From Streptomyces sp. NBC_01460 (lineage in GTDB: Bacteria; Actinomycetota; Actinomycetes; Streptomycetales; Streptomycetaceae), in contig NZ_CP109473.1 of the NCBI RefSeq assembly GCF_036227405.1, forward strand, positions 1,364,001 through 1,428,000: a stretch of 64,000 nt of DNA. The letters run 5' to 3'. The notes beneath the pieces are model-generated. The model was not told the origin of the DNA. It did not search any database and was given only the letters and a program-made list of their open reading frames with translations. Of this stretch, positions 1 to 64,000 are shown in pieces; positions within the stretch are counted from its first letter, which is position 1; the number at the start of each line of letters is the position of its first letter. The position numbers were made by a program, and so were the translations under genes.

Positions 1-1
1 C

Positions 2-1636
2 AACGCCCGCCGCGCCGGCCTCGTCAAGAGCTACGGCGCCCTGATGAAGACGCTGCGCGAGAAGCTCGACCGCGCCTCCGCCGCCGACGGCACGCACTAC
101 CTGCTGACGGTCGCGGCGCCCTCCTCCGGCTATCTGCTGCGCGGGATGGAGACCTTCCAGGTCCAGAAGTACCTGGACTACGTGAACATCATGTCCTACG
201 ACCTGCACGGCGCCTGGAACGAGTACGTCGGCCCCAACGCCTCGCTCTTCGACGACGGCAAGGACGCCGAACTGGCGCAGGCCGGTGTCTACTCGACCTC
301 CCAGTACGGAGGCGTCGGCTATCTCAACACGGACTGGGCCTACCACTACTTCCGCGGCTCGATGCCGGCCGGCCGGATCAACATCGGGCTGCCCTACTAC
401 ACCCGCGGCTTCAAGAACGTGCAGGGCGGTACGAACGGGCTGTGGGGCAAGGCCTCCACGACCGACTGCCCGGCGGGCGCGGGCCTGACCAAGTGCGGTG
501 ACGGGGCGGTCGGCATCGACAACCTCTGGCACGACCTGGACACCAACGGCAAGGAGGCGCCCGCCGGCTCCAACCCGATGTGGCACGCGAAGAACCTGGA
601 GAAGGGCGTCGTCGGTGACTACGTCACCCGGTACGGCCTCCCCGCCTCCACACAGCTGACCGGCACCTACGTCCGGAACTACGACTCGACGCTGGTCGCG
701 CCGTGGCTGTGGAACGCCCAGAAGAAGGTGTTCCTGTCCACCGAGGACGAGCAGTCGGTGGCCGCCAAGGCCGACTACGTCGTCGACAAGGGCATCGGCG
801 GCACGATGATCTGGGAGCTCGCCGGCGACTACGCCTGGAACGCGGCCAAGGGACAGTACGAGCCGGGCTCGACCCTGACCTCGGCCATGTACGACGCCTT
901 CAAGTCGGCCGCCCCGTACGGCGCGACGCGGTCCACGACCAGCCTGCCGTCCGAAGCGCTCGACATCGACGTGTCGTTCGACCAGTTCCCGCTGGGCGAC
1001 TCGAACTACCCGATCAGCCCGAAGCTGAAGATCACCAACAACACGACGGCGACCCTGCCGGGCGGCACGGAGTTCCAGTTCGACTACGCGACCTCGGCGC
1101 CGGCCAACGCCAAGGACCAGTCCGGCTTCGGCACGAAGATCGTGCGCAGCGACCACACCGCGGCGAACAACGTGGGCGGGCTGAAGGGCGACTACAACCG
1201 CGTCTCGCTGAAGCTGCCGTCCTGGCAGACCCTGGCCCCGGGAGCCTCCGTACAGCTGGACTTCGTCTACTACCTCCCGACGTCGACCCCGTCCAACTGG
1301 ACGGTGACCTTCGGCGGGTCCACGTACGCCCTCGCCGGTGACCTGGCCCGCGGCACCACCGTGGTCCAGCCGGGGACGGGGAGCACGCCGACCCCGACAC
1401 CCACCCCGACGCCGACACCGACCTCGACCCCGACGCCGACACCCACCCCGACACCGACCTCGGGTCCGGGCGGCGGCAGCTGCTCCGCGGCGGCGTGGAG
1501 CGCCACGTCGGAGTACGGGGGCGGGACGACGGTCAGTCACGGCTCGCACACCTGGAAGGCCCGGTGGTGGACCAAGGGCGAGACCCCCGGCTCCACCGGT
1601 GAGTGGGGCGTCTGGCAGGACCTCGGGGCCTGCTGA
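2..1636 (+). CDS. Secreted GH18 chitinase, 5' end outside the window
   Basis: Hydrolyses chitin outside the cell. The frame is open from base 2, so the N-terminus (signal peptide and the DxxDxDxE catalytic motif of family GH18) lies upstream of the window. What remains is the second half of the TIM barrel, with the conserved MSYDLHGAW stretch (about bases 191-220) and the late-barrel Trp in [10 protein letters not shown] beta-rich module of about 130 residues follows (about 950-1340), then a Pro-Thr linker, then a C-terminal chitin-binding domain of the CBM5/12 type with [16 protein letters not shown] and [10 protein letters not shown]. The reading as a modular Streptomyces chitinase is firm; the substrate comes from family knowledge. 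A strong palindrome directly follows the stop. Confidence 0.93.
1384..1463 (+). repeat. Pro-Thr linker repeat inside the chitinase gene
   Basis: Alternating ccg/acc/acg/aca codons encode a (PT)n linker interrupted by two TS pairs. It separates the beta-rich module from the chitin-binding domain. This is the usual flexible linker of secreted polysaccharide hydrolases and a likely site of length variation. Confidence 0.85.
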
Positions 1637-1656
1637 TCCCCCTCCCGCACCACACC

Positions 1657-1695
1657 GCCCCGCGGTGACCGGCACCGTGCCGGTCACCGCGGGGC
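1657..1695 (+). terminator. Chitinase terminator, 19-bp perfect inverted repeat
   Basis: Arms 1657-1675 and 1677-1695 are exact reverse complements around one central base. The palindrome lies 20 bases after the chitinase stop. No T-run follows, as is common for Streptomyces terminators. It may also stop leftward transcription from the gene ending at 1799. Confidence 0.75.
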
Positions 1696-1798
1696 TCGCG
1701 TCGTGCCGGGGCGGGCGCACCCCCGTCCGGCCGGCGCGTCCCACGACGCCGCCGCAGCACCGGTGCCCACCCTGCTGCGGCCACCGTCTCGGTGCTGC

Positions 1799-2425
1799 TC
1801 AGCCGACGCGCTTCCACTCCTGGCAACGGGTGGACTTGAAGACCTCGCCCTTGTTGACGGTGACCCGGCCGCTTCCGTCCAGGTTGCCGTTGGCGATGAT
1901 CGCGTCGAATTCCCCGCTGGCGTTGCTCGCCCGCTCCCAGTAACACCCGAAGCCCCCATCGGGTCCCGCGGTCCTGTAGGTCCCCGCCTTCATGTCCTCC
2001 CCCACCAGGTACTCGCCGTCTCCCTCGACGGTGGTGGGCGGCCCCTTCGGCTTGGCGGGCTTGGGCGGCGGGGCAGTGACCGTGGCGGTCTTCGTCACGG
2101 TCACCGTGGGCCCGGGCACCTCCACCTCCTTCGTTTCCGTCTTGGTGACGGTCACCTTCGGTGTGGGCCCGGCTGCGTCCGTGGCCTGGGCCTGGTCGTC
2201 CGAGACGCCGATCCCGACTCCGAGGAACAGGGCAACGAGACCGACGGCTCCGTGGGTGAGCCACCTCTTGCCCTGCGACGGCTTCGCGGGCGGGGCGGGC
2301 GGGTGCGTGAACCCGCACGGGTACGGACCGTGCGGCGGCGGGGCGGGCGGGGTCGGGTACGCGCCGTAGGTGGGGGCGCTGAGGGGACGGGGCGTGCCGG
2401 GCTGCTGCGGGTTGTCGGGATTCAT
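1799..2425 (-). CDS. Single-pass membrane protein with extracytoplasmic C-terminal domain, unknown function
   Basis: About 208 residues. The first 45 or so are rich in Pro, Gly and Tyr and lie in the cytoplasm if the topology is N-in. A hydrophobic segment (THGAVGLVALFLGVGIG) follows, then a Val-Thr-Lys-rich stretch with repeated VTVTKT, a Pro-Lys linker and a C-terminal domain of about 70 residues. That domain contains YLVGEDMKAGTYRT, a CYWERAS motif and a final STRCQEW, so the two Cys could form a disulfide. Related domains occur in many actinobacterial surface proteins; no activity is known to me. The ATG at 2425 is chosen because AGGAG precedes it. It lies 53 bases after the DGQHR gene on the same strand and may be cotranscribed with it. 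Confidence 0.75.
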   Translation of the reverse strand: MNPDNPQQPGTPRPLSAPTYGAYPTPPAPPPHGPYPCGFTHPPAPPAKPSQGKRWLTHGAVGLVALFLGVGIGVSDDQAQATDAAGPTPKVTVTKTETKEVEVPGPTVTVTKTATVTAPPPKPAKPKGPPTTVEGDGEYLVGEDMKAGTYRTAGPDGGFGCYWERASNASGEFDAIIANGNLDGSGRVTVNKGEVFKSTRCQEWKRVG

Positions 2426-2478
2426 CGTGCGGGCTCCTGGTCGTCGCGATCGGGCGTCGGTGGTGGTGGCGAGGACGG

Positions 2479-3705
2479 TCACTGGCCCCGGATGCGCCGT
2501 CCTGCCTCCGTGCCCGGGTAGAGCATCGCGTCGGCGACACGGCCGCCGGAGTCCTTCACGCCACCGCTGAAGTTGAGCCGCCCGGTCGCCCCGGCCTTCG
2601 CGGCCACACCGTCCCAGTAGCGCGCCTCCCGCTCCCACCGGATGTCGGCGAGGAGCCTCTGCAGCGCGTCGGTGCTCAGCGCGTTCGCCGGGTCGGCCCA
2701 CGGGGTGGTGTGGTGGACGGCGATCCCGAGCCCGGCCAGCACGGCGGGTGCGGTGACAGCACTGCGCGAGACGAAGTGCGCGCTGTGCTCGGCGATGAGC
2801 CGGGCGAGCAGCGGTACGACGTGTCCCTCGACCTGACCCGCGTCGGTACCGGCGGGCAGCTCGTCCTCCTGGACGGTCTCCGCGGACCGTGACAACCCGT
2901 TGCGTCCGTAGACCGCCGTGATGACCAGGGCCCGCAGCGCGGAGAGGGTGATCACCTCGGGGTCGCTCTTGCCGACCTGGCGCTTGCTGGCGTTGACGAG
3001 CTTCGTGAACGGCACGAGCTTGCCGTCCACGTCCACCTTGACGGCGTCGGCGACGCGGTGCGCGAGGCGGGTGGCGAAGTCCCGCTGGTCCATGGACATG
3101 GCCAGGTTCTTCGCGACGGCCACGCCCTGGACGTTGCGGTCGTAGAAGATCTGCCGCGCGTCGGCGACGCTCAGGTCGACGTACAGCTCGAACGGCACGC
3201 GGATCGTCGCGAGTTCGGCATAGGTGAGCCCGAAGTGCTCCGGGTCGTCGTACAGCTCATGCCAGGCGGTCGTCTGGGTCTCGCCGTCGATGGCGACGAC
3301 CGAGGTGCCGGGCGTGATGGTCAGGGTGCGCAGTCCGGTGCCGGGCAGCAGTTCGTCGCTGAGCGCGGCGAGCGGTCCGGCGTGCCAGAAGGTGATCGGC
3401 GGCGTGGACCAGCCGGCGCCCAGCTCCCCCTTGACGCCGTCGGCGATGTACTCGGCGTACGAGCCGACGTTCTTCCCCTTCTGCGTGGACTTCAGCGCCC
3501 GCTGCACGAGCGACCGCAGTTCGGCGTGACGACGCACGGCGCCGGAGGCGGCCTTGAGCGTCTTCGTGTCCTCCTCGCGGCGAGGAGAGGGAACGAGCTG
3601 GACGAGCGTCGGGACGGACATGGTCCCGATCACGGCGTCCGCCCGGAACGGCATGACGGTGAGCTGGGTGCCTTCGACGACAGCGGTCGGCATGGTGATG
3701 CGCAT
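2479..3705 (-). CDS. DGQHR/DndB-like domain protein
   Basis: About 408 residues. The middle holds VVAIDGETQTTAWHEL followed by IRVPFELYVDLS and ARQIFYDRNVQGVAV. This is the layout of the DGQHR family, to which DndB, the regulator of DNA phosphorothioation, belongs. Here the diagnostic IDGQHR reads IDGETQ. The rest is mostly helical with no other recognised domain. No dndA/C/D/E genes are in the window, so a role in sulfur modification is not supported. Position next to two DNA methylases and divergent from them suggests a regulator or accessory factor of this restriction locus (inference). The ATG at 3705 is preceded by GGGGGGA at good distance. Family call is moderately sure, role unknown. 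Confidence 0.6.
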   Translation of the reverse strand: MRITMPTAVVEGTQLTVMPFRADAVIGTMSVPTLVQLVPSPRREEDTKTLKAASGAVRRHAELRSLVQRALKSTQKGKNVGSYAEYIADGVKGELGAGWSTPPITFWHAGPLAALSDELLPGTGLRTLTITPGTSVVAIDGETQTTAWHELYDDPEHFGLTYAELATIRVPFELYVDLSVADARQIFYDRNVQGVAVAKNLAMSMDQRDFATRLAHRVADAVKVDVDGKLVPFTKLVNASKRQVGKSDPEVITLSALRALVITAVYGRNGLSRSAETVQEDELPAGTDAGQVEGHVVPLLARLIAEHSAHFVSRSAVTAPAVLAGLGIAVHHTTPWADPANALSTDALQRLLADIRWEREARYWDGVAAKAGATGRLNFSGGVKDSGGRVADAMLYPGTEAGRRIRGQ

Positions 3706-3803
3706 GGCGATTCCCCCCACGGGATCGACGAGTTGCCCGTACCCCCTCGGGCCGAGCACCTTCACTTGGAAGCAACACCAGAGAAGCATCACCATGAAAG
3801 CAT

Positions 3804-3842
3804 TGTCAAACAGCTTGACGCGTTTGACCGAGAGTGTAAGTT
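3804..3842 (+). promoter_or_regulatory. Divergent promoter region between DGQHR and methylase-fusion genes
   Basis: For the rightward gene, TTGACG (3815-3820) and TAAGTT (3837-3842) are spaced by 16 bases, 39 bases before the ATG at 3881. On the other strand TTGACA (3809-3804) can serve leftward transcription, though I see no good -10 for it. TGTCAA and TTGACG form an imperfect inverted repeat over 3804-3820, and a second TTTGACC follows at 3823. An operator shared by both genes is plausible. AT content is high for this genome. Confidence 0.45.
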
Positions 3843-3880
3843 GTGAGCTGTCAGCTACCGAGAGGCCCAGGACTCCCGCC

Positions 3881-6061
3881 ATGCCCCAGCCACCAGCCCA
3901 GGTGACCGCCGCCGAGATCTCACGCATCGCGGGAGTCACGCGCGCCACCGTCAGCAACTGGCGCCGTCGGCACGACGACTTCCCCGCGCCGTCCGGGGGC
4001 ACCGATTCCAGCCCTCTGTACGACCTGGTCGCCGTGCAGAAGTGGCTCGGCGCCCGAGGCCACGCATCGACGGCCGACCCTGCGGAGGAGCTGCGCACCA
4101 CGTTGCGACTGCACCCCGGGGGTGGCGGCATGACAGGCGCCCTGCTCCCTCTGGCGCTGGCCACGGCTCGGCGCACTCCCGAGGAGCGCACCGCGCTGGC
4201 CCGCCTGTCCGACGCCGAGCTCGTCGCCCGCGCCGACAGGGCGGTGGCCGACCTCGCGGAGCTGGTCCCCGGCGCGGAGGCGGTCCACTTCGCGGCGCCT
4301 GACGTCGATGTCCTGCGGGCGCTGCTGCGCTGCGTACAGGACGACGCGAGCGGCGAGGCGGCGCTGGCCGTGCTGGCGGAGCGCGAGCTGGAGGACAGTG
4401 CCGCGAGCGGCACCTATCGCACCCCGGTGCAGCTGGCCGACCTCGTCGCCCGCCTGGTGCCCGGCCCGTACGCACAGGTCATGGACCCGGCGTGCGGCAG
4501 CGGCTCCCTGCTCTCGGCCGCCGCCCGGCGGGGCGCGAAGGTGCTGTACGGCCAGGACAGCGTTCCAGTGCAGGCGCAGCGCAGCGCGGTGAGCCTGCTG
4601 CTGGCCGCCCCGGGCGCGGACATCACGGTGCGTGCGGGAGACAGTCTCCGCGCGGACGCGTTCGGCCGGGTCACCGTGGACGCTGTCCTGTGCAACCCGC
4701 CGTACGGCGACCGCGACTGGGGCCAGGACGAGCTGGCATACGACGCCCGCTGGGCGTACGGCGTGCCACCGCGCGCCGAGTCCGAGTTGGCCTGGGTCCA
4801 GCACGCGCTGGCTCACCTGGTGCCGGGCGGCCACGCCGTCCTGCTCCTCCCCCCGGCCACCGCCTCCCGTGCCTCCGGCCGCCGGGTCCGCATGGAGCTG
4901 GTCCGCAGCGGCGCCCTGCGCGCGGTGGTGGCCCTGCCTCCGGGCGCGGCGGCGCCGTTCCATGTGGGGCTCCAGGTCTGGATACTGCAACGCCCCGAAC
5001 CGGCCGGCCCCGCACATACGTCGGTCCTGTTCGTCGACACGTCCGAGGCGGCGGTAGCAGGCGCCGACACGGCGACCGGCACGGGTACAGGCACACGCAC
5101 GGGCGGCACCGCCTCCGGCACGCGCACCGGCCGCGCCCCACTGAACTGGACGGCTCTCACCGAGACGGCGCTCACCCAGTGGTCGGCCTTCGCGAAGGAC
5201 CCGGACGCGTACGCCGACGAGCCGGGTACCGCCCGCGCGGTCCCGGTGGTCGACCTCTTGGACGACGTCGTGGACCTCTCCCCCGCCCGCCATGTACGCG
5301 CCTCACGCACGGACATCGCCCCGGCGGAACTGGCCCGGGAAGTGGACGAGGTACGCCGACGGCTCGTCGCCGGTGCCAAGTCACTGGGCAGGGCGGCTGG
5401 TTACGACGACTGGAGCGCGGCCGGTCCCGCCCCGCGCGTGTGGCGCACGGCCACGGCGTCGGACCTGTCCCGGGGCGGCGCGCTCACGTTGCTGCGCACG
5501 GCGCCGGACTCCAAGGGTTCCGCCGGTGCCGCACCGGTGGCTGCCGTACTCACCGGCCTGGACATCGCGCGCGGTACGGCCCCATCGGGTGACCCGAGCG
5601 GGCTGCGGGCGGACGGGGCGCCGGTGATCGCGGCGGGCGACGTGCTCGTACGCGCGGTCGCGGGCGGAAATGGCGCGATGGCCCGGGTGGCGAACGACGC
5701 GGACGCGGGGGCTCTGCTCGGCCAACAGGTCCACCTGTTCCGGCCGGATCCGGCAAGGCTCGATCCGTGGTTCCTGGCCGGTTTCCTGGGCGCGGAGGAG
5801 AACATCGCGAGCGCGTCGACGGGCAGCACGGTGCTTCACGTCAGCCCGGGCCGACTGCGCGTCCCGCTGCTGCCACTGGAGGAGCAGAGACGCTACGGCG
5901 AGGCGTTCCGCCGCGTCCACACACTGAGAACCGAGGCCGCGCGCGCCACGGAACTGGCCGAGGAGACGGCCCGGCTGCTGGTCGGCGGGCTGACGGGGGG
6001 CGGGCTGGTGCCGTCAGCTCCAGCGGCGGCCGGCAGCGGGGCATCCGCGGAATCGGCCTGA
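3881..6061 (+). CDS. HTH / N6-adenine DNA methyltransferase / specificity-like fusion protein
   Basis: About 726 residues. The N-terminus is a helix-turn-helix (AEISRIAGVTRATVSNWRR). A helical region follows, then an adenine-methylase domain of the HsdM type with SAM motif VMDPACGSGSLLS and catalytic NPPY (LCNPPYGDRDW). A low-complexity Gly-Thr stretch (about 5070-5130) leads to a C-terminal part resembling a specificity subunit: a target-recognition-sized region, then RVPLLPLEEQRRYGEAF and a helical end. It therefore looks like a self-contained methylase with its own reader and no nuclease. It could modify DNA alone or be a second methylase of the adjacent hsd operon (inference). The ATG at 3881 follows the promoter at 3815-3842; the upstream in-frame codons overlap the divergent promoter. 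Confidence 0.75.
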   Translation: MPQPPAQVTAAEISRIAGVTRATVSNWRRRHDDFPAPSGGTDSSPLYDLVAVQKWLGARGHASTADPAEELRTTLRLHPGGGGMTGALLPLALATARRTPEERTALARLSDAELVARADRAVADLAELVPGAEAVHFAAPDVDVLRALLRCVQDDASGEAALAVLAERELEDSAASGTYRTPVQLADLVARLVPGPYAQVMDPACGSGSLLSAAARRGAKVLYGQDSVPVQAQRSAVSLLLAAPGADITVRAGDSLRADAFGRVTVDAVLCNPPYGDRDWGQDELAYDARWAYGVPPRAESELAWVQHALAHLVPGGHAVLLLPPATASRASGRRVRMELVRSGALRAVVALPPGAAAPFHVGLQVWILQRPEPAGPAHTSVLFVDTSEAAVAGADTATGTGTGTRTGGTASGTRTGRAPLNWTALTETALTQWSAFAKDPDAYADEPGTARAVPVVDLLDDVVDLSPARHVRASRTDIAPAELAREVDEVRRRLVAGAKSLGRAAGYDDWSAAGPAPRVWRTATASDLSRGGALTLLRTAPDSKGSAGAAPVAAVLTGLDIARGTAPSGDPSGLRADGAPVIAAGDVLVRAVAGGNGAMARVANDADAGALLGQQVHLFRPDPARLDPWFLAGFLGAEENIASASTGSTVLHVSPGRLRVPLLPLEEQRRYGEAFRRVHTLRTEAARATELAEETARLLVGGLTGGGLVPSAPAAAGSGASAESA

Positions 6062-6103
6062 ACCGGCACTACGGCCTTCACCCAACCACCACACTTGTCA
6101 GTA

Positions 6104-6129
6104 CCCGCTCCGGTAGACCGGAGAGCGGG
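6104..6129 (+). promoter_or_regulatory. Bulged hairpin upstream of hsdM
   Basis: CCCGCT-CCGGT and ACCGG-ag-AGCGGG pair with a two-base bulge and a two-base apex. It sits in the 95-base gap between the methylase-fusion stop (6061) and the hsdM TTG (6157). It could be a weak terminator or a leader structure limiting HsdM translation. Confidence 0.4.
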
Positions 6130-6156
6130 GGGTCCGAAAGGAAACCGGGGAATCCC

Positions 6157-8274
6157 TTGAACAGCAGCAAGCACACGGAGCTGGCGAACCACGCCTGGTC
6201 CGTCGCCGACCTTCTGCGCGGCGATTACAAGCAGTCCGACTACGGAAAGGTCATCCTTCCGTTCCTGGTGTTGCGCCGCCTCGAATGCGTCCTGGAGCCG
6301 ACGCGGGAGAAGGTCGCGGAGACGGCCGCCCGTTTCGAGGGCCAGGAGATCGACACGGACCACTTCCTCCGCCGGGCGTCGGGCCACTCGTTCTACAACA
6401 CGAGCAGCCTGACCCTGCGGAAGATCGCCGGCGACGCGAGCAATGCGGCAGCGAACCTCCAGGTGTACGTCGGGGGCTTCTCTCCCAACGCCCGTGAGGT
6501 CATGGAGAAGTACGAGTTCGCCCAGCAGATCCGCAAGCTCGACAGTGCGAACCTGCTCTACCAGGTGATCGGCAAGTTCACGGACCTGGACCTGCGCCCG
6601 GAGGTCGTGCCCAACCACAACATGGGCTACATCTTCGAGGAGCTGATCCGGCGCTTCTCCGAGCAGTCCAACGAGACCGCGGGTGAGCACTTCACCCCGC
6701 GCGAAGTGATCAAGCTGATGGTCAACCTGCTGATCGCCCCGGACGGCGACGCGCTCAGCCTGCCGGGTGTCGTACGCACGGTCATGGACCCGGCCTGCGG
6801 CACGGGCGGCATGCTCAGCGCGGCCGAGGACCACATCAAGTCGTACAACGACGACGCCACGGTGGAGGTCTACGGGCAGGAGCTCAACCCGGAGTCCTGG
6901 GCGATCTGCCGGTCCGACCTGATGATCAAGGAGCAGGACCCGGAGAACATCGCCTTCGGCAACTCCTTCTCGGACGACGGCCACGCGCGGGAGACGTTCG
7001 ACTACCTGCTGGCCAACCCGCCGTTCGGCGTGGAGTGGAAGAAGGTGAAGGAGGCCGTCGAGTTCGAGCACAACAACCTCGGCGACTCCGGCCGCTTCGG
7101 CGCGGGCCTGCCCCGCATCAACGACGGCTCGCTGCTCTTCCTCCAGCACATGATCTCGAAGATGAAGCCGGTGGACGTGAACGGCGGGGGCGGCTCGCGC
7201 GTCGCGATCGTCTTCAACGGTTCCCCGCTCTTCACGGGTGCGGCCGGCTCGGGTGAGTCGGAGATCCGCCGCTGGATCCTGGAGAACGACTGGCTTGAGG
7301 CGATCGTCGCCTTGCCGGACCAGCTCTTCTACAACACGGGCATCTCCACCTACTTCTGGATCCTGACGAACCGCAAGGACCGTCAGCACAAGGGCAAGGT
7401 CGTGTTGCTGGATGCGCGCGACCAGTGGGTGAAGATGCGAAAGTCGCTGGGCGACAAGCGCAAGGAGCTGGGCGATGGGACGGGCGGCAAGCCGAACCAC
7501 ATCGGCGACATCACCCGCCTGTACGGGGAGGCTGTGTCCGCCGCGGCGGACCCGGAGCACCCGATGCACGCCAAGGTGAAGGTCTTCGACAACACGGCGT
7601 TCGGCTACCAGCGGATCACGGTCGAAAGGCCGTTGAAGCTGCGCTTCGAGCTGACGGAGGAGACGCTGGCGGCGCTGCTCGCGTCGAAGCCGGTGCAGAA
7701 GTGGGCGGAGGAACGCTTCCTGCCGCGCGAGCCAGAGCTGGCGGCGAAGGCGAAGGCCCGCCGGAAGCTGACGGACGAGGAGCAGGCGCAGTTCCAGAAG
7801 CTGGCCGACGCCGAGGCGCAGGTGCTGGGGGACGCACTGAGCCCACTGCTGGGCAGCGGGTGGGCCACCAAGTCCGAGGCGCAGGTGGCGGTACGGAACG
7901 CCATGGCGGAAGCCGGCGTGCAGGGCCCGACGGGCGCGCCGTTCACGAAGGCACTGCGGGACACGGTGGGGGTGCGGGACCCGGAGGGCGAGCAGCAGCT
8001 CCTCAAGGGCGGGGAGAAGGAGCCCGACGGTGAGCTGCGGGACTACGAGAACGTGCTGCTGGGCGAGGACGTCGAGGAGTACCTGAAGCGCGAGGTGCAC
8101 CCGCACGTGCCGGATGCGTGGATCGACCACTCGAAGACGAAGGTGGGGTACGAAATCCCGTTTACGCGCCACTTCTACGTGTACGAGCCGCCGCGGCCGT
8201 TGGCGGAAATCGACGCGGAGCTGAAGACGCTTGAGGCAGAGATCCAGGCACTGCTGGGCAAGGTGACGGAATGA
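6157..8274 (+). CDS. hsdM: Type I restriction-modification methylase subunit
   Basis: Adenine methyltransferase subunit that forms M2S with HsdS and protects host DNA. About 705 residues. The N-terminal HsdM helical domain (HAWSVADLLRGDYKQSDYGKV) is followed by the methylase core with SAM motif VMDPACGTGGMLS and NPPF (LLANPPFGVEW). A long C-terminal helical region is charged and probably contacts HsdS or HsdR. The length is above the usual 500-550 because of this extension. The start is the TTG at 6157, which gives the family N-terminus NSSKHTELANHAW; GGGG lies 6 bases before it. The stop overlaps the hsdS ATG by 4 bases, indicating translational coupling. Confidence 0.93.
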   Translation: MNSSKHTELANHAWSVADLLRGDYKQSDYGKVILPFLVLRRLECVLEPTREKVAETAARFEGQEIDTDHFLRRASGHSFYNTSSLTLRKIAGDASNAAANLQVYVGGFSPNAREVMEKYEFAQQIRKLDSANLLYQVIGKFTDLDLRPEVVPNHNMGYIFEELIRRFSEQSNETAGEHFTPREVIKLMVNLLIAPDGDALSLPGVVRTVMDPACGTGGMLSAAEDHIKSYNDDATVEVYGQELNPESWAICRSDLMIKEQDPENIAFGNSFSDDGHARETFDYLLANPPFGVEWKKVKEAVEFEHNNLGDSGRFGAGLPRINDGSLLFLQHMISKMKPVDVNGGGGSRVAIVFNGSPLFTGAAGSGESEIRRWILENDWLEAIVALPDQLFYNTGISTYFWILTNRKDRQHKGKVVLLDARDQWVKMRKSLGDKRKELGDGTGGKPNHIGDITRLYGEAVSAAADPEHPMHAKVKVFDNTAFGYQRITVERPLKLRFELTEETLAALLASKPVQKWAEERFLPREPELAAKAKARRKLTDEEQAQFQKLADAEAQVLGDALSPLLGSGWATKSEAQVAVRNAMAEAGVQGPTGAPFTKALRDTVGVRDPEGEQQLLKGGEKEPDGELRDYENVLLGEDVEEYLKREVHPHVPDAWIDHSKTKVGYEIPFTRHFYVYEPPRPLAEIDAELKTLEAEIQALLGKVTE

Positions 8275-9548
8275 GTGGGAGCCGCATCGCCCCGTGGCTC
8301 ACTGAGTCAAGATGGCCCACAGTTCCCATCCGGCTGGTTGCCCGCCTTGGATCTGGACACACCCCTAGCCGAAGCAAGCCAGAGTATTGGACTGACTGCA
8401 CCGCACGATGGATCACCTTGGCTGATGTCTGGCAGTTGCGAAGCGGTCAGAGGAACATCATCACGGAAACCAAGGAAATGATCAGCCCGCTGGGTCTGGC
8501 GAACTCTTCGGCTGTTCTCCATCCTCCCGGAACCGTGATTCTTTCCCGCACAGCGTCGGTGGGATTCTCGGCCATCATGGGAACCGAAATGGCCACAAGC
8601 CAAGATTTCGCAACCTGGACGTGTGGGCCACGACTGGAGCCCCGCTACCTGCTCCACGCTCTGCGCGGAATGGCGCCGGACCTCCGACGCATCGCCACAG
8701 GATCAACTCACAAGACCATCTACATGCCGGACATTGAGCAGTTGAGAATCCCGCTGCCCCCGGTGGACGAGCAGTGCCGCATCGCCGACTTCCTCGACGC
8801 CGAGACCAGCCGCATCGACCACTTGGTCTCGCTGCGAACACATCAGCACACCCTCCTCGAGAACCGGTTCAGTGTCGCGGTTCGTGAGCAGTTCTTGGCA
8901 TTTGATACAACGCCGACCCGTCTTAAATTTCTCTTGGCAGCCCGTCCACGTTATGGCGTCCTCGTACCCAAGTACGTTGCTAGTGGAGTCAAATTCATTC
9001 GTGTCAATGACCTTCTGAATCTCGAAGGTCGTGCAGACAATCTGCTGCAGATTTCCACTGACGTCTCGCAGCAATATCCCACCACCGTAGTGCGCAAAAA
9101 CGATGTGCTCGTAAGCGTAGTGGGCACTCTGGGGCGTGCAGTCGTGACTCCCGCCAGCCTGAGTGGCGCTAACGTCAATCGAGCAATCGCCGTTTTGCGC
9201 ACCAATCCCGGTATCAATCGTAACCTCCTGACTTCATGGATCAACTCCGAGGGATTTCAAACGCAGGCCGTGCTGGCCACCGGAAACGACAGTGCGCAAC
9301 GGACCCTGGGCATGGAAGATTTGTCCAACTTCACTCTACGGTGGCCGACGGACAAAGATTCGCAAACGCGGTTGGCTACCCGCGTAAGCGAGATGGAGAA
9401 AGAAACGCGTACCTTGGAACGTCTACTTCTCCTGCAAATCGGTAGCCTCAAAGAACGTCGCCAGACCCTCATCACCGCCGCCGTAACCGGCCAGTTCGAC
9501 GTCTCCACTGCCAGCGGCCGTAACGTAACGGACGGAGTTTCGGCATGA
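8271..9548 (+). CDS. hsdS: Type I restriction-modification specificity subunit
   Basis: Reads the bipartite DNA target for the M2S and R2M2S complexes. 425 residues in the usual plan: target-recognition domain 1, conserved spacer helix (PPVDEQCRIADFLDAETSRI), target-recognition domain 2, second conserved helix ending LKERRQTLITAAVTGQFD. Base composition falls sharply inside the gene, especially about 8880-9400, where A/T-rich codons such as aaa, ttt and ata appear. This contrasts with hsdM and hsdR and indicates exchange of recognition domains by transfer. ATGA overlaps join it to both neighbours. Confidence 0.93.
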   Translation: MSGSRIAPWLTESRWPTVPIRLVARLGSGHTPSRSKPEYWTDCTARWITLADVWQLRSGQRNIITETKEMISPLGLANSSAVLHPPGTVILSRTASVGFSAIMGTEMATSQDFATWTCGPRLEPRYLLHALRGMAPDLRRIATGSTHKTIYMPDIEQLRIPLPPVDEQCRIADFLDAETSRIDHLVSLRTHQHTLLENRFSVAVREQFLAFDTTPTRLKFLLAARPRYGVLVPKYVASGVKFIRVNDLLNLEGRADNLLQISTDVSQQYPTTVVRKNDVLVSVVGTLGRAVVTPASLSGANVNRAIAVLRTNPGINRNLLTSWINSEGFQTQAVLATGNDSAQRTLGMEDLSNFTLRWPTDKDSQTRLATRVSEMEKETRTLERLLLLQIGSLKERRQTLITAAVTGQFDVSTASGRNVTDGVSA

Positions 9549-12500
9549 GCCCCATCCACAGCGAGTCCGCCTTCGGCGACGCCATAGTCGCCGCCCTGAC
9601 CGAGCGCGGATGGCGCAAGGCCAGTCCCACAGACTACGAGGCCGACCTCGGCCTGGACACCAAAGAGCTGTTCCGCTTCCTCAACGCGAGTCAGCCCCAC
9701 GAGTGGGCTGAACTCGTCGCCGTCTACGGCAACGACGTCAAAACCGCCGAGCGCGGCTTCGCCCAGCGCCTGGACAAGGCCATCAACGACGACGGTCTCC
9801 TGAACGTCCTCCGTAACGGCGTCAAGGACCGGGGCGTCCGCCTGCGCGTCGCCTACTTCAAGCCGAACCTCGTCGCCGACGACTCCGTCCTCGACGGCTA
9901 CCGCGCCAACCGCCTCACCGTCGTACGCGAACTCGTCTACGCCACCAAGCAGGCCGACTGGGGCAACAAGCTCGACCTGACGCTGTTCCTCAACGGCATC
10001 CCCGTCGCCACCGCCGAGCTGAAGAACCCGCTCACACGGCAGAATTTCAAGGACGCTAAGGAGCAGTACCGCACCGACCGCGATCCCACCGAGCTGATCT
10101 TCACCCGCCGGGTGATCGCCAACTTTGCGGTCGACCCGGACCTCGTCTTCGTCGCCACCCAGCTCCGGGGCAAGAACACCCGCTTCCTGCCGTTCAACAC
10201 CGGCTCCAACGGTGCCGGCCTGCCCGGTGGCGCCGGAAACCCGGCCCCCACCGCGTACGGCACGTACGCCACCTCCTACCTGTGGGAGCAGGTCTGGGCG
10301 CGGGACAACTGGCTGGACCTGCTCCAGCGCTACGTGCACCAGCAGAAGACCAAGACCCCCGGCGGCGGGACCACCAAGTCGACGATCTTCCCGCGCTTCC
10401 ACCAGTGGGACGTGGTCAAGAAGCTCACCACCCACGCAGCGACCTTCGGCGTGGGCCAGAACTACCTCGTGATGGCCTCCGCCGGCTCCGGCAAGTCGAA
10501 CACCATTGGCTGGCTCGCCCACCGCCTGAGCGACCTCCACGCCGCCACCGACCCCCGGACGCTCGACCCGGATGCGCTGTCAGCCGGCCGGATCAAGCCG
10601 GGTACACCGGTCTTCGACAAGGTCATCGTCATCACGGACCGCCGCAACCTCGACGCCCAGCTCCGGGAGACGGTCGGCAGCTTCTCGCAGATCGAGGGCC
10701 TGGTCGTGAAGGTGGACGAGAAGCACGGTTCGAAGAGCGAGCAGCTCGCCCGCGCGCTGTCACGGGACACGGGCAAGATCGTCACGGTCACCCTGCACTC
10801 GTTCCCGGCGCTTCTGGACTACATCCAGCGCAACCCCACCGAGATCAAGGGCACCAGCTTCGCCATCATCGTGGACGAGGCGCACTCCTCCCAGTCCGGC
10901 GACGCCGCAACCGCCGTACGTGCGGCCCTGCGCGACCTCGGTCTGGACTCCGACTCGGAGGACCAGGGCGCCACCACCGTCACGCTCGACGAGAAGCTGA
11001 AGAAGAAGGCCGCGGAGCGCTCACAGGCCGCGAACCTCTCCTACTTCGCGTTCACCGCCACCCCGAAGGCGAAGACGCTCGAACTCTTCGGCACGGAAGA
11101 CATAGTGGACGGCAAGGCGGCCTACCGCCCCTTCCACACGTACTCCATGCGCCAGGCCATCGAGGAGGGCTTCATCCTCGATCCGCTGCGGAACTACGTC
11201 ACGTACAACACGTACTGGAAGCTGGTGAACCAGAACCCGGACGAGCGTGAGGTGGACCCCTCCAAGGCCAACAGCCTGCTCGCCCGGTACGCGCTCACCC
11301 ACGAGTACACCGTCTCCCAGCACGCGCAGGTGATCGTCGAGCACTTCCTGGCGCACTCCCGCGGCCGGCTCGGCGGGCGGGCCAAGTCGATGGTGGTGAC
11401 GGGTTCGCGGCAGTCGGCCGTGGAGATGGCGCGTGCGATCAAGAGCTACATCAAGGACCGGGAGTACGACACCAAGTACCCGGACCTGGGTGTCCTGGTG
11501 GCCTTCTCCGGCTCGCTCACGATCGACGACGAGGAGACGACCGAGCCGAAGGAGAACGGCGGGATCGCGGAGAGCGCGCTGCCGAAGGCGTTCGCCTATA
11601 CCCGAGCCGACGACAAGGCGGTCGGCGCGGGCGGCCGGGGCCAGCAGGAATTCAAGATCCTGGTCGTGGCAGAGAAGTACCAGACGGGCTTCGACCAGCC
11701 ATTGCTGACGACCATGTACGTCAACAAGAAGCTGACCGGTATCTCCGCCGTGCAGACCCTCTCCCGGCTCAACCGCACGGCCGACCGCAAGAACCAGGCG
11801 GACCTCGCGGTCCTGGACTTCGCGAACGACGCCGAGGACATCCGGGACGCGTTCCGCCCGTACTTCGAGGAGGCCAACACCCTCCCCTCCGACCCGAACC
11901 TGCTTTACACCGCGCAGAGTCGGGTCATGTCGGCGCCGATCATCTCGGAGTCGGAGATGGACGAGTTCGCCGCGGCCTACTTCGCGGCGAAGGAGAAGGC
12001 GGCCGGCTCTCAGGCCAAGTGGGAGAAGCTGCACGCGGAGCTGTACCGGCTCCTGTCCCCCGCCGTCGCCCGCTTCACCCCGCTCATGGAGAGCGAGGAG
12101 GAAGACGACGTGGAGACGGCGGAGGACTTCCGCGCAGACCTCAACGACTACGTGCGCAAGTACGGCTTCCTGGCCCAGATCGTTCCGTACCGCGACGCCG
12201 AGTTGGAACGGCTTCACCTCTACGGCCGCTACCTCCTCAACCGTCTGCCCCGCCGCGCGGACGGTGGCGTGGACATAGGGGAGATCGACCTCAGTCACCT
12301 GCGCGTGGAGAAGATCGACGAGTACGACCTCTCGCTGTCGCCCGAGGGCTCCGCCCAGCTCCCCGGCTTCGGTGACGGCACGGGCGGCGCGGCGGAGGCG
12401 GAAAAGTCGCTGCTGTCGGAGCTGATCGAGGCGTTCAACGCCAAGTTCGGCACGGACTTCACCGAGGAAGACGTCCGCAAGCCGTTCGACAAGACCAAGG

Positions 12501-12724
12501 AAGACCCCAAGGTTCGGGCGGCGGCCGTCGTCAACGACGAGGCCAACTTCGGCAAGGTCTGGGACAGAGCCTTCGCCGACAACATGGCTGACCACATCGA
12601 GACGACGGCTGGCATAGGGCGTCAGTACTTCGGCCCCGACAAGAGCTTCCGGTCCAACCTGGACCGCAGCGCACGCCGGGCGGCGTGGCGGATGATCCGC
12701 CGCGAGGAGAACGTGGACGAGTAG
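9545..12724 (+). CDS. hsdR: Type I restriction enzyme, R subunit
   Basis: ATP-driven translocase and endonuclease that cuts DNA unmodified at the HsdS target. 1059 residues. The N-terminal nuclease domain contains the PD-(D/E)xK core around ATAELKNPLTRQNF. The superfamily-2 motor has Walker A MASAGSGKSNT, DEAH box IIVDEAHSS and motif III AFTATPKAKT. Motifs V and VI lie in the stretch around EKYQTGFDQPLLTT and TLSRLNRT. The C-terminal helical region for M2S docking ends in EENVDE. All key residues are present, so the enzyme should be active. It overlaps hsdS by 4 bases and is followed by a hairpin terminator. Confidence 0.94.
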   Translation: MSPIHSESAFGDAIVAALTERGWRKASPTDYEADLGLDTKELFRFLNASQPHEWAELVAVYGNDVKTAERGFAQRLDKAINDDGLLNVLRNGVKDRGVRLRVAYFKPNLVADDSVLDGYRANRLTVVRELVYATKQADWGNKLDLTLFLNGIPVATAELKNPLTRQNFKDAKEQYRTDRDPTELIFTRRVIANFAVDPDLVFVATQLRGKNTRFLPFNTGSNGAGLPGGAGNPAPTAYGTYATSYLWEQVWARDNWLDLLQRYVHQQKTKTPGGGTTKSTIFPRFHQWDVVKKLTTHAATFGVGQNYLVMASAGSGKSNTIGWLAHRLSDLHAATDPRTLDPDALSAGRIKPGTPVFDKVIVITDRRNLDAQLRETVGSFSQIEGLVVKVDEKHGSKSEQLARALSRDTGKIVTVTLHSFPALLDYIQRNPTEIKGTSFAIIVDEAHSSQSGDAATAVRAALRDLGLDSDSEDQGATTVTLDEKLKKKAAERSQAANLSYFAFTATPKAKTLELFGTEDIVDGKAAYRPFHTYSMRQAIEEGFILDPLRNYVTYNTYWKLVNQNPDEREVDPSKANSLLARYALTHEYTVSQHAQVIVEHFLAHSRGRLGGRAKSMVVTGSRQSAVEMARAIKSYIKDREYDTKYPDLGVLVAFSGSLTIDDEETTEPKENGGIAESALPKAFAYTRADDKAVGAGGRGQQEFKILVVAEKYQTGFDQPLLTTMYVNKKLTGISAVQTLSRLNRTADRKNQADLAVLDFANDAEDIRDAFRPYFEEANTLPSDPNLLYTAQSRVMSAPIISESEMDEFAAAYFAAKEKAAGSQAKWEKLHAELYRLLSPAVARFTPLMESEEEDDVETAEDFRADLNDYVRKYGFLAQIVPYRDAELERLHLYGRYLLNRLPRRADGGVDIGEIDLSHLRVEKIDEYDLSLSPEGSAQLPGFGDGTGGAAEAEKSLLSELIEAFNAKFGTDFTEEDVRKPFDKTKEDPKVRAAAVVNDEANFGKVWDRAFADNMADHIETTAGIGRQYFGPDKSFRSNLDRSARRAAWRMIRREENVDE

Positions 12725-12743
12725 CCCACGCACGAACGGGAGA

Positions 12744-12780
12744 AGCCCGCCGCAGCGCTGGTTCGGCGTCGCGGCGGGCT
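12744..12780. terminator. Hairpin between convergent hsdR and DUF397 genes
   Basis: AGCCCGCCGC (12744-12753) and GCGGCGGGCT (12771-12780) are perfect 10-bp arms around a 17-base loop. It lies 19 bases after the hsdR stop and 14 bases from the end of the leftward DUF397 gene, so it can serve both directions. Confidence 0.7.
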
Positions 12781-12794
12781 CTACCGAACGTTGC

Positions 12795-13049
12795 TCAGCC
12801 AGCCACGAGCCCGACAAAATCGGTCCAAGCGTCTGGCCCCACGGTCAGCACAGGACCAGTGGCCTGCTTCGAGTCCCGGATGTGCACGTGGGTAGCCGCA
12901 GCAGCAAACTCGACGCACTCGCCGCCGTTGCCGGTGCTGTAACTACTCTTACGCCAGGCGACCTCAACGCAGTCGCCACCTTCAGCCCCGCTGTAGCTGC
13001 TCTTGTACCAAGCAAGCTCCTGCGAGGCAGAAACTTCGGCGGTGTTCAT
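12795..13049 (-). CDS. DUF397 small protein with duplicated motif
   Basis: 84 residues of the DUF397 family, small Streptomyces proteins almost always encoded beside an XRE regulator. The signature W-x-KSSYS-x-x-x-GG-x-CVE occurs twice in tandem: WYKSSYSGAEGGDCVEV, then WRKSSYSTGNGGECVEF. The usual C-terminal part (HIRDSKQ, GPVLTV, W..F) follows. Its ATG overlaps the stop of the XRE gene (TCAT on the plus strand, 13046-13049). Biochemical role is not established; related pairs behave like regulator/partner modules in development. Confidence 0.88.
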   Translation of the reverse strand: MNTAEVSASQELAWYKSSYSGAEGGDCVEVAWRKSSYSTGNGGECVEFAAAATHVHIRDSKQATGPVLTVGPDAWTDFVGLVAG

Positions 13050-13918
13050 AGCTCTCCCAGCAACTTCTCGATGAACCCCAAGGACTCTCCCGGAGTGAGA
13101 GCCTGGCTCCGGATGATCCCATAGCGGGCTGCGGCGAGCCGCGTCTCGTCCCGATCACTTAGCCAATTACTGCGCCCTTGTGCCTCGGTATACACGAGCT
13201 GTTCCCCGCCCTTGCGCGTAACCACTGTGAAGGGACCGTCCACCCCGGCGTTGTCGTCGCGATCGAGCGGCATCACTTGGATTTCAACATTACGGAACCG
13301 GCCGAACTTCAGGAGCTGCGTCAACTGGCCACGCAGAACGGCTGGACCGCCCAACGGGCGTCGCAGAACGGGCTCCTCCACGACAAAGCTCATGAGTGGT
13401 GCGGGCCAGCGGCTGAAGATCTCCTGCCGCGCCAAGCGCGCAGATACCCGTTGTTCGATGGTGTCCTCGTCGAGCAACGGTCGTCGCATGGCGAGAACAG
13501 CGCGCGTGTACTCCTCGGTCTGCAACAGGCCCTTGACCATGTGCGTGTCGTACGCGCACAGCTCGACCGCCTCAGCCTCCAGCCGCGCCATGTCCCGAAA
13601 GAACGCCGGATACTGTGACCGAGCCAGCTCCTCCTTCAACGCCACCAGCAGTCCCCCGGCGTCCAGCACCCGGTCCGCCTTGTCGACGAACTCCGGCTGA
13701 GGAATCCGCCGCCCCTGCTCGAACGAGGCCACCGACTGCGCCGCGTACCCCACCCGCTTGCCGAACTCCACCCGGTCCAGCCCGGCCCTCACCCGGAGCA
13801 GCTTCAACTGCCGCCCGAACGCGACCGCAACCCCGTTCTCCGACCTGCCCTCCGGCTGCGTCCCCGACGAGGTCACCGCCCCCGCGTCCATGACCGCCTC
13901 GTCCTGCGTCATCGCCAC
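13046..13918 (-). CDS. XRE-family helix-turn-helix regulator with DUF5753-type C-terminus
   Basis: About 290 residues. The N-terminal HTH spans roughly residues 28-85 (LKLLRVRAGLDRVEFGKRVGYAAQSVASFEQGRR). The C-terminal region with YDTHMVKGLLQTEEYTRAV, RQEIFSRWP and EIQVMPLDRD is the DUF5753 domain found in Streptomyces regulators such as the BldB/WhiJ-associated class. It is translationally coupled to the DUF397 gene downstream. The first possible start is a GTG (13918), with an ATG two codons later (13912); AGG-type ribosome sites precede both. Likely a DNA-binding regulator of itself and its neighbour. Confidence 0.87.
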   Translation of the reverse strand: MAMTQDEAVMDAGAVTSSGTQPEGRSENGVAVAFGRQLKLLRVRAGLDRVEFGKRVGYAAQSVASFEQGRRIPQPEFVDKADRVLDAGGLLVALKEELARSQYPAFFRDMARLEAEAVELCAYDTHMVKGLLQTEEYTRAVLAMRRPLLDEDTIEQRVSARLARQEIFSRWPAPLMSFVVEEPVLRRPLGGPAVLRGQLTQLLKFGRFRNVEIQVMPLDRDDNAGVDGPFTVVTRKGGEQLVYTEAQGRSNWLSDRDETRLAAARYGIIRSQALTPGESLGFIEKLLGEL

Positions 13919-14115
13919 CTGCCTGTCCCACGTACGTTCACGCCTCGGCCCATCACGTACAACCAGCCTGCGAAGAAGGGCTCTTCAAGCACCCGTCACA
14001 CCGACAGCACCCGGCCCGGGAGGCAGCGCCCGCCCCGGCTTGTCCACTCGGGCACCGTAACGACCCGCCCTCTCGCACGCACACCCTTCCCGCAGCGTTC
14101 CATCGAAGGAGTGGC

Positions 14116-14247
14116 CCGACGCTCGGCACCCGAGAGCCGAGCTTCGAGCGTCGGAAACGGATCGTTCACTCGTTGGGAGGACACGATCACGGGCGCGGGC
14201 CCGACGCTTGAGCTTCGGGATTCGGAGGCCGAGATGCGAGCTTCGAG
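14116..14247. repeat. Hairpin plus imperfect direct repeats
   Basis: CCGACGCTCG (14116-14125) pairs with CGAGCGTCGG (14145-14154). GCCCGACGCT recurs at 14199-14208, followed at once by a second GAGCTTCGGG (14210); a third copy, GAGCTTCGAG, is at 14238. The unit looks like a partly degenerate repeated block of about 45-85 bases. No known element is recognised. Confidence 0.5.
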
Positions 14248-14327
14248 ATCCGAGCGATGTTGTTCACCCGGTAGGTAGAAGAAGGGTTTTGGGAAAACCT
14301 CCCCACCCTCCCTACCCCTCCACAACC

Positions 14328-14354
14328 AGCTGATATGACTAACTGTGATCAGCT
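14328..14354 (+). promoter_or_regulatory. Operator-like inverted repeat with -10-like TATGAC
   Basis: AGCTGAT (14328-14334) and ATCAGCT (14348-14354) form perfect 7-bp arms around 13 bases that include TATGAC (14334-14339). It lies about 110 bases before the GTG at 14464. Typical size for a dimeric winged-helix or TetR-type site; autoregulation by the downstream protein is possible. Confidence 0.4.
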
Positions 14355-14463
14355 TGCGGCACAGTGTCACGCCTGCTTACGGTGCCCCCAACGAATCGAC
14401 CCCGACGCGGTGCAGAAACACCGGGCCGGGGTCTCACCCCAAGATCGAACGGAAGACGATCTC

Positions 14464-15510
14464 GTGGCTACCGAGCACCTTAGCCCTGCCCTCCGCGCAC
14501 CCGCATCCTCGCGCCCGTACGCGAAAGCCCGCCCCGGCTACGGCAAACGAACCGCGTCAGGCCAACGCGCCTCCCAAGCGGCCGACTTCGCCTTGATGGC
14601 GGAGCGCGAGCGGTACGTCGCCGGATACGTCGACCGACTCCCCGACGGCGCGGCCATGGACATCAAGTCACTGGCCAAGAGCCTCCCGCTGTACGGCCAG
14701 ATGGCCGTCTCCAGCGCGCTGAAGGCCCTCGGAGTGGCCGGACACCTACGGCGCGTACGCTGCCTGGCCGGCGAGGGGGAGCAGGTCCGCTGGGTCTCCC
14801 GCACCTACTGGTCCCGTACCGCACGCGACAACGAGTGGTGGGACACGTTCCTGACCACCGAGGGCAGCCACTCCACACCGCGCACGACACCCACTCCCAC
14901 GCCCGGAGGCGCCGAAGGGCCCGTCGCGGCCCCGACCTCACCTCAGCGGGCGCCCTCAACACCCACCGCCCCACCCGAGCCCACCGCGCCCCCGGCCCCG
15001 CCTGCTCCCGCGCCCGCATCACCCGCCATGCCCGAGCAGCGCACCTCGGTGACACCCGAGGTCGCCGCCTCCCCCGCGTACCTCGCCCTGGCCCAACTCG
15101 GCCGTCGGGACCCGCGCCTGGCACTCTCCGCAGCCGACTGCCGCACCCTGGAGCCTCTGGCCGCCATCTGGTTCGCACGGGGTGTCGATGCCGACTACCT
15201 CACGCAGGCCCTCACCGCAGGCCTCCCTGCCCAGGTCGGGTCCCCCGTCGGCATCGTACGCCGCCGCCTCACAGACAAACTGCCGCCGTACGCAGCCGGC
15301 AGCCCGGCCCCTGCCACGACCGTCACCCCGAAGCGCCGCGTCCTCGCCGAGTGCACCGAATGCGGCCGCCCCGGCTCGCCCGAGGCGCTACCCGACGGCC
15401 TCTGCCGCCTCTGCCGCACCACCCCGCAGCAGGCGTCCGCCGCTCCACCCGCTGAACGCGACGTCCACGCGCTGGTCGGACAGCTGCGCGAGCTGACCCG
15501 CCTGCCCTGA
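14464..15510 (+). CDS. Winged-helix protein with C-terminal CxxC zinc-ribbon motif
   Basis: About 348 residues if the GTG at 14464 is used (ATEHLSPALRAP). An in-frame ATG at 14335 lies inside the probable promoter and gives an unlikely Cys-rich leader. A winged-helix DNA-binding region occupies about residues 45-115 (MDIKSLAKSLPLYGQMAVSS, HLRRVRC). A long Pro/Ala/Thr linker, a helical segment and a terminal ECTECGRPG...LCRLC zinc-ribbon-like motif follow. Similar proteins, often labelled MarR-like, occur in several copies in Streptomyces. No substrate or target is known. It could be a regulator or a plasmid-derived replication-associated protein; the sequence does not decide. Confidence 0.7.
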   Translation: MATEHLSPALRAPASSRPYAKARPGYGKRTASGQRASQAADFALMAERERYVAGYVDRLPDGAAMDIKSLAKSLPLYGQMAVSSALKALGVAGHLRRVRCLAGEGEQVRWVSRTYWSRTARDNEWWDTFLTTEGSHSTPRTTPTPTPGGAEGPVAAPTSPQRAPSTPTAPPEPTAPPAPPAPAPASPAMPEQRTSVTPEVAASPAYLALAQLGRRDPRLALSAADCRTLEPLAAIWFARGVDADYLTQALTAGLPAQVGSPVGIVRRRLTDKLPPYAAGSPAPATTVTPKRRVLAECTECGRPGSPEALPDGLCRLCRTTPQQASAAPPAERDVHALVGQLRELTRLP

Positions 15511-15624
15511 CCTTCCGCGATCAACTCGGGGCATTCGCGCCGAACCGTAGGGCATGGGGCCATAGAATCCGCCGTGAACGCCGACGACGTCAGGTCGTTG
15601 GGCGTCCCCGCAGGAGGAGATCGC

Positions 15625-17394
15625 ATGCAGGGCTCTTTGGACTCGACGGAGATACCCGAGCCTGAGGAGGACGGCCGGGGCGATTCCGCCGACTCACCCG
15701 GGACGGACGGTCCGGCACCGGGCCCGGGTGTCGATTCGTCACCCACGTCGACGGTCATCGCGGAGGTGCTCCCGGGGGTGGCAGTCGTCTGTGGTGAGGT
15801 CCCGGCGGAGCTCAAGCCCGATCTGATCGACTTCGGCATCGTGCCGGCTGCCGACCGCAGGCAGATCTCCGCAGTCCTCGCCTCGCTCGGGAACGCGGCA
15901 ACCGTGGCCGGCAACCTCGGAAACGCCTTCGCGAGCGTGCAGGGGCTCTACAGGCTCGGTAACGCGACTCAGGCCCTGTTGAACAGCGGCGCGAAGCTCG
16001 CCGTCAAGGACGGCGCGAACCTCGGAACGGTAATGCTTCCTGGCCGCATCCTGCGCCAGGCTCGTCTCTACCCCGTGAACGCGGTGAGCAAGGCACAGGG
16101 CGCGGCCTCGATCGGGCCGGGGCTGGCCATGATCGCCCTTCAGATGATGCTGAGCGAGGTCTCCGGCCTCGTCAGGACCAACCTCGCGGTGACGAGCCAG
16201 GTCCTCACCGCCATCCGCAAGGATCAGTGGGCCGAACTGACAGGGCTCGTCGCCGCCATCGACCGGGCGGTCGGCCAGGCGCGAGAGATCGAGTCGGTAC
16301 CGACGTCCCTGTGGGACGACGTCGCGGGCAGTGGCGCGCTGCTGCAGAAGCAGCTTGAGCTCTACCGAGGGCATGTCGGCGACCACGTGAAGCAGATCGA
16401 CCGGGCCGACGCACGCAGCCACCACGAGTACCTCCAGACGAACGCCGAGGCGATCGCCTTCGACGCCTACGCCCTCCTGTCCGCCCTCAAGGCATGGACC
16501 GGCTATCACGCACTGCGCGCCGCGAGGTCGCGAGCTGCCGGGCGCGAAGACGCGGCCGAGGCTCAGTACGCCGAGGTCATCGCGCGCGACACCCGAGCGG
16601 AGTTCGACTCGTCCCTCGCCGAGTCGACGAGCCTCATCGCCTCCCTGACGCGCGAACTACGCATCATCGCCGAGCTCCCCGGACGCGACACGTCGCCCCT
16701 GCCCGGGAAGCGGAAGGACTCGAAGGCAGCCCGTCAGACCGCTGCCCGCCTGCTGGAAGCGATCGTGCCTGTTGCCGATGCTCTACGCCCGCCGGCCCCT
16801 CCCCTCGTTGCTCCGGGCGTCATCTGCGCACCCGAGTCGCTGGTTCCCGATCCGTACCTCCGCATCCTGCGATGGCTCCTGGATGACGGTGAGACCCTTC
16901 GAGTCCTCGGTTTCGCCGACCAGCTCGACGCGCTCGGTCCGGTGTCTGCGATCTTCAGCGGGGCCAAGGAGAAGCTGACAGCAGCAAGGGACAAGGCTGC
17001 TGCGAGCACACTGGTCGCCATCACAGATCGCCGCATCATCACGGCCAAGGCCGGTGCGTTCCTCGAACAGGCCGAGATCCGCGCGGACATCCCGATCGAC
17101 CAGGTGCGATACGTCCGAGCAGGGACCATCCAGGACAAGAGCGCGCGTCGGGCAGTCGACCTCATCACCCGCGACGAGAACATCCGTTGGCTCTTCCAGG
17201 CCGATACGGTCGGCACGCTGGTGGACGCGTTCGCCGCCGTACTGGCCGAGTCGATGGCGATCCCGGACGCGGAGCGCGACGCACTACAACAGCGTCGCCT
17301 TACGGCCGTCGAGGCGGACGGCGAGAGCGAGAGTAGCGATGCGAGCTCGGCGGATCCGACCGGTTCCGAGGCCGAGACCTCAGGCGCAGGGTAG
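15625..17394 (+). CDS. Large protein of unknown function with PH-like C-terminal domain
   Basis: About 589 residues from the ATG at 15625, chosen because AGGAGGAG stands 6 bases before it; the in-frame GTG at 15574 has no such site. The first 50 residues are acidic and disordered. A Gly/Ala-rich helical region (about 75-190, with GNAATVAGNLGNAFASVQG and GPGLAMIALQMML) resembles membrane-interacting hairpins. A long helical region follows, then about residues 465-560 match bacterial PH-like domains: VAITDRRIITAK, IPIDQVRYVRAG, WLFQADTVGTLVDAF. The tail is acidic. I recognise no enzyme. A membrane-binding or remodelling role is a guess from the two ends. Confidence 0.6.
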   Translation: MQGSLDSTEIPEPEEDGRGDSADSPGTDGPAPGPGVDSSPTSTVIAEVLPGVAVVCGEVPAELKPDLIDFGIVPAADRRQISAVLASLGNAATVAGNLGNAFASVQGLYRLGNATQALLNSGAKLAVKDGANLGTVMLPGRILRQARLYPVNAVSKAQGAASIGPGLAMIALQMMLSEVSGLVRTNLAVTSQVLTAIRKDQWAELTGLVAAIDRAVGQAREIESVPTSLWDDVAGSGALLQKQLELYRGHVGDHVKQIDRADARSHHEYLQTNAEAIAFDAYALLSALKAWTGYHALRAARSRAAGREDAAEAQYAEVIARDTRAEFDSSLAESTSLIASLTRELRIIAELPGRDTSPLPGKRKDSKAARQTAARLLEAIVPVADALRPPAPPLVAPGVICAPESLVPDPYLRILRWLLDDGETLRVLGFADQLDALGPVSAIFSGAKEKLTAARDKAAASTLVAITDRRIITAKAGAFLEQAEIRADIPIDQVRYVRAGTIQDKSARRAVDLITRDENIRWLFQADTVGTLVDAFAAVLAESMAIPDAERDALQQRRLTAVEADGESESSDASSADPTGSEAETSGAG

Positions 17395-17526
17395 CCCCCA
17401 GCGCCGCTGTCCTCGGGCATCCCGCCTGCCCCTTCTGCGTACGGGCTTGTTCTGGTCGCGTACATCCGGACGATGACAGTGCGTAACCCCTGGTGACGTG
17501 TGGTCATGATTCGTCACTGTGGAGGA

Positions 17527-17994
17527 ATGACCGACAAGCCGCCGCTCCTGCCCGTACGACCGACGCGCGCTTCTCACACGCGATTCCCCTGGCATGACTT
17601 CACGATGCGATTCAGCTCCACGCCGCGGGGAGCCCGGCTCGCCCGAGGGCTGGCCGGTGAACGCCTCGACGCCTGGGGCGTCCCGTACGGAAGTGACGCG
17701 CACGACGCGTTGTTGCTGATCGTCGCCGAGCTCAGCAGCAACGCGGTGCGCCACGGACATGTATCCGGCCGCGACTTCCGGCTCTGCCTCACCGCCGAGG
17801 GAACAGCCATCCGCATCGAGGTCACCGACACCCGGGGCGACCACCTCCTCGCCCTCACCGGCCAGACCTCACCCGGTCAGGAGGGCGGCCGCGGCCTCCT
17901 GTTGGTCGCCGCCCTGGCCGATCGCTGGGGGTGGTATCCCCGCGCTGACGGTCCGGGCAAGACGGCGTGGGCGGTTCTGGAAGTCGCCCCGTGA
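17527..17994 (+). CDS. GHKL ATPase, anti-sigma-factor/RsbW-like
   Basis: About 155 residues of the HATPase fold found in serine-kinase anti-sigma factors. The N box reads AELSSNAVRHGH and the G box GGRGLLLVAALADRWGW. Streptomyces has many such orphan proteins. No anti-anti-sigma or sigma gene is adjacent, so the partner is unknown. The start is uncertain: ATG 17527 sits directly after GGAGGA, too close to use it well, while in-frame starts at 17506 (ATG) and 17500 (GTG) lack a clear ribosome site. Confidence 0.82.
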   Translation: MTDKPPLLPVRPTRASHTRFPWHDFTMRFSSTPRGARLARGLAGERLDAWGVPYGSDAHDALLLIVAELSSNAVRHGHVSGRDFRLCLTAEGTAIRIEVTDTRGDHLLALTGQTSPGQEGGRGLLLVAALADRWGWYPRADGPGKTAWAVLEVAP

Positions 17995-18068
17995 CCGAGG
18001 CAGCAGGATCCAGCCAGTAGGCGAAGTCACGTTGCACTCGAAAATCCGTGCGTGTGATGATCCTTCGC

Positions 18069-18560
18069 ATGACCACGGATGGGGACGGGATACCGGAGCG
18101 GCAGCGCATGCGATCACGACTCGCGGACCTGGATGATCTTTCGGGGCCGCCTCCTGAACGGGCACGCGCTGCAACGTCGGTGGAGGCCGAACAGAACCAG
18201 TTGCATACGGCCCGCCGCGAGTTTGCAGCGTTGCTGGGCGAGTTCCGGCGTACGGCGGTGCTGGTGCCACTGGATGAGGCCGGCGATCTGTGGTCGGCGG
18301 AGCAGAACGGTGTGCGCTGGATATGCGCCTTCTCGGACGAGGAGGCGTTGGCCCGGTTTGCGTCGGCTCGGGGGGAGGCCGGGCGGGAGTGGGCGTATCA
18401 GGCCGTTCTGGGTGCGCGGTTGTTGGACGTGATGGTGCCGTTGCTGCCGGGCCCTGCTGGGGTGGCGCTGGATGCGGGCAGTACGGACGGCATGTTGTTC
18501 CCGCCGGTGGCGGGCATCGTGCCGGATGCGGTGGCGGTTGATCTCGGGGAGATGCAGTGA
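18069..18560 (+). CDS. SseB-like domain protein, first gene of the RHS cassette
   Basis: About 163 residues; the last 110 match the SseB N-terminal-domain family, with REFAALLGEFRRTAVLVPLD, WICAFSDEEALARFA and MLFPPVAGIVPDAVAVDL. In actinobacteria such proteins are often encoded beside type VII-secretion (WXG) genes, where a chaperone-like role has been suggested. It overlaps the next gene by 4 bases (GTGA). The start may be ATG 18069 or ATG 18108; the latter has GGAG nearby. An upstream GTG at 18048 is also in frame. Confidence 0.65.
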   Translation: MTTDGDGIPERQRMRSRLADLDDLSGPPPERARAATSVEAEQNQLHTARREFAALLGEFRRTAVLVPLDEAGDLWSAEQNGVRWICAFSDEEALARFASARGEAGREWAYQAVLGARLLDVMVPLLPGPAGVALDAGSTDGMLFPPVAGIVPDAVAVDLGEMQ

Positions 18561-19204
18561 GCGGGGAGAACGCGGATCTTCGGGTTCCGCCGGAGGCATT
18601 GGCGGAGATCGCGCAGGGGATCGACCTGGCGCATGCGGAGTTGAAGGAGCTCGGGTTCATCGGTGAGGCGTCGGTGGGGCGGGGGTTCTCGGATCTTGCG
18701 CTGTCGGGGCTGGAGCTGGGGCATGGCGGGCTGACGTCGGAGTTCGAGACGTTCTGCAACCGGTGGGAGTGGGGTGTGCGGGCCCTGACGCAGAAGGGGA
18801 ACGGCTTCGCCCTCGGTGTCGGTCTGTCGGCGGGCTCGTATGCGGAGCAGGAGCAGTACGTCAAGGACTCGATCAAGATCGGTGTGAATTCCCTGAACGG
18901 GAATCCTCATGCGTCCGAGGACGAGGTCAAGGGCATGAGCTGGGACACGATCAGCACCCAGTCCGCCTACGACAACCCGGACTACAGCCGCGAGTCGTGG
19001 GATGCGGCCCACGCCGAGGTGAAGCAGACCTGGAAGGACACCGCCTACGACGTGGAGGACGCCGCGCTCGACTCGATGGAGCGCAACGGGCTGATGGACC
19101 CGGCGGTGCGGGATGCTGCGGACGAGCGGCTGCGGGAGCGGCTGGATCCGTCGCAGGAGACGATCGATCAGGCTGAGCAGCCGCGGTGGGGGGAGAGTCG
19201 CTGA
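18557..19204 (+). CDS. WXG-like (type VII secretion-associated) helical protein
   Basis: 215 residues, predicted mostly helical, with a W-x-x-G turn (CNRWEWGVRAL) between long helices as in WXG100-type proteins, though much longer. It probably accompanies the RHS protein to an ESX/type VII secretion system encoded elsewhere (inference). It starts at a GTG overlapping the SseB-like stop and ends in TGATG shared with the RHS gene, so three genes are translationally coupled. Confidence 0.6.
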   Translation: MSGENADLRVPPEALAEIAQGIDLAHAELKELGFIGEASVGRGFSDLALSGLELGHGGLTSEFETFCNRWEWGVRALTQKGNGFALGVGLSAGSYAEQEQYVKDSIKIGVNSLNGNPHASEDEVKGMSWDTISTQSAYDNPDYSRESWDAAHAEVKQTWKDTAYDVEDAALDSMERNGLMDPAVRDAADERLRERLDPSQETIDQAEQPRWGESR

Positions 19205-22200
19205 TGGTGGACTGGGGGAAGTGGGGCGACGCCCTGTACGACGGTGCCGGCGACGTGGTCGACAAGGGCAAGGAGATCGTCGGCAAGGGCGTCGACAAGG
19301 GCACCGATGTGCTCGGTTCGGGTCTGGAAAAGGTCGGTGCCGAGGGGTGGGCCGACAAGGTCGAGGACTGGGGCGATGAGACCGCCTCTGCCCTGGGTGC
19401 GAACGTCGGGGAGCAGCAACTCGGTCAGACCGAGGAGGCAGATGAGCTGATCCATGGCAGGCCGGAGAAGATCAGCGCGGCGGTGAAGAACCTCCGCGAC
19501 TTCCAGAAGGCGTTCGATCTCGTCGGCGGCGGAATGAGGAAGCTCGACTCCGGCCATTGGAAGGGTGAGGCCGCTGACGCATTCCGCGCCAAGTTCCAGA
19601 CGCTGCCCACCGACTGGGTGCGCGCGGCGGACGCGTTCGAGGACGCGGCCAAGGCGTTGGAGACGTTCGCAGGGTCGGTCACCAGCGCGCAGGCCAAGGC
19701 CTCTGAGGCGATCGCTCTCTTCAAGGAGGGCAAGCAGGACTACGAAACTGCGGCTGCCGCTTTCAAGGTGAAGGCGGAGGCATACAACGCGGTCCGGAAC
19801 ACCGACCATCCGCTTCCGCACCCGGGAACGTTCTCCGATCCGGGCGCAACCAAACGGCGGCACGCACAGGAGATCCTGCAACGTGCCAGGCAGGCACGCA
19901 ACGACGCTGCCGAGACGGCAAAGGGCGCGATCACCGCCGCGATGGCGCACGCCCCGAAGGAACCGACCGGTATGGATCGGGCGAAGCAGGAACTGATCGA
20001 CTACGGGGTCGGCCAGGGCATGGAGTTGGCGCACTTCGGCGGTGGTGTCATCAAGGGCACCGCGGGACTGGTGAACTTCGTCCGCTCGGTCAATCCCCAG
20101 GACCCGTACAACCTGACGCACCCGGCCGAGTACTACAAGGGCGTCAACATGACGCTCGCCGGCCTCACGTCCACCGTCGCCAACCCCGACCGGGCGCTGA
20201 AGAACGCCTGGGACGCGGCAAAGGGTGACCCCTCCGAATTTCTCGGCAGGCTCGTCCCCGAACTGATCGGCACCAAGGGTGGGGGCCTGATCAAGGGCGG
20301 CCTGCGGGCCGGGATGAAGGACCTCCGCAAGCGCCCCACGGGCCCCAACCGCCAAGGGCACGAGCGCAATCCTGACTCCAATGGGCAGCAGTGCAGCAAG
20401 GTCGAGTGCGCCAACGACCCCGTCGACGTCGCGACCGGGCGCATGCTGCTTCCGCAGACCGACATCGTGCTGCCTGGGTCGCTACCTCTGGTCTTCGAGC
20501 GCGTCTTCGACTCTTCACACCGCGCCGGCCGCTGGTTCGGTACAGGGTGGTCGAGCACGGTCGATCAACGCCTCGAGATCGACGCGGAAGGTGTGGTCTT
20601 CAGCTGCAACGAGGGCAGCTTGCTCGCATACCCACACCCTGCACCCGGCGTTCCCGTCATGCCTACGCACGGCAGGCGGTGGCCCCTGGACCGGGTGGGC
20701 GACGGCTACACCATCACCGACCCGGAAACCGGCCAGATCCGGCACTTCGTCGACCAGCCCACCGGGGACCTGGCGCTCCTGGCCCAGATCGACGACCGTA
20801 ACGGCCGCTGGATCGCCTTCGAGTACGACGAGGTAGGCGCTCCGACGTCGATCGTGCACCACGGCGGCTATCACCTGAAGCTCACCACGCACGACAGCAG
20901 AGTCACCGCCCTTCACTTGGCGGGCGCCGGAGCGGACGGCACCGATCAGGAGATCCTCCGCTACGGCTACACCGACGGCCACCTCACCGAGGTCACCAAC
21001 TCCTCGGGGAAGCCCCTGCGTTTCGACTGCGACGAGCTGGGCCGCGTCACCGCGTGGACGGACACCAACGGCAGCCGGTACGAGTACGTCTACGACGAAC
21101 ACGACCGCTGCGTGTACCAGAGCGGCACCAATGGCCACCTCGAAGCCCGGTTCACCTGGGACGACACCGATCCAGACACCGGCCTGCGCATGACGTCCAT
21201 GACGGACAGCCTCGGCCACGCCACGCGATACGTGATCAACGACCGATCCCAGATCGTCAGCGAGATCGGCCCTCTGGGGGCGGTCACCCGCTACGAGCGG
21301 GACCGCTACCACCGGCTGTTGTCCCACACCGACCCGCTCGGCCACATCACGCGCTTCACCTACGACGAAGACGGGCGGCTGACCGAGGTGGAGCGGCCGG
21401 ACGGACGCCGGTCATGCGCCGAGTACAACGAACTGGGACTTCCCGTACGCATCGTCGGCACCGACGGAAATGTCACCCGGCAGACCTTCGACGAGCGTGG
21501 CAACCGAACCGCGATCACGGAACCCACCGGCGCCACAATCGCATTCTCGTACGACGAGGCGGGTCACCTCGTCTCCATGGCCGATGCCCTCGGGCAGACT
21601 TCGATCGTCACGCCCGACAAGGCCGGACTTCCCATCGCAGTCACTGACCCATTCGGCGCGACCGCTCTCTACGAGCGGGATGCCTTCGGCCGCCCAGTCT
21701 CGCTCAGGGACGCTGGGGGTGCGGTCACCCATCTCGAATGGACTATCGAAGGCAGAGTTGCCCGTCGCGTCGGAGCCGACGCAAGCGAGGAGTTGTGGAC
21801 CTACGACGGTGAAGGAAACTGCCTCACCCATACCAATGCCGCCGGCGCGACCGTCAGCTTCGAGTACACCGATTTCGACCTCCTGCTGTCACGCACAGAG
21901 GCGGACGGCGCCCGGTACGAGTTCACGCACGACAGCAACCTCCGGCTCACTCGGGTCACCAACCCTCAGCACCTGAGCTGGAACTACGGATACGATCCAG
22001 CCGGTCAGCTGATATCCGAGACGGACTTCGATGACCGGACGCTCCGCTATGAGCGGGATGCTGCAGGCAGGCTCGCTGCACGCACCAGCGCCGCAGGCCG
22101 AACAACCCGCTACGAGCGGGACAGGCTCGGTCGCGTCGTCCGCAAGAACGCCGCCGGAACCACCTCCACCTTCGCGTACGACTTCGCCGACCACCTCGTG

Positions 22201-24042
22201 GAAGCAGTCAACGAGGACGCAACCGTCACGCTCATTCGGGACAGGTACGGCCGCCTTGTCTCCGAGACGGTCAACGGCCGCACCATGTCGTACACCTACG
22301 ATGCCCTCGGCCGCCGTGCCGGCCGCACCACCCCGACCGGCGCTGTCAGCACCTGGGCCGACGACGCCGCCGGTCGCCGAACCTCCCTCACCACCTCCGG
22401 CCGCACCATCGTCTTCGAACATGACGCCCTCGGCCAGGAAACCGCCCGCCACATCGGCGACACTGTCTCCTTCACCAACCAGTACGACCCGCTCGGTCGC
22501 CTCACCAGCCAGCAGATCACCGGCACTACGGGCACAAGCATCCAGCGCCGCGACTACACCTACAGCGCCGACGGCAACCTGACCACCCTCACGGACCAGT
22601 TCAGCGGGACCCACACCTTCGACCTCGACCCTGCCGGACGTGTCACCGCCGTCCACGCCTCAGGCTGGACCGAGCGCTACGCCTACGACGCAGCCGGCAA
22701 CCAGACCCACGCAGCTTGGCCGCAACGCCACCCTGGGCAGGAAGCCACAGGCGCGCGTGAGTACGAGGGCACCCGCCTCACCCGGGCCGGTTCTCTCCGC
22801 TACTCCCATGATGCGGACGGCCGGATCGTCCAGCGCCGCAAGATCCACCTGTCAGGCAAGTCAGAGGTGTGGCACTACACCTGGGATGCCGAGGACCGGC
22901 TCACCGCAGTGACGACGCCGGACGGAACGCGATGGCGGTACGAGTACGACGCGTCAGGCCGACGTACAGCCAAGCTGCGCCTGTCGGCGGACGGTACAAC
23001 GATCACCGAACGCAGCGACTTCACCTGGGACGGACCGACCCTGTGCGAGCAGACCACGGTCTCGGACGAATTGCCTCATGCGGTCACCCTCACGTGGGAC
23101 CACGACGGTCTGCGGCCGGTGGCCCAGACGGAACGCATCCTGGCGGCGGTGACGCAGGAGGCTGGAGATGGCCGACATGGCGCTCAGGTTCGCCCCTTGG
23201 GGGGCCTACACACCATGGTTCGAGCGAGCGGTGCAGCTGCAGCAGTCGGTACTCCGAACGGGACGGGGCGCACGCAGCCCAGCGTCGACTCTCGCTTCTT
23301 CGCCATCGTCACCGACCTCGCCGGCGCGCCCTGCGAACTTGTCGACGAGCAAGGCGGTATCGCCTGGCGCAGCCGCCGGACCTTGTGGGGTACTACTACA
23401 TGGGCATCTGGCAGCACCGCGTACACGCCGCTGCGCTTCCCCGGCCAGTACTACGATCCTGAGACAGGGCTGCACTACAACTACTCCCGCCATTACGATC
23501 CGGAGACTGCGCGCTACCTCACCCCGGACCCGCTCGGCCTCGTACCGGCGCCGAACCCATCGACGTATGTTCTGAATCCGCACACCTGGACCGACCCGCT
23601 CGGCCTGTCGCCGTGCCCTACGCATCTGTTTCGCGGAACCACGAGGGGTTTCGAGGGCAGTCCCGGTGTGCAGCGGCACAGCATCACACCGACATCGTCC
23701 GATCCCGGCGTCGCCAGCGTGTTCGCGACGCAGGCCGAGCGGTTCGGCGACGCCATCGTCGAGATCTACCCGCGCGGCGCGCTGGACGGGGTCCCGGTCC
23801 ACCAGGGGTACATTGCGCGCGAGGCCGAGTGGCCGGTCGAGCTGAGCCCGGCAGAACTCTCGTCCCGCGCATCCGTGCAAGTGCCCTCGGCGGTAGCCCG
23901 GGAGATCCTCTCCGAGATGGGCATCCACGTGCCACGCAAGATCGGCAACGGGGACATCGATCCGCTTCTTGAATACGATGTTCCCAAGCTCACCCCCGAG
24001 CAGATCGCGCACTTCGTAGAGGAGGCACACCGACGTGCTTGA
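19204..24042 (+). CDS. RHS/YD-repeat polymorphic toxin with WXG N-terminus and ART-like C-terminal toxin
   Basis: About 1612 residues. Residues 1-200 are helical and contain the WXG motif HWKGEAADAFR (about 117-127), the export domain of LXG/WXG-type effectors. A DUF6531-like region with NDPVDVATGRM starts near residue 402, followed by some 20 YD repeats (for example DRYHRLLSHTDPLGHITRF). The RHS core (QYYDPETGLHYNYSRHYDPE...YLTPDPLGL) ends near 1446. The last 145 residues after SPCP are the variable toxin: LFRGTTRG, TPTSSDPGVASVFATQ and EAEWPVEL can be read as the R-S-E triad of ADP-ribosyltransferases (inference). ATG 19204 has GGGGGGAGAG upstream. The shell should encapsulate and release the toxin. 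Confidence 0.85.
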   Translation: MVDWGKWGDALYDGAGDVVDKGKEIVGKGVDKGTDVLGSGLEKVGAEGWADKVEDWGDETASALGANVGEQQLGQTEEADELIHGRPEKISAAVKNLRDFQKAFDLVGGGMRKLDSGHWKGEAADAFRAKFQTLPTDWVRAADAFEDAAKALETFAGSVTSAQAKASEAIALFKEGKQDYETAAAAFKVKAEAYNAVRNTDHPLPHPGTFSDPGATKRRHAQEILQRARQARNDAAETAKGAITAAMAHAPKEPTGMDRAKQELIDYGVGQGMELAHFGGGVIKGTAGLVNFVRSVNPQDPYNLTHPAEYYKGVNMTLAGLTSTVANPDRALKNAWDAAKGDPSEFLGRLVPELIGTKGGGLIKGGLRAGMKDLRKRPTGPNRQGHERNPDSNGQQCSKVECANDPVDVATGRMLLPQTDIVLPGSLPLVFERVFDSSHRAGRWFGTGWSSTVDQRLEIDAEGVVFSCNEGSLLAYPHPAPGVPVMPTHGRRWPLDRVGDGYTITDPETGQIRHFVDQPTGDLALLAQIDDRNGRWIAFEYDEVGAPTSIVHHGGYHLKLTTHDSRVTALHLAGAGADGTDQEILRYGYTDGHLTEVTNSSGKPLRFDCDELGRVTAWTDTNGSRYEYVYDEHDRCVYQSGTNGHLEARFTWDDTDPDTGLRMTSMTDSLGHATRYVINDRSQIVSEIGPLGAVTRYERDRYHRLLSHTDPLGHITRFTYDEDGRLTEVERPDGRRSCAEYNELGLPVRIVGTDGNVTRQTFDERGNRTAITEPTGATIAFSYDEAGHLVSMADALGQTSIVTPDKAGLPIAVTDPFGATALYERDAFGRPVSLRDAGGAVTHLEWTIEGRVARRVGADASEELWTYDGEGNCLTHTNAAGATVSFEYTDFDLLLSRTEADGARYEFTHDSNLRLTRVTNPQHLSWNYGYDPAGQLISETDFDDRTLRYERDAAGRLAARTSAAGRTTRYERDRLGRVVRKNAAGTTSTFAYDFADHLVEAVNEDATVTLIRDRYGRLVSETVNGRTMSYTYDALGRRAGRTTPTGAVSTWADDAAGRRTSLTTSGRTIVFEHDALGQETARHIGDTVSFTNQYDPLGRLTSQQITGTTGTSIQRRDYTYSADGNLTTLTDQFSGTHTFDLDPAGRVTAVHASGWTERYAYDAAGNQTHAAWPQRHPGQEATGAREYEGTRLTRAGSLRYSHDADGRIVQRRKIHLSGKSEVWHYTWDAEDRLTAVTTPDGTRWRYEYDASGRRTAKLRLSADGTTITERSDFTWDGPTLCEQTTVSDELPHAVTLTWDHDGLRPVAQTERILAAVTQEAGDGRHGAQVRPLGGLHTMVRASGAAAAVGTPNGTGRTQPSVDSRFFAIVTDLAGAPCELVDEQGGIAWRSRRTLWGTTTWASGSTAYTPLRFPGQYYDPETGLHYNYSRHYDPETARYLTPDPLGLVPAPNPSTYVLNPHTWTDPLGLSPCPTHLFRGTTRGFEGSPGVQRHSITPTSSDPGVASVFATQAERFGDAIVEIYPRGALDGVPVHQGYIAREAEWPVELSPAELSSRASVQVPSAVAREILSEMGIHVPRKIGNGDIDPLLEYDVPKLTPEQIAHFVEEAHRRA

Positions 24043-24364
24043 TAACGTGCCGGAAAAGGCAGCCTTGAGCATCGAATCCATCGAGTCCGTGACACCGGGC
24101 GTTCCCGGCGCGGCGGACGCCGTGGCCATTTGCGTCGTCCGCTGTGTGGAGGGGACGGCACGGCTGGGAATGGTGTTCCAGCACCCGGGTTCCGCAGCCT
24201 CCCCGGGCACGGCCACACCAGAGTGCTCGCTGACCGCCATTGAGTGGTACGGCAGGCAGGTCGAGCAACTGGACACCGTTCACTCCGGCAAGGTCACGCT
24301 CACGGGAACCGGAGCAGAGAGGCTGGCCAGGCGCGACGTCCTGAATTCGGCACCGCAGCACTGA
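24035..24364 (+). CDS. Candidate immunity protein for the RHS toxin
   Basis: 109 residues, starting at a GTG inside the last codons of the RHS gene (8-base overlap). The size, position and lack of recognised domains fit a cognate immunity protein. It has a beta-rich middle (VAICVVRCVEGTARLGMVFQ) and IEWYGRQVEQLDTV. Assignment is from context only. Confidence 0.65.
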   Translation: MLDNVPEKAALSIESIESVTPGVPGAADAVAICVVRCVEGTARLGMVFQHPGSAASPGTATPECSLTAIEWYGRQVEQLDTVHSGKVTLTGTGAERLARRDVLNSAPQH

Positions 24365-24785
24365 ACGCCCCGTCGACACGGGCGTCGAAGACCTCTCCCT
24401 CCCGGAGGGCGGGGGGGCACCGTCCCGTCGGCGGGGCTGCAATCACCGCACATGCCGGCCCGGACCGGGTGTCACCGGCCACAGCCCTGGCCTATCAGAC
24501 GTTGCATGCTCATTCACAGGCTTGAAGAACAGCTGACAACGAACTCACTTCCCGTGGCCAGCCATGTGCCGGTGCCGCATCCGCGATGATCGGGATGCTC
24601 AACGTTCGGGCCAAGCTACGCGCAACGAGGCGCTCCGCCTCCGGTGACCGGAAAGTGACGCCCCCTCACTCACTCCCGCAGCTTCGCTGGACTGGAGATC
24701 GCCGCACGGAGAGACTTGGCCCCACCACGCCGGGTCCACGCGCTGACACGCGTCGGCCCTCAGTACACGCACACACGGGGGCAAG
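24365..24785. other. 421-base intergenic stretch, no feature recognised
   Basis: Neither strand holds a convincing gene, RNA or strong hairpin. Short G/C-rich inverted repeats near 24410 and 24460 are too weak to call. It should hold the end of the RHS-cassette transcript and the promoter of the kinase gene, but no consensus -35/-10 pair is evident. Confidence 0.5.
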
Positions 24786-26375
24786 GTGCCGGAGCAGCCG
24801 ATCGCCGGGCGGTACGAGCTCGTGGAGGAGCTCAACAGCGGTGGCATGGGCGACGTGTGGCGTGGTTACGACGCCGTGCTGGACCGGCCCGTCGCCGTGA
24901 AGGTGGTCCGGCGGCAGGCCGTTGCCGGTTCACCGCAGCTGGCCGAGGAGTTCGCCAAGCGGTTCAAGCGCGAGGCCCGCATCACCGCGCGCATCCAGCA
25001 TCCCGGCGTGCCGCAGGTGTTCGACGCGGTGCTCGATGACTCCTTCGAGCGGCTCTTCCTCGTCATGGAGCTGGTCGACGGCATCCCCCTGTCCACGTAC
25101 ATCCATCCCGACCGCCCGCTGCCCGTCAGCTGGGCCGTGGCCGTCGCCGCGCAGGTCGCCACCGTGCTGTCGCACGCCCACGACGTGCCCGTCATCCACC
25201 GAGATCTCAAGCCGTCCAACATCCTGGTCGCCCGGGACGGCACCGTGAAGGTCCTCGACTTCGGCATCGCGGCGATCCTGCGCACCGACGTCACCAAGCT
25301 GACCGCGACCGGCAGCCCCATCGGCACGTACCAGTACATGGCACCGGAGCAGGTCCGAGGCGGGCGTACCAGCCCTCAGACCGATCTGTACGCGCTGGGC
25401 TGCGTGTTGCACGAACTGCTCAGCGGGCGAACCCTGTTCACCGCCGACAGCGAGTACCTGGTGATGTACCAGCATGTGAACGCCGCTCCGACCCCGTTGC
25501 GCCTGCTGCGACCGGATGTGCCGGAGTCCTTGGAGGAGCTGGTCCTGCACCTGCTGCTCAAGGCGCCGGAGGCGCGGCCCGCCGACGTCCAGGAGGTGTA
25601 CGAGCGGCTTCGGCACTTCCTGCCTGCGCCCGGCACCCTCCCCGCACCCGGTGAGGCCGGGCCGCAGGGAGCGCCGGATCCGACCGCGCTCTTCCGTCAG
25701 CCGTACGCGCCACGTGCCCGCGCCGGTGCAGGACGGCCCGTGCCCACCACGGTCGATCCGGCCGCCGCACCGCCGGTCCCCGTCGCCGTGCCCGCGCAGT
25801 TGCGGGAGGAGATCGCGGAGGCGTACGCGCACTCCGACGCGCTGCTGGACGAGGAACGGTTCGCCCAGGCCGCCGAGGTGCTGAGCGAGGTCATCGAGCC
25901 GGCCGCCCATGCACTCGGCGCCGAGAACAGGAAGGTCCTGGAGCTCCGTACGCAGCGCGCCGCGATCCGGCTGCTCGGCGGCGACTACCGTGCGGCGCTG
26001 CCGGAGTTCGACGCCTTGGCCGACGCATACACACGTACCAGCGGCCCCAGCAGTACGCAGGCACGTGCGTGCCGTGCACAGGCTGCCCGGTGCCGTGCCG
26101 AACTGGGCCAGGCGACCGACGCGCTGGCCGCGCTACGGGGTGTCCTGGACATCGCCCGCGCGGTCGACGGCGACGTGAGCGACGAGGCGGTCGAGCTGCG
26201 CCGGGACATCGGCATGCTCCTGCTTGCCCAGGGACAGGCGCCTGAGGCACAGCTGATCCTCGCGCCCCTCCACGACGATCTGTGTCTGGTCTACGGTCCG
26301 ACGGACGACATGTCCGAAGAGGTCGCCGAGGTGCTGAGCGTGATCGAACTCGATCTCGACGGCCCGACCCTCTGA
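24786..26375 (+). CDS. Soluble Ser/Thr protein kinase with C-terminal TPR-like region
   Basis: 529 residues. A complete Hanks-type kinase domain (about 8-270) has the Gly loop LNSGGMGDVW, VAVK lysine, catalytic HRDLKPSN, DFG and GTYQYMAPEQ. After a Pro-rich linker, residues 335-520 form TPR-like helical repeats (AYAHSDALLDEERFAQAAEV, YRAALPEFDALADAY, DALAALRGVLDIAR). There is no membrane segment, unlike PknB-type receptors, so it acts in the cytoplasm. The start is a GTG at 24786 after GGGGGCAAG. The helicase gene follows after 45 bases on the same strand, suggesting a shared transcript and perhaps a kinase-substrate pair. Confidence 0.88.
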   Translation: MPEQPIAGRYELVEELNSGGMGDVWRGYDAVLDRPVAVKVVRRQAVAGSPQLAEEFAKRFKREARITARIQHPGVPQVFDAVLDDSFERLFLVMELVDGIPLSTYIHPDRPLPVSWAVAVAAQVATVLSHAHDVPVIHRDLKPSNILVARDGTVKVLDFGIAAILRTDVTKLTATGSPIGTYQYMAPEQVRGGRTSPQTDLYALGCVLHELLSGRTLFTADSEYLVMYQHVNAAPTPLRLLRPDVPESLEELVLHLLLKAPEARPADVQEVYERLRHFLPAPGTLPAPGEAGPQGAPDPTALFRQPYAPRARAGAGRPVPTTVDPAAAPPVPVAVPAQLREEIAEAYAHSDALLDEERFAQAAEVLSEVIEPAAHALGAENRKVLELRTQRAAIRLLGGDYRAALPEFDALADAYTRTSGPSSTQARACRAQAARCRAELGQATDALAALRGVLDIARAVDGDVSDEAVELRRDIGMLLLAQGQAPEAQLILAPLHDDLCLVYGPTDDMSEEVAEVLSVIELDLDGPTL

Positions 26376-26420
26376 CCCGCCACCGCCCCTACGCCCGTCG
26401 CTCCCCCGGAGAGTCCGCCC

Positions 26421-28586
26421 ATGCCCCACCTCGCGTTCGACATCGACTTCTGCGCTCAGCTCAGCAAGCTCCAGGGCGGCGTCAAACAGGGAGTGTTCGA
26501 TGCCTGGGAGAAGTTCGAGCACCTCACCCTCGACCAGCTGTTCAAGGACCAGGGGCTGAAGCTGGAGACCCTGAAGCGGGCCCGTGATCCGCACATCCGG
26601 ACCATCCGTATCGACCAGGGCACGCGAGGTGTCGTCCTGGCCCCGGACAGCGGTGACACGTATGTGCTGTTGCGCGTCATGCCACACGACAAGGCGATCG
26701 CGTGGGCGATCAAGCAGAAGGCCAGCATCAACACGGTCACCCGGGCCGTCGAGATCCGGGACATCGCCATGCTCGACGAGCTCACTCCCGCGTATGAGCA
26801 AATCGCTCCGGCTCCCGACGAGAGACTGTTCGCGAAGGTGTCGGACGGCGACATGGCCGCGCTCGGCATCGACGAGACCACTCTTCGGCAGGCCCGCGTG
26901 CTCACCGACGCCGAACAACTGGAGGTCTTCGCGCCGTACTTCCCCCAGGACCAGCGTGAGGTGCTTGAGTATCTGGCTGCCGGTTTCAGCGTCGAGGACG
27001 TCTGGCGGGACGTGGTGTCCGTCGCCATGTCCACCGTGACCGCCGGTGACCCGCCCGTAGACACGCAGGACTTCGCCACGGCGATTCAGCGCACCCGTGC
27101 GCGCATCGCTCTGGTCTCCGCGTCGGATGAGCTGCGCGACATCCTGGACAAGCCCTTCGCGGCTTGGCGGGTCTTCCTCCACCCGTCGCAGCACAAGGTC
27201 GCCTACCGCCCCTCGTACTCCGGTCCCGCACAGGTGACCGGCGGTCCCGGGACCGGAAAGACGGTCGTCGCCCTGCATCGGGTACGCCATCTCCTGGGCC
27301 ATGTGCGCGACGGCGACCGGGTGCTGCTGACGACGTACACCAATGCCCTGGTCACTGCGCTGCGCGCCGGTCTCGCCGCCCTGGTCGAGGACGAAGGGCT
27401 GCGCGACCGTGTCGACATCATGACCGTCGACGCGTTCGCGGGCCGTGTCGTGTCCACATCGCGGCGGCCGCTGCGAGGCGGTGAGGAGGAGACCCGATGG
27501 GAACGCGCGGCCCGCGCCACCGGATTCACCGGCACGCCACAGTTCCTCGCGCAGGAGTACAAGCATGTGGTCCTCGCCCAGAACCTGCGGACGCTGGAAC
27601 AGTACGAGGCCTGCGAGCGACGAGGACGCGGCAGCGCTCTGCCCACGGCCGCCCGCGCTCTGGTGTGGCGCACGGTCGAGGAGTTCACCGACCGGCTCGG
27701 CGTCGACGGGCTGCGCACCTACCTCGGCACGTGCGCGGAGGCCGCCGACTTGCTGGAGACCTCCGGACCGCCCTACAGGCACGTGGTCATCGACGAGGCC
27801 CAGGACCTGCACCCGGCCCAGTGGCGGCTGCTGCGTTCTGCGGCTCCGGCCCGCCCGGACGATCTGTTCATCGCGGGCGACCCTCACCAGCGCATCTACG
27901 ACACGAAGGTCTCCCTGAGGGCGGTCGGCGTGAAGGTGACCGGCCGGTCCACGAAGATGCGCAAGAACTACCGCTCCACCCACGAGATCCTGAGCTGGTC
28001 CACCGCGCTTCTTGTCGGCCGCCCTTTCGAACAACTGGCTGACGACGCCCGCAACGAAACCCTGCTCGGCTACCGTTCCGCCCTGCACGGCAGCGGGCCC
28101 GAGACGTTCGGCGGGGGTTCCGAGGACGCCGAGCTGGACGCCCTGGTCACGAGGGTGTGCGGATGGCTCGGAAGCGGCATCGCGCCGGGCGAGATCGGTG
28201 TCAGCGCCCGGTTCAACAAGACGTGCGACAGGGCGGTGGACCGCCTCAGGGCGGCGGGCGTCCCTGCCGTGCGCCTCCGGGGCAACGCGCCGACCGACCC
28301 GGACACCGTGCAGATCGGCACGATGCACGCGTTCAAGGGGTTGGAGTTCCGGTGCGTCGCGGTCATCGGGGTGAGTGAGGGAGCCCTGCCGTTCCCGAAG
28401 GCGGTCACCGCGGCGGAGGTGGATCGGCTCCAGCACGACGCGGACCTCCTGGCGGAGCGCTGTCTGCTGTTCGTCGCGTGCACGCGGGCCCGGGACGGGC
28501 TGTACGTGTCCTGGTCGGGCGACCCGAGTGAGTTCCTGGTGGAAACGGGCGCCGTGAACCGCCGAGCCCTCCCTGATCGGGGCTGA
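26421..28586 (+). CDS. UvrD/Rep-type superfamily-1 helicase with RelE/ParE-like N-terminus
   Basis: 721 residues. Residues 1-110 have the look of a RelE/ParE fold: LKLETLKRARDPHIRTIRI, RGVVLAPDSGDTYVLLRVMPHDKAIAWA and NTVTRAVEI. A linker of about 150 residues leads to a full UvrD-like motor. It shows Walker A TGGPGTGKTVVALH (about 271-284), DEAQD (IDEAQDLHPAQW, about 455), RKNYRSTHEIL, and HAFKGLEF with CTRARDGLYVSW near the end. All helicase motifs are intact. Such toxin-fold/helicase fusions recur in actinobacterial accessory regions. Whether the N-terminus cleaves RNA, binds nucleic acid or senses damage is unknown. ATG 26421 is used; an in-frame alternative is not evident. Confidence 0.8.
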   Translation: MPHLAFDIDFCAQLSKLQGGVKQGVFDAWEKFEHLTLDQLFKDQGLKLETLKRARDPHIRTIRIDQGTRGVVLAPDSGDTYVLLRVMPHDKAIAWAIKQKASINTVTRAVEIRDIAMLDELTPAYEQIAPAPDERLFAKVSDGDMAALGIDETTLRQARVLTDAEQLEVFAPYFPQDQREVLEYLAAGFSVEDVWRDVVSVAMSTVTAGDPPVDTQDFATAIQRTRARIALVSASDELRDILDKPFAAWRVFLHPSQHKVAYRPSYSGPAQVTGGPGTGKTVVALHRVRHLLGHVRDGDRVLLTTYTNALVTALRAGLAALVEDEGLRDRVDIMTVDAFAGRVVSTSRRPLRGGEEETRWERAARATGFTGTPQFLAQEYKHVVLAQNLRTLEQYEACERRGRGSALPTAARALVWRTVEEFTDRLGVDGLRTYLGTCAEAADLLETSGPPYRHVVIDEAQDLHPAQWRLLRSAAPARPDDLFIAGDPHQRIYDTKVSLRAVGVKVTGRSTKMRKNYRSTHEILSWSTALLVGRPFEQLADDARNETLLGYRSALHGSGPETFGGGSEDAELDALVTRVCGWLGSGIAPGEIGVSARFNKTCDRAVDRLRAAGVPAVRLRGNAPTDPDTVQIGTMHAFKGLEFRCVAVIGVSEGALPFPKAVTAAEVDRLQHDADLLAERCLLFVACTRARDGLYVSWSGDPSEFLVETGAVNRRALPDRG

Positions 28587-28670
28587 GGAGCCGTCCCAGG
28601 CCCGATTCAAACGCGGCCGCCGACACTTGCTCCGGTCTCATCCGAAAAGCCGTGCTCACCCACGTACGGC

Positions 28671-28708
28671 AGGCCCTGCGAGACCGGCAGCGTCCGGTTG
28701 CGGGGCCT
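28671..28708 (+). terminator. Probable terminator after the helicase gene
   Basis: AGGCCC...GC...ACCGG (28671-28687) pairs, with small internal mismatches, with CCGG...GC..GGGCCT (28694-28708), and TTT follows directly. It lies about 85 bases after the helicase stop. The remaining bases of this 234-base convergent gap hold nothing I recognise. Confidence 0.5.
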
Positions 28709-28820
28709 TTCGCGTTGACATGCCCCTCGAGCCTGATCACCGCCGCCCGGTGGGCGATCGCACCTCGGGCATCGGGCGGAGAGCTCACGCCACCTGGCCG
28801 GATACGGCCCCCGGGACGCT

Positions 28821-30020
28821 TCACCCCCTCGGCGCGAACAGCTCTTCCTGGGCCGATTCCCGGGCGGCGAACAGCGCACCGCGCAGGACCGCGCCGCCAC
28901 CCAGCGTCCCGGCTCTGACCTCCGTGCGCAGCGGTGACATCCGGGCCAGCCGCTCCTCGACCCGTGCGGCGAGCGCGTCGCCGCCTGCGCGGCCGACCTC
29001 GCCGGCCAGGACGAGACAGCCGGGGTCGAGCACGGAGACGACGGCGGCGGCCCCGAGTGCGAGGCGGTCGGCGAGCGCGGCCAGGAAGGCCTCGCCCTCG
29101 GCGTCGTCGGCGCGCAGTGCGGCCCGTACGGCGAACGCGGCGGCCGGGTCCTGCTCGTGACCGCCCTCGGCGGCGGGGCCCCAGGACCGGATGCCGTGCT
29201 CCGCGGCCAGCGCGCACACGGCGGCCGACCCCACCAGGGAGTGAAAACCACCGTCGCAGTTGACTGCCGAGGGGACTCCCGACGTTCCGGGCACGGGAAG
29301 GAAGCCGATCTCCCCCGCTCCGCCCGACGCGCCCCGGCGCAGTCTCCCGTCGAGCATGACGGCGGCGCCGACGCCGTGGCCGAGCCAGAGCAGGACGAAG
29401 GTGTCGCGGTCCTGGGCGGTCCCGATGCGGTGTTCGGCGACGGCGGCGAGGTTGGTCTCGTTCTCCACCAGGACGGTGGCGGACAGCCGCTGCTGGAGCT
29501 CCTTGACCAGGCCCCCGTGCCAGGCGGGGAGACCGGCGGTGTTCCTGAGCTCCCCGGTGACCGGGTCGATCAGGCCGGGGGCGCCGATGCCGACGCTGTG
29601 CAGCGGCGCCGTTCCCGCGGTGCGGGCGGTGCGCTCCAGCATCGCCACCGCCCTCTCGACGGCGGGGCGCGCGCCGGTGTCGCTGCCGATCGGCAGGGTC
29701 GCCTCGGCGAGCGTGACTCCGAGCAGATCCGCGACGACCACGGCGACGCTGTCCGTCCGGACGTCGAGAGCTGCCAGGTGCGCGCGGTCGGCGACGATCC
29801 CGTACAGCCGGGCATTGGGTCCTCGGCGGTCCGCGCCGCTCTCCCCGACCACCCGGATCAGCCCGGCCCCCTGGAGGCGGTCCACCAGGTCGGCGACCGT
29901 GGGACGGGACAGGCCGGTCAGGGTCTTCAGCTGAGTGGCCGTCAGCGGGCCGTCCTGCTGGAGCAGTCGCAGGGCGAGCCGGTCGTTGATGGCCCGGGCG
30001 GTGCTCGGGGATGCGGGCAT
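28821..30020 (-). CDS. ROK-family transcriptional repressor
   Basis: About 399 residues. The N-terminal winged helix (NDRLALRLLQQDGPLTATQLKTL...SRPTVADLVDRL) is followed by a ROK sugar-kinase-like domain. That domain has SVGIGAPGLIDPVTGELRNT, VLVENETNLAAVAEHRIG and GGAGEIGFLPVPG. The usual ROK zinc-binding Cys cluster (CGxxGCxE) is replaced around CDGGFHSLVGS, so metal binding is probably lost. The ATG at 30020 is preceded by GGAAGGA. It is divergent from the MFS gene with an inverted-repeat operator between them. It likely represses both, with a sugar or derivative as ligand (inference). Confidence 0.9.
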   Translation of the reverse strand: MPASPSTARAINDRLALRLLQQDGPLTATQLKTLTGLSRPTVADLVDRLQGAGLIRVVGESGADRRGPNARLYGIVADRAHLAALDVRTDSVAVVVADLLGVTLAEATLPIGSDTGARPAVERAVAMLERTARTAGTAPLHSVGIGAPGLIDPVTGELRNTAGLPAWHGGLVKELQQRLSATVLVENETNLAAVAEHRIGTAQDRDTFVLLWLGHGVGAAVMLDGRLRRGASGGAGEIGFLPVPGTSGVPSAVNCDGGFHSLVGSAAVCALAAEHGIRSWGPAAEGGHEQDPAAAFAVRAALRADDAEGEAFLAALADRLALGAAAVVSVLDPGCLVLAGEVGRAGGDALAARVEERLARMSPLRTEVRAGTLGGGAVLRGALFAARESAQEELFAPRG

Positions 30021-30068
30021 GCCGGGATCCTTCCAGATCACTGACGGTCCGCCGCCATGGGGGTTATT

Positions 30069-30089
30069 TATCAGGCAGGGTTCCTGATA
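30069..30089. promoter_or_regulatory. Operator between ROK repressor and MFS gene
   Basis: TATCAGG (30069-30075) and CCTGATA (30083-30089) are perfect arms around 7 bases, in an AT-rich patch midway between the divergent starts (30020 and 30161). Size and symmetry suit a dimeric ROK repressor. Confidence 0.65.
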
Positions 30090-30160
30090 GTTTACGCCCG
30101 CACCGCGCGACGCCCGCCGGAGACACGGCGGTCCAGGATTCCCAGGGGAGGGCACGGCGC

Positions 30161-31402
30161 ATGACAAAGGACTCAGCGGTCCCGGTCTTCGGCACGGAGC
30201 AGGTCAGGCGGGCCAGATACGCGGTCGCCGCGGTCTTCGCCGTGCACGGGGCGGTGACCGGCAGCTTCGCGACCCGGGTCCCGTGGATCCAGGACCACGC
30301 CTCGGTGAGCGCGGGCCAGCTCGGGCTCGCCCTCGCCTTCCCCGCCATCGGCGCCTCCCTGGCCATGCCGCTGGCCGGACGCGTCAGCCACCGGTTCGGC
30401 GCCCGTACGGCGCTGCGGGGACTGCTGGCGCTCTGGACCCTGGCGCTGATCCTGCCGGCCCTGGCCCCGAACCTGCTCGCCCTCTGCGCCGCGCTGTTCG
30501 CGTTCGGGGCGTCGGCGGGTATGTCGGACGTGGCGATGAACGCGCTCGGCGTGGAGGTGGAGAACCGTCTCGACAAGTCGATCATGTCGGGGCTGCACGG
30601 CATGTGGAGCGTGGGCGCCCTGATCGGCTCGGCGGGCGGCACGGTCGCCGCGCACATCGGAGCGGATGCCCGGCTGCACCACACCCTGGCCGCGCTGGTG
30701 CTGACGGGGCTCGGGCTGGCCGCCTGCCAGGGCGTCCTGGACCTGCGCAGCGAGCCCGACGAGGAGCCGCCGCCGCGCTTCACCCTGCCGCCGAAGTCCG
30801 CTCTGGTCATCGGCGCGGTGGGCTTCTGCGCGGTGTTCGCCGAGGGCGCCAGCATGGACTGGTCCGCGGTCTACCTCCGGGACGTCATGGGCAGTTCGGC
30901 CGGGCTCGCGGCGGCGTCGACCACGGCGTTCGCCCTGATGATGGCCATCGCCCGGATCGCCGGCGACAGGGTCGTCGACCGTTTCGGCGCGGTGCGGACC
31001 GTACGCGTCGGAGGCGTCCTGGCCACCGCCGGCGGGCTCCTCGTGGTGATGGCGCCGGGCGCGGCCCTGGCACTCTGCGGCTTCGGCATGCTCGGCCTCG
31101 GCGTGGCGGTCGTCGTACCGCTGGCCTTCGCGGCGGCCGGCCGCAGCGGGAACAACCCGAGCCGGGCCATCGCGGGCGTCGCCACCATCACCTACACCTC
31201 CGGACTCATCGCCCCGTCCGCGATCGGCTCGCTGGCGGAGGCGACCTCGCTGCTCACCTCGTTCGGCCTGGTCACGGTGCTGGCGTTCGGGCTGGTCCTG
31301 GGAGCCGGCGTGCTGCGGGCGGGCGACCGCACGGTCGCCGAGGGCGGCGTCACGCAACCGGCGCCGACCAGGAGCCCGGCGGGCGGCCGACCGAAGGCCT
31401 GA
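30161..31402 (+). CDS. MFS transporter
   Basis: 413 residues with about 12 hydrophobic segments. The N-terminal part (SFATRVPWIQDHASVSAGQL, MPLAGRVSHRFGARTALR) resembles the YbjJ-like MFS group, and the cytoplasmic loop before helix 7 (RSEPDEEPPPRF) is typical. Substrate unknown; pairing with a ROK regulator suggests a sugar or amino-sugar. ATG 30161 is chosen because GGGGAGGG precedes it and the upstream in-frame codons run through the operator. Confidence 0.88.
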   Translation: MTKDSAVPVFGTEQVRRARYAVAAVFAVHGAVTGSFATRVPWIQDHASVSAGQLGLALAFPAIGASLAMPLAGRVSHRFGARTALRGLLALWTLALILPALAPNLLALCAALFAFGASAGMSDVAMNALGVEVENRLDKSIMSGLHGMWSVGALIGSAGGTVAAHIGADARLHHTLAALVLTGLGLAACQGVLDLRSEPDEEPPPRFTLPPKSALVIGAVGFCAVFAEGASMDWSAVYLRDVMGSSAGLAAASTTAFALMMAIARIAGDRVVDRFGAVRTVRVGGVLATAGGLLVVMAPGAALALCGFGMLGLGVAVVVPLAFAAAGRSGNNPSRAIAGVATITYTSGLIAPSAIGSLAEATSLLTSFGLVTVLAFGLVLGAGVLRAGDRTVAEGGVTQPAPTRSPAGGRPKA

Positions 31403-31540
31403 CGGGCGGAGGCGGAGCAGTAGATTCCACTTGCGGCGGGGCCGAGCGCGAGGTCCCCGCCCCCCGGCACTACCATGGCTCTGATCTTTTCCGCGGGTGG
31501 ACCCCCAGGGCGCACCGCACACATCAATCAGGGAGCGACC

Positions 31541-32932
31541 ATGGGCCTCGGCGTGCGCTGGACCTTGCACGGCGACGGAAAGACCCCCGCACCGGGGGCC
31601 GTGGTACGCCCCGACGAGCGGCTCACCTGGCCGCGCACGTTCGGGCTCGGCGCCCAGCACGTGGTGGCCATGTTCGGCGCGTCCTTCGTCGCTCCCGTCC
31701 TGATGGGCCTCGACCCGAACCTCGCCATCATGATGTCCGGTGTCGCCACCGCCATCTTCCTCCTGGCGACGAAGGGCAGGGTGCCCAGCTATCTGGGGTG
31801 CTCGCTCTCCTTCGTGGGGGTGGCCGCCACGATCCGCGCGAGCGGGGGCAGCAGTGCCACCGTCACGGGCGCGGTCCTGGTCGTCGGCGCCGTGCTGTTC
31901 CTCGTGGGGCTCATGGTGCAGCGGTTCGGCGCGCGGATCATCCACGCCGCGATGCCTCCCGTGGTGACCGGCGCCGTCGTCATGCTGATCGGCTTCAACC
32001 TGGCGCCGGTCACCGCGTCGACGTACTGGCCCCAGGACCAGTGGACGGCCCTGCTGGTCATGCTCTTCACCGGGCTGGCCGTGGTCTGCCTGCGCGGGTT
32101 CTTCTCCCGCATCGCGATCTTCCTGGGCCTCGTCTTCGGATACGTGCTGTCCTGGGTGCTCGACCTCGTCTTCGGGAAGATCCACTCCCCGGCCGGCGGC
32201 GCCGAGGCGGTCGACCACTGGCGGCTGGACCTCTCGGCCGTGGGGCACGCGGACTGGATCGGTCTGCCGTCCTTCCACGCCCCGAGCTTCGAGTGGTCGG
32301 CGATCCTGGTGGCGCTGCCGGTCGTCATCGCCCTGATCGCCGAGAACGCCGGACACGTCAAGGCCGTCGGCGAGATGACCGGCGACTCCCTCGACGACAA
32401 GCTGGGCACCGCCATCGCCGCGGACGGCGCGGCATCGATGCTGTCCACGGCCGTGGGCGGCCCGCCGAACACCACGTACTCCGAGAACATCGGGGTGATG
32501 GCGGCGACCCGGGTCTACTCCACCGCCGCGTACTGGGCCGCCGCGTTCTTCGCGCTGCTCTTCGGCCTCTGCCCCAAGTTCGGTGCGGTCGTCGCCGCGA
32601 TCCCCGGCGGGGTGCTGGGCGGGATCACCGTCATCCTCTACGGCATGATCGGCCTGCTGGGCGCCCAGATCTGGCTCAACGCCAAGGTCGACCTGCGCAA
32701 TCCCCTCAACCTCGTGCCGGCCGCCGCGGGCATCATCATCGGCGTCGGCGGGGTCAGCCTGAAGATCAGCGACAACTTCGAGCTGAGCGGCATCGCCCTC
32801 GGCACACTCGTCGTGATCACCGGCTACCACGCGCTGCGCGCCTTCGCCCCCGCACACCTGAAGACGCAGGAACCCCTGCTGGACTCGGGCACGTCCCAGT
32901 ACGACGAGCAGCCGCCGGCCGGAACGTCCTGA
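31541..32932 (+). CDS. NCS2-family nucleobase permease, uracil type
   Basis: About 463 residues, 12-14 membrane segments, proton symporter of the UraA/uracil-xanthine permease family. The signatures include FGLGAQHVVAMFGASFVAP near the N-terminus, IALIAENAGHVKAVGEMTG, and GGPPNTTYSENIGVM with its substrate-site residues. The start ATG 31541 has GGGAG 7 bases upstream; a second in-frame ATG at 31475 would add 22 residues. Uracil uptake would feed the salvage side of pyrimidine metabolism; the pyr operon is 23 kb away. Confidence 0.9.
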   Translation: MGLGVRWTLHGDGKTPAPGAVVRPDERLTWPRTFGLGAQHVVAMFGASFVAPVLMGLDPNLAIMMSGVATAIFLLATKGRVPSYLGCSLSFVGVAATIRASGGSSATVTGAVLVVGAVLFLVGLMVQRFGARIIHAAMPPVVTGAVVMLIGFNLAPVTASTYWPQDQWTALLVMLFTGLAVVCLRGFFSRIAIFLGLVFGYVLSWVLDLVFGKIHSPAGGAEAVDHWRLDLSAVGHADWIGLPSFHAPSFEWSAILVALPVVIALIAENAGHVKAVGEMTGDSLDDKLGTAIAADGAASMLSTAVGGPPNTTYSENIGVMAATRVYSTAAYWAAAFFALLFGLCPKFGAVVAAIPGGVLGGITVILYGMIGLLGAQIWLNAKVDLRNPLNLVPAAAGIIIGVGGVSLKISDNFELSGIALGTLVVITGYHALRAFAPAHLKTQEPLLDSGTSQYDEQPPAGTS

Positions 32933-32954
32933 ACCCCGGGCGGTTCCGCCGGCT

Positions 32955-33049
32955 CGCGAACCCGCCTCACAGGCGTGGTCCGTCCACCTCCGATCCGCCC
33001 GCACCGGGCTCGGCGACGGACGGAAAGCTGCCCGTGAGGCGGGTTCGCG
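32955..33049. repeat. Long nested inverted repeat downstream of the permease
   Basis: CGCGAACCCGCCTCAC (32955-32970) and GTGAGGCGGGTTCGCG (33034-33049) are perfect 16-bp arms. After one mismatch, GGC/GCC extends the stem. Inside the 63-base loop GTCCGTC (32978-32984) pairs with GACGGAC (33015-33021). It begins 22 bases after the permease stop and ends 110 bases before the small secreted protein. It could be the permease terminator, but the large structured loop is unusual. Confidence 0.7.
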
Positions 33050-33083
33050 CCACGATCACCCATGACATGAACCCGCCATTGCG

Positions 33084-33116
33084 TGCGATCAGTCGCTGAT
33101 CTACCATCAGATCGCA
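33084..33116 (+). promoter_or_regulatory. Overlapping inverted repeats upstream of the secreted-protein gene
   Basis: GATCAG-tcg-CTGATC (33087-33101) lies within TGCGATC (33084-33090)...GATCGCA (33110-33116); CTGAT...ATCAG offers a third pairing. The cluster stands 44 bases before the ATG at 33160, in a low-GC patch, and probably contains operator sites. Confidence 0.5.
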
Positions 33117-33159
33117 ATCGAACACCAGTACTTGTTGATGATGCGGGGAAGGCAACAAC

Positions 33160-33597
33160 ATGAAGAACACCGCGAAAATCGGGCTGACCGCCGCAGGCGT
33201 GATGATGTTCTCGGTGATGGGGATCAGCTCCGCGAGTGCGGGCACGGCCTACGGCTCCTGCTACACGACCGGGGCCAGCGGATCGGTGAACATCGCGAAC
33301 TGGCCCTACACGGGTTCCGTCACGGGCATTTCCCTGAAGGCGTACGACGAGAAGCCTGACGGACACCACGTCCGGGTCCGGCTCGCGACCGGGAACCCGG
33401 ACGGCGTTTCGTGGAGCTACTTCGGCTGGCACAGCAACACTGCCGGGTACGGGACCTACAAGGAGTGGAACACGTACATCACGTCGGTTCCCAATGGTCA
33501 CGTCGGCTCCATCCTGCTCCAGGCCGCGACCTTCGAGGGTGACACCCTGCTGAACTACTGCTCGTCGAAGAGGCTCGAGAACCCGGAAGGCCTCTGA
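33160..33597 (+). CDS. Small secreted protein of unknown function
   Basis: 145 residues. A signal peptide (MKNTAKIGLTAAGVMMFSVM, then GISSASA) has a good cleavage site at ASA-G. The mature protein of about 118 residues is small, aromatic and probably beta-rich, with two Cys (GSCYTT and LNYCSS) that could form a disulfide. No family recognised. GGGGAAGG precedes the ATG. Confidence 0.75.
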   Translation: MKNTAKIGLTAAGVMMFSVMGISSASAGTAYGSCYTTGASGSVNIANWPYTGSVTGISLKAYDEKPDGHHVRVRLATGNPDGVSWSYFGWHSNTAGYGTYKEWNTYITSVPNGHVGSILLQAATFEGDTLLNYCSSKRLENPEGL

Positions 33598-33603
33598 TCC
33601 ACC

Positions 33604-33650
33604 GGCGGTGTGGCCGGATCGACGTGACGACGTGATCCGACCACGCCGCC
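33604..33650. terminator. Hairpin between convergent secreted-protein and GH6 genes
   Basis: GGCGGTGTGGCCGGATC (33604-33620) pairs with GATCCGACCACGCCGCC (33634-33650) with one wobble and one mismatch; ACGT...ACGT adds an inner pair. It begins 6 bases after the secreted-protein stop. The rest of this 246-base gap (33651-33843) shows nothing else. Confidence 0.6.
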
Positions 33651-33843
33651 ACGTCGCGCCACCCGTGCCACCCGCGCCGCCGATCTCGGCAGAGGTCGAT
33701 GAGGACCGTCCTCCGGACGCGCTCAGCAGTCCGTTTCCGCAACTCGTCGAACGCGCCCCCTCAGGAGCCGAGGAGACAGCCCGGCCGGACGCCCCTTCCC
33801 GGAGTCGCGGACCGGGCCGTGGCCGGCACCGCACTCCTGACAC

Positions 33844-35025
33844 TCAGCCCGTGGCCAGCTCGTAGGCGTACTCCGGGGTGAAGCTGCCCGCAGAGCCCTT
33901 GCAGCCGTCCGACTCCCCCGGCAGCTTCACCCAGAGGTACGCGTCGATCCCGGCCAGACCGGTGTCCGTCGTCGGGGCCCTGCCGAGGGCGCGGCCCGAG
34001 GGGTCGCACCAGTCCCCCGCCGCAGGCGCGCCGTTGCCGTTGCGGCTGGTGTCGATGACGGCGCCCAGGCCGGGCGGACCGCCGAGGGCGGCGAGCACCC
34101 GGCGGGCGTACGCGGCCTCGTCGGCCGTGCTGTGGAAGTTGGACACGTTGGTGAAGATGCCGTCGCCGGAGGTCGCGGCCCCCGCCGCCCGGAGCGCCGC
34201 GGCCTGCTTCGCCGCGCCGTGCCAGCCGGAGTGCCCACCGTCGAAGTAGACCCTGGCCCGCGGGTTCGCCGCGTGCAGGGTGCGGCCCGCGCGGGCCAGG
34301 GACGCGAAGCGGTCGGCCCGCTGCCCGGCGGTGAGACAGTCCGACAGGGCGACCGCGTCCGGTTCGAGGACCACGATGACCGGTCCGCCGCCGAGGCCCG
34401 CGGCGAATTCCTCCATCCACGCGTCGTAGGCGTCCAGGCCGGGCGCCCCTCCCTCGGAGGCCCCGCCGCAGTCCCGGTCGGGTATGGCGTACGGCACGAG
34501 TACGGGCGTCCGCCCGGCGGCCGCGGCGGCGGCCGTCACGCCCCGGACCTGGCCGGTCACGGCCCCCGGGTTGTAGGCGGGGAACCAGACCGCGGCGGGC
34601 TGCGCCGCGATCCTGGACTCGATCATCGGGCGGCGCGGGTCGTCCCGGTGGGAGTCGACCCACTCCAGGACCTGGGACCGCGGGTGCCGGTAGAGCTCCG
34701 GGTGCGGCGCGGCGCGCTGCGCGGGCCGCCCGGTCGACGTGGCCGGAGCGGGGCTCCTGCGCACCGTCCGGGAGGGCTCCGGAGTCGGCGAGGGCGTCAC
34801 GGACGCCGAGGGGGACACGGAGGGGACGGGCACGGCGGGCAGCGGTTCCAGGACCGGGGACACGCTCGTGTCCGGGCGGGCGGTCGTGCGCCCGCCGTCG
34901 TCGGCGGCGGTCATCACGCCCGTCGCCGCACCGGCGGCCACGACGGCCGACGCCAGCGCGGCCATGGTGTGGCGTCGTGCGGCGCGTCTCCGGCGCCTGA
35001 CCTCGGTCCTGCCTCGTTCGCTCAC
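33844..35025 (-). CDS. Secreted or anchored GH6 glycoside hydrolase
   Basis: About 393 residues. A basic N-terminus and hydrophobic stretch (MAALASAVVAAGAATGVM) act as signal or anchor. A Pro/Ser/Thr-rich segment of about 80 residues leads to a GH6 catalytic domain. Family motifs are clear: VPYAIPDRDCGG, VVLEPDAVAL (catalytic-region Asp), VIDTSRNGNGAP, DWCDPSGRALG and LWVKLPGESDG. It should act on beta-1,4-glucan as an endoglucanase or cellobiohydrolase. Unlike most Streptomyces GH6 enzymes it has no carbohydrate-binding module. The GTG at 35025 (SERGRTEVRRRRR) is preceded by GAGGGG. Confidence 0.88.
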   Translation of the reverse strand: MSERGRTEVRRRRRAARRHTMAALASAVVAAGAATGVMTAADDGGRTTARPDTSVSPVLEPLPAVPVPSVSPSASVTPSPTPEPSRTVRRSPAPATSTGRPAQRAAPHPELYRHPRSQVLEWVDSHRDDPRRPMIESRIAAQPAAVWFPAYNPGAVTGQVRGVTAAAAAAGRTPVLVPYAIPDRDCGGASEGGAPGLDAYDAWMEEFAAGLGGGPVIVVLEPDAVALSDCLTAGQRADRFASLARAGRTLHAANPRARVYFDGGHSGWHGAAKQAAALRAAGAATSGDGIFTNVSNFHSTADEAAYARRVLAALGGPPGLGAVIDTSRNGNGAPAAGDWCDPSGRALGRAPTTDTGLAGIDAYLWVKLPGESDGCKGSAGSFTPEYAYELATG

Positions 35026-35129
35026 GCCCGGCACCCCTCGCCCCCTCCCGGCGCCCGGTGTTCGTCCGTTCCGATGAACTCTCCGGCCCGTCGGCGCCGT
35101 GGCGAGCCTATGGCTGGGACTCTGCCCGC

Positions 35130-35840
35130 ATGGACCGGATCGAGCAGTTCGCACTCCCGGCCGGCGGCGCCGGCACGGTGACCGATGTCGGCGCGGTGAT
35201 CGAGCGGATGCGTGCCTTCCGCTCCGACTGGCCGCCCGGGGACGGCGTGGCCGTCTTCAACCAGGTCTATCTGACGGTCACGGAGGCCCTGGGCCGGCAC
35301 ATCACGGACGGCGCGTTCCCGGAGCGGGAGGCCGTGTCCGCACTGGACGTGCGGTTCGCGGAGCACTATCTGACGGCGGTCGACACGGCCGTCTCGGGCG
35401 GTTCCCCGCCCGCCTGCTGGCGTCCCCTCTTCCAGTACCGTCGCCACCCCGGTGTACGCCCGCTGCAGTTCGCGCTGGCCGGTATCAACGCGCACATCGG
35501 GCACGATCTCGCCCTGGCCGTGGTGGACACCTGCCGTACGCTCGACTGCGCTCCGGCGGACCTGGAGGAGGACTTCGACCGGGTGGGTGATCTCCTCGTC
35601 CTGCTGGAGGAGCAGATCCGCGAAGAGCTGATGCCGGGCCCCGATCTGCTGGAGGTCGCCGATCCGCTCACCCATCTCGCCGGGGCCTGGAGCCTGGAGA
35701 GGGCCCGCGAGGCGTCGTGGTCGGCGGCCAGGATGCTGTGGCGGCTGCGCGGGGTGCCGGCGCTGGCCGAGGAGTTCCGGGCGCGGATGGACGCCGGGAC
35801 CGGCCTGGTGGGGCGCTTCCTGCTCACGCCGTGCCGCTGA
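35130..35840 (+). CDS. DUF5995 family protein
   Basis: About 236 residues, matching the DUF5995 family common in Streptomyces. It is helical, with conserved FNQVYLTVTEALGRHI, YRRHPGVRPLQFALAGINAHIGHDL and WSAARMLWRLRG. The His residues in the second motif suggest a metal or catalytic site, but function is unknown. It starts 104 bases from the divergent GH6 gene. Confidence 0.8.
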   Translation: MDRIEQFALPAGGAGTVTDVGAVIERMRAFRSDWPPGDGVAVFNQVYLTVTEALGRHITDGAFPEREAVSALDVRFAEHYLTAVDTAVSGGSPPACWRPLFQYRRHPGVRPLQFALAGINAHIGHDLALAVVDTCRTLDCAPADLEEDFDRVGDLLVLLEEQIREELMPGPDLLEVADPLTHLAGAWSLERAREASWSAARMLWRLRGVPALAEEFRARMDAGTGLVGRFLLTPCR

Positions 35841-35882
35841 AACGCTTCGCCCGGCACCCGGCCGCGCCCCTTCGCGGTCCTC

Positions 35883-37574
35883 TCAGCCCTCCGGGAGCTC
35901 GACCGGCGCGATCGCGTCGAAGACGTCCCCGGGGCCGGGGTTCGTGGGGTCGGTGGAGCCGCCGAACTGCGCCATGACACCCCACACGGCGTTCAGCGCG
36001 GTCTGCACCGCGCCCTCGGCCCAGCCCGCCGTCCAGGAGATGTCGTCGCCCGCGAGGAACAGGCCCCTCTTGTCGGCCGGCAGCCGCTCCTGCATGAAGT
36101 GGGTGAACAGGCGCCGCTGGTAGCGGTAGTGGCCCGGCAGGTTGGCCTTGAACGCGCCCATGAAGTACGGCTCGTTCTCCCAGGAGACGGTGACCGGGTT
36201 GCCGATGATGTGCTTGCGGATGTCGACGCCCGGATAGATCTCCCCGAGGGACTTGAGCATGACGTCCATGCGCTCGTTCGGGGAGAGGGGCAGCCACTTC
36301 AGGCTGTCGTCGCACCAGGTGTAGGAGAGGCAGATGACGGCCGGCTTGTCGGGCCCGTCGTCCAGGAGGTACGTCCCCCGGGTCATCCGGTCGGTGAGTG
36401 TCATGGACATCGTGTCGCGGCCCGTCGCCGCGTCCTTGTCGAGCCAGAACGGCCGGTCGACGGGGACGAACAGCTTGGACGACTCCATGTAGTGGGTGCG
36501 CTCCATCGCCGTCCAGTGGTCGATCGGGAAGAGCGCGTCGTCACAGGCGATCTTGGAGAGCAGGAGCCAGGACTGGCCGGTGAAGACCGCTGCCCGGTAG
36601 GTGCGGATGTCGCCGGTGGCGTCGGTGACGGTGATGCGGTTCCCGGCGGTGCGGTCGAGACGGGTCACCGCGGTGCGCGGCTCCCCGTCGTGCAGGGAGG
36701 CCAGGGACGTGCCGAGCGGCCAGTGGGTGATCTTCTGCGGTTCGCGGTCCCACAGGCGCAGCGGCAGCTGCTGGCTGCCGCCGACGATCCCCCGGTGGTG
36801 GTCGTCGGCCTCGGTGTAGACGACGCGGAGGATCTCCAGGATCGAGTTGGGGAAGTCGGTGTCCCAGCCCCCGGTGCCGAAGCCGACCTGCCCGAAGATC
36901 TCTCGGTGGCGGAAGGAGGCGAAGGCGTCGGAGCCGCAGAGGAAGCCGTAGAAGGTCTGGTCGTCGAGCTTCTCGACGAGCTTCGCCCAGATCTCGCGGA
37001 TGCGCGGTACGTCGCGTTCGCGCATCGCCCGGTTCATGTCGGAGAAGTCGGCGCCCTCCTCCAGGCAGGAGTTCCAGGCGTCCATCACCTCGCGGTACAC
37101 CTGCGGCAGGTCGTCGATGGTCCGCGCGTAGTGCGACTCGCCCTTGAGGTCGACGACGGTCGACGGGGTGGCCGGGGAGAGCGGGTTGGGGAACGCCTTG
37201 GTCTCCAGGCCCACCAGGTCGATGTAGTGCTGGAGCGCCGTGGACGACGGCGGGAAGCGCATGGCGCCCATCTCGGCGGTCAGCGACGGGTCGCACCCGT
37301 CGAAGCCCACGGTGCGCAGCCGTCCGCCGATCCGGTCCGCCTCGTACACGACGGGCTTCAGGCCCATCTTCATCAGCTCGTACGCGGTGATGATGCCGGA
37401 GAGCCCTCCGCCGATGACGGCGACCTCGGTGCCGTGCTCGGTGGCCGGTACCTGCCCGATGCCGGCCGGGTGGCCCAGGAAGTCGTCGTACGCGTAGGGG
37501 AAGTCCGGCCCGAACATGGTGATCGGCGGCTGCGCGTCGGTGTGCTGGACGGCGTTGGGCACCGTGGACGTCAT
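35883..37574 (-). CDS. Flavin amine-oxidase family enzyme, probable amino-acid (lysine) 2-monooxygenase
   Basis: 563 residues. FAD-binding GGGLSGIITAYELMKMG and YEADRIGGRLRT stand near residues 55-90, MGAMRFPPSS follows, and the flavin-closing DDISWTAGWAEGAVQTALNAVW is near the end. This plan and length match the lysine 2-monooxygenase / tryptophan 2-monooxygenase branch, which converts an amino acid to its amide with loss of CO2. The nitrilase-type gene just upstream in the same direction would hydrolyse such an amide, which favours a DavB-like role (lysine to 5-aminovaleramide). Phenylalanine or tryptophan substrates are alternatives. AAGGAG precedes the ATG. Confidence 0.72.
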   Translation of the reverse strand: MTSTVPNAVQHTDAQPPITMFGPDFPYAYDDFLGHPAGIGQVPATEHGTEVAVIGGGLSGIITAYELMKMGLKPVVYEADRIGGRLRTVGFDGCDPSLTAEMGAMRFPPSSTALQHYIDLVGLETKAFPNPLSPATPSTVVDLKGESHYARTIDDLPQVYREVMDAWNSCLEEGADFSDMNRAMRERDVPRIREIWAKLVEKLDDQTFYGFLCGSDAFASFRHREIFGQVGFGTGGWDTDFPNSILEILRVVYTEADDHHRGIVGGSQQLPLRLWDREPQKITHWPLGTSLASLHDGEPRTAVTRLDRTAGNRITVTDATGDIRTYRAAVFTGQSWLLLSKIACDDALFPIDHWTAMERTHYMESSKLFVPVDRPFWLDKDAATGRDTMSMTLTDRMTRGTYLLDDGPDKPAVICLSYTWCDDSLKWLPLSPNERMDVMLKSLGEIYPGVDIRKHIIGNPVTVSWENEPYFMGAFKANLPGHYRYQRRLFTHFMQERLPADKRGLFLAGDDISWTAGWAEGAVQTALNAVWGVMAQFGGSTDPTNPGPGDVFDAIAPVELPEG

Positions 37575-37623
37575 GGGGCTGGGACTCCTTGCGGGGAAGC
37601 GTGGGACAGGGGGCGGGTGGTGC

Positions 37624-38421
37624 TCAGACCAGGGAGCCGTACAGCCCCGGGACGCGGTCCGCGAGATAGGGGTTGGCCGCGCGCGACGCGGCGAGCAGAC
37701 CGGGGTCGACCTCGCCGACGAGCAGCTCCTCGCCGCGGCCGGCGCGGGCGCGGGCCGTGCCGTCGGGGCCGGCCAGGCAGCTCAGCCCGGTGAAGTCGAA
37801 CTCGCCCTCCTTGCCCGCCCTGTTGACGTACGCGATGTACAGCTGGCTCTCGAAGGCGCGGACGGGCACGACGGCTTCGGCGACGAAGGGGAACGGGTGC
37901 ATCAGCGCGGTCGGGACCAGCAGGAGCTCGGTCCCGGCCAGTGCGTGCGCGCGGACGTTCTCCGGGAACTCGACGTCGTAGCAGATGAGCAGCCCCACCC
38001 GTACGCCGTCCAGCTCGGCCTGCACCACGGGCTGGTCGCCGGGGGTGAACCACTGCTCCTCGAAGCTGCCGAAGAGATGGGTCTTGCGGTAGTTGGCGAG
38101 CGCCGTGCCGTCGGGGCCGATCAGCTGCGCGGCGTTGAAGACGGCGTCGCCGGCGCGCTCCGGGTAGCCGTAGTGGACGGCGAGGCCGTGGCGCCGGGCG
38201 ATCTCGGCGACGGCGTGCGCGGCGGGCCCGTCCGCGGGTTCGGCGAGCGCGGGGACGGCGTCGCCGATGGCGTAGCCGGTGAGGAACAGCTCCGGGCAGA
38301 CCAGCAGCCGGGCCCCGGCGGCGGCGGCCCGGGTGGCGGCCTCGTCGAGCGTGGCGAGGTTGGCGTCCACGGAACCGGTCCGTCCGGAGCTCTGGAGCAG
38401 GGCGGTGCGCAACGGCGGCAT
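37624..38421 (-). CDS. Carbon-nitrogen hydrolase (nitrilase superfamily), probable amidase
   Basis: About 265 residues. The Glu-Lys-Cys triad is visible in CPELFLTGY, NYRKTHLFG and LICYDVEFPE. It has the length of DavA-type 5-aminovaleramidases. It lies 49 bases upstream of the monooxygenase gene in the same direction, so an operon turning lysine into 5-aminovalerate is likely (inference). The ATG at 38421 has GAGG at the right distance. Three GTTGCGC repeats stand upstream. Confidence 0.78.
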   Translation of the reverse strand: MPPLRTALLQSSGRTGSVDANLATLDEAATRAAAAGARLLVCPELFLTGYAIGDAVPALAEPADGPAAHAVAEIARRHGLAVHYGYPERAGDAVFNAAQLIGPDGTALANYRKTHLFGSFEEQWFTPGDQPVVQAELDGVRVGLLICYDVEFPENVRAHALAGTELLLVPTALMHPFPFVAEAVVPVRAFESQLYIAYVNRAGKEGEFDFTGLSCLAGPDGTARARAGRGEELLVGEVDPGLLAASRAANPYLADRVPGLYGSLV

Positions 38422-38502
38422 GGGTGACCTCGGGCGGGACGGACGGGGTGGGGAGACGTATCGACGGTACGGTGCGGGGATCACGGCCGACAAGACGCGG
38501 AT

Positions 38503-38562
38503 GTTGCGCGTACACCGTCGATCCGTTGCGCGGGGAGTGGCCGGTACGGCGATTCGTTGCGC
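38503..38562 (-). promoter_or_regulatory. Three GTTGCGC repeats, candidate Lrp/AsnC sites
   Basis: GTTGCGC occurs at 38503-38509, 38525-38531 and 38556-38562, spaced 22 and 31 bases, close to two and three helical turns. They fill the 230-base gap between the Lrp-type gene and the amidase gene. Phased repeats of this kind suit wrapping on an Lrp-family octamer. Confidence 0.55.
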
Positions 38563-38651
38563 AGGACGTCGTCGCAGGTCAGGCGAGTGATATCGGTCTC
38601 TCCGGGGCGCGTCCGCCGGGCGGCGCCGCCCGGCTCCGGCGGCGCCGCAGG

Positions 38652-39107
38652 TCAGGCCGGCGGGCCCGAGGAGTACCGGCGCAGCAGCGGGGAGAGCACG
38701 AGGACCGACTTGGTCCGCTCGACGTACGGCTCGCCGGCGATCCGTTCCAGCACCTGCTCGAAGTGGCGCATGTCGGCCGCGAAGACCTGCACGATCGCGT
38801 CGGCGTCGCCCGTCACCGTGGAGGCGGACGCGATCTCCGGATAGGAGGCGAGGCCCCGCTTGATCGCCTCGGGGGCGGTGTTGCGGCTGCAGTAGATCTC
38901 GATGAAACCCTCGGTCTCCCAGCCGAGCGCCGCCGGGTCGACCCGCACGGTGAAGCCCGTGATGGCGCCTTCGGCGCGCAGCCGGTCCACGCGGCGCTTC
39001 ACGGCGGGGGCGGAGAGGCCGATGAGTGCGCCGATGTCCGCGTAGGAGCGGCGGGCGTCTTCGGCGAGGGCGTGGACGATGCGTTCGTCGAGGTCGTTCA
39101 GGCGCAC
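38652..39107 (-). CDS. Lrp/AsnC-family transcriptional regulator
   Basis: About 151 residues. The HTH (DERIVHALAEDARRSYADIGAL then SAPAVKRRVDRLRAEG) and the C-terminal RAM ligand domain (GFIEIYCSRNTAPEAIKRG, TGDADAIVQVFAADMRHFEQVL) are standard. It probably senses an amino acid and controls the adjacent amidase/monooxygenase and aldehyde dehydrogenase genes. The GTG at 39107 gives the family N-terminus RLNDLDERI but lacks a strong ribosome site; an ATG at 39176 would add 23 unlikely residues. Confidence 0.88.
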   Translation of the reverse strand: MRLNDLDERIVHALAEDARRSYADIGALIGLSAPAVKRRVDRLRAEGAITGFTVRVDPAALGWETEGFIEIYCSRNTAPEAIKRGLASYPEIASASTVTGDADAIVQVFAADMRHFEQVLERIAGEPYVERTKSVLVLSPLLRRYSSGPPA

Positions 39108-39218
39108 GTCGGGTGGGTCACTTCTCTGCGGCGGAGGGGTTCGGGGGCGGCACGGGCCGCCCCCGAAGTAGACCACGGGCGCGCCACGAGGGGCGCGCCC
39201 GCCGCAGGGAGAGGCCGG

Positions 39219-40679
39219 TCAGAAGGGGAACTGCGAGCGGCCGTGCTGGACCGAGATCCACTTCTGGGTGGTGAAGGCCTCGAGCATCGACTCGCCGTTC
39301 AGCCGCCCGAGTCCGGAGTTCTTCTCGCCGCCGAAGGGGACGATGGGCTCGTCGTGGACGGTGCCGTCGTTGATGTGGATCATGCCGGTGCGGATCCGCT
39401 GCCCCACCCGCACGCCGCGCTCGATGTTGCCGGTGTGGACCGCGCCGCTCAGCCCGTACGGGGTGTCGTTGGCGATGCGGACGGCCTCGTCCTCGCCGTC
39501 GAAGGGGACGAGCAGGGCCACCGGGCCGAATATCTCCTGCTGGAGGACCGGGGAGTCGGCGGCGAGGCCGGTCAGTACGGACGGGCTCACCAGGTTGCCG
39601 TCGGCCCGGCCGTGCAGCAGGGCCGTGGCGCCCGCCTCCACGGTCTCGTCGACGAGCTTGGACACCGCGTCGGCCTGTGAGGAGCTGATCAGCGGGCCGA
39701 TGTGCGTCGCGGGGTCCGCCGGGTCGCCGACGCGCAGGGAGGCGACCTTGGCGACGAACTTCTCGGTGAACTCCTGCTCCACCGAGCGGTCCACCAGGAT
39801 GCGGTTCGCGGCCATGCAGACCTGGCCCTGGTGGACGTAACGGCTGAAGACGGCCGCGTCGACCGCGTAGTCGACATCGGCGTCGTCCAGGACGATCAGC
39901 GCGCTGTTGCCGCCCAGTTCGAGCACCGCGCGCTTGAGGTGGGCCGCGCAGACCCGCGCGACGTGGCGGCCGATCGCGTCCGAGCCGGTGAAGGAGATGA
40001 CCTGCGGGACGGGGTGCTCCAGCAGGCTGTCGCCGATCTCGGCGATGTCGGTGACCACGACGTTCAGCAGCCCGGCGGGCAGCCCCGCCTCCTCGAACAG
40101 CTTGGCGATCAGGGTGCCGCCGCAGATGGGGGTGGACTGGTGCGGCTTGAGGACCACGGCGTTGCCGAGGGCCAGCGCGGGCGCGACCGACTTGAGCGAC
40201 AGCAGGAAGGGGAAGTTGAAGGGGCTGATGACGCCCACGACGCCGACGGGCAGGCGGTAGACGCGGTTCTCCTTGCCCTCCGTGGGCGAGGGCAGGATCT
40301 GCCCGGTGGAGCGCAGGGTGAGCTGGATGGCCTCGCGCAGGAACTCCTTGGCCAGGTGCAGCTCGAAGCCCGCCTTCAGGCGGGTCCCGCCGAGCTCCGC
40401 GACGATCGCCTCACCGATCTCGGCCTCGCGCTCCTCGACCACGCGCAGCGCCTTCTCCAGCACCGTCCGCCGGGCGTACGGGTTCGTGTCCGCCCATCCC
40501 TGCTGGGCCCGCTCGGCGGCGCGGTAGGCCTGGTCGACCTCGTCCGCCGTCGCCACGGTGATCGAGGCGAGCTTCTCCCCGCTGTACGGGTTGAAGTCGA
40601 TGATGTCCCAGGACCCCTTCCCCGGCCTCCACTCACCGTCGATGTACTGCTGGGCCAGGTCGGTGAAGAAGGAAGACAT
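39219..40679 (-). CDS. NAD(P)-dependent aldehyde dehydrogenase
   Basis: 486 residues. The catalytic Glu in VLELGGNSALIVLDDAD and Cys in HQGQVCMAANRI are present, as are the Rossmann signature VISPFNFPFLLSLKSVAPAL and the C-terminal EIFGPVALLVPFDGEDE. By its motifs it is nearest the aromatic/vanillin-benzaldehyde dehydrogenase group. Grouping with the Lrp, amidase and monooxygenase genes could instead place it in amino-acid degradation, for example on a semialdehyde. It is first in the leftward series and has an inverted repeat upstream. Confidence 0.88.
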   Translation of the reverse strand: MSSFFTDLAQQYIDGEWRPGKGSWDIIDFNPYSGEKLASITVATADEVDQAYRAAERAQQGWADTNPYARRTVLEKALRVVEEREAEIGEAIVAELGGTRLKAGFELHLAKEFLREAIQLTLRSTGQILPSPTEGKENRVYRLPVGVVGVISPFNFPFLLSLKSVAPALALGNAVVLKPHQSTPICGGTLIAKLFEEAGLPAGLLNVVVTDIAEIGDSLLEHPVPQVISFTGSDAIGRHVARVCAAHLKRAVLELGGNSALIVLDDADVDYAVDAAVFSRYVHQGQVCMAANRILVDRSVEQEFTEKFVAKVASLRVGDPADPATHIGPLISSSQADAVSKLVDETVEAGATALLHGRADGNLVSPSVLTGLAADSPVLQQEIFGPVALLVPFDGEDEAVRIANDTPYGLSGAVHTGNIERGVRVGQRIRTGMIHINDGTVHDEPIVPFGGEKNSGLGRLNGESMLEAFTTQKWISVQHGRSQFPF

Positions 40680-40731
40680 GAGATCCCTTACCGCAGAGGG
40701 GCGGGCAGCTGATTGCGGCTCATATTACTTA

Positions 40732-40752
40732 CCCTTCAACCACGTTGAAGGG
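40732..40752 (-). promoter_or_regulatory. Inverted repeat upstream of aldehyde dehydrogenase
   Basis: CCCTTCAAC (40732-40740) and GTTGAAGGG (40744-40752) are perfect 9-bp arms with a 3-base centre. On the minus strand TAATAT (40727-40722) resembles a -10, so the repeat covers the -35 position. A regulator binding here would act on the dehydrogenase gene. Confidence 0.55.
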
Positions 40753-40814
40753 GTGACGGGAGTGCTCACAGGTGGGAGCGGGGTGCCGCTCCGGGCGTCC
40801 GGCGGGCACACATG

Positions 40815-40855
40815 CAGGTGCCCCTCCCGGCGTGAACTCCCGGAAGGGGCACCTG
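40815..40855 (-). terminator. guaB1 terminator
   Basis: CAGGTGCCCCT-c-CCGG (40815-40830) pairs with CCGG-a-AGGGGCACCTG (40840-40855), an 11-bp outer and 4-bp inner stem around a 9-base loop. It begins 28 bases past the guaB1 stop. Confidence 0.75.
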
Positions 40856-40883
40856 TGACGAGGCCGCACCGGCCTCCGTGGCA

Positions 40884-42542
<1,659 letters not shown>

Positions 42543-42644
42543 TCAGGTAGCTTCAAACCCGCAGGTCTCGGCGGCAGGCACCACGCCGTCCACGAGCCCC
42601 GAACACCTGTCGCGCGTCTGGCCGGAGAGGATGGGGATCCGCCT

Positions 42645-43802
42645 GTGGAGAGCGAACTGCCCGACATCTACTGCCCTTTCCCCCAGCGGAGCAATCCGCA
42701 TGTGGACCACACCCGTGAGCACCTCGACGCCTGGACCCGGCGCACCGGCCTGGTCCACCGGGAGTCCGCCAGGGAACGTTTCGAGCAGGCCGACTTCGGC
42801 GCCTTCGTGGGCATGGTCTACCCGACGGCGGACAGTGAGCACCTGGATCTGGTCGCCGACTGGTTCGTCTGGCTCTTCCTCGTCGACGACCAGCTCGACG
42901 ACGGACACCTGGGCCGCAGCCCCGACCGTGTACGCGACGTGGTGGAGCGCATGCGCGCCGTGGTCGAGGGCACCGCTCCCGGCCCCCGTCCGGGCGAGGA
43001 GGCCCCCGCCGCGCTGATCGCCCTGGCGGACCTGTGGGAACGTACGATTCCGCAGGCCGCCCCCCACTGGCGCGCCCGCTTCACCTGGCACCTCATGACC
43101 TACCTGACGACCGCCACGGCCTGGGAGGCGGGGAACCGCGCCGACGGTGTCGTGCCGTCCGAGGCGACGTACATCGCCAAGCGCAGGCACACCGGGGCCA
43201 TCCATGTGTGCATGGACCTGATAGAGATCGTGGCCGGCATGGGGGCACCCGAGTCGGTGCACAACGACGCCCGGTTCATCACCGCGCTGGAGGCGTCCTG
43301 CAACGTCGTGTGCTGGGCCAACGACGTCTACTCCTACGAGAAGGAGCAGGTGCTGGGCGAGATCCACAACCTCGTGCACCTGGTACGCCACCACCGCGGC
43401 TACGGGAAGCAGGAGGCGCTCGAGCACGTGTGTGCGGAGATAGCCACCGAGACGGAGCGCTTCCTCACCGCCGAGGGCGAGCTGCTCGACCTGTACCCGG
43501 AGCTGGCGGGGCTGCTCGTGCCCTATCTCGACGGGATGCGGAGCTGGATGCGGGGCAATCTCGACTGGTCGCGGCAGACACCCCGCTACAACCCCGCGGA
43601 GGTCAGCCAGTACGCCGAGCCCGGCGCGTACCTGGAGGAGTCCGTGCTCGGCGTGGGCGCGGAGCCCGCAGAGCCTGAGACGGGGGCCGCACGGCCCGGG
43701 ACGGGGGCCGCACGGCCGGACCGGGCCCGGCCGGACACCCCGGACCCGGCGCACCTGGACACCGGCGACGCCCGGCTGGGAGCGGGCCACGGCCGGCGCT
43801 GA
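42645..43802 (+). CDS. Class I terpene synthase, sesquiterpene type
   Basis: About 385 residues. It cyclises a prenyl diphosphate, most likely farnesyl diphosphate. Motifs: Asp-rich FLVDDQLDD (near residue 85), diphosphate-sensor YIAKRRHTGA, NSE triad NDVYSYEKE (near 225) and a C-terminal RY pair (PRYNP). The catalytic core ends about residue 335. About 50 residues of low-complexity Ala-Arg-Pro-Asp tail follow, absent from most relatives. No P450, methyltransferase or prenyl synthase gene is beside it. The product cannot be named from sequence. The start is a GTG at 42645, with GGGG upstream. Confidence 0.88.
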   Translation: MESELPDIYCPFPQRSNPHVDHTREHLDAWTRRTGLVHRESARERFEQADFGAFVGMVYPTADSEHLDLVADWFVWLFLVDDQLDDGHLGRSPDRVRDVVERMRAVVEGTAPGPRPGEEAPAALIALADLWERTIPQAAPHWRARFTWHLMTYLTTATAWEAGNRADGVVPSEATYIAKRRHTGAIHVCMDLIEIVAGMGAPESVHNDARFITALEASCNVVCWANDVYSYEKEQVLGEIHNLVHLVRHHRGYGKQEALEHVCAEIATETERFLTAEGELLDLYPELAGLLVPYLDGMRSWMRGNLDWSRQTPRYNPAEVSQYAEPGAYLEESVLGVGAEPAEPETGAARPGTGAARPDRARPDTPDPAHLDTGDARLGAGHGRR

Positions 43803-43803
43803 G

Positions 43804-43866
43804 CCGGTCACGACGGAAGACGGAGGCCGGGCACCCGTGCGGGTGCCCGGCCTCCGCCGTGACCGG
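43804..43866. terminator. Bidirectional terminator between terpene synthase and SorC genes
   Basis: A perfect 16-bp stem (43821-43836 with 43841-43856, loop GTGC) is enclosed by an outer 8-bp stem (CCGGTCAC 43804-43811, GTGACCGG 43859-43866). It fills the gap between two convergent stops. Confidence 0.85.
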
Positions 43867-43884
43867 TGCCGTGAGCAGCCGGTC

Positions 43885-44931
43885 TCAGTCGTCCGGGTCG
43901 GCCCGCTCCAGGGCGGGCCGGGAGCCCGCGGCGGACTCCGTCAGGAGGTAGTCGGCCGCGGCGGTGTCCGTCACGAGGCTGGTGACCAGCCCCGAGCGCA
44001 GCACCGCGCCGATCGCCGCCGCCTTGCGCTGGCCCCCGGCGATGGCCACCACCTCGGGGATCCGGCGCAGCCGGTCCGCCTCCACGGTGATGCACCGCTC
44101 GCCCAGGTCCCGGCCGACCCGTCGCCCGTTCGTGTCGAAGAGGTGGGCGGACATCTCCGCCGCCACGCCGAGGGAGGCGTAGTGCGCACGCTCCTCGTCC
44201 GACAGCATGTCGTGGACGGTGGAGATGCCGGGCTCCCAGGAGCCGATGGAGACCGCGGCGACCGTCACCTTGTCGAAGTACTCGAAGGCCCGGGCGATCC
44301 CCGTCTGGTGGCGCAGCGCCGCCGCCGTCGCCGGGTCGGGCAGCAGCATCGGCGCGTAGATGGGGTGCGCCTCTCCCCCGGACACCTGCGCGGCGCGGCG
44401 GACCGCCTCGACCGAGCCGCGCTCGGCCGTCCCCGCGTCGTAGACCCCGGTCAGCTGGACGACCGTGCACGGGGGCAGCCGGTCGAGGGCCGCCGCCATG
44501 TGGATGGTGGAACGGCCCCAGGCCAGCCCCAGCACATCGCCCTCGTTGACCAGCTCGCCGAGCAGGTCGGCCGCCACCTCGCCCAGGTTCTCCGGGTCGG
44601 CCGCGTCGTCCTGTTCCTCCGCCGGTGACTCGACCACGACGGCGTGCCGCAGGCCGTACCGCGCGCGGAGCGCGTCGGAGCGCTCCGCGTCCAGCTCCGC
44701 CGGTACCCGGATCTCGATCCGTACGAGATCACGCTCGAGGGCCGTCTCCAGGACCCGGGCCACCTTGAAGCGGCTGACGCCGAACTCCTCGGCGATCTGG
44801 ATCTTCGACTTTCCCTCGAGGTAGAACCGGCGGGCCATGGCCGCCGCCTGCACCAGCTCCGCGGGTCCCATCCGCATGGCTGACCGACCCGCCGAGATGC
44901 CAGACACCGCGATCTCCTCACTGCTGTTCAC
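43885..44931 (-). CDS. SorC/DeoR-type sugar-binding transcriptional regulator
   Basis: 348 residues. The N-terminal HTH (ARRFYLEGKSKIQIAEEFG, SRFKVARVLETAL) is followed by a phosphosugar-binding domain of the SorC family (GLAWGRSTIHMAAALDRL, VQLTGVYDAGTAERG, IAGGQRKAAAIGAVLRSG). It likely responds to a phosphorylated sugar. It lies 79 bases downstream of rpe in the same direction, so a link to pentose-phosphate metabolism is possible. Start may be 44931 or the internal ATG at 44877. Confidence 0.88.
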   Translation of the reverse strand: MNSSEEIAVSGISAGRSAMRMGPAELVQAAAMARRFYLEGKSKIQIAEEFGVSRFKVARVLETALERDLVRIEIRVPAELDAERSDALRARYGLRHAVVVESPAEEQDDAADPENLGEVAADLLGELVNEGDVLGLAWGRSTIHMAAALDRLPPCTVVQLTGVYDAGTAERGSVEAVRRAAQVSGGEAHPIYAPMLLPDPATAAALRHQTGIARAFEYFDKVTVAAVSIGSWEPGISTVHDMLSDEERAHYASLGVAAEMSAHLFDTNGRRVGRDLGERCITVEADRLRRIPEVVAIAGGQRKAAAIGAVLRSGLVTSLVTDTAAADYLLTESAAGSRPALERADPDD

Positions 44932-45010
44932 ACGCTCGATACGCCGTCCATCCTGTCAGATCCGGCGATCCTTGATCAGGCCCGTCGGGCCGCGTTCACC
45001 TGAGCTTGGT

Positions 45011-45694
45011 TCAGTGGCCGCATGCCCAGGGTGCCGTGGCCGTGACCGCGTCGGCCTGGGCGCGGAGCGCCCGGACCGCCTCGGCGGGGTCCTCGGCCCC
45101 GTAGACCGCCGAGCCGGCGACGAACACGTCGGCGCCCGCCTCGGCGCACCGCTCGATGGTGGTGGCGGAGACCCCGCCGTCGACCTGGAGCCACAGCTCG
45201 AGGCCGTGCTTCGAGATCAGCTCACGGGTGCGGCGGATCTTCGGCAGCATGATGTCCAGGAACGCCTGGCCGCCGAAGCCCGGCTCGACCGTCATGATCA
45301 GCAGCATGTCGAGCTCGGGGAGCAGGTCCTCGTAGGGCTCGATGGGCGTCGCGGGCTTCAGCGCCATGGAGGCGCGGGCGCCCTTGGCCCTGATCTCCCG
45401 TGCCAGCCGTACGGGCGCGGCCGCGGCCTCCGCGTGGAAGGTGACCGAGCCGGCCCCGGCCTCGACGTACTGCGGGGCCCAGCGGTCCGCGTCCTCGATC
45501 ATGAGGTGGCAGTCCAGCGGGGTGTCCGTGGCCTTGCTCAGCGCCTCGACGATGGGCACGCCCAGCGTCAGGTTGGGCACGAAGTGGTTGTCCATGACAT
45601 CGACATGGAGCCAGTCGGCGCCTTCCACGGCCTTCGCCTCCTCGGCGAGGCGGGCGAAGTCGGCGGACAGGATGCTGGGGTTGATCTGGGCCAT
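45011..45694 (-). CDS. rpe: Ribulose-phosphate 3-epimerase
   Basis: Interconverts ribulose-5-phosphate and xylulose-5-phosphate in the pentose phosphate and related pathways. 227 residues, the normal length. Family motifs: [30 protein letters not shown] with metal-binding residues, [24 protein letters not shown], and [20 protein letters not shown] with phosphate site [10 protein letters not shown] 45694. Confidence 0.96.
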
Positions 45695-45796
45695 GCACCC
45701 AAGCCTGCCATGCTCCGCGCCACTTCCCCGCCCCGGTGGGCCTCAAAGCCTCACGGGATCATTACGGTTCGCGCAATCCCGGCCTTTTCCCCCCGG

Positions 45797-47230
45797 TCAG
45801 GCCGTGCGGCGCAGGAGGGCGAGGTACATCGCGTCCGTGCCGTGCAGATGCGGCCACAGCTGGACGTCGGGACCGTCTCCCAGCGCGGGCACACCCGGCA
45901 GCAGCGGGCGGGCGTCGATCCACTCCGCCGCGGGGGCCGGTCCGCCGCGCCCCTTGAGCACGTCCTCGACGACGACCCTGGTCTCCGCGAGGTGCGGCGA
46001 GCAGGTCGCGTAGCCGACGACTCCGCCGACCCGGACGGCCTTCAACGCCTCACGGAGCAGGCCGCGTTGCAGGGGGGCGAAGCTCTCCAGGTCCCCGGCG
46101 CGCCGCCGCCAGCGGGATTCCGGACGCCTGCGCAGCGCGCCGAGACCGGAGCACGGCACGTCCATGAGGACCCGGTCGAAGGACCCGGGCTGCCACGGCG
46201 GCCGGGTCCCGTCGGCGGTGATCACCTGGTAGGGCCCGGGGTTGCCGGCCAGCGCGCGCTCGACGAGCCGGGCGCGGTGCGGCTGCTTCTCCGCGGCGAG
46301 CAGCGTCGCGCCGCGTCCGGCGGCGAGCGCGGCCAGCAGCGCGGCCTTCCCTCCCGGGCCGGCGCAGCCGTCCAGCCAGCGGGTGTCGTCACCCTCGACG
46401 GGGGCGTTGGCCAGGGCGGCGGCGACGAGCTGGCTGCCCTCGTCCTGCACACCGGCGCTGCCGTCCCGTACGGCTTCCAGGGCGCCCGGCTCGCCGCCCT
46501 CGGCCATCCGCACGGCGTAGGGCGACCAGCGGCCGGGCAGGCCGCTCTCCTCACCGAGGGCGTCGAGCAGCTCGTCGGGGGTCGAGCGGCCGGGCCGGGC
46601 CACCAGGGTCACCTCGGGCCGTTCGTTGTCGGCCTCCAGCAGGTCCTCGATCCCGGCGCGGCCGCCGCCCAGGGCGTCCCAGAGGGCGGAGACGATCCAG
46701 CGGGGGTGCGAGTGGACGACCGAGAGGTGCTCCTCGGCGTCGTCCTCGTACGAGGGGGCGACGCGCTCCACCCACGTCTCCAGGTCGTGCGCGGACACCT
46801 TGCGCAGCACCGCGTTGACGAACTTGGCGCGGCCCTCGCCCAGCACCACCCGCGCGAGCTCCACGCTCGCGGAGACGGCCGCGTGGGTCGGGATACGGGT
46901 GCCGAGGAGCTGGTGGACACCCATGTTGAGGACATCGAGCACCGGCGGGTCGACCTCACGCAGCGGCCGGTCGATGCAGGCGGCGACGATCGCGTCGTAC
47001 GTGCCCTGACGGCGCAGGGTCCCGTAGACCAGCTCGGTCGCCAGCGCCGCGTCCCTGCCCTCGAAGTCGCCCGCGGCGCGCGCCTTCTTCAGCAGCGGGG
47101 GGAGGACGAGGTTGGCGTAGGCGTCGCGTTCGTCGACCGCCCTGAGCGCCTCGAAGGCGAGGAACCTGACGGGGTCCTTCTTGGGGCGGCGATGCGGCTT
47201 GGCGGGACGTCGACGCTGCTGGTCGTTCAC
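45797..47230 (-). CDS. rsmB: 16S rRNA cytosine-5 methyltransferase, RsmB family
   Basis: Methylates C967 of 16S rRNA in the family's studied members. About 477 residues: an N-terminal NusB-like RNA-binding domain (about 20-160), then a Rossmann methylase. The latter has SAM motif LDGCAGPGGKAALLAAL, DVPCSGLGALRRRPES with one catalytic Cys and YATCSPHLAE with the second. The GTG at 47230 (NDQQRRRPAKPHRRP) has GGAG upstream. The gap to fmt is 98 bases and contains a hairpin, so the two may be only partly cotranscribed. Confidence 0.94.
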   Translation of the reverse strand: MNDQQRRRPAKPHRRPKKDPVRFLAFEALRAVDERDAYANLVLPPLLKKARAAGDFEGRDAALATELVYGTLRRQGTYDAIVAACIDRPLREVDPPVLDVLNMGVHQLLGTRIPTHAAVSASVELARVVLGEGRAKFVNAVLRKVSAHDLETWVERVAPSYEDDAEEHLSVVHSHPRWIVSALWDALGGGRAGIEDLLEADNERPEVTLVARPGRSTPDELLDALGEESGLPGRWSPYAVRMAEGGEPGALEAVRDGSAGVQDEGSQLVAAALANAPVEGDDTRWLDGCAGPGGKAALLAALAAGRGATLLAAEKQPHRARLVERALAGNPGPYQVITADGTRPPWQPGSFDRVLMDVPCSGLGALRRRPESRWRRRAGDLESFAPLQRGLLREALKAVRVGGVVGYATCSPHLAETRVVVEDVLKGRGGPAPAAEWIDARPLLPGVPALGDGPDVQLWPHLHGTDAMYLALLRRTA

Positions 47231-47286
47231 GTGAAAGGTGCTCCGCTGATGGTGAGGGGGCGAACCCGTCCAGCGTACGTCGCCGC

Positions 47287-47311
47287 CCGGGGGCCCGGTC
47301 CCGGGCCCCGG
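47287..47311 (-). promoter_or_regulatory. Hairpin between fmt and rsmB
   Basis: CCGGGGGCCCGG (47287-47298) pairs with CCGGGCCCCGG (47301-47311) with a one-base bulge and a minimal loop. It sits between the fmt stop and the rsmB start on the same strand and may attenuate or process the joint transcript. Confidence 0.4.
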
Positions 47312-47328
47312 CAGGCGTGCCTGTGGCC

Positions 47329-48261
47329 TCAGAGGCCCAGGAGCTCCCCGTGGACGATGCGCACGCCCCGGGCCCAGTCGGCGGCCCTCATCGGCTTCTT
47401 GCCCTGCGGCTGGACCCAGAGCAGCTCCACGGCGTGGGAGCCGGTGCCCACGTACACGTTGTTCTTGCCGGCGGACAGCTCGCCCGGGGCGAGGTCGGTG
47501 CGGTCCAGGACGGGGACGGCCTGGACGAGCTTGAGGCGTTCGCCGCGGAAGAGGGTCCAGGCCCCCGGGGCGGGGGTGCAGCCGCGCACCACGCGGTCGA
47601 CCCGGAGCGCGGGCTCCGTCCACCGCACCTGGGCGTCCTCGACGCCGATCTTCGGGGCGAGCGTGACGCCCTCGGCCGGCTGCGGCACGGCGTGCAGGGT
47701 GCCGTCCTCGACGCCGTCCATGGTCGCCGCGAGCAGCCCGGCGCCCGCGAAGGCGAGCCGGGTGAGCAGATCACCGCTGGTGTCGGTGGGCCGGACCTCC
47801 TCGGTGAGGACGCCGTACACCGGGCCCGAGTCCAGCCCCTCCTCGATGAGGAAGGTCGACGCCCCGGTGACCTCGTCGCCGGCCATCACCGCGTGCTGCA
47901 CGGGCGCGGCACCGCGCCAGGCGGGCAGGAGCGAGAAGTGCAGGTTGACCCAGCCCCTGGCCGGGACGTCCAGCGCGCTCTTGGGGAGCAGGGCGCCGTA
48001 CGCGACCACGGGGCAGCAGTCCGGTGCGATCTCCCGCAGCCGCGCCAGGAAGTCCTCGTCACGCGGCCTGGTGGGCTTGAGCACCTCGATGCCCGCCTCC
48101 TCCGCGCGCTCGGCCACGGGGCTGGCGACCAGCCGGCGTCCCCGCCCGGCCGGTGCGTCGGGGCGGGTCACCACCGCGGCCACCTCGTGGCGGTCGGAGG
48201 CGATCAGGGCGTCCAGAGCGGGGACGGCGACCTCGGGGGTGCCTGCGAAGACGAGCTTCAT
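47329..48261 (-). CDS. fmt: Methionyl-tRNA formyltransferase
   Basis: Formylates initiator Met-tRNA using 10-formyltetrahydrofolate. 310 residues, normal length. N-terminal [18 protein letters not shown] and [18 protein letters not shown] (the catalytic Asn and His lie in N-L-H-F-S), [12 protein letters not shown], then the C-terminal tRNA-binding domain. ATG 48261. Confidence 0.97.
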
Positions 48262-48434
48262 GGGTGGCGGACTGCCTCTCGGGCCGGAACGTACGTGGCG
48301 AGCAGCACACCAGTCTAGGGGGTGCCCCATGGTCCCGCCCGGGCCGCCCGGACCGGGGGCGTACGCACGCGGGTGCGCCCCGCGCATATGCACATACGCC
48401 CCTATTGCGTGACCACATGGCCGGGTGACGCGTT

Positions 48435-48452
48435 GGTCAAGTGAGATTGACC
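48435..48452. promoter_or_regulatory. GGTCAA-n6-TTGACC inverted repeat
   Basis: Perfect 6-bp arms (48435-48440, 48447-48452) in the 250-base gap between fmt and the rightward gene at 48512. Each arm is also a TTGACC -35-like hexamer, one per strand. Probable operator or divergent promoter element; the rest of the gap shows nothing clear. Confidence 0.4.
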
Positions 48453-48511
48453 GAAGTGGACCGCCGCCGCGCGGTCCGATCCCTTTCAACGCCGGTTCGA
48501 GAGGCTTGTTC

Positions 48512-49015
48512 ATGGCCGACCACGCAACCCACGACGCCCAAGCGCGTGCCAGCCTGCACCTGTTGGTGCGGGACATCGAGCGGGTCCGGCGGCAGGTGGA
48601 CGCGCTGCGCACCCTCACCGCGCAGCTGGGCAACGTCTACCGTCCCCGCCGCTCCGGCCCGTCCGCGGGCTTCGTCGTCTACGGCAGGGCGCCGGCCCCG
48701 ACGGTGCGGCTGGCCCAGGAACTGCGGGACAGCGTCGAGACGCTGGTCACCGCCGCGGTGGACTTCGACCGCTCGCTGGGCTTCTCGTGGGACGCGGTGG
48801 GTTCCGCCCTCGGCGTCACCAAGCAGGCGGTCCACCGCCGTTACGGCGCACGTCGCGCCACCCCGCAGCCGGGGGCGGCGGAGGCCGTCGCGGAGACCGT
48901 GAACCGCCCGGTGCCCGCGGGGCCCGGCTCCTCCCCCGTGGTGCCCGCGGCCCGCTCCATGCCGCCACAGCCCTCGGACCGGCCCGGCGTCTTCCCCGGC
49001 CCGCGCAACGGCTGA
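48512..49015 (+). CDS. Small helix-turn-helix protein conserved in Streptomyces
   Basis: About 167 residues. A helical N-terminal part ([20 protein letters not shown]) precedes a HTH region ([20 protein letters not shown] followed by AVHRRYG). A disordered Pro/Ala-rich tail follows. It may be a DNA-binding regulator; no target is known. ATG 48512 has GAGAGG upstream; the 29 in-frame residues before it do not look coding. Confidence 0.7.
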
Positions 49016-49140
49016 CGGCGGCGGGGACGGCCGGGCACACCCGGCCGGGGCGGCGCCAGGACGGCGGTCGAGGACGCTCGGCCGCCGCACCAGGGGTCGG
49101 GAGCCGGAGGCACCCGGTGGCCCGCCCGGCTCCGGCCGGG

Positions 49141-51279
49141 TCAGCCGATGTCCGGCGGATCGATCCTGATCCGCACGGGGTCCCCGGTGCCCCTGGCCGT
49201 CCGGGTCGCCTGGGCCGTCTTCAGGGCGGCCGCCAGCGCGGCACCCCGCCCCGGCGGGACCCTCACCAGCGCGCGCTCCCAGGTCTCCCCCGGCGGGGCG
49301 TCGCCCTGTCTGCGGGGCCTGCCGGGACCGGCCCCCTGCACGGGCACCGGGCCGAGCACCTCGGCTTCGGGGGGCAGCTCCGCACCGGCGAGGTACGCGG
49401 CCACCGCCTCCGGCGGGCCGGTCACCGCGGCCATCCTGGACACCGGGGGGAAGCCGAGCTCCGCCCGCTCCGCGAGCTCGCGGCGGGCGTGACCGACCGG
49501 GTCCCAGCGGACCAGGGCCTGCACGGGCCTCAGGGTCGGCTCGGCCACGATCACCACCGTGCCGCCCTCCGGCTGCCCCCGCACCAGCGCGGCGGCGGCC
49601 GTCCAGCGCCGCAGGGCCTCCTCACCCGCCCGCAGGTCGGGCCTGCCGACCATCGCCCAGCCGTCCAGCAGCAGCGCCGCCGCGTAGCCGCCCTCGGCCA
49701 CCGGCTCGGCCCCGGGGGTGCTCACGACGAGGGCGGGCTGGTCGGGCACCGAGTCCAGCACGTGGTCCCGCCCCGACGTCCGTACGGGCACGGCGGGAAA
49801 CGCCCGGCCCAGTTCCTCGGCGGTCCTGCGGGCCCCGACGATCTGTGCCCGCAGCCGCACACCGCCGCAGGCCGTGCAGTTCCAGGCCGTCTCGGCCCGC
49901 CCGCACCACGCGCAGTCGAGATCCCGCTGGTCCGGGGCCTGGAGCGGTCCCGCACAGTGCCGGCACCGCGCAGGCTCGCGGCAGCGCTCGCAGGCCAGCC
50001 GGGGGGCGTACCCCCGGCGCGGCACCTGGACGAGCACGGGGCCGCTGCGCAGCCCGTCCCGCACGGTCTGCCACGCCAGGCTGGGCAGTCGCGCCGAACG
50101 GGCCGCGCCGTCCCGGGCGAGCTCCCCGTCGCCGACGGTGCGCACCAGGGGGGCGGCGATCCGCATCTGCTCCCGCTCCGCGCGCAGGGGCAGGGCCCAG
50201 CCGCTCTCGACCAGCTGGGCGGCCTCGACCGTGCAGCTCGTCCCGCCCAGGAGGAACGCGCAGCGGCCGTGCGTCGCCCGGAGCTCCAGGACCTCCCTGA
50301 CGTGCGGGAAGGGAGCGTTGTCGTCGCTGTGGCTGGAGTCCCCGTCGTCCCAGAGCGCCACCAGGCCGAGGTCGGCGACCGGGGCGAACATCGCCGCCCT
50401 GGTCCCGACCACCGCGCGCACGGAACCGCGCCGGACCGCCAGCCACTGGCGGTAGCGCTTCTCCGGCCCGGAGTCGGCGGTCAGCAGCGCGTGGCGCCCC
50501 TCCCCCAGCACCGCGGTGAGCGCGGCGTCGACCCGGCCCGCGCTCCGGCCGTCCGGTACGACGACGAGCGCCCCCCGGCCCGAGGCCAGGGTCGCGGCCA
50601 TCGCACGGGCGATCTCCTCGGGCCAGTGCGGTCCCGGCAGCGCCGTCCACACCGCCCGGGGCGCCCCGCCCTCGGCCAGTGCCCGCAGGAAACCGGGCCC
50701 CTGGGCGTAACGCTCCCAGGTGCCGGGTGACGGGACGGGCGGAGGCGGAAGGGGGTCGGGCGACGGTTTGCCCTCGGCACGGCCGTTCCTGGGGGGCACG
50801 GCGAGCTGGAGCACGTCCGCGAGGCTGCCGGCGTAACGGTCGGCGACGGCCCGCGAGAGCTCGAGCAGCTCCGGCCCGAGGACCGGCTCCGGTGAGACGA
50901 CGTAGGCGAGGGCCGCGAGGGCTCCCTGGTAGTCCGAGGTGGCGCGCCGTTCGATCAGGAAGCCGTCGATCAGGCCGCCGCCCTCGCGCCGCCCGCCGCG
51001 GACCTGGCGTCCTCCGGCTCCGAAGCGCACCCGGACCCGCACGCCGGGCTGCGCGTCGGCGTCGAGCTCCTCGGGGACGGCGTAGTCGAAGTACTGGTCG
51101 AGGTGGAGGGCGCCCTTGTTCACGAGGACGCGGGCGACCGGCAGCTCCCCGGCGAGCGCGGCGCCCCGCCAGGTCCGCGGCTTCGCACGCGGCACCTCCG
51201 CCCGGCGCACCGTCTCCCGGATGAGCGCGAGCTGCTCCGGTGCCCCGGGCTCGTCGGACCGCTCGTCGTCGCTGCTCAC
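49141..51279 (-). CDS. priA: PriA-like primosomal protein, helicase motifs degenerate
   Basis: About 712 residues. The N-terminal 3'-DNA-binding domain has ARVLVNKGALHLDQYFDYAV and VRVRFGAGGRQVRG. The zinc module has eight Cys between CERCREPARCRHCAG and CAWCGRAETAWNCTACGG. The motor region is decayed: where Walker A should read GxTGSGKT there is LASGRGALVVVPDGRSAGR, and the DEEH box reads LWDDGDSSH. Actinobacterial PriA proteins are known to have lost ATPase motifs, so it probably acts as a primosome scaffold at stalled forks. The start is taken as GTG 51279, with GGAAGG 5 bases upstream; GTG 51285 is an alternative. Confidence 0.85.
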   Translation of the reverse strand: MSSDDERSDEPGAPEQLALIRETVRRAEVPRAKPRTWRGAALAGELPVARVLVNKGALHLDQYFDYAVPEELDADAQPGVRVRVRFGAGGRQVRGGRREGGGLIDGFLIERRATSDYQGALAALAYVVSPEPVLGPELLELSRAVADRYAGSLADVLQLAVPPRNGRAEGKPSPDPLPPPPVPSPGTWERYAQGPGFLRALAEGGAPRAVWTALPGPHWPEEIARAMAATLASGRGALVVVPDGRSAGRVDAALTAVLGEGRHALLTADSGPEKRYRQWLAVRRGSVRAVVGTRAAMFAPVADLGLVALWDDGDSSHSDDNAPFPHVREVLELRATHGRCAFLLGGTSCTVEAAQLVESGWALPLRAEREQMRIAAPLVRTVGDGELARDGAARSARLPSLAWQTVRDGLRSGPVLVQVPRRGYAPRLACERCREPARCRHCAGPLQAPDQRDLDCAWCGRAETAWNCTACGGVRLRAQIVGARRTAEELGRAFPAVPVRTSGRDHVLDSVPDQPALVVSTPGAEPVAEGGYAAALLLDGWAMVGRPDLRAGEEALRRWTAAAALVRGQPEGGTVVIVAEPTLRPVQALVRWDPVGHARRELAERAELGFPPVSRMAAVTGPPEAVAAYLAGAELPPEAEVLGPVPVQGAGPGRPRRQGDAPPGETWERALVRVPPGRGAALAAALKTAQATRTARGTGDPVRIRIDPPDIG

Positions 51280-51343
51280 AGCCACCTTCCTACCAGACGC
51301 CACTGACACGTCCGGACCGCCGGGACCGGCCGGGACAGCACGG

Positions 51344-51379
51344 CGGGGCCCGGACACCTCGTAAGGTGTCCGGGCCCCG
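51344..51379 (-). terminator. metK terminator
   Basis: A 16-bp perfect stem (51344-51359 with 51364-51379) around a four-base loop, 23 bases past the metK stop. It separates metK from priA. Confidence 0.85.
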
Positions 51380-51401
51380 GCGTGAAGGACTGCGGGCGGT
51401 A

Positions 51402-52625
51402 CTAGAGCCCCGCGGCCGCGCGCAGCGCGTCCACGCGGTCGGTGCGCTCCCAGGTGAAGTCCGGGAGCTCACGGCCGAAGTGTCCGTAGGCCGCGGTCTG
51501 GGCGTAGATCGGGCGGAGCAGGTCGAGGTCGCGGATGATCGCGGCCGGGCGGAGGTCGAAGACCTCGCCGATGGCGTGCTCGATCTTCTCCGTGTCGACC
51601 GCGGCGGTGCCGAAGGTCTCGACGAAGAGGCCCACCGGCTCGGCCTTGCCGATCGCGTAGGCGACCTGGACCTCGCAGCGGGTGGCGAGCCCCGCCGCCA
51701 CGACGTTCTTCGCGACCCAGCGCATGGCGTAGGCGGCCGAGCGGTCGACCTTGGACGGGTCCTTGCCGGAGAAGGCACCGCCGCCGTGGCGGGCCATGCC
51801 GCCGTAGGTGTCGATGATGATCTTGCGGCCGGTGAGGCCGGCGTCACCCATCGGGCCGCCGATCTCGAAGCGGCCGGTCGGGTTCACCAGCAGGCGGTAG
51901 CCCTCGGTGTCCAGCTTGATGCCGTCCTCGATGAGCTGCGACAGGACGTGCTCGACGACGAACTCGCGGATGTCCGGCGCGAGCAGCGAGTCCAGGTCGA
52001 TGTCGGAGGCGTGCTGCGAGGAGACGACGACCGTGTCGAGGCGGACGGCCTTGTCGCCGTCGTACTCGATGGTGACCTGGGTCTTGCCGTCGGGGCGCAG
52101 GTACGGGATGGTCCCGTTCTTGCGGACCTCGGAGAGGCGGCGCGAGAGCCGGTGCGCGAGGTGGATCGGCAGCGGCATCAGCTCGGGGGTCTCGTCGCAG
52201 GCGTAGCCGAACATCAGCCCCTGGTCGCCCGCGCCCTGCTTGTCGAGCTCGTCCTCCTCCTCCCTCCGGGAGGCACCCTCGACCCGCTTCTCGTACGCGG
52301 TGTCGACACCCTGGGCGATGTCCGCGGACTGGGCGCCGATGGACACCGAGACGCCGCAGGAGGCTCCGTCGAAGCCCTTCTTGGAGGAGTCGTAGCCGAT
52401 CTCCAGGACCTTGTTGCGCACGAGGTTGGGGATGTCGGCGTAGGCCTTGGTCGTGACCTCACCCGCGACATGCACCAGACCGGTGGTGATCAAGGTCTCG
52501 ACGGCGACGCGCGAGGAGGGGTCCTCACGCAGGAGGGCGTCGAGAATCGTGTCGCTGATCTGGTCAGCGATCTTGTCGGGGTGGCCCTCGGTAACGGACT
52601 CCGAGGTGAAGAGACGGCGGGACAC
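51402..52625 (-). CDS. metK: S-adenosylmethionine synthetase
   Basis: Makes SAM from methionine and ATP. 407 residues, three-domain fold. Motifs: [57 protein letters not shown] and the C-terminal [14 protein letters not shown]. The start is the GTG at 52625. The 240 bases upstream contain no SAM riboswitch I can recognise; TAAACT (52711-52706) may be the -10. Confidence 0.97.
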
Positions 52626-52865
52626 ATCGCTCCCTGGGGTTGCAGCGGCTGCTGGCTGATCATTGATGGAACTCCGGGAGCTGCGCCCGGCACATTCCGT
52701 CGGCCAGTTTATCGGTCGCTTCCGGTGTTTGGGTCACGTGTCTCGCCCCTTGGGAGGTCTGTGACCTGCGGCACTGTTGACGGCAGTACGACAATCCCTC
52801 CTCACGGGGTCGAGAGAGAGCCGATCGCCGTGTCTTCCTGCCCGGCGGGACGGCCTTTACGCAAT

Positions 52866-54068
52866 CTAACGGAAACGCGCCGTGACCAGGTCCCAGACGG
52901 TGTCGGCAAGCGCTTCCTTCGGCCCGTACGGCACAGCGGTCTCGCCCCCGTCGGCCCCGAGCACGACCGCCTCGTTCTCCTCGGCACCGAAGGTCTTGCG
53001 CTCCCCCACCTCGTTCACGACGAGCAGGTCGCAGCCCTTGCGGCGGAGCTTATCGCGGCCGTTGGCGAGGACGTCGTCGGTCTCCGCGGCGAATCCGACG
53101 ACGAGCTGCCCCGGCCGGGCCCGGTCAGCCGCGACCTCGGCGAGGATGTCGGGGTTGCGGACCAGCGCGATCGGAGGCTGTTCCTGACCGTCCTTCTTCT
53201 TGATCTTCCCCGTCGCGTACGCGGCCGGCCGGAAGTCGGCGACCGCCGCCGCCATCACGACCACATCGGCGTCGGCCGCCGCCTTCAGCACCGCCTCGCG
53301 GAGCTGCACGGCGGTCCCGGCCCGCAGGACGTCGGCTCCCGCGGGGTCGGGGAGCCCGGTGTTCGCCTCGATCAGCGTCACCCGGGCGCCCCGGGCGACG
53401 GCGGTGCGGGCGAGGGCGTAGCCCTGCTTGCCCGAGGAACGGTTGCCCAGGTAGCGCACCGGGTCGAGCGGCTCACGGGTGCCGCCCGCGCTGATCACCA
53501 CATGCCGGCCGGCGAGGTCCGGGGCGACGGGGCCGCGGGCCAGGACCCTGCGGCAGACCTCGAAGATCTCCCCGGGATCGGGCAGCCGGCCCTTGCCGGT
53601 GTCCACTCCGGTGAGCCTGCCGACGGCGGGCTCGATGACGACGGCACCGCGGCGGCGCAGGGTGGCGACGTTCTCCCGGGTGGCCGGGTGCTCCCACATC
53701 TCGGTGTGCATCGCGGGAGCGAAGACGACCGGGCAGCGCGCCGTGAGCAGGGTGTTGGTGAGGAGGTCGTCGGCGAGGCCGTGGGCCGCCTTGGCCAGCA
53801 TGTCGGCGGTGGCGGGCGCGACCACGACGAGATCGGCGGCCTGGCCGATCCGGACGTGCGGCACCTCGTGCACGCTCTCCCAGACCTCGCTCGACACGGG
53901 GTTCCCGGAGAGGGCCGACCAGGTCGCGGCCCCGACGAAGTTCAGCGACGCGTCGGTCGGGACGACCCGTACGTCGTGGCCGGACTCGGTCAGCCTGCGC
54001 AGCAGTTCGCACGCCTTGTACGCGGCGATGCCCCCGCTGACCCCCAGGACGACCTTCGGCTTCTCCAC
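52866..54068 (-). CDS. coaBC: Bifunctional phosphopantothenoylcysteine decarboxylase/synthetase
   Basis: Two consecutive coenzyme A biosynthesis steps. About 400 residues. The N-terminal CoaC flavoprotein half has LGVSGGIAAYKACELLRRL, the catalytic-site APAMHTEMWEHPA and the active-site Cys region. The C-terminal CoaB half has VISAGGTREPLDPVRYLGN with NRSSGKQGYALA, and KIKKKDGQ. The GTG at 54068 follows GGGGAG; an ATG at 54131 would add 21 residues foreign to the family. Confidence 0.96.
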   Translation of the reverse strand: MEKPKVVLGVSGGIAAYKACELLRRLTESGHDVRVVPTDASLNFVGAATWSALSGNPVSSEVWESVHEVPHVRIGQAADLVVVAPATADMLAKAAHGLADDLLTNTLLTARCPVVFAPAMHTEMWEHPATRENVATLRRRGAVVIEPAVGRLTGVDTGKGRLPDPGEIFEVCRRVLARGPVAPDLAGRHVVISAGGTREPLDPVRYLGNRSSGKQGYALARTAVARGARVTLIEANTGLPDPAGADVLRAGTAVQLREAVLKAAADADVVVMAAAVADFRPAAYATGKIKKKDGQEQPPIALVRNPDILAEVAADRARPGQLVVGFAAETDDVLANGRDKLRRKGCDLLVVNEVGERKTFGAEENEAVVLGADGGETAVPYGPKEALADTVWDLVTARFR

Positions 54069-54180
54069 TGCGTCTCCCCGCACTCGTGTCTCCGCGCACT
54101 CGCGTGCGGCCTCGTGACGTACGGACTCCATGCTGCCTCACCGCGCCGGGCCGCCTGTGCCGGGTCCGGCACCGGACACG

Positions 54181-54217
54181 CCACAGGCCCGGCGGTTACG
54201 GGCCGCCGGGCCTGTGG
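54181..54217 (-). terminator. rpoZ terminator
   Basis: CCACAGGCCCGGCGG (54181-54195) and CCGCCGGGCCTGTGG (54203-54217) are perfect 15-bp arms around a 7-base loop, 29 bases past the rpoZ stop. Confidence 0.85.
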
Positions 54218-54246
54218 TGAAGGTGCGTTTCCTGCGTGCCGCCTGC

Positions 54247-54519
54247 TTACTGCGCGGGGCCCTCGATGGCCTCGGAGGTGAGCAGGCCCGCGTTGATCTC
54301 GCGGAGCGCGATCGAGAGCGGCTTCTCGTGCACGTGGGTGTCGACGAGCGGACCGACGTACTCGAGGAGGCCTTCACCGAGCTGCGAGTAGTACGCGTTG
54401 ATCTGGCGCGCGCGCTTGGCGGCGTAGATCACAAGGCTGTACTTCGAGTCGGTGGCCTCGAGGAGCTCATCAATCGGCGGGTTGATGATGCCCTCGGGCG
54501 TGGTGATGGAAGAGGACAC
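54247..54519 (-). CDS. rpoZ: RNA polymerase omega subunit
   Basis: Assembly factor of RNA polymerase. 90 residues from the GTG at 54519, preceded by AAGG; this gives the known Streptomyces N-terminus [19 protein letters not shown]. The signature [20 protein letters not shown] is intact. Confidence 0.97.
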
Positions 54520-54620
54520 TCTCTGCCTTCCGAAGGGGATAGTGACCAAAGAGATCTTTGATCATGCTGGTTCCGCAGTGTGATGCTCTGCGTCCGCGGG
54601 CCGGCGAGGGGACCGTGAGG

Positions 54621-55238
54621 TCAGTCGTCGGTACCGTGGAGGCCGGAAGCCTGCAGCATCAACGTTAGCAGCTCGCGTGCCACGTCCTCGACGGAGGTGT
54701 TGACGAGCGTGGTGTCGAACTCGGCCTCGGCGGCCAGCTCGACCTTCGCCGCCGCGAGACGGCGCTCGATCACGTCGGGCGCCTCCGTGCCGCGGCCGGT
54801 GAGCCGGCGCACCAGCTCGTCCCAGCCGGGCGGCGCGAGGAAGACGAGCTGCGCCTCGGGCATCGACTGGCGGACCAGCCGGGCACCCTGCAGATCGATC
54901 TCCAGCAGCACCGGCTCGCCCGCCTCCAGGCGGTCGAGCACGGCCCGGCGGGGCGTGCCGTAGCGGTTGCCCGCGAACTCGGCCCACTCCAGCAGCTCGC
55001 CGTTGGCGATCAGCTTGTCGAACTCCTCGTCGTCGACGAAGAAGTAGTGGACACCGTTGCGTTCGCCGGGTCGCGGCTTGCGGGTCGTGGCCGACACCGA
55101 GAGCCACACCTCGGGGTGAACCTTGCGCATATGAGCGACGACCGTGCTCTTGCCGACCCCAGAGGGGCCGGAGAGCACGGTCAGCCGCGGACGTACGTCC
55201 GGGGGTACGGGGGACTTCCCCCGGGATGTTGCAGCCAT
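54621..55238 (-). CDS. gmk: Guanylate kinase
   Basis: Phosphorylates GMP to GDP. 205 residues. Walker [17 protein letters not shown]-binding [21 protein letters not shown] and [12 protein letters not shown] are present. It lies directly downstream of sIHF (38-base gap) and is probably cotranscribed with it and perhaps rpoZ. Confidence 0.97.
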
Positions 55239-55276
55239 GGGGCGATTATCCCCGCTCTCAGGAGTGCCTGAGAACG

Positions 55277-55600
55277 TCAGGCGGCGCTGCCGCCGAACTC
55301 ACGCTCCAGGGATGCGATCTGGTTGGAGCCAAGACCCCGGACCCGGCGGCTCTCGGAGATGCCGAGCCGCTCCATGATCTGCTTGGCGCGGACCTTGCCC
55401 ACGCCCGGCAGGGACTCGAGAAGGGCGGAGACCTTCATCTTGCCGATGACGTCGTTCTCCTGGCCCTGCTTGATGACCTCATGGAGCGAGGCGCCGGAGT
55501 GCTTGAGTCGATTCTTGACCTCGGCCCGCTCCCGGCGAGCCGCGGCGGCCTTTTCGAGCGCGGCTGCGCGCTGTTCAGGGGTAAGGGGCGGAAGAGCCAC
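55277..55600 (-). CDS. sihf: Actinobacterial integration host factor (sIHF)
   Basis: Nucleoid-associated DNA-binding protein. 107 residues from the GTG at 55600, the established size of the Streptomyces protein. [17 protein letters not shown] leads a basic N-terminal helix, and the helix-two-turns-helix region [20 protein letters not shown] followed by [15 protein letters not shown] is unmistakable. Confidence 0.95.
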
Positions 55601-55670
55601 GCCTACGTCACCTCGGATGTCGATCTGTCGGATACGGACCGGCGAGGAACCTGATGGCTCCGCACCTGGT

Positions 55671-55701
55671 GAGCCAACGAACAACGTGTACTCGTTGGCT
55701 C
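55671..55701 (-). promoter_or_regulatory. Stem-loop at the predicted 5' end of the sIHF mRNA
   Basis: GAGCCAACGA (55671-55680) and TCGTTGGCTC (55692-55701) are perfect 10-bp arms around an 11-base loop. The predicted start of transcription is near 55702, so the mRNA would begin with this hairpin, 70 bases before the start codon. Confidence 0.6.
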
Positions 55702-55708
55702 TCGACGG

Positions 55709-55737
55709 AGACTAGCGGCCAAGGCCGCCTGAGTCAG
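55709..55737 (-). promoter_or_regulatory. sIHF promoter
   Basis: On the minus strand CTGACT (55737-55732), 17 bases, TAGTCT (55714-55709). It gives a leader of about 100 bases. Confidence 0.5.
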
Positions 55738-55845
55738 CGAGAACAGCGGAAAAGTCCTGGTCAGCCTCGATCGAGCCGGACATTTAGGCCATAACAACCC
55801 GGAATTTTGGTCAGGATTCCACCAACAGGCAGTTACGTGGCATGG

Positions 55846-56681
55846 TCAAGCATCCGAGACGGCCGTACGGATCTCCTCCGCGAACCGTCCGGCGGCTTCG
55901 CGCAGCCCTGACGCGTCCGGTCCGTGACGCAGTACACCCCGGCTCACGCTCGGCACCACGTTGCCCACCGCGGCACCGAAGACACCGGGAAGATCAGCGG
56001 GCGTGGCGCCCTGGGCGCCGATGCCGGGAGCGAGCAGCGGACCGTTGATCGACAGGTCGACTCCCGCGTCCCCGAGCGTCGCGCCGACCACCGCGCCGAC
56101 GGAGCCGAGCGGCGTCGCGCCCGTGTTCTCGGCGGCCATGTGGTCGAGCATCAGCTGCGCCAGCGAGCGCCCGTCGGCGGCGGTGGCGCGCTGCACCTCG
56201 GCGCCCTCCGGGTTGGAGGTGAGGGCGAGCACGAAGACACCCGCCCCGGAGACCGCGGCGGCGTCCAGCGCCGGGCGCAGCGAGCCGAAGCCGAGGTACG
56301 GCGAGACGGTGACCGCGTCCGAGAAGAGCGGCGAGTCCTTGTCGAGGTAGGTGGCGGCGTAGGCGCCCATCGTGGAGCCGATGTCTCCGCGCTTGGCGTC
56401 CATGAGCACGAGGGCCCCGGCCGCGCGGGCCTCCTCGACGGCCTCCTCCAGGACGGCGACGCCGCGCGAGCCGAAGCGCTCGAAGAACGCGGACTGCGGC
56501 TTGAGCACGGCGACCCGGTCGGCCAGCGCCTCGACGACCGTGCGCGTGAAGCGCTCCAGCCCCGCGACGTCGTCGTTCAGGCCCCAGGAGGCGAGCAGGG
56601 AGGCGTGCGGGTCGATGCCGACGCAGAGCGGCCCGCGGGTGTCCATGGCGTGGCGCAGACGCGCGCCGAAGGGTTCAAGGG

Positions 56682-56685
<4 letters not shown>
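55846..56685 (-). CDS. pyrF: Orotidine 5'-phosphate decarboxylase
   Basis: Last step to UMP. 279 residues, the long type-2 form usual in actinobacteria. CVGIDPHASLLASWGL, VLMDAKRGDIGSTMGAYA (catalytic Lys-Asp region) and LLAPGIGAQGATP are clear. The GTG at 56685 overlaps the pyrD stop by 4 bases. Confidence 0.96.
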
Positions 56686-57793
<1,108 letters not shown>

Positions 57794-57794
<1 letters not shown>

Positions 57795-57837
57795 GGTGTC
57801 CTCATGAAGAGGGGGACACCGTTTCCGGTGTCCCCCT
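57794..57837 (-). promoter_or_regulatory. carB-pyrD intergenic hairpin with competing pairing at the pyrD ribosome site
   Basis: A perfect 12-bp stem (57810-57821 with 57826-57837, loop of four). In the mRNA the downstream arm includes CGGUGUCC. A second GGACACCG, identical to the core of the upstream arm, lies at 57801-57794 and overlaps the pyrD ribosome site and GTG. The two pairings exclude each other. Confidence 0.55.
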
Positions 57838-57848
57838 GTGACGGCTTC

Positions 57849-61149
<3,301 letters not shown>

Positions 61150-61157
<8 letters not shown>

Positions 61158-62292
61158 GCTGGCCCTCCATCAGGGTGACGAAACGGTCGAAGAGGTACGC
61201 GGCGTCGTGCGGGCCCGCGGCTGCTTCGGGGTGGTACTGGACGCTGAAGGCCGGCTGGTCGAGCAGCTGCAGCCCTTCGACGACCTGGTCGTTCAGGCAT
61301 ACGTGGGAGACCTCGGCGCGGCCGAACTCCGTGTCGGAGACCTTGTCGAGCGGGGCGTCGACGGCGAAGCCGTGGTTGTGCGCGGTGACCTCGACCTTCC
61401 CGGTCGTGCGGTCCTGCACGGGCTGGTTGATGCCGCGGTGGCCGTACTTCAGCTTGTAGGTGCCGAAGCCGAGCGAGCGGCCCAGGATCTGGTTGCCGAA
61501 GCAGATGCCGAAGAGCGGGGTCTTCCGCTCCAGGACCCCGCGCATGACGGAGACCGGGTGGTCGGCGGTGGACGGGTCGCCGGGGCCGTTGGAGAAGAAG
61601 ACACCGTCGGGCTCGACGGCGTACACGTCCTCCAGGGTGGCGGTGGCCGGCAGGACGTGCACCTCGATGCCGCGCTCGGCCATGCGGTGCGGGGTCATGC
61701 CCTTGATGCCGAGGTCGATCGCGGCGACGGTGAACTTCTTGGTGCCGATCGCGGGGACGACGTACGCCTCCTTGGTGGCGACCTCGGCCGCGAGGTCGGC
61801 GCCGCTCATCTCGGGGGCCTGGCGGACCTTGGCGAGGAGCATGCCCTCGTCCTGGAGGGAGTTCCCGGAGAAGATGCCGACGCGCATGGCACCGCGCTCA
61901 CGCAGGTGCCGGGTGAGGGCGCGGGTGTCGATGCCGCTGATGCCGACGACGCCCTGGCTCTCGAGCTCCTCGTCCAGCGAGCGGCGGGAGCGCCAGTTGG
62001 AGGGGGTCCGGGCGGGGTCGCGCACGACGTAGCCGGAGACCCAGATCCGCTTCGACTCGGGGTCCTCGTCGTTCACGCCGGTGTTGCCGACGTGCGGGGC
62101 GGTCATGACGACGACCTGGCGGTGGTACGAGGGGTCGGTCAGCGTCTCCTGGTAACCGGTCATGCCGGTGGAGAACACCGCTTCTCCGAAGGTCTCCCCC
62201 ACGGCCCCGTAGGCCCGGCCGCGGAAGGAGCGGCCGTCCTCCAGGACGAGTACGGCGGGAGCTTTTCCGGCTCCCCGGGTGGAGATCGTCAT
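61150..62292 (-). CDS. carA: Carbamoyl-phosphate synthase, small subunit (glutaminase)
   Basis: Supplies ammonia to CarB. 380 residues. Class I amidotransferase triad: Cys in [16 protein letters not shown], His in [14 protein letters not shown] with the Glu. The N-terminal CPSase small-subunit domain has [15 protein letters not shown] and [19 protein letters not shown] 62292 overlaps the stop of the preceding gene (ATGA). Confidence 0.98.
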
Positions 62293-62891
62293 CGTACGGT
62301 GCCTTCCGTTGTACTGGTGAGGTTCTTGCCGGCTGTGCCGGTGAGGTGGTCGACGGCGTCGACCCAGGCCTGGTGCTCGGCCGCGTGGTCGGAGCGGAAC
62401 CCGGAGTCGATCAGCTGGTCGCCGTGTGCCCAGGTGATGACCAGCAGGCCACCCTCGGGCAGGACCTTGCCGGCCAGTGCCTTGTCGAGCCGGGCCTCGC
62501 GGAGCGCCGCGGCCGGCACGAAGAAGTCGGCCGCGCCGGGGCGTACGACGTCGAGGCCCTGGGCGGTGAGCGTCAGCTCGACCCGGCTGCGGGTGCCGAG
62601 GCCGTGCGCCACGATCCGGTCGAGCCACTGCCCGGCGGTCGTGGAGGCGTGGTAGCGGCCGGTGAGTGTGAGGAGCCTCTCGCCGTCCGCGAACCCCGCG
62701 GGGGTGGTCGCGAGCTCCGGCAGACCGGACTGCAGGCGCCCCCGCCACTTCCATCCCTGGCGCATCAGCCAGTAGACGAACGCGATGAAGACGATCAGTC
62801 CGAGGACCCAGCTGACGCGGGCGGACCAGTCCGTCACTTCGGCCGACTTCTGCTCGGCGGCCAGCAGGTGGAGGGGGTTGAGTGTTGTCAC
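62289..62891 (-). CDS. Membrane protein with PH-like domain in the pyr operon
   Basis: 200 residues. One hydrophobic segment near residue 35 ([19 protein letters not shown]), a basic turn, then a domain of about 130 residues with a PH-like look ([53 protein letters not shown]). It lies between pyrC and carA with 4-base overlaps on both sides. Actinobacteria conserve this gene here, but its role is not known. It may tether or coordinate pyrimidine enzymes at the membrane (guess). Confidence 0.82.
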
Positions 62892-64000
62892 GCGAGCTTC
62901 CCGTCGACGACCGTGGCACGGCCCCGCAGGAAGGTGTGGGTCACTCGGCCCGGCAGCTCGCGACCCTCGTACGGAGTGTTGCGGCTGCGGGAGGCGAAGC
63001 CCGCGGGGTCCACAGCTCCACGGTATGCCGGATCGACCAGGGTGAGGTTGGCGGGCTCACCCGCCGAGACGGGCCGGCCGTGTCCTTCGAGCCTGCCGAT
63101 GGCCGCGGGGCGCGTCGACATGCGGTCGGCGACGCCCGCCCAGTCGAGGAGTCCGGTGTCCACCATCGTCTGCTGGACCACGGAGAGCGCGGTCTCCAGG
63201 CCCACCATGCCCATGGCGGCGGCGGCCCACTCGCAGTCCTTGTCCTCGTGCGGGTGCGGGGCGTGGTCGGTGGCCACGCAGTCGATGGTGCCGTCGGCGA
63301 GGGCCTCGCGCAGGGCCATGACGTCGGCCTCGGTGCGCAGCGGCGGGTTCACCTTGTAGACCGGGTTGTAGGTCCGCACGAGTTCGTCGGTGAGCAGCAG
63401 GTGGTGCGGCGTGACCTCGGCGGTGACGTTCCAGCCCTTGGACTTGGCCCAGCGGACGATCTCCACGGAGCCGGCGGTCGACAGGTGGCAGATGTGCACC
63501 CGGGAGCCGACGTGGGCGGCGAGCAGGACGTCGCGGGCGATGATCGATTCCTCGGCCACGGCGGGCCAGCCGCCGAGACCGAGCTCGGCGGAGACGACGC
63601 CCTCGTTCATCTGGGCGCCCTCGGTGAGGCGGGGCTCCTGGGCGTGCTGGGCCACGACGCCGTCGAAGGCCTTCACGTACTCCAGCGCGCGGCGCATGAT
63701 CACGGCGTCGTCGACGCACTTGCCGTCGTCGGAGAAGACCTTCACCCCGGCGGCGGAGTCGTGCATGGCGCCGAGTTCGGCGAGCTGCTTGCCCTCCAGG
63801 CCGACGGTGACGGCGCCGACGGGCTGCACGTCGCAGTAGCCGGACTCCTTGCCGAGCCGCCAGACCTGCTCGACGACGCCGGCGGTGTCGGCGACGGGGA
63901 AGGTGTTGGCCATGGCGTGGACGGCGGTGAAGCCGCCGACCGCGGCGGCCTTCGTGCCGGTGAGGACGGTCTCGGAGTCCTCGCGGCCGGGCTCGCGCAA
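62888..64000 (-). CDS. pyrC: Dihydroorotase, 5' end outside the window
   Basis: Cyclises carbamoyl aspartate to dihydroorotate. 370 residues are visible; the frame is open to the window edge, so the true start and the first metal-binding HxH lie beyond 64000 (the edge reads LREPG, which normally follows HxH). [12 protein letters not shown], the metal-site [21 protein letters not shown] and [15 protein letters not shown] are all present. The stop overlaps the start of the PH-like gene by 4 bases. Confidence 0.96.

Follow-up and report, generated by a model that had tools for sequence, protein, structure and literature searches.

A recurrent actinobacterial type I restriction-modification locus headed by a candidate self-regulating methylase fusion and linked to a protein kinase gene

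Several described systems resemble in part the locus analysed here. M.SsoII, M.Ecl18kI and M.EcoRII are C5-cytosine methylases that act as transcription factors, according to the accessible part of PMC3978073. RptR, a 79-aa repressor, heads type I operons in Gammaproteobacteria, and with enzymes of the EcoKI type the host is protected from its own cutting through ClpXP (both from the accessible part of PMC12255303). In Salmonella enterica, DndB, a regulator of phosphorothioation, binds TACGN10CGTA in the promoter of its own operon (PMC4507180). MADS, known here from its PADLOC and NCBIfam names only, shares with our locus the presence of an HTH protein, a methylase, an S subunit and a protein kinase (mad1, mad2, mad5 and mad6) in one defence locus.

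The window, a stretch of 64,000 nucleotides from Streptomyces sp. NBC_01460, contains a gene of the DndB superfamily that is divergent from a fusion gene termed FUS, which is followed by intact hsdM, hsdS and hsdR genes. FUS is our shorthand for the gene encoding a fusion of winged helix-turn-helix (wHTH), N6-methylase and single target-recognition domain (TRD). All five genes are present as a sequence-only reading of this DNA had noted them, including the divergence of the methylase fusion (plus strand) from the putative DGQHR protein (minus strand). That reading had confined the locus to 2479..12724; the conserved locus, however, reaches past 12724, to a kinase gene that had been missed and sometimes to a helicase gene. 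The features are:

2479..3705, minus strand: DGQHR/DndB-superfamily protein, 408 aa, with ParB/Srx-like N-terminal domain and box DGETQ; accessory, in the divergent slot
3768..3842, plus strand: predicted FUS operator/promoter, with iterons, palindrome and -35/-10-like hexamers
3881..6061, plus strand: FUS, 726 aa, wHTH, N6-adenine methylase, coiled coil, single TRD, coiled coil
3908..4054, plus strand: FUS wHTH (residues 10-58), the most conserved domain of FUS
4427..5053, plus strand: FUS methylase domain (residues 183-391), motifs DPACGSG and NPPY
5438..5866, plus strand: single TRD of FUS (residues ~520-662)
6157..8274, plus strand: HsdM, TTG start, with HsdM_N and N6_Mtase
8271..9548, plus strand: HsdS, two variable TRDs; Methylase_S 67 bits; TRD identity 0.17-0.21 among 10 sequences
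9545..12724, plus strand: HsdR, nuclease and SF2 motor; HSDR_N, SWI2_SNF2, T1R_D3-like
24786..26375, plus strand: Ser/Thr protein kinase with C-terminal TPR; Pkinase 150.8 bits, TPR_12, motifs HRDLKPSN and DFG; found behind hsdR elsewhere
26421..28586, plus strand: UvrD-like (GajB-like) helicase, inconstant, behind the kinase; UvrD-helicase 78.2 bits, PADLOC GajB 106.7 bits

By gene content and motifs, HsdMSR is an ordinary type I enzyme with predicted restriction activity. HsdM has HsdM_N and N6 methylase domains with intact DPACGTG and NPPF motifs, and HsdR, in which both nuclease and SF2 motor are present, retains GSGKS, DEAH and AELKNPL. The two TRDs of HsdS form variable halves with conserved spacers between them; Pfam recognises one Methylase_S stretch (residues 15-178), and the PADLOC S models span both halves. 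The complete hsdM, the hsdS with two variable TRDs, the hsdR with intact motifs and the overlapping genes (four bases each at hsdM/hsdS and hsdS/hsdR) are as in known type I systems. What differs is an extra HTH-methylase-TRD gene of constant specificity at the head and a Ser/Thr kinase-TPR gene behind hsdR, both of which recur over many genera.

The FUS protein matches N6_Mtase with 122 bits and the PADLOC Type I methyltransferase model PDLC03037 with 922 bits over residues 2-721, and its catalytic motifs are intact. In a structure model with a mean pLDDT of 84 and a pTM of 0.64, whose secondary structure gave the domain borders, the wHTH is followed by a helical region (67-172), the methylase domain and a coiled coil, and the C-terminal part holds one TRD and a coiled coil at 666-706. 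No Pfam HTH matched FUS at an E value of 0.01; the wHTH region showed weak matches to PADLOC mad1 and to PHROG DNA-binding families. Genes, motifs and model thus agree with the earlier description of a complete type I operon headed by a second adenine methylase with an HTH and a specificity-like end. The top Foldseek match of the model, over 668 columns, was the intact MTase of Vibrio vulnificus (PDB 7eew), which likewise has an M-type methylase in a chain of 638 residues and which we take to be an M-S fusion. However, identity was 16%, and since the TM score was 0.31-0.37 and the rmsd 32.9, the domains of the two proteins were not superposed as one body. Identity among homologs was 0.83-0.86 for the wHTH and 0.62-0.75 for the FUS TRD, versus 0.17-0.21 for the HsdS TRDs; that is, the TRD of FUS is conserved, whereas those of HsdS are hypervariable.

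FUS lies ahead of hsdM in 26 of 28 Streptomyces loci and in 70 of the 74 named actinobacterial loci with at least 8 kb of upstream sequence, two sets that overlap. A kinase-TPR gene is found behind hsdR in 25 of the 28. Among the 74 named loci covered for 5 kb or more downstream, 63 have such a gene, taken as a match of at least 450 bits; other kinases of the window's genome reach 237-392 bits on the same model (8 open frames at 6 loci). In 34 of these 63 loci the frame of the kinase, which is the second most constant partner, starts upstream of the end of the hsdR frame or fewer than 500 bp beyond it. The order and strand FUS-hsdM-hsdS-hsdR-kinase recur over many genera, and the co-occurrence of FUS, hsdMSR and kinase is far above chance. 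Hence, the refuting condition set by the earlier reading, that the parts are seldom found together elsewhere, fails for FUS and the type I genes. These form one conserved unit, so that, as far as gene content goes, the proposal of a two-methylase restriction system is correct. The FUS and kinase trees also agree (distance correlation 0.84 over 95 loci, with 0 of 500 permutations as high), but co-inheritance of FUS, kinase and hsdMSR is no proof of joint working. In some lineages hsdMSR and kinase are kept without FUS (L230, L268, L272, G130_C2 and G030). Neither FUS nor kinase was seen near five distant type I loci, fetched out of eight HsdR matches at 38-40% and covered for ~2.2-2.3 kb downstream of hsdR. 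A mad3-like AAA protein (57.4 bits) is encoded in some other loci. Our literature search found no description of the kinase-linked, FUS-headed type I combination that recurs in these soil actinobacteria.

In the window the kinase sits 12 kb away, displaced by an insertion, and therefore it is probably not co-transcribed with the operon here. Its best paralogue in the same genome (47%, 380 bits; the next reaches 203) is the immediate downstream neighbour of a second FUS gene. This second FUS, at a separate Streptomyces locus, has no hsd genes beside it, and in 17 of 17 loci examined, chosen from its best matches, it is followed by the kinase. FUS also occurs without either hsd genes or kinase in 6 of 26 hand-picked loci, and so it is not solely a type I controller. 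Of the 61 named loci in which this could be assessed, 16 have a helicase gene behind the kinase.

Upstream of FUS, in the promoter shared with the divergent gene, we found iterons at 3768-3774 (GGAAGCA), 3783-3788 (GAAGCA) and 3796-3802 (GAAAGCA), followed by GTCAAAC (3805-3811) and, after N10, its inverted copy GTTTGAC (3822-3828). A -35-like TTGACG (3815-3820) and a -10-like TAAGTT (3837-3842) were picked by eye, and a consensus promoter scan listed neither. The iterons recur at -28 in 46 and at -14 in 38 of 56 FUS upstream regions, whether or not a DGQHR gene lies opposite; five control offsets gave no more than 2 of 54. Where FUS has at least 50% identity, 35 of the 39 named loci carry the anchor GAAAGC[AG]NNGTC[ACT]A (0 of 14,200 single-base shuffles), against only 6 of the 32 with a more distant FUS. 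In several of the latter a related GTGAA...GTCAA element can be seen by eye. The hsd-free FUS has the site TGTGAACCGAGTCAACA, of which 60 of 150 genomes contain a single copy each (0 for the reversed control); 58 of these 60 copies lie upstream of a listed FUS match. This conservation is silent on repression versus activation, and a protein other than FUS could be the reader of the element.

The product of the divergent gene matches Pfam DndB PF14072 (42.6 bits, gathering cut-off 29.1) but falls below the cut-offs of the NCBIfam DGQHR and DndB models (25.2 of 328 bits for the DndB equivalog TIGR03233), and the box of this 'DGQHR' protein reads DGETQ. It shares with DndB this superfamily and the ParB/Srx-like domain, and it differs in its box, its type I partner locus and the absence of a dndC match at E 1e-3 from its own genome (0 of 1); the earlier reading had noted no dnd genes at the locus. 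Of the control genomes, 5 of 14 control genomes gave matches, none above the family's cut-off. The annotation 'DNA sulfur modification protein DndB' on this gene is thus no evidence of phosphorothioation.

Based on these results, we lean with modest confidence towards a kinase-linked type I restriction-modification system that is headed by a self-regulating FUS and has the kinase as modulator. HsdM, HsdS and HsdR would make up a conventional type I enzyme, with HsdS recognition domains that differ between loci, and FUS would be a separate N6-adenine methylase, modifying DNA through a fixed recognition domain. The N-terminal wHTH of FUS would bind the iteron operator, which overlaps the predicted FUS-hsdMSR promoter, and by repression keep operon expression within safe limits. 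The Ser/Thr kinase-TPR, encoded last in the unit, would modulate one of these proteins, probably upon infection, the whole serving in phage defence. In the divergent slot, the DGQHR-like protein would be an exchangeable accessory, either a regulator or an effector. Such autoregulation can be likened to that of M.SsoII in a type II system. As far as the accessible part of PMC3978073 goes, both have an HTH ahead of the methylase, and the promoters of their own units contain a conserved site; FUS differs in being an N6_Mtase, not a C5-cytosine enzyme, with TRD, coiled coils and kinase partner, and its autoregulation is predicted. Like RptR in the accessible part of PMC12255303, FUS opens a type I operon, has repeats in its own promoter and occurs in loci with other defence genes between hsdS and hsdR; unlike RptR, it is a methylase of 726 aa that includes a wHTH, and it also exists in forms free of hsd genes. 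The locus presents another candidate for the control of self-restriction, with two built-in parts that recur in many genera: a candidate controller, the methylase bearing its own DNA switch, for which a precise operator is predicted, and a signalling kinase. It also offers a testable function for a widespread Streptomyces methylase annotated merely as 'N-6 DNA methylase'.

The sequence-only reading had suggested that the DGQHR protein could be a dedicated regulator. That this protein is the dedicated transcriptional regulator of the operon and binds the N10 palindrome or the iterons, in the manner of Salmonella DndB (PMC4507180), appears unlikely to us. The palindrome in the window's shared promoter would suit this view, and of 11 matches to the gene at 54% identity or more, 10 stand next to FUS in divergent orientation, which makes it a real accessory. 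A link with the iterons is also possible, since G006 and G025 lack both gene and iterons, and both iterons score at least 6 in 15 of 20 loci with the gene versus 19 of 36 without (counted from per-locus rows). However, iterons occur without this gene in, for example, G130_C8, G040 (which has another DGQHR-type gene) and G139, the palindrome does so in G006 and G123, among others, and the box is DGETQ. Moreover, of the 26 sample loci that have FUS, just 9 carry this gene in the divergent slot. DUF6119/TIGR04141 occupies it in 6 and an unknown family in 3; one locus each has a PD-(D/E)XK protein, an SMC/AAA protein and another DGQHR-type protein with an intervening short ORF, and in 5 the slot contains something different or is empty. 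The protein may have a regulatory role, but the wHTH of FUS itself is the more probable regulator. Still less do we expect FUS to be a second M-type subunit of a mixed type I enzyme, as in PacII M1M2S, rather than a methylase or regulator in its own right. The best PDB sequence match of the FUS profile, 7vru_A (157 bits), is titled PacII_M1M2S, an enzyme whose M subunits differ to judge from this title and the distinct sequences of chains A and B, and the position of FUS before hsdM would fit. Against this, FUS has its own TRD and coiled coils, it pairs with the kinase where hsd genes are missing, its TRD is constant while HsdS varies, and HsdS has two TRDs as in an ordinary M2S1 enzyme.

Separate systems gathered in one defence island would explain why HEC-01-like pairs, AIPR and DUF6119, which are known defence genes, accumulate in the upstream slot and the hsdS-hsdR gap, and why FUS and kinase are found without hsd genes. 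This explanation, to which we give little credence, sits badly with the recurrent order and strand, with the agreement of the FUS and kinase phylogenies and with the five distant type I loci that lack both genes in the stretch covered. Membership of MADS or Pgl/BREX, under those names already, is very improbable. The FUS chain does read as mad1-like HTH, mad2-like methylase and mad5-like S half, its kinase scores 235.6 bits on PADLOC mad6, and Streptomyces Pgl also has a methylase and a kinase (accessible parts of PMC12707154 and PMC12839542). Yet the NCBIfam cut-offs stay far off: for MAD2 (720 bits) FUS scores 25.0 and HsdM 55.8, for MAD5 (400 bits) HsdS scores 37.5, and for MAD6 (460 bits) and PglW (990 bits) the kinase scores 148.9 and 63.8, respectively, while doing better on PD-T4-6 models (304.4 bits) than on mad6. 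Among the matches listed for the window proteins scanned there were no mad3, mad4, mad7 or mad8 in PADLOC, and no pglZ, pglY or brxC. Our locus also departs from MADS in that HTH, M and S are fused and a complete hsdMSR is added.

Beyond the kinase-linked system that we favour, a bolder extension is conceivable though doubtful: FUS and kinase-TPR may be an undescribed methylation-plus-phosphorylation switch of Actinomycetota. The hsd-free pair, widespread and with a single operator, would be an epigenetic regulator, and copies armed with a swappable type I enzyme in between would use the kinase to license or restrain restriction via FUS. If so, FUS should have the same methylation target throughout the genus, and the presence of a single operator in each genome would turn it into a self-measuring methylase.

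The locus lies in an 8.8 Mb genome (G000; the window is G000:C1:1364001-1428000), and the catalytic motifs searched for are intact. Its features, in window coordinates, are as follows.

2479-3705, minus strand: DndB-superfamily gene (the DGQHR gene), divergent from FUS
3768-3842: conserved element overlapping a promoter-like pair, TTGACG...TAAGTT, read by eye
3881-6061, plus strand: FUS, the fusion methylase
6157-8274, plus strand: hsdM, with a TTG start
8271-9548, plus strand: hsdS
9545-12724, plus strand: hsdR
19186-24042: RHS-repeat protein with a T7SS-type signal domain
24786-26375, plus strand: Ser/Thr kinase with C-terminal TPR
26421-28586, plus strand: UvrD-like helicase, behind the kinase

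The gap between FUS and hsdM is 95 bases, and 4-base overlaps join hsdM to hsdS and hsdS to hsdR. Kinase and helicase are both distant from hsdR, with an insertion carrying the RHS protein in between; the kinase is similarly displaced in G071, another sampled Streptomyces genome. After hsdR, on the minus strand (12795-13918), are a small protein gene, which we take to resemble DUF397, and an XRE/DUF5753 regulator with relatives in 14 of the stretches compared.

FUS and the type I genes belong together. In a first survey, 150 Streptomyces genomes were each searched with three proteins, and genes were called by a simple script in 28 loci: the window plus 27 regions in which the HsdR relative reached about 45% identity or more; FUS stands before hsdM in 26 of these, the exceptions being G130_C2 and G030. 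A second scan, by HsdR alignment against named genomes and partly overlapping the first, retained the best 80 of 589 relatives, whose genera include Streptomyces, Micromonospora, Nocardia, Actinomadura, Lentzea, Saccharothrix, Kribbella, Glycomyces and Streptosporangium. Of these named loci, 74 have 8 kb or more of upstream sequence, and in 70 of the 74 hsdM comes after FUS.

The kinase is a partner absent from the sequence-only reading. Of the 28 loci in the first survey, 25 have it after hsdR; two of the other three (G069 and G129) reach a contig edge, and the third is G006. A kinase match of at least 450 bits occurs in 63 of the 74 named loci with at least 5 kb downstream; the same model gave 237-392 bits for other kinases in the window's genome (8 open frames, 6 loci scanned). 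In 34 of the 63, the kinase open frame starts either before the hsdR frame has ended or fewer than 500 bp after it; frames were taken from stop to stop, so that the true gene starts are further downstream. Of the 61 named loci that allowed a judgement, 16 have the helicase after the kinase. In five more distant type I loci, taken from the eight whose HsdR shows 38-40% identity, neither FUS nor kinase is present in the examined stretches, which reach about 2.2-2.3 kb beyond hsdR.

FUS and the kinase are also paired where hsd genes are absent. The window kinase has 32 matches in its own genome, including itself; the second best (G000:C1:3494523-3496016; 380 bits, 47% identity across the full length; next match, 203 bits) comes immediately after a second FUS gene, G000:C1:3496789-3498888. 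A kinase follows such hsd-free FUS in 17 of 17 Streptomyces loci examined, which were picked from the best matches. In addition, L178-L180, from another family, have FUS, kinase and helicase but lack hsd genes in all three genomes, and FUS has neither hsd genes nor kinase in 6 of 26 further hand-picked loci. FUS and kinase phylogenies covering 95 loci, built with FastTree and having many long branches and a few near-duplicate rows, are in agreement: the distance correlation is 0.84, reached in none of 500 permutations, with 0.89 within type I loci and 0.95 within solo loci. The label 'with hsd genes' changes 4 times on the FUS tree and 2 times on the kinase tree, against a shuffled mean of about 21. 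Therefore, hsdMSR is placed inside a pre-existing or co-moving FUS-kinase pair.

That the second methylase carries its own HTH and a specificity-like end, as proposed from the sequence alone, was borne out by its predicted structure (mean pLDDT 84, pTM 0.64), which is modelled as a winged HTH, a helical domain, an N6-adenine methylase, a coiled coil, one target recognition domain (TRD) and a second coiled coil. A single PADLOC type I methyltransferase model spans FUS end to end (922 bits), and the closest named relatives of the protein are from [Kitasatospora] papulosa and Streptomyces species. Among close loci, HsdS TRD blocks have a mean pairwise identity of 0.17-0.21 (10 sequences), whereas FUS TRD blocks share 0.55-0.74 (16 sequences). 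In a second comparison, of 25 type I-linked and 17 hsd-free sequences, respectively, TRD identity was 0.62 and 0.75, near the values for the methylase domain (0.73 and 0.75), the winged HTH being the most conserved domain (0.83 and 0.86). FUS thus very probably has one constant recognition sequence, while HsdS specificity changes.

Type I-linked FUS genes are preceded by a conserved element, a predicted operator, whose window copy reads, as three iterons, GGAAGCA-N8-GAAGCA-N7-GAAAGCA, then GTCAAAC, ten bases and GTTTGAC; the promoter-like pair it overlaps is absent from the list of a consensus promoter scan. Its anchor, GAAAGC[AG]NNGTC[ACT]A, occurs in 56 of 93 distinct upstream regions. Of the named loci, it is present in 35 of the 39 whose FUS reaches 50% identity and in 6 of the 32 below 50%, against none of 14,200 single-base shuffles. 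Iterons lie 28 bases upstream of the anchor in 46 of the 56 and 14 bases upstream in 38, compared with at most 2 of 54 at five control offsets. Promoters of hsd-free FUS have a different but similarly built element, TGTGAACCGAGTCAACA, with CGGTTCAC often coming after it. TGTGAACCGAGTCAACA was found in 60 of 150 genomes, exactly one copy each, and its reversed control nowhere in the 150. Among the matches listed, 58 of the 60 copies are upstream of a FUS match on the same strand, the other two (2.8 and 0.7 kb from a contig start) having no FUS match, and at least 50 of the 60 have a kinase-TPR match 1.5-6 kb downstream. A single site per genome, at a single gene, is expected under autoregulation.

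The functions discussed here, from methylation, binding and repression to phosphorylation and defence, are all predicted. On the likeliest reading, FUS would be a fixed-specificity methylase and the autoregulator of its own operon, HsdMSR the cutting enzyme with changing specificity, and the kinase would switch or tune either of them. The reading of FUS as an autoregulating methylase draws on the analogy with M.SsoII, which binds to a 15-bp quasi-palindrome, reduces its own expression and has a stimulatory effect on the nuclease gene (PMC3978073); RptR shows that control by a repressor heading a type I operon is workable (PMC12255303).

Alternatively, FUS and HsdMSR may form a mixed enzyme of the PacII M1M2S type. 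The operon might also be regulated by the DGQHR protein. The predicted operator does occur in loci that lack the DGQHR gene: both iterons score at least 6 in 15 of the 20 loci carrying it and in 19 of the 36 others. G006 and G025 have neither the DGQHR gene nor iterons. The locus may otherwise be a mere defence island. The curated cut-offs for MADS, PglW and the DndB equivalog were not reached. The parts are of known kinds; among open-licence papers, we found no description of the constellation FUS-hsdMSR-kinase, nor of FUS-kinase pairing free of hsd genes and with one exact predicted operator site in each genome.

Other genes stand at or near related loci. An AAA_21 and DUF4276 pair (PADLOC HEC-01A/B) lies between hsdS and hsdR in L069:11693-13545 and L078:5431-7310, as well as in L187, L212, L221, L231, L244 and L263; other defence genes are likewise inserted there in the RptR island. 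L209, L228, L230, L241 and L245 have, between the same genes, a match to a cluster whose representative, L072:4739-6895, has AIPR and AbiU matches. A DUF6119/TIGR04141 'sporadically distributed protein' takes the place of the DGQHR gene, divergent from FUS, in L058:11180-12868 and five other loci. In L085:9051-14151, where FUS is absent, a DGQHR-like gene sharing 54% identity with that of the window adjoins phage-type integrases and directly precedes a SIR2_2/DUF4020 gene. Lastly, L065:3143-7789 is a 1548-aa open frame with zero Pfam matches, directly before FUS on the same strand.
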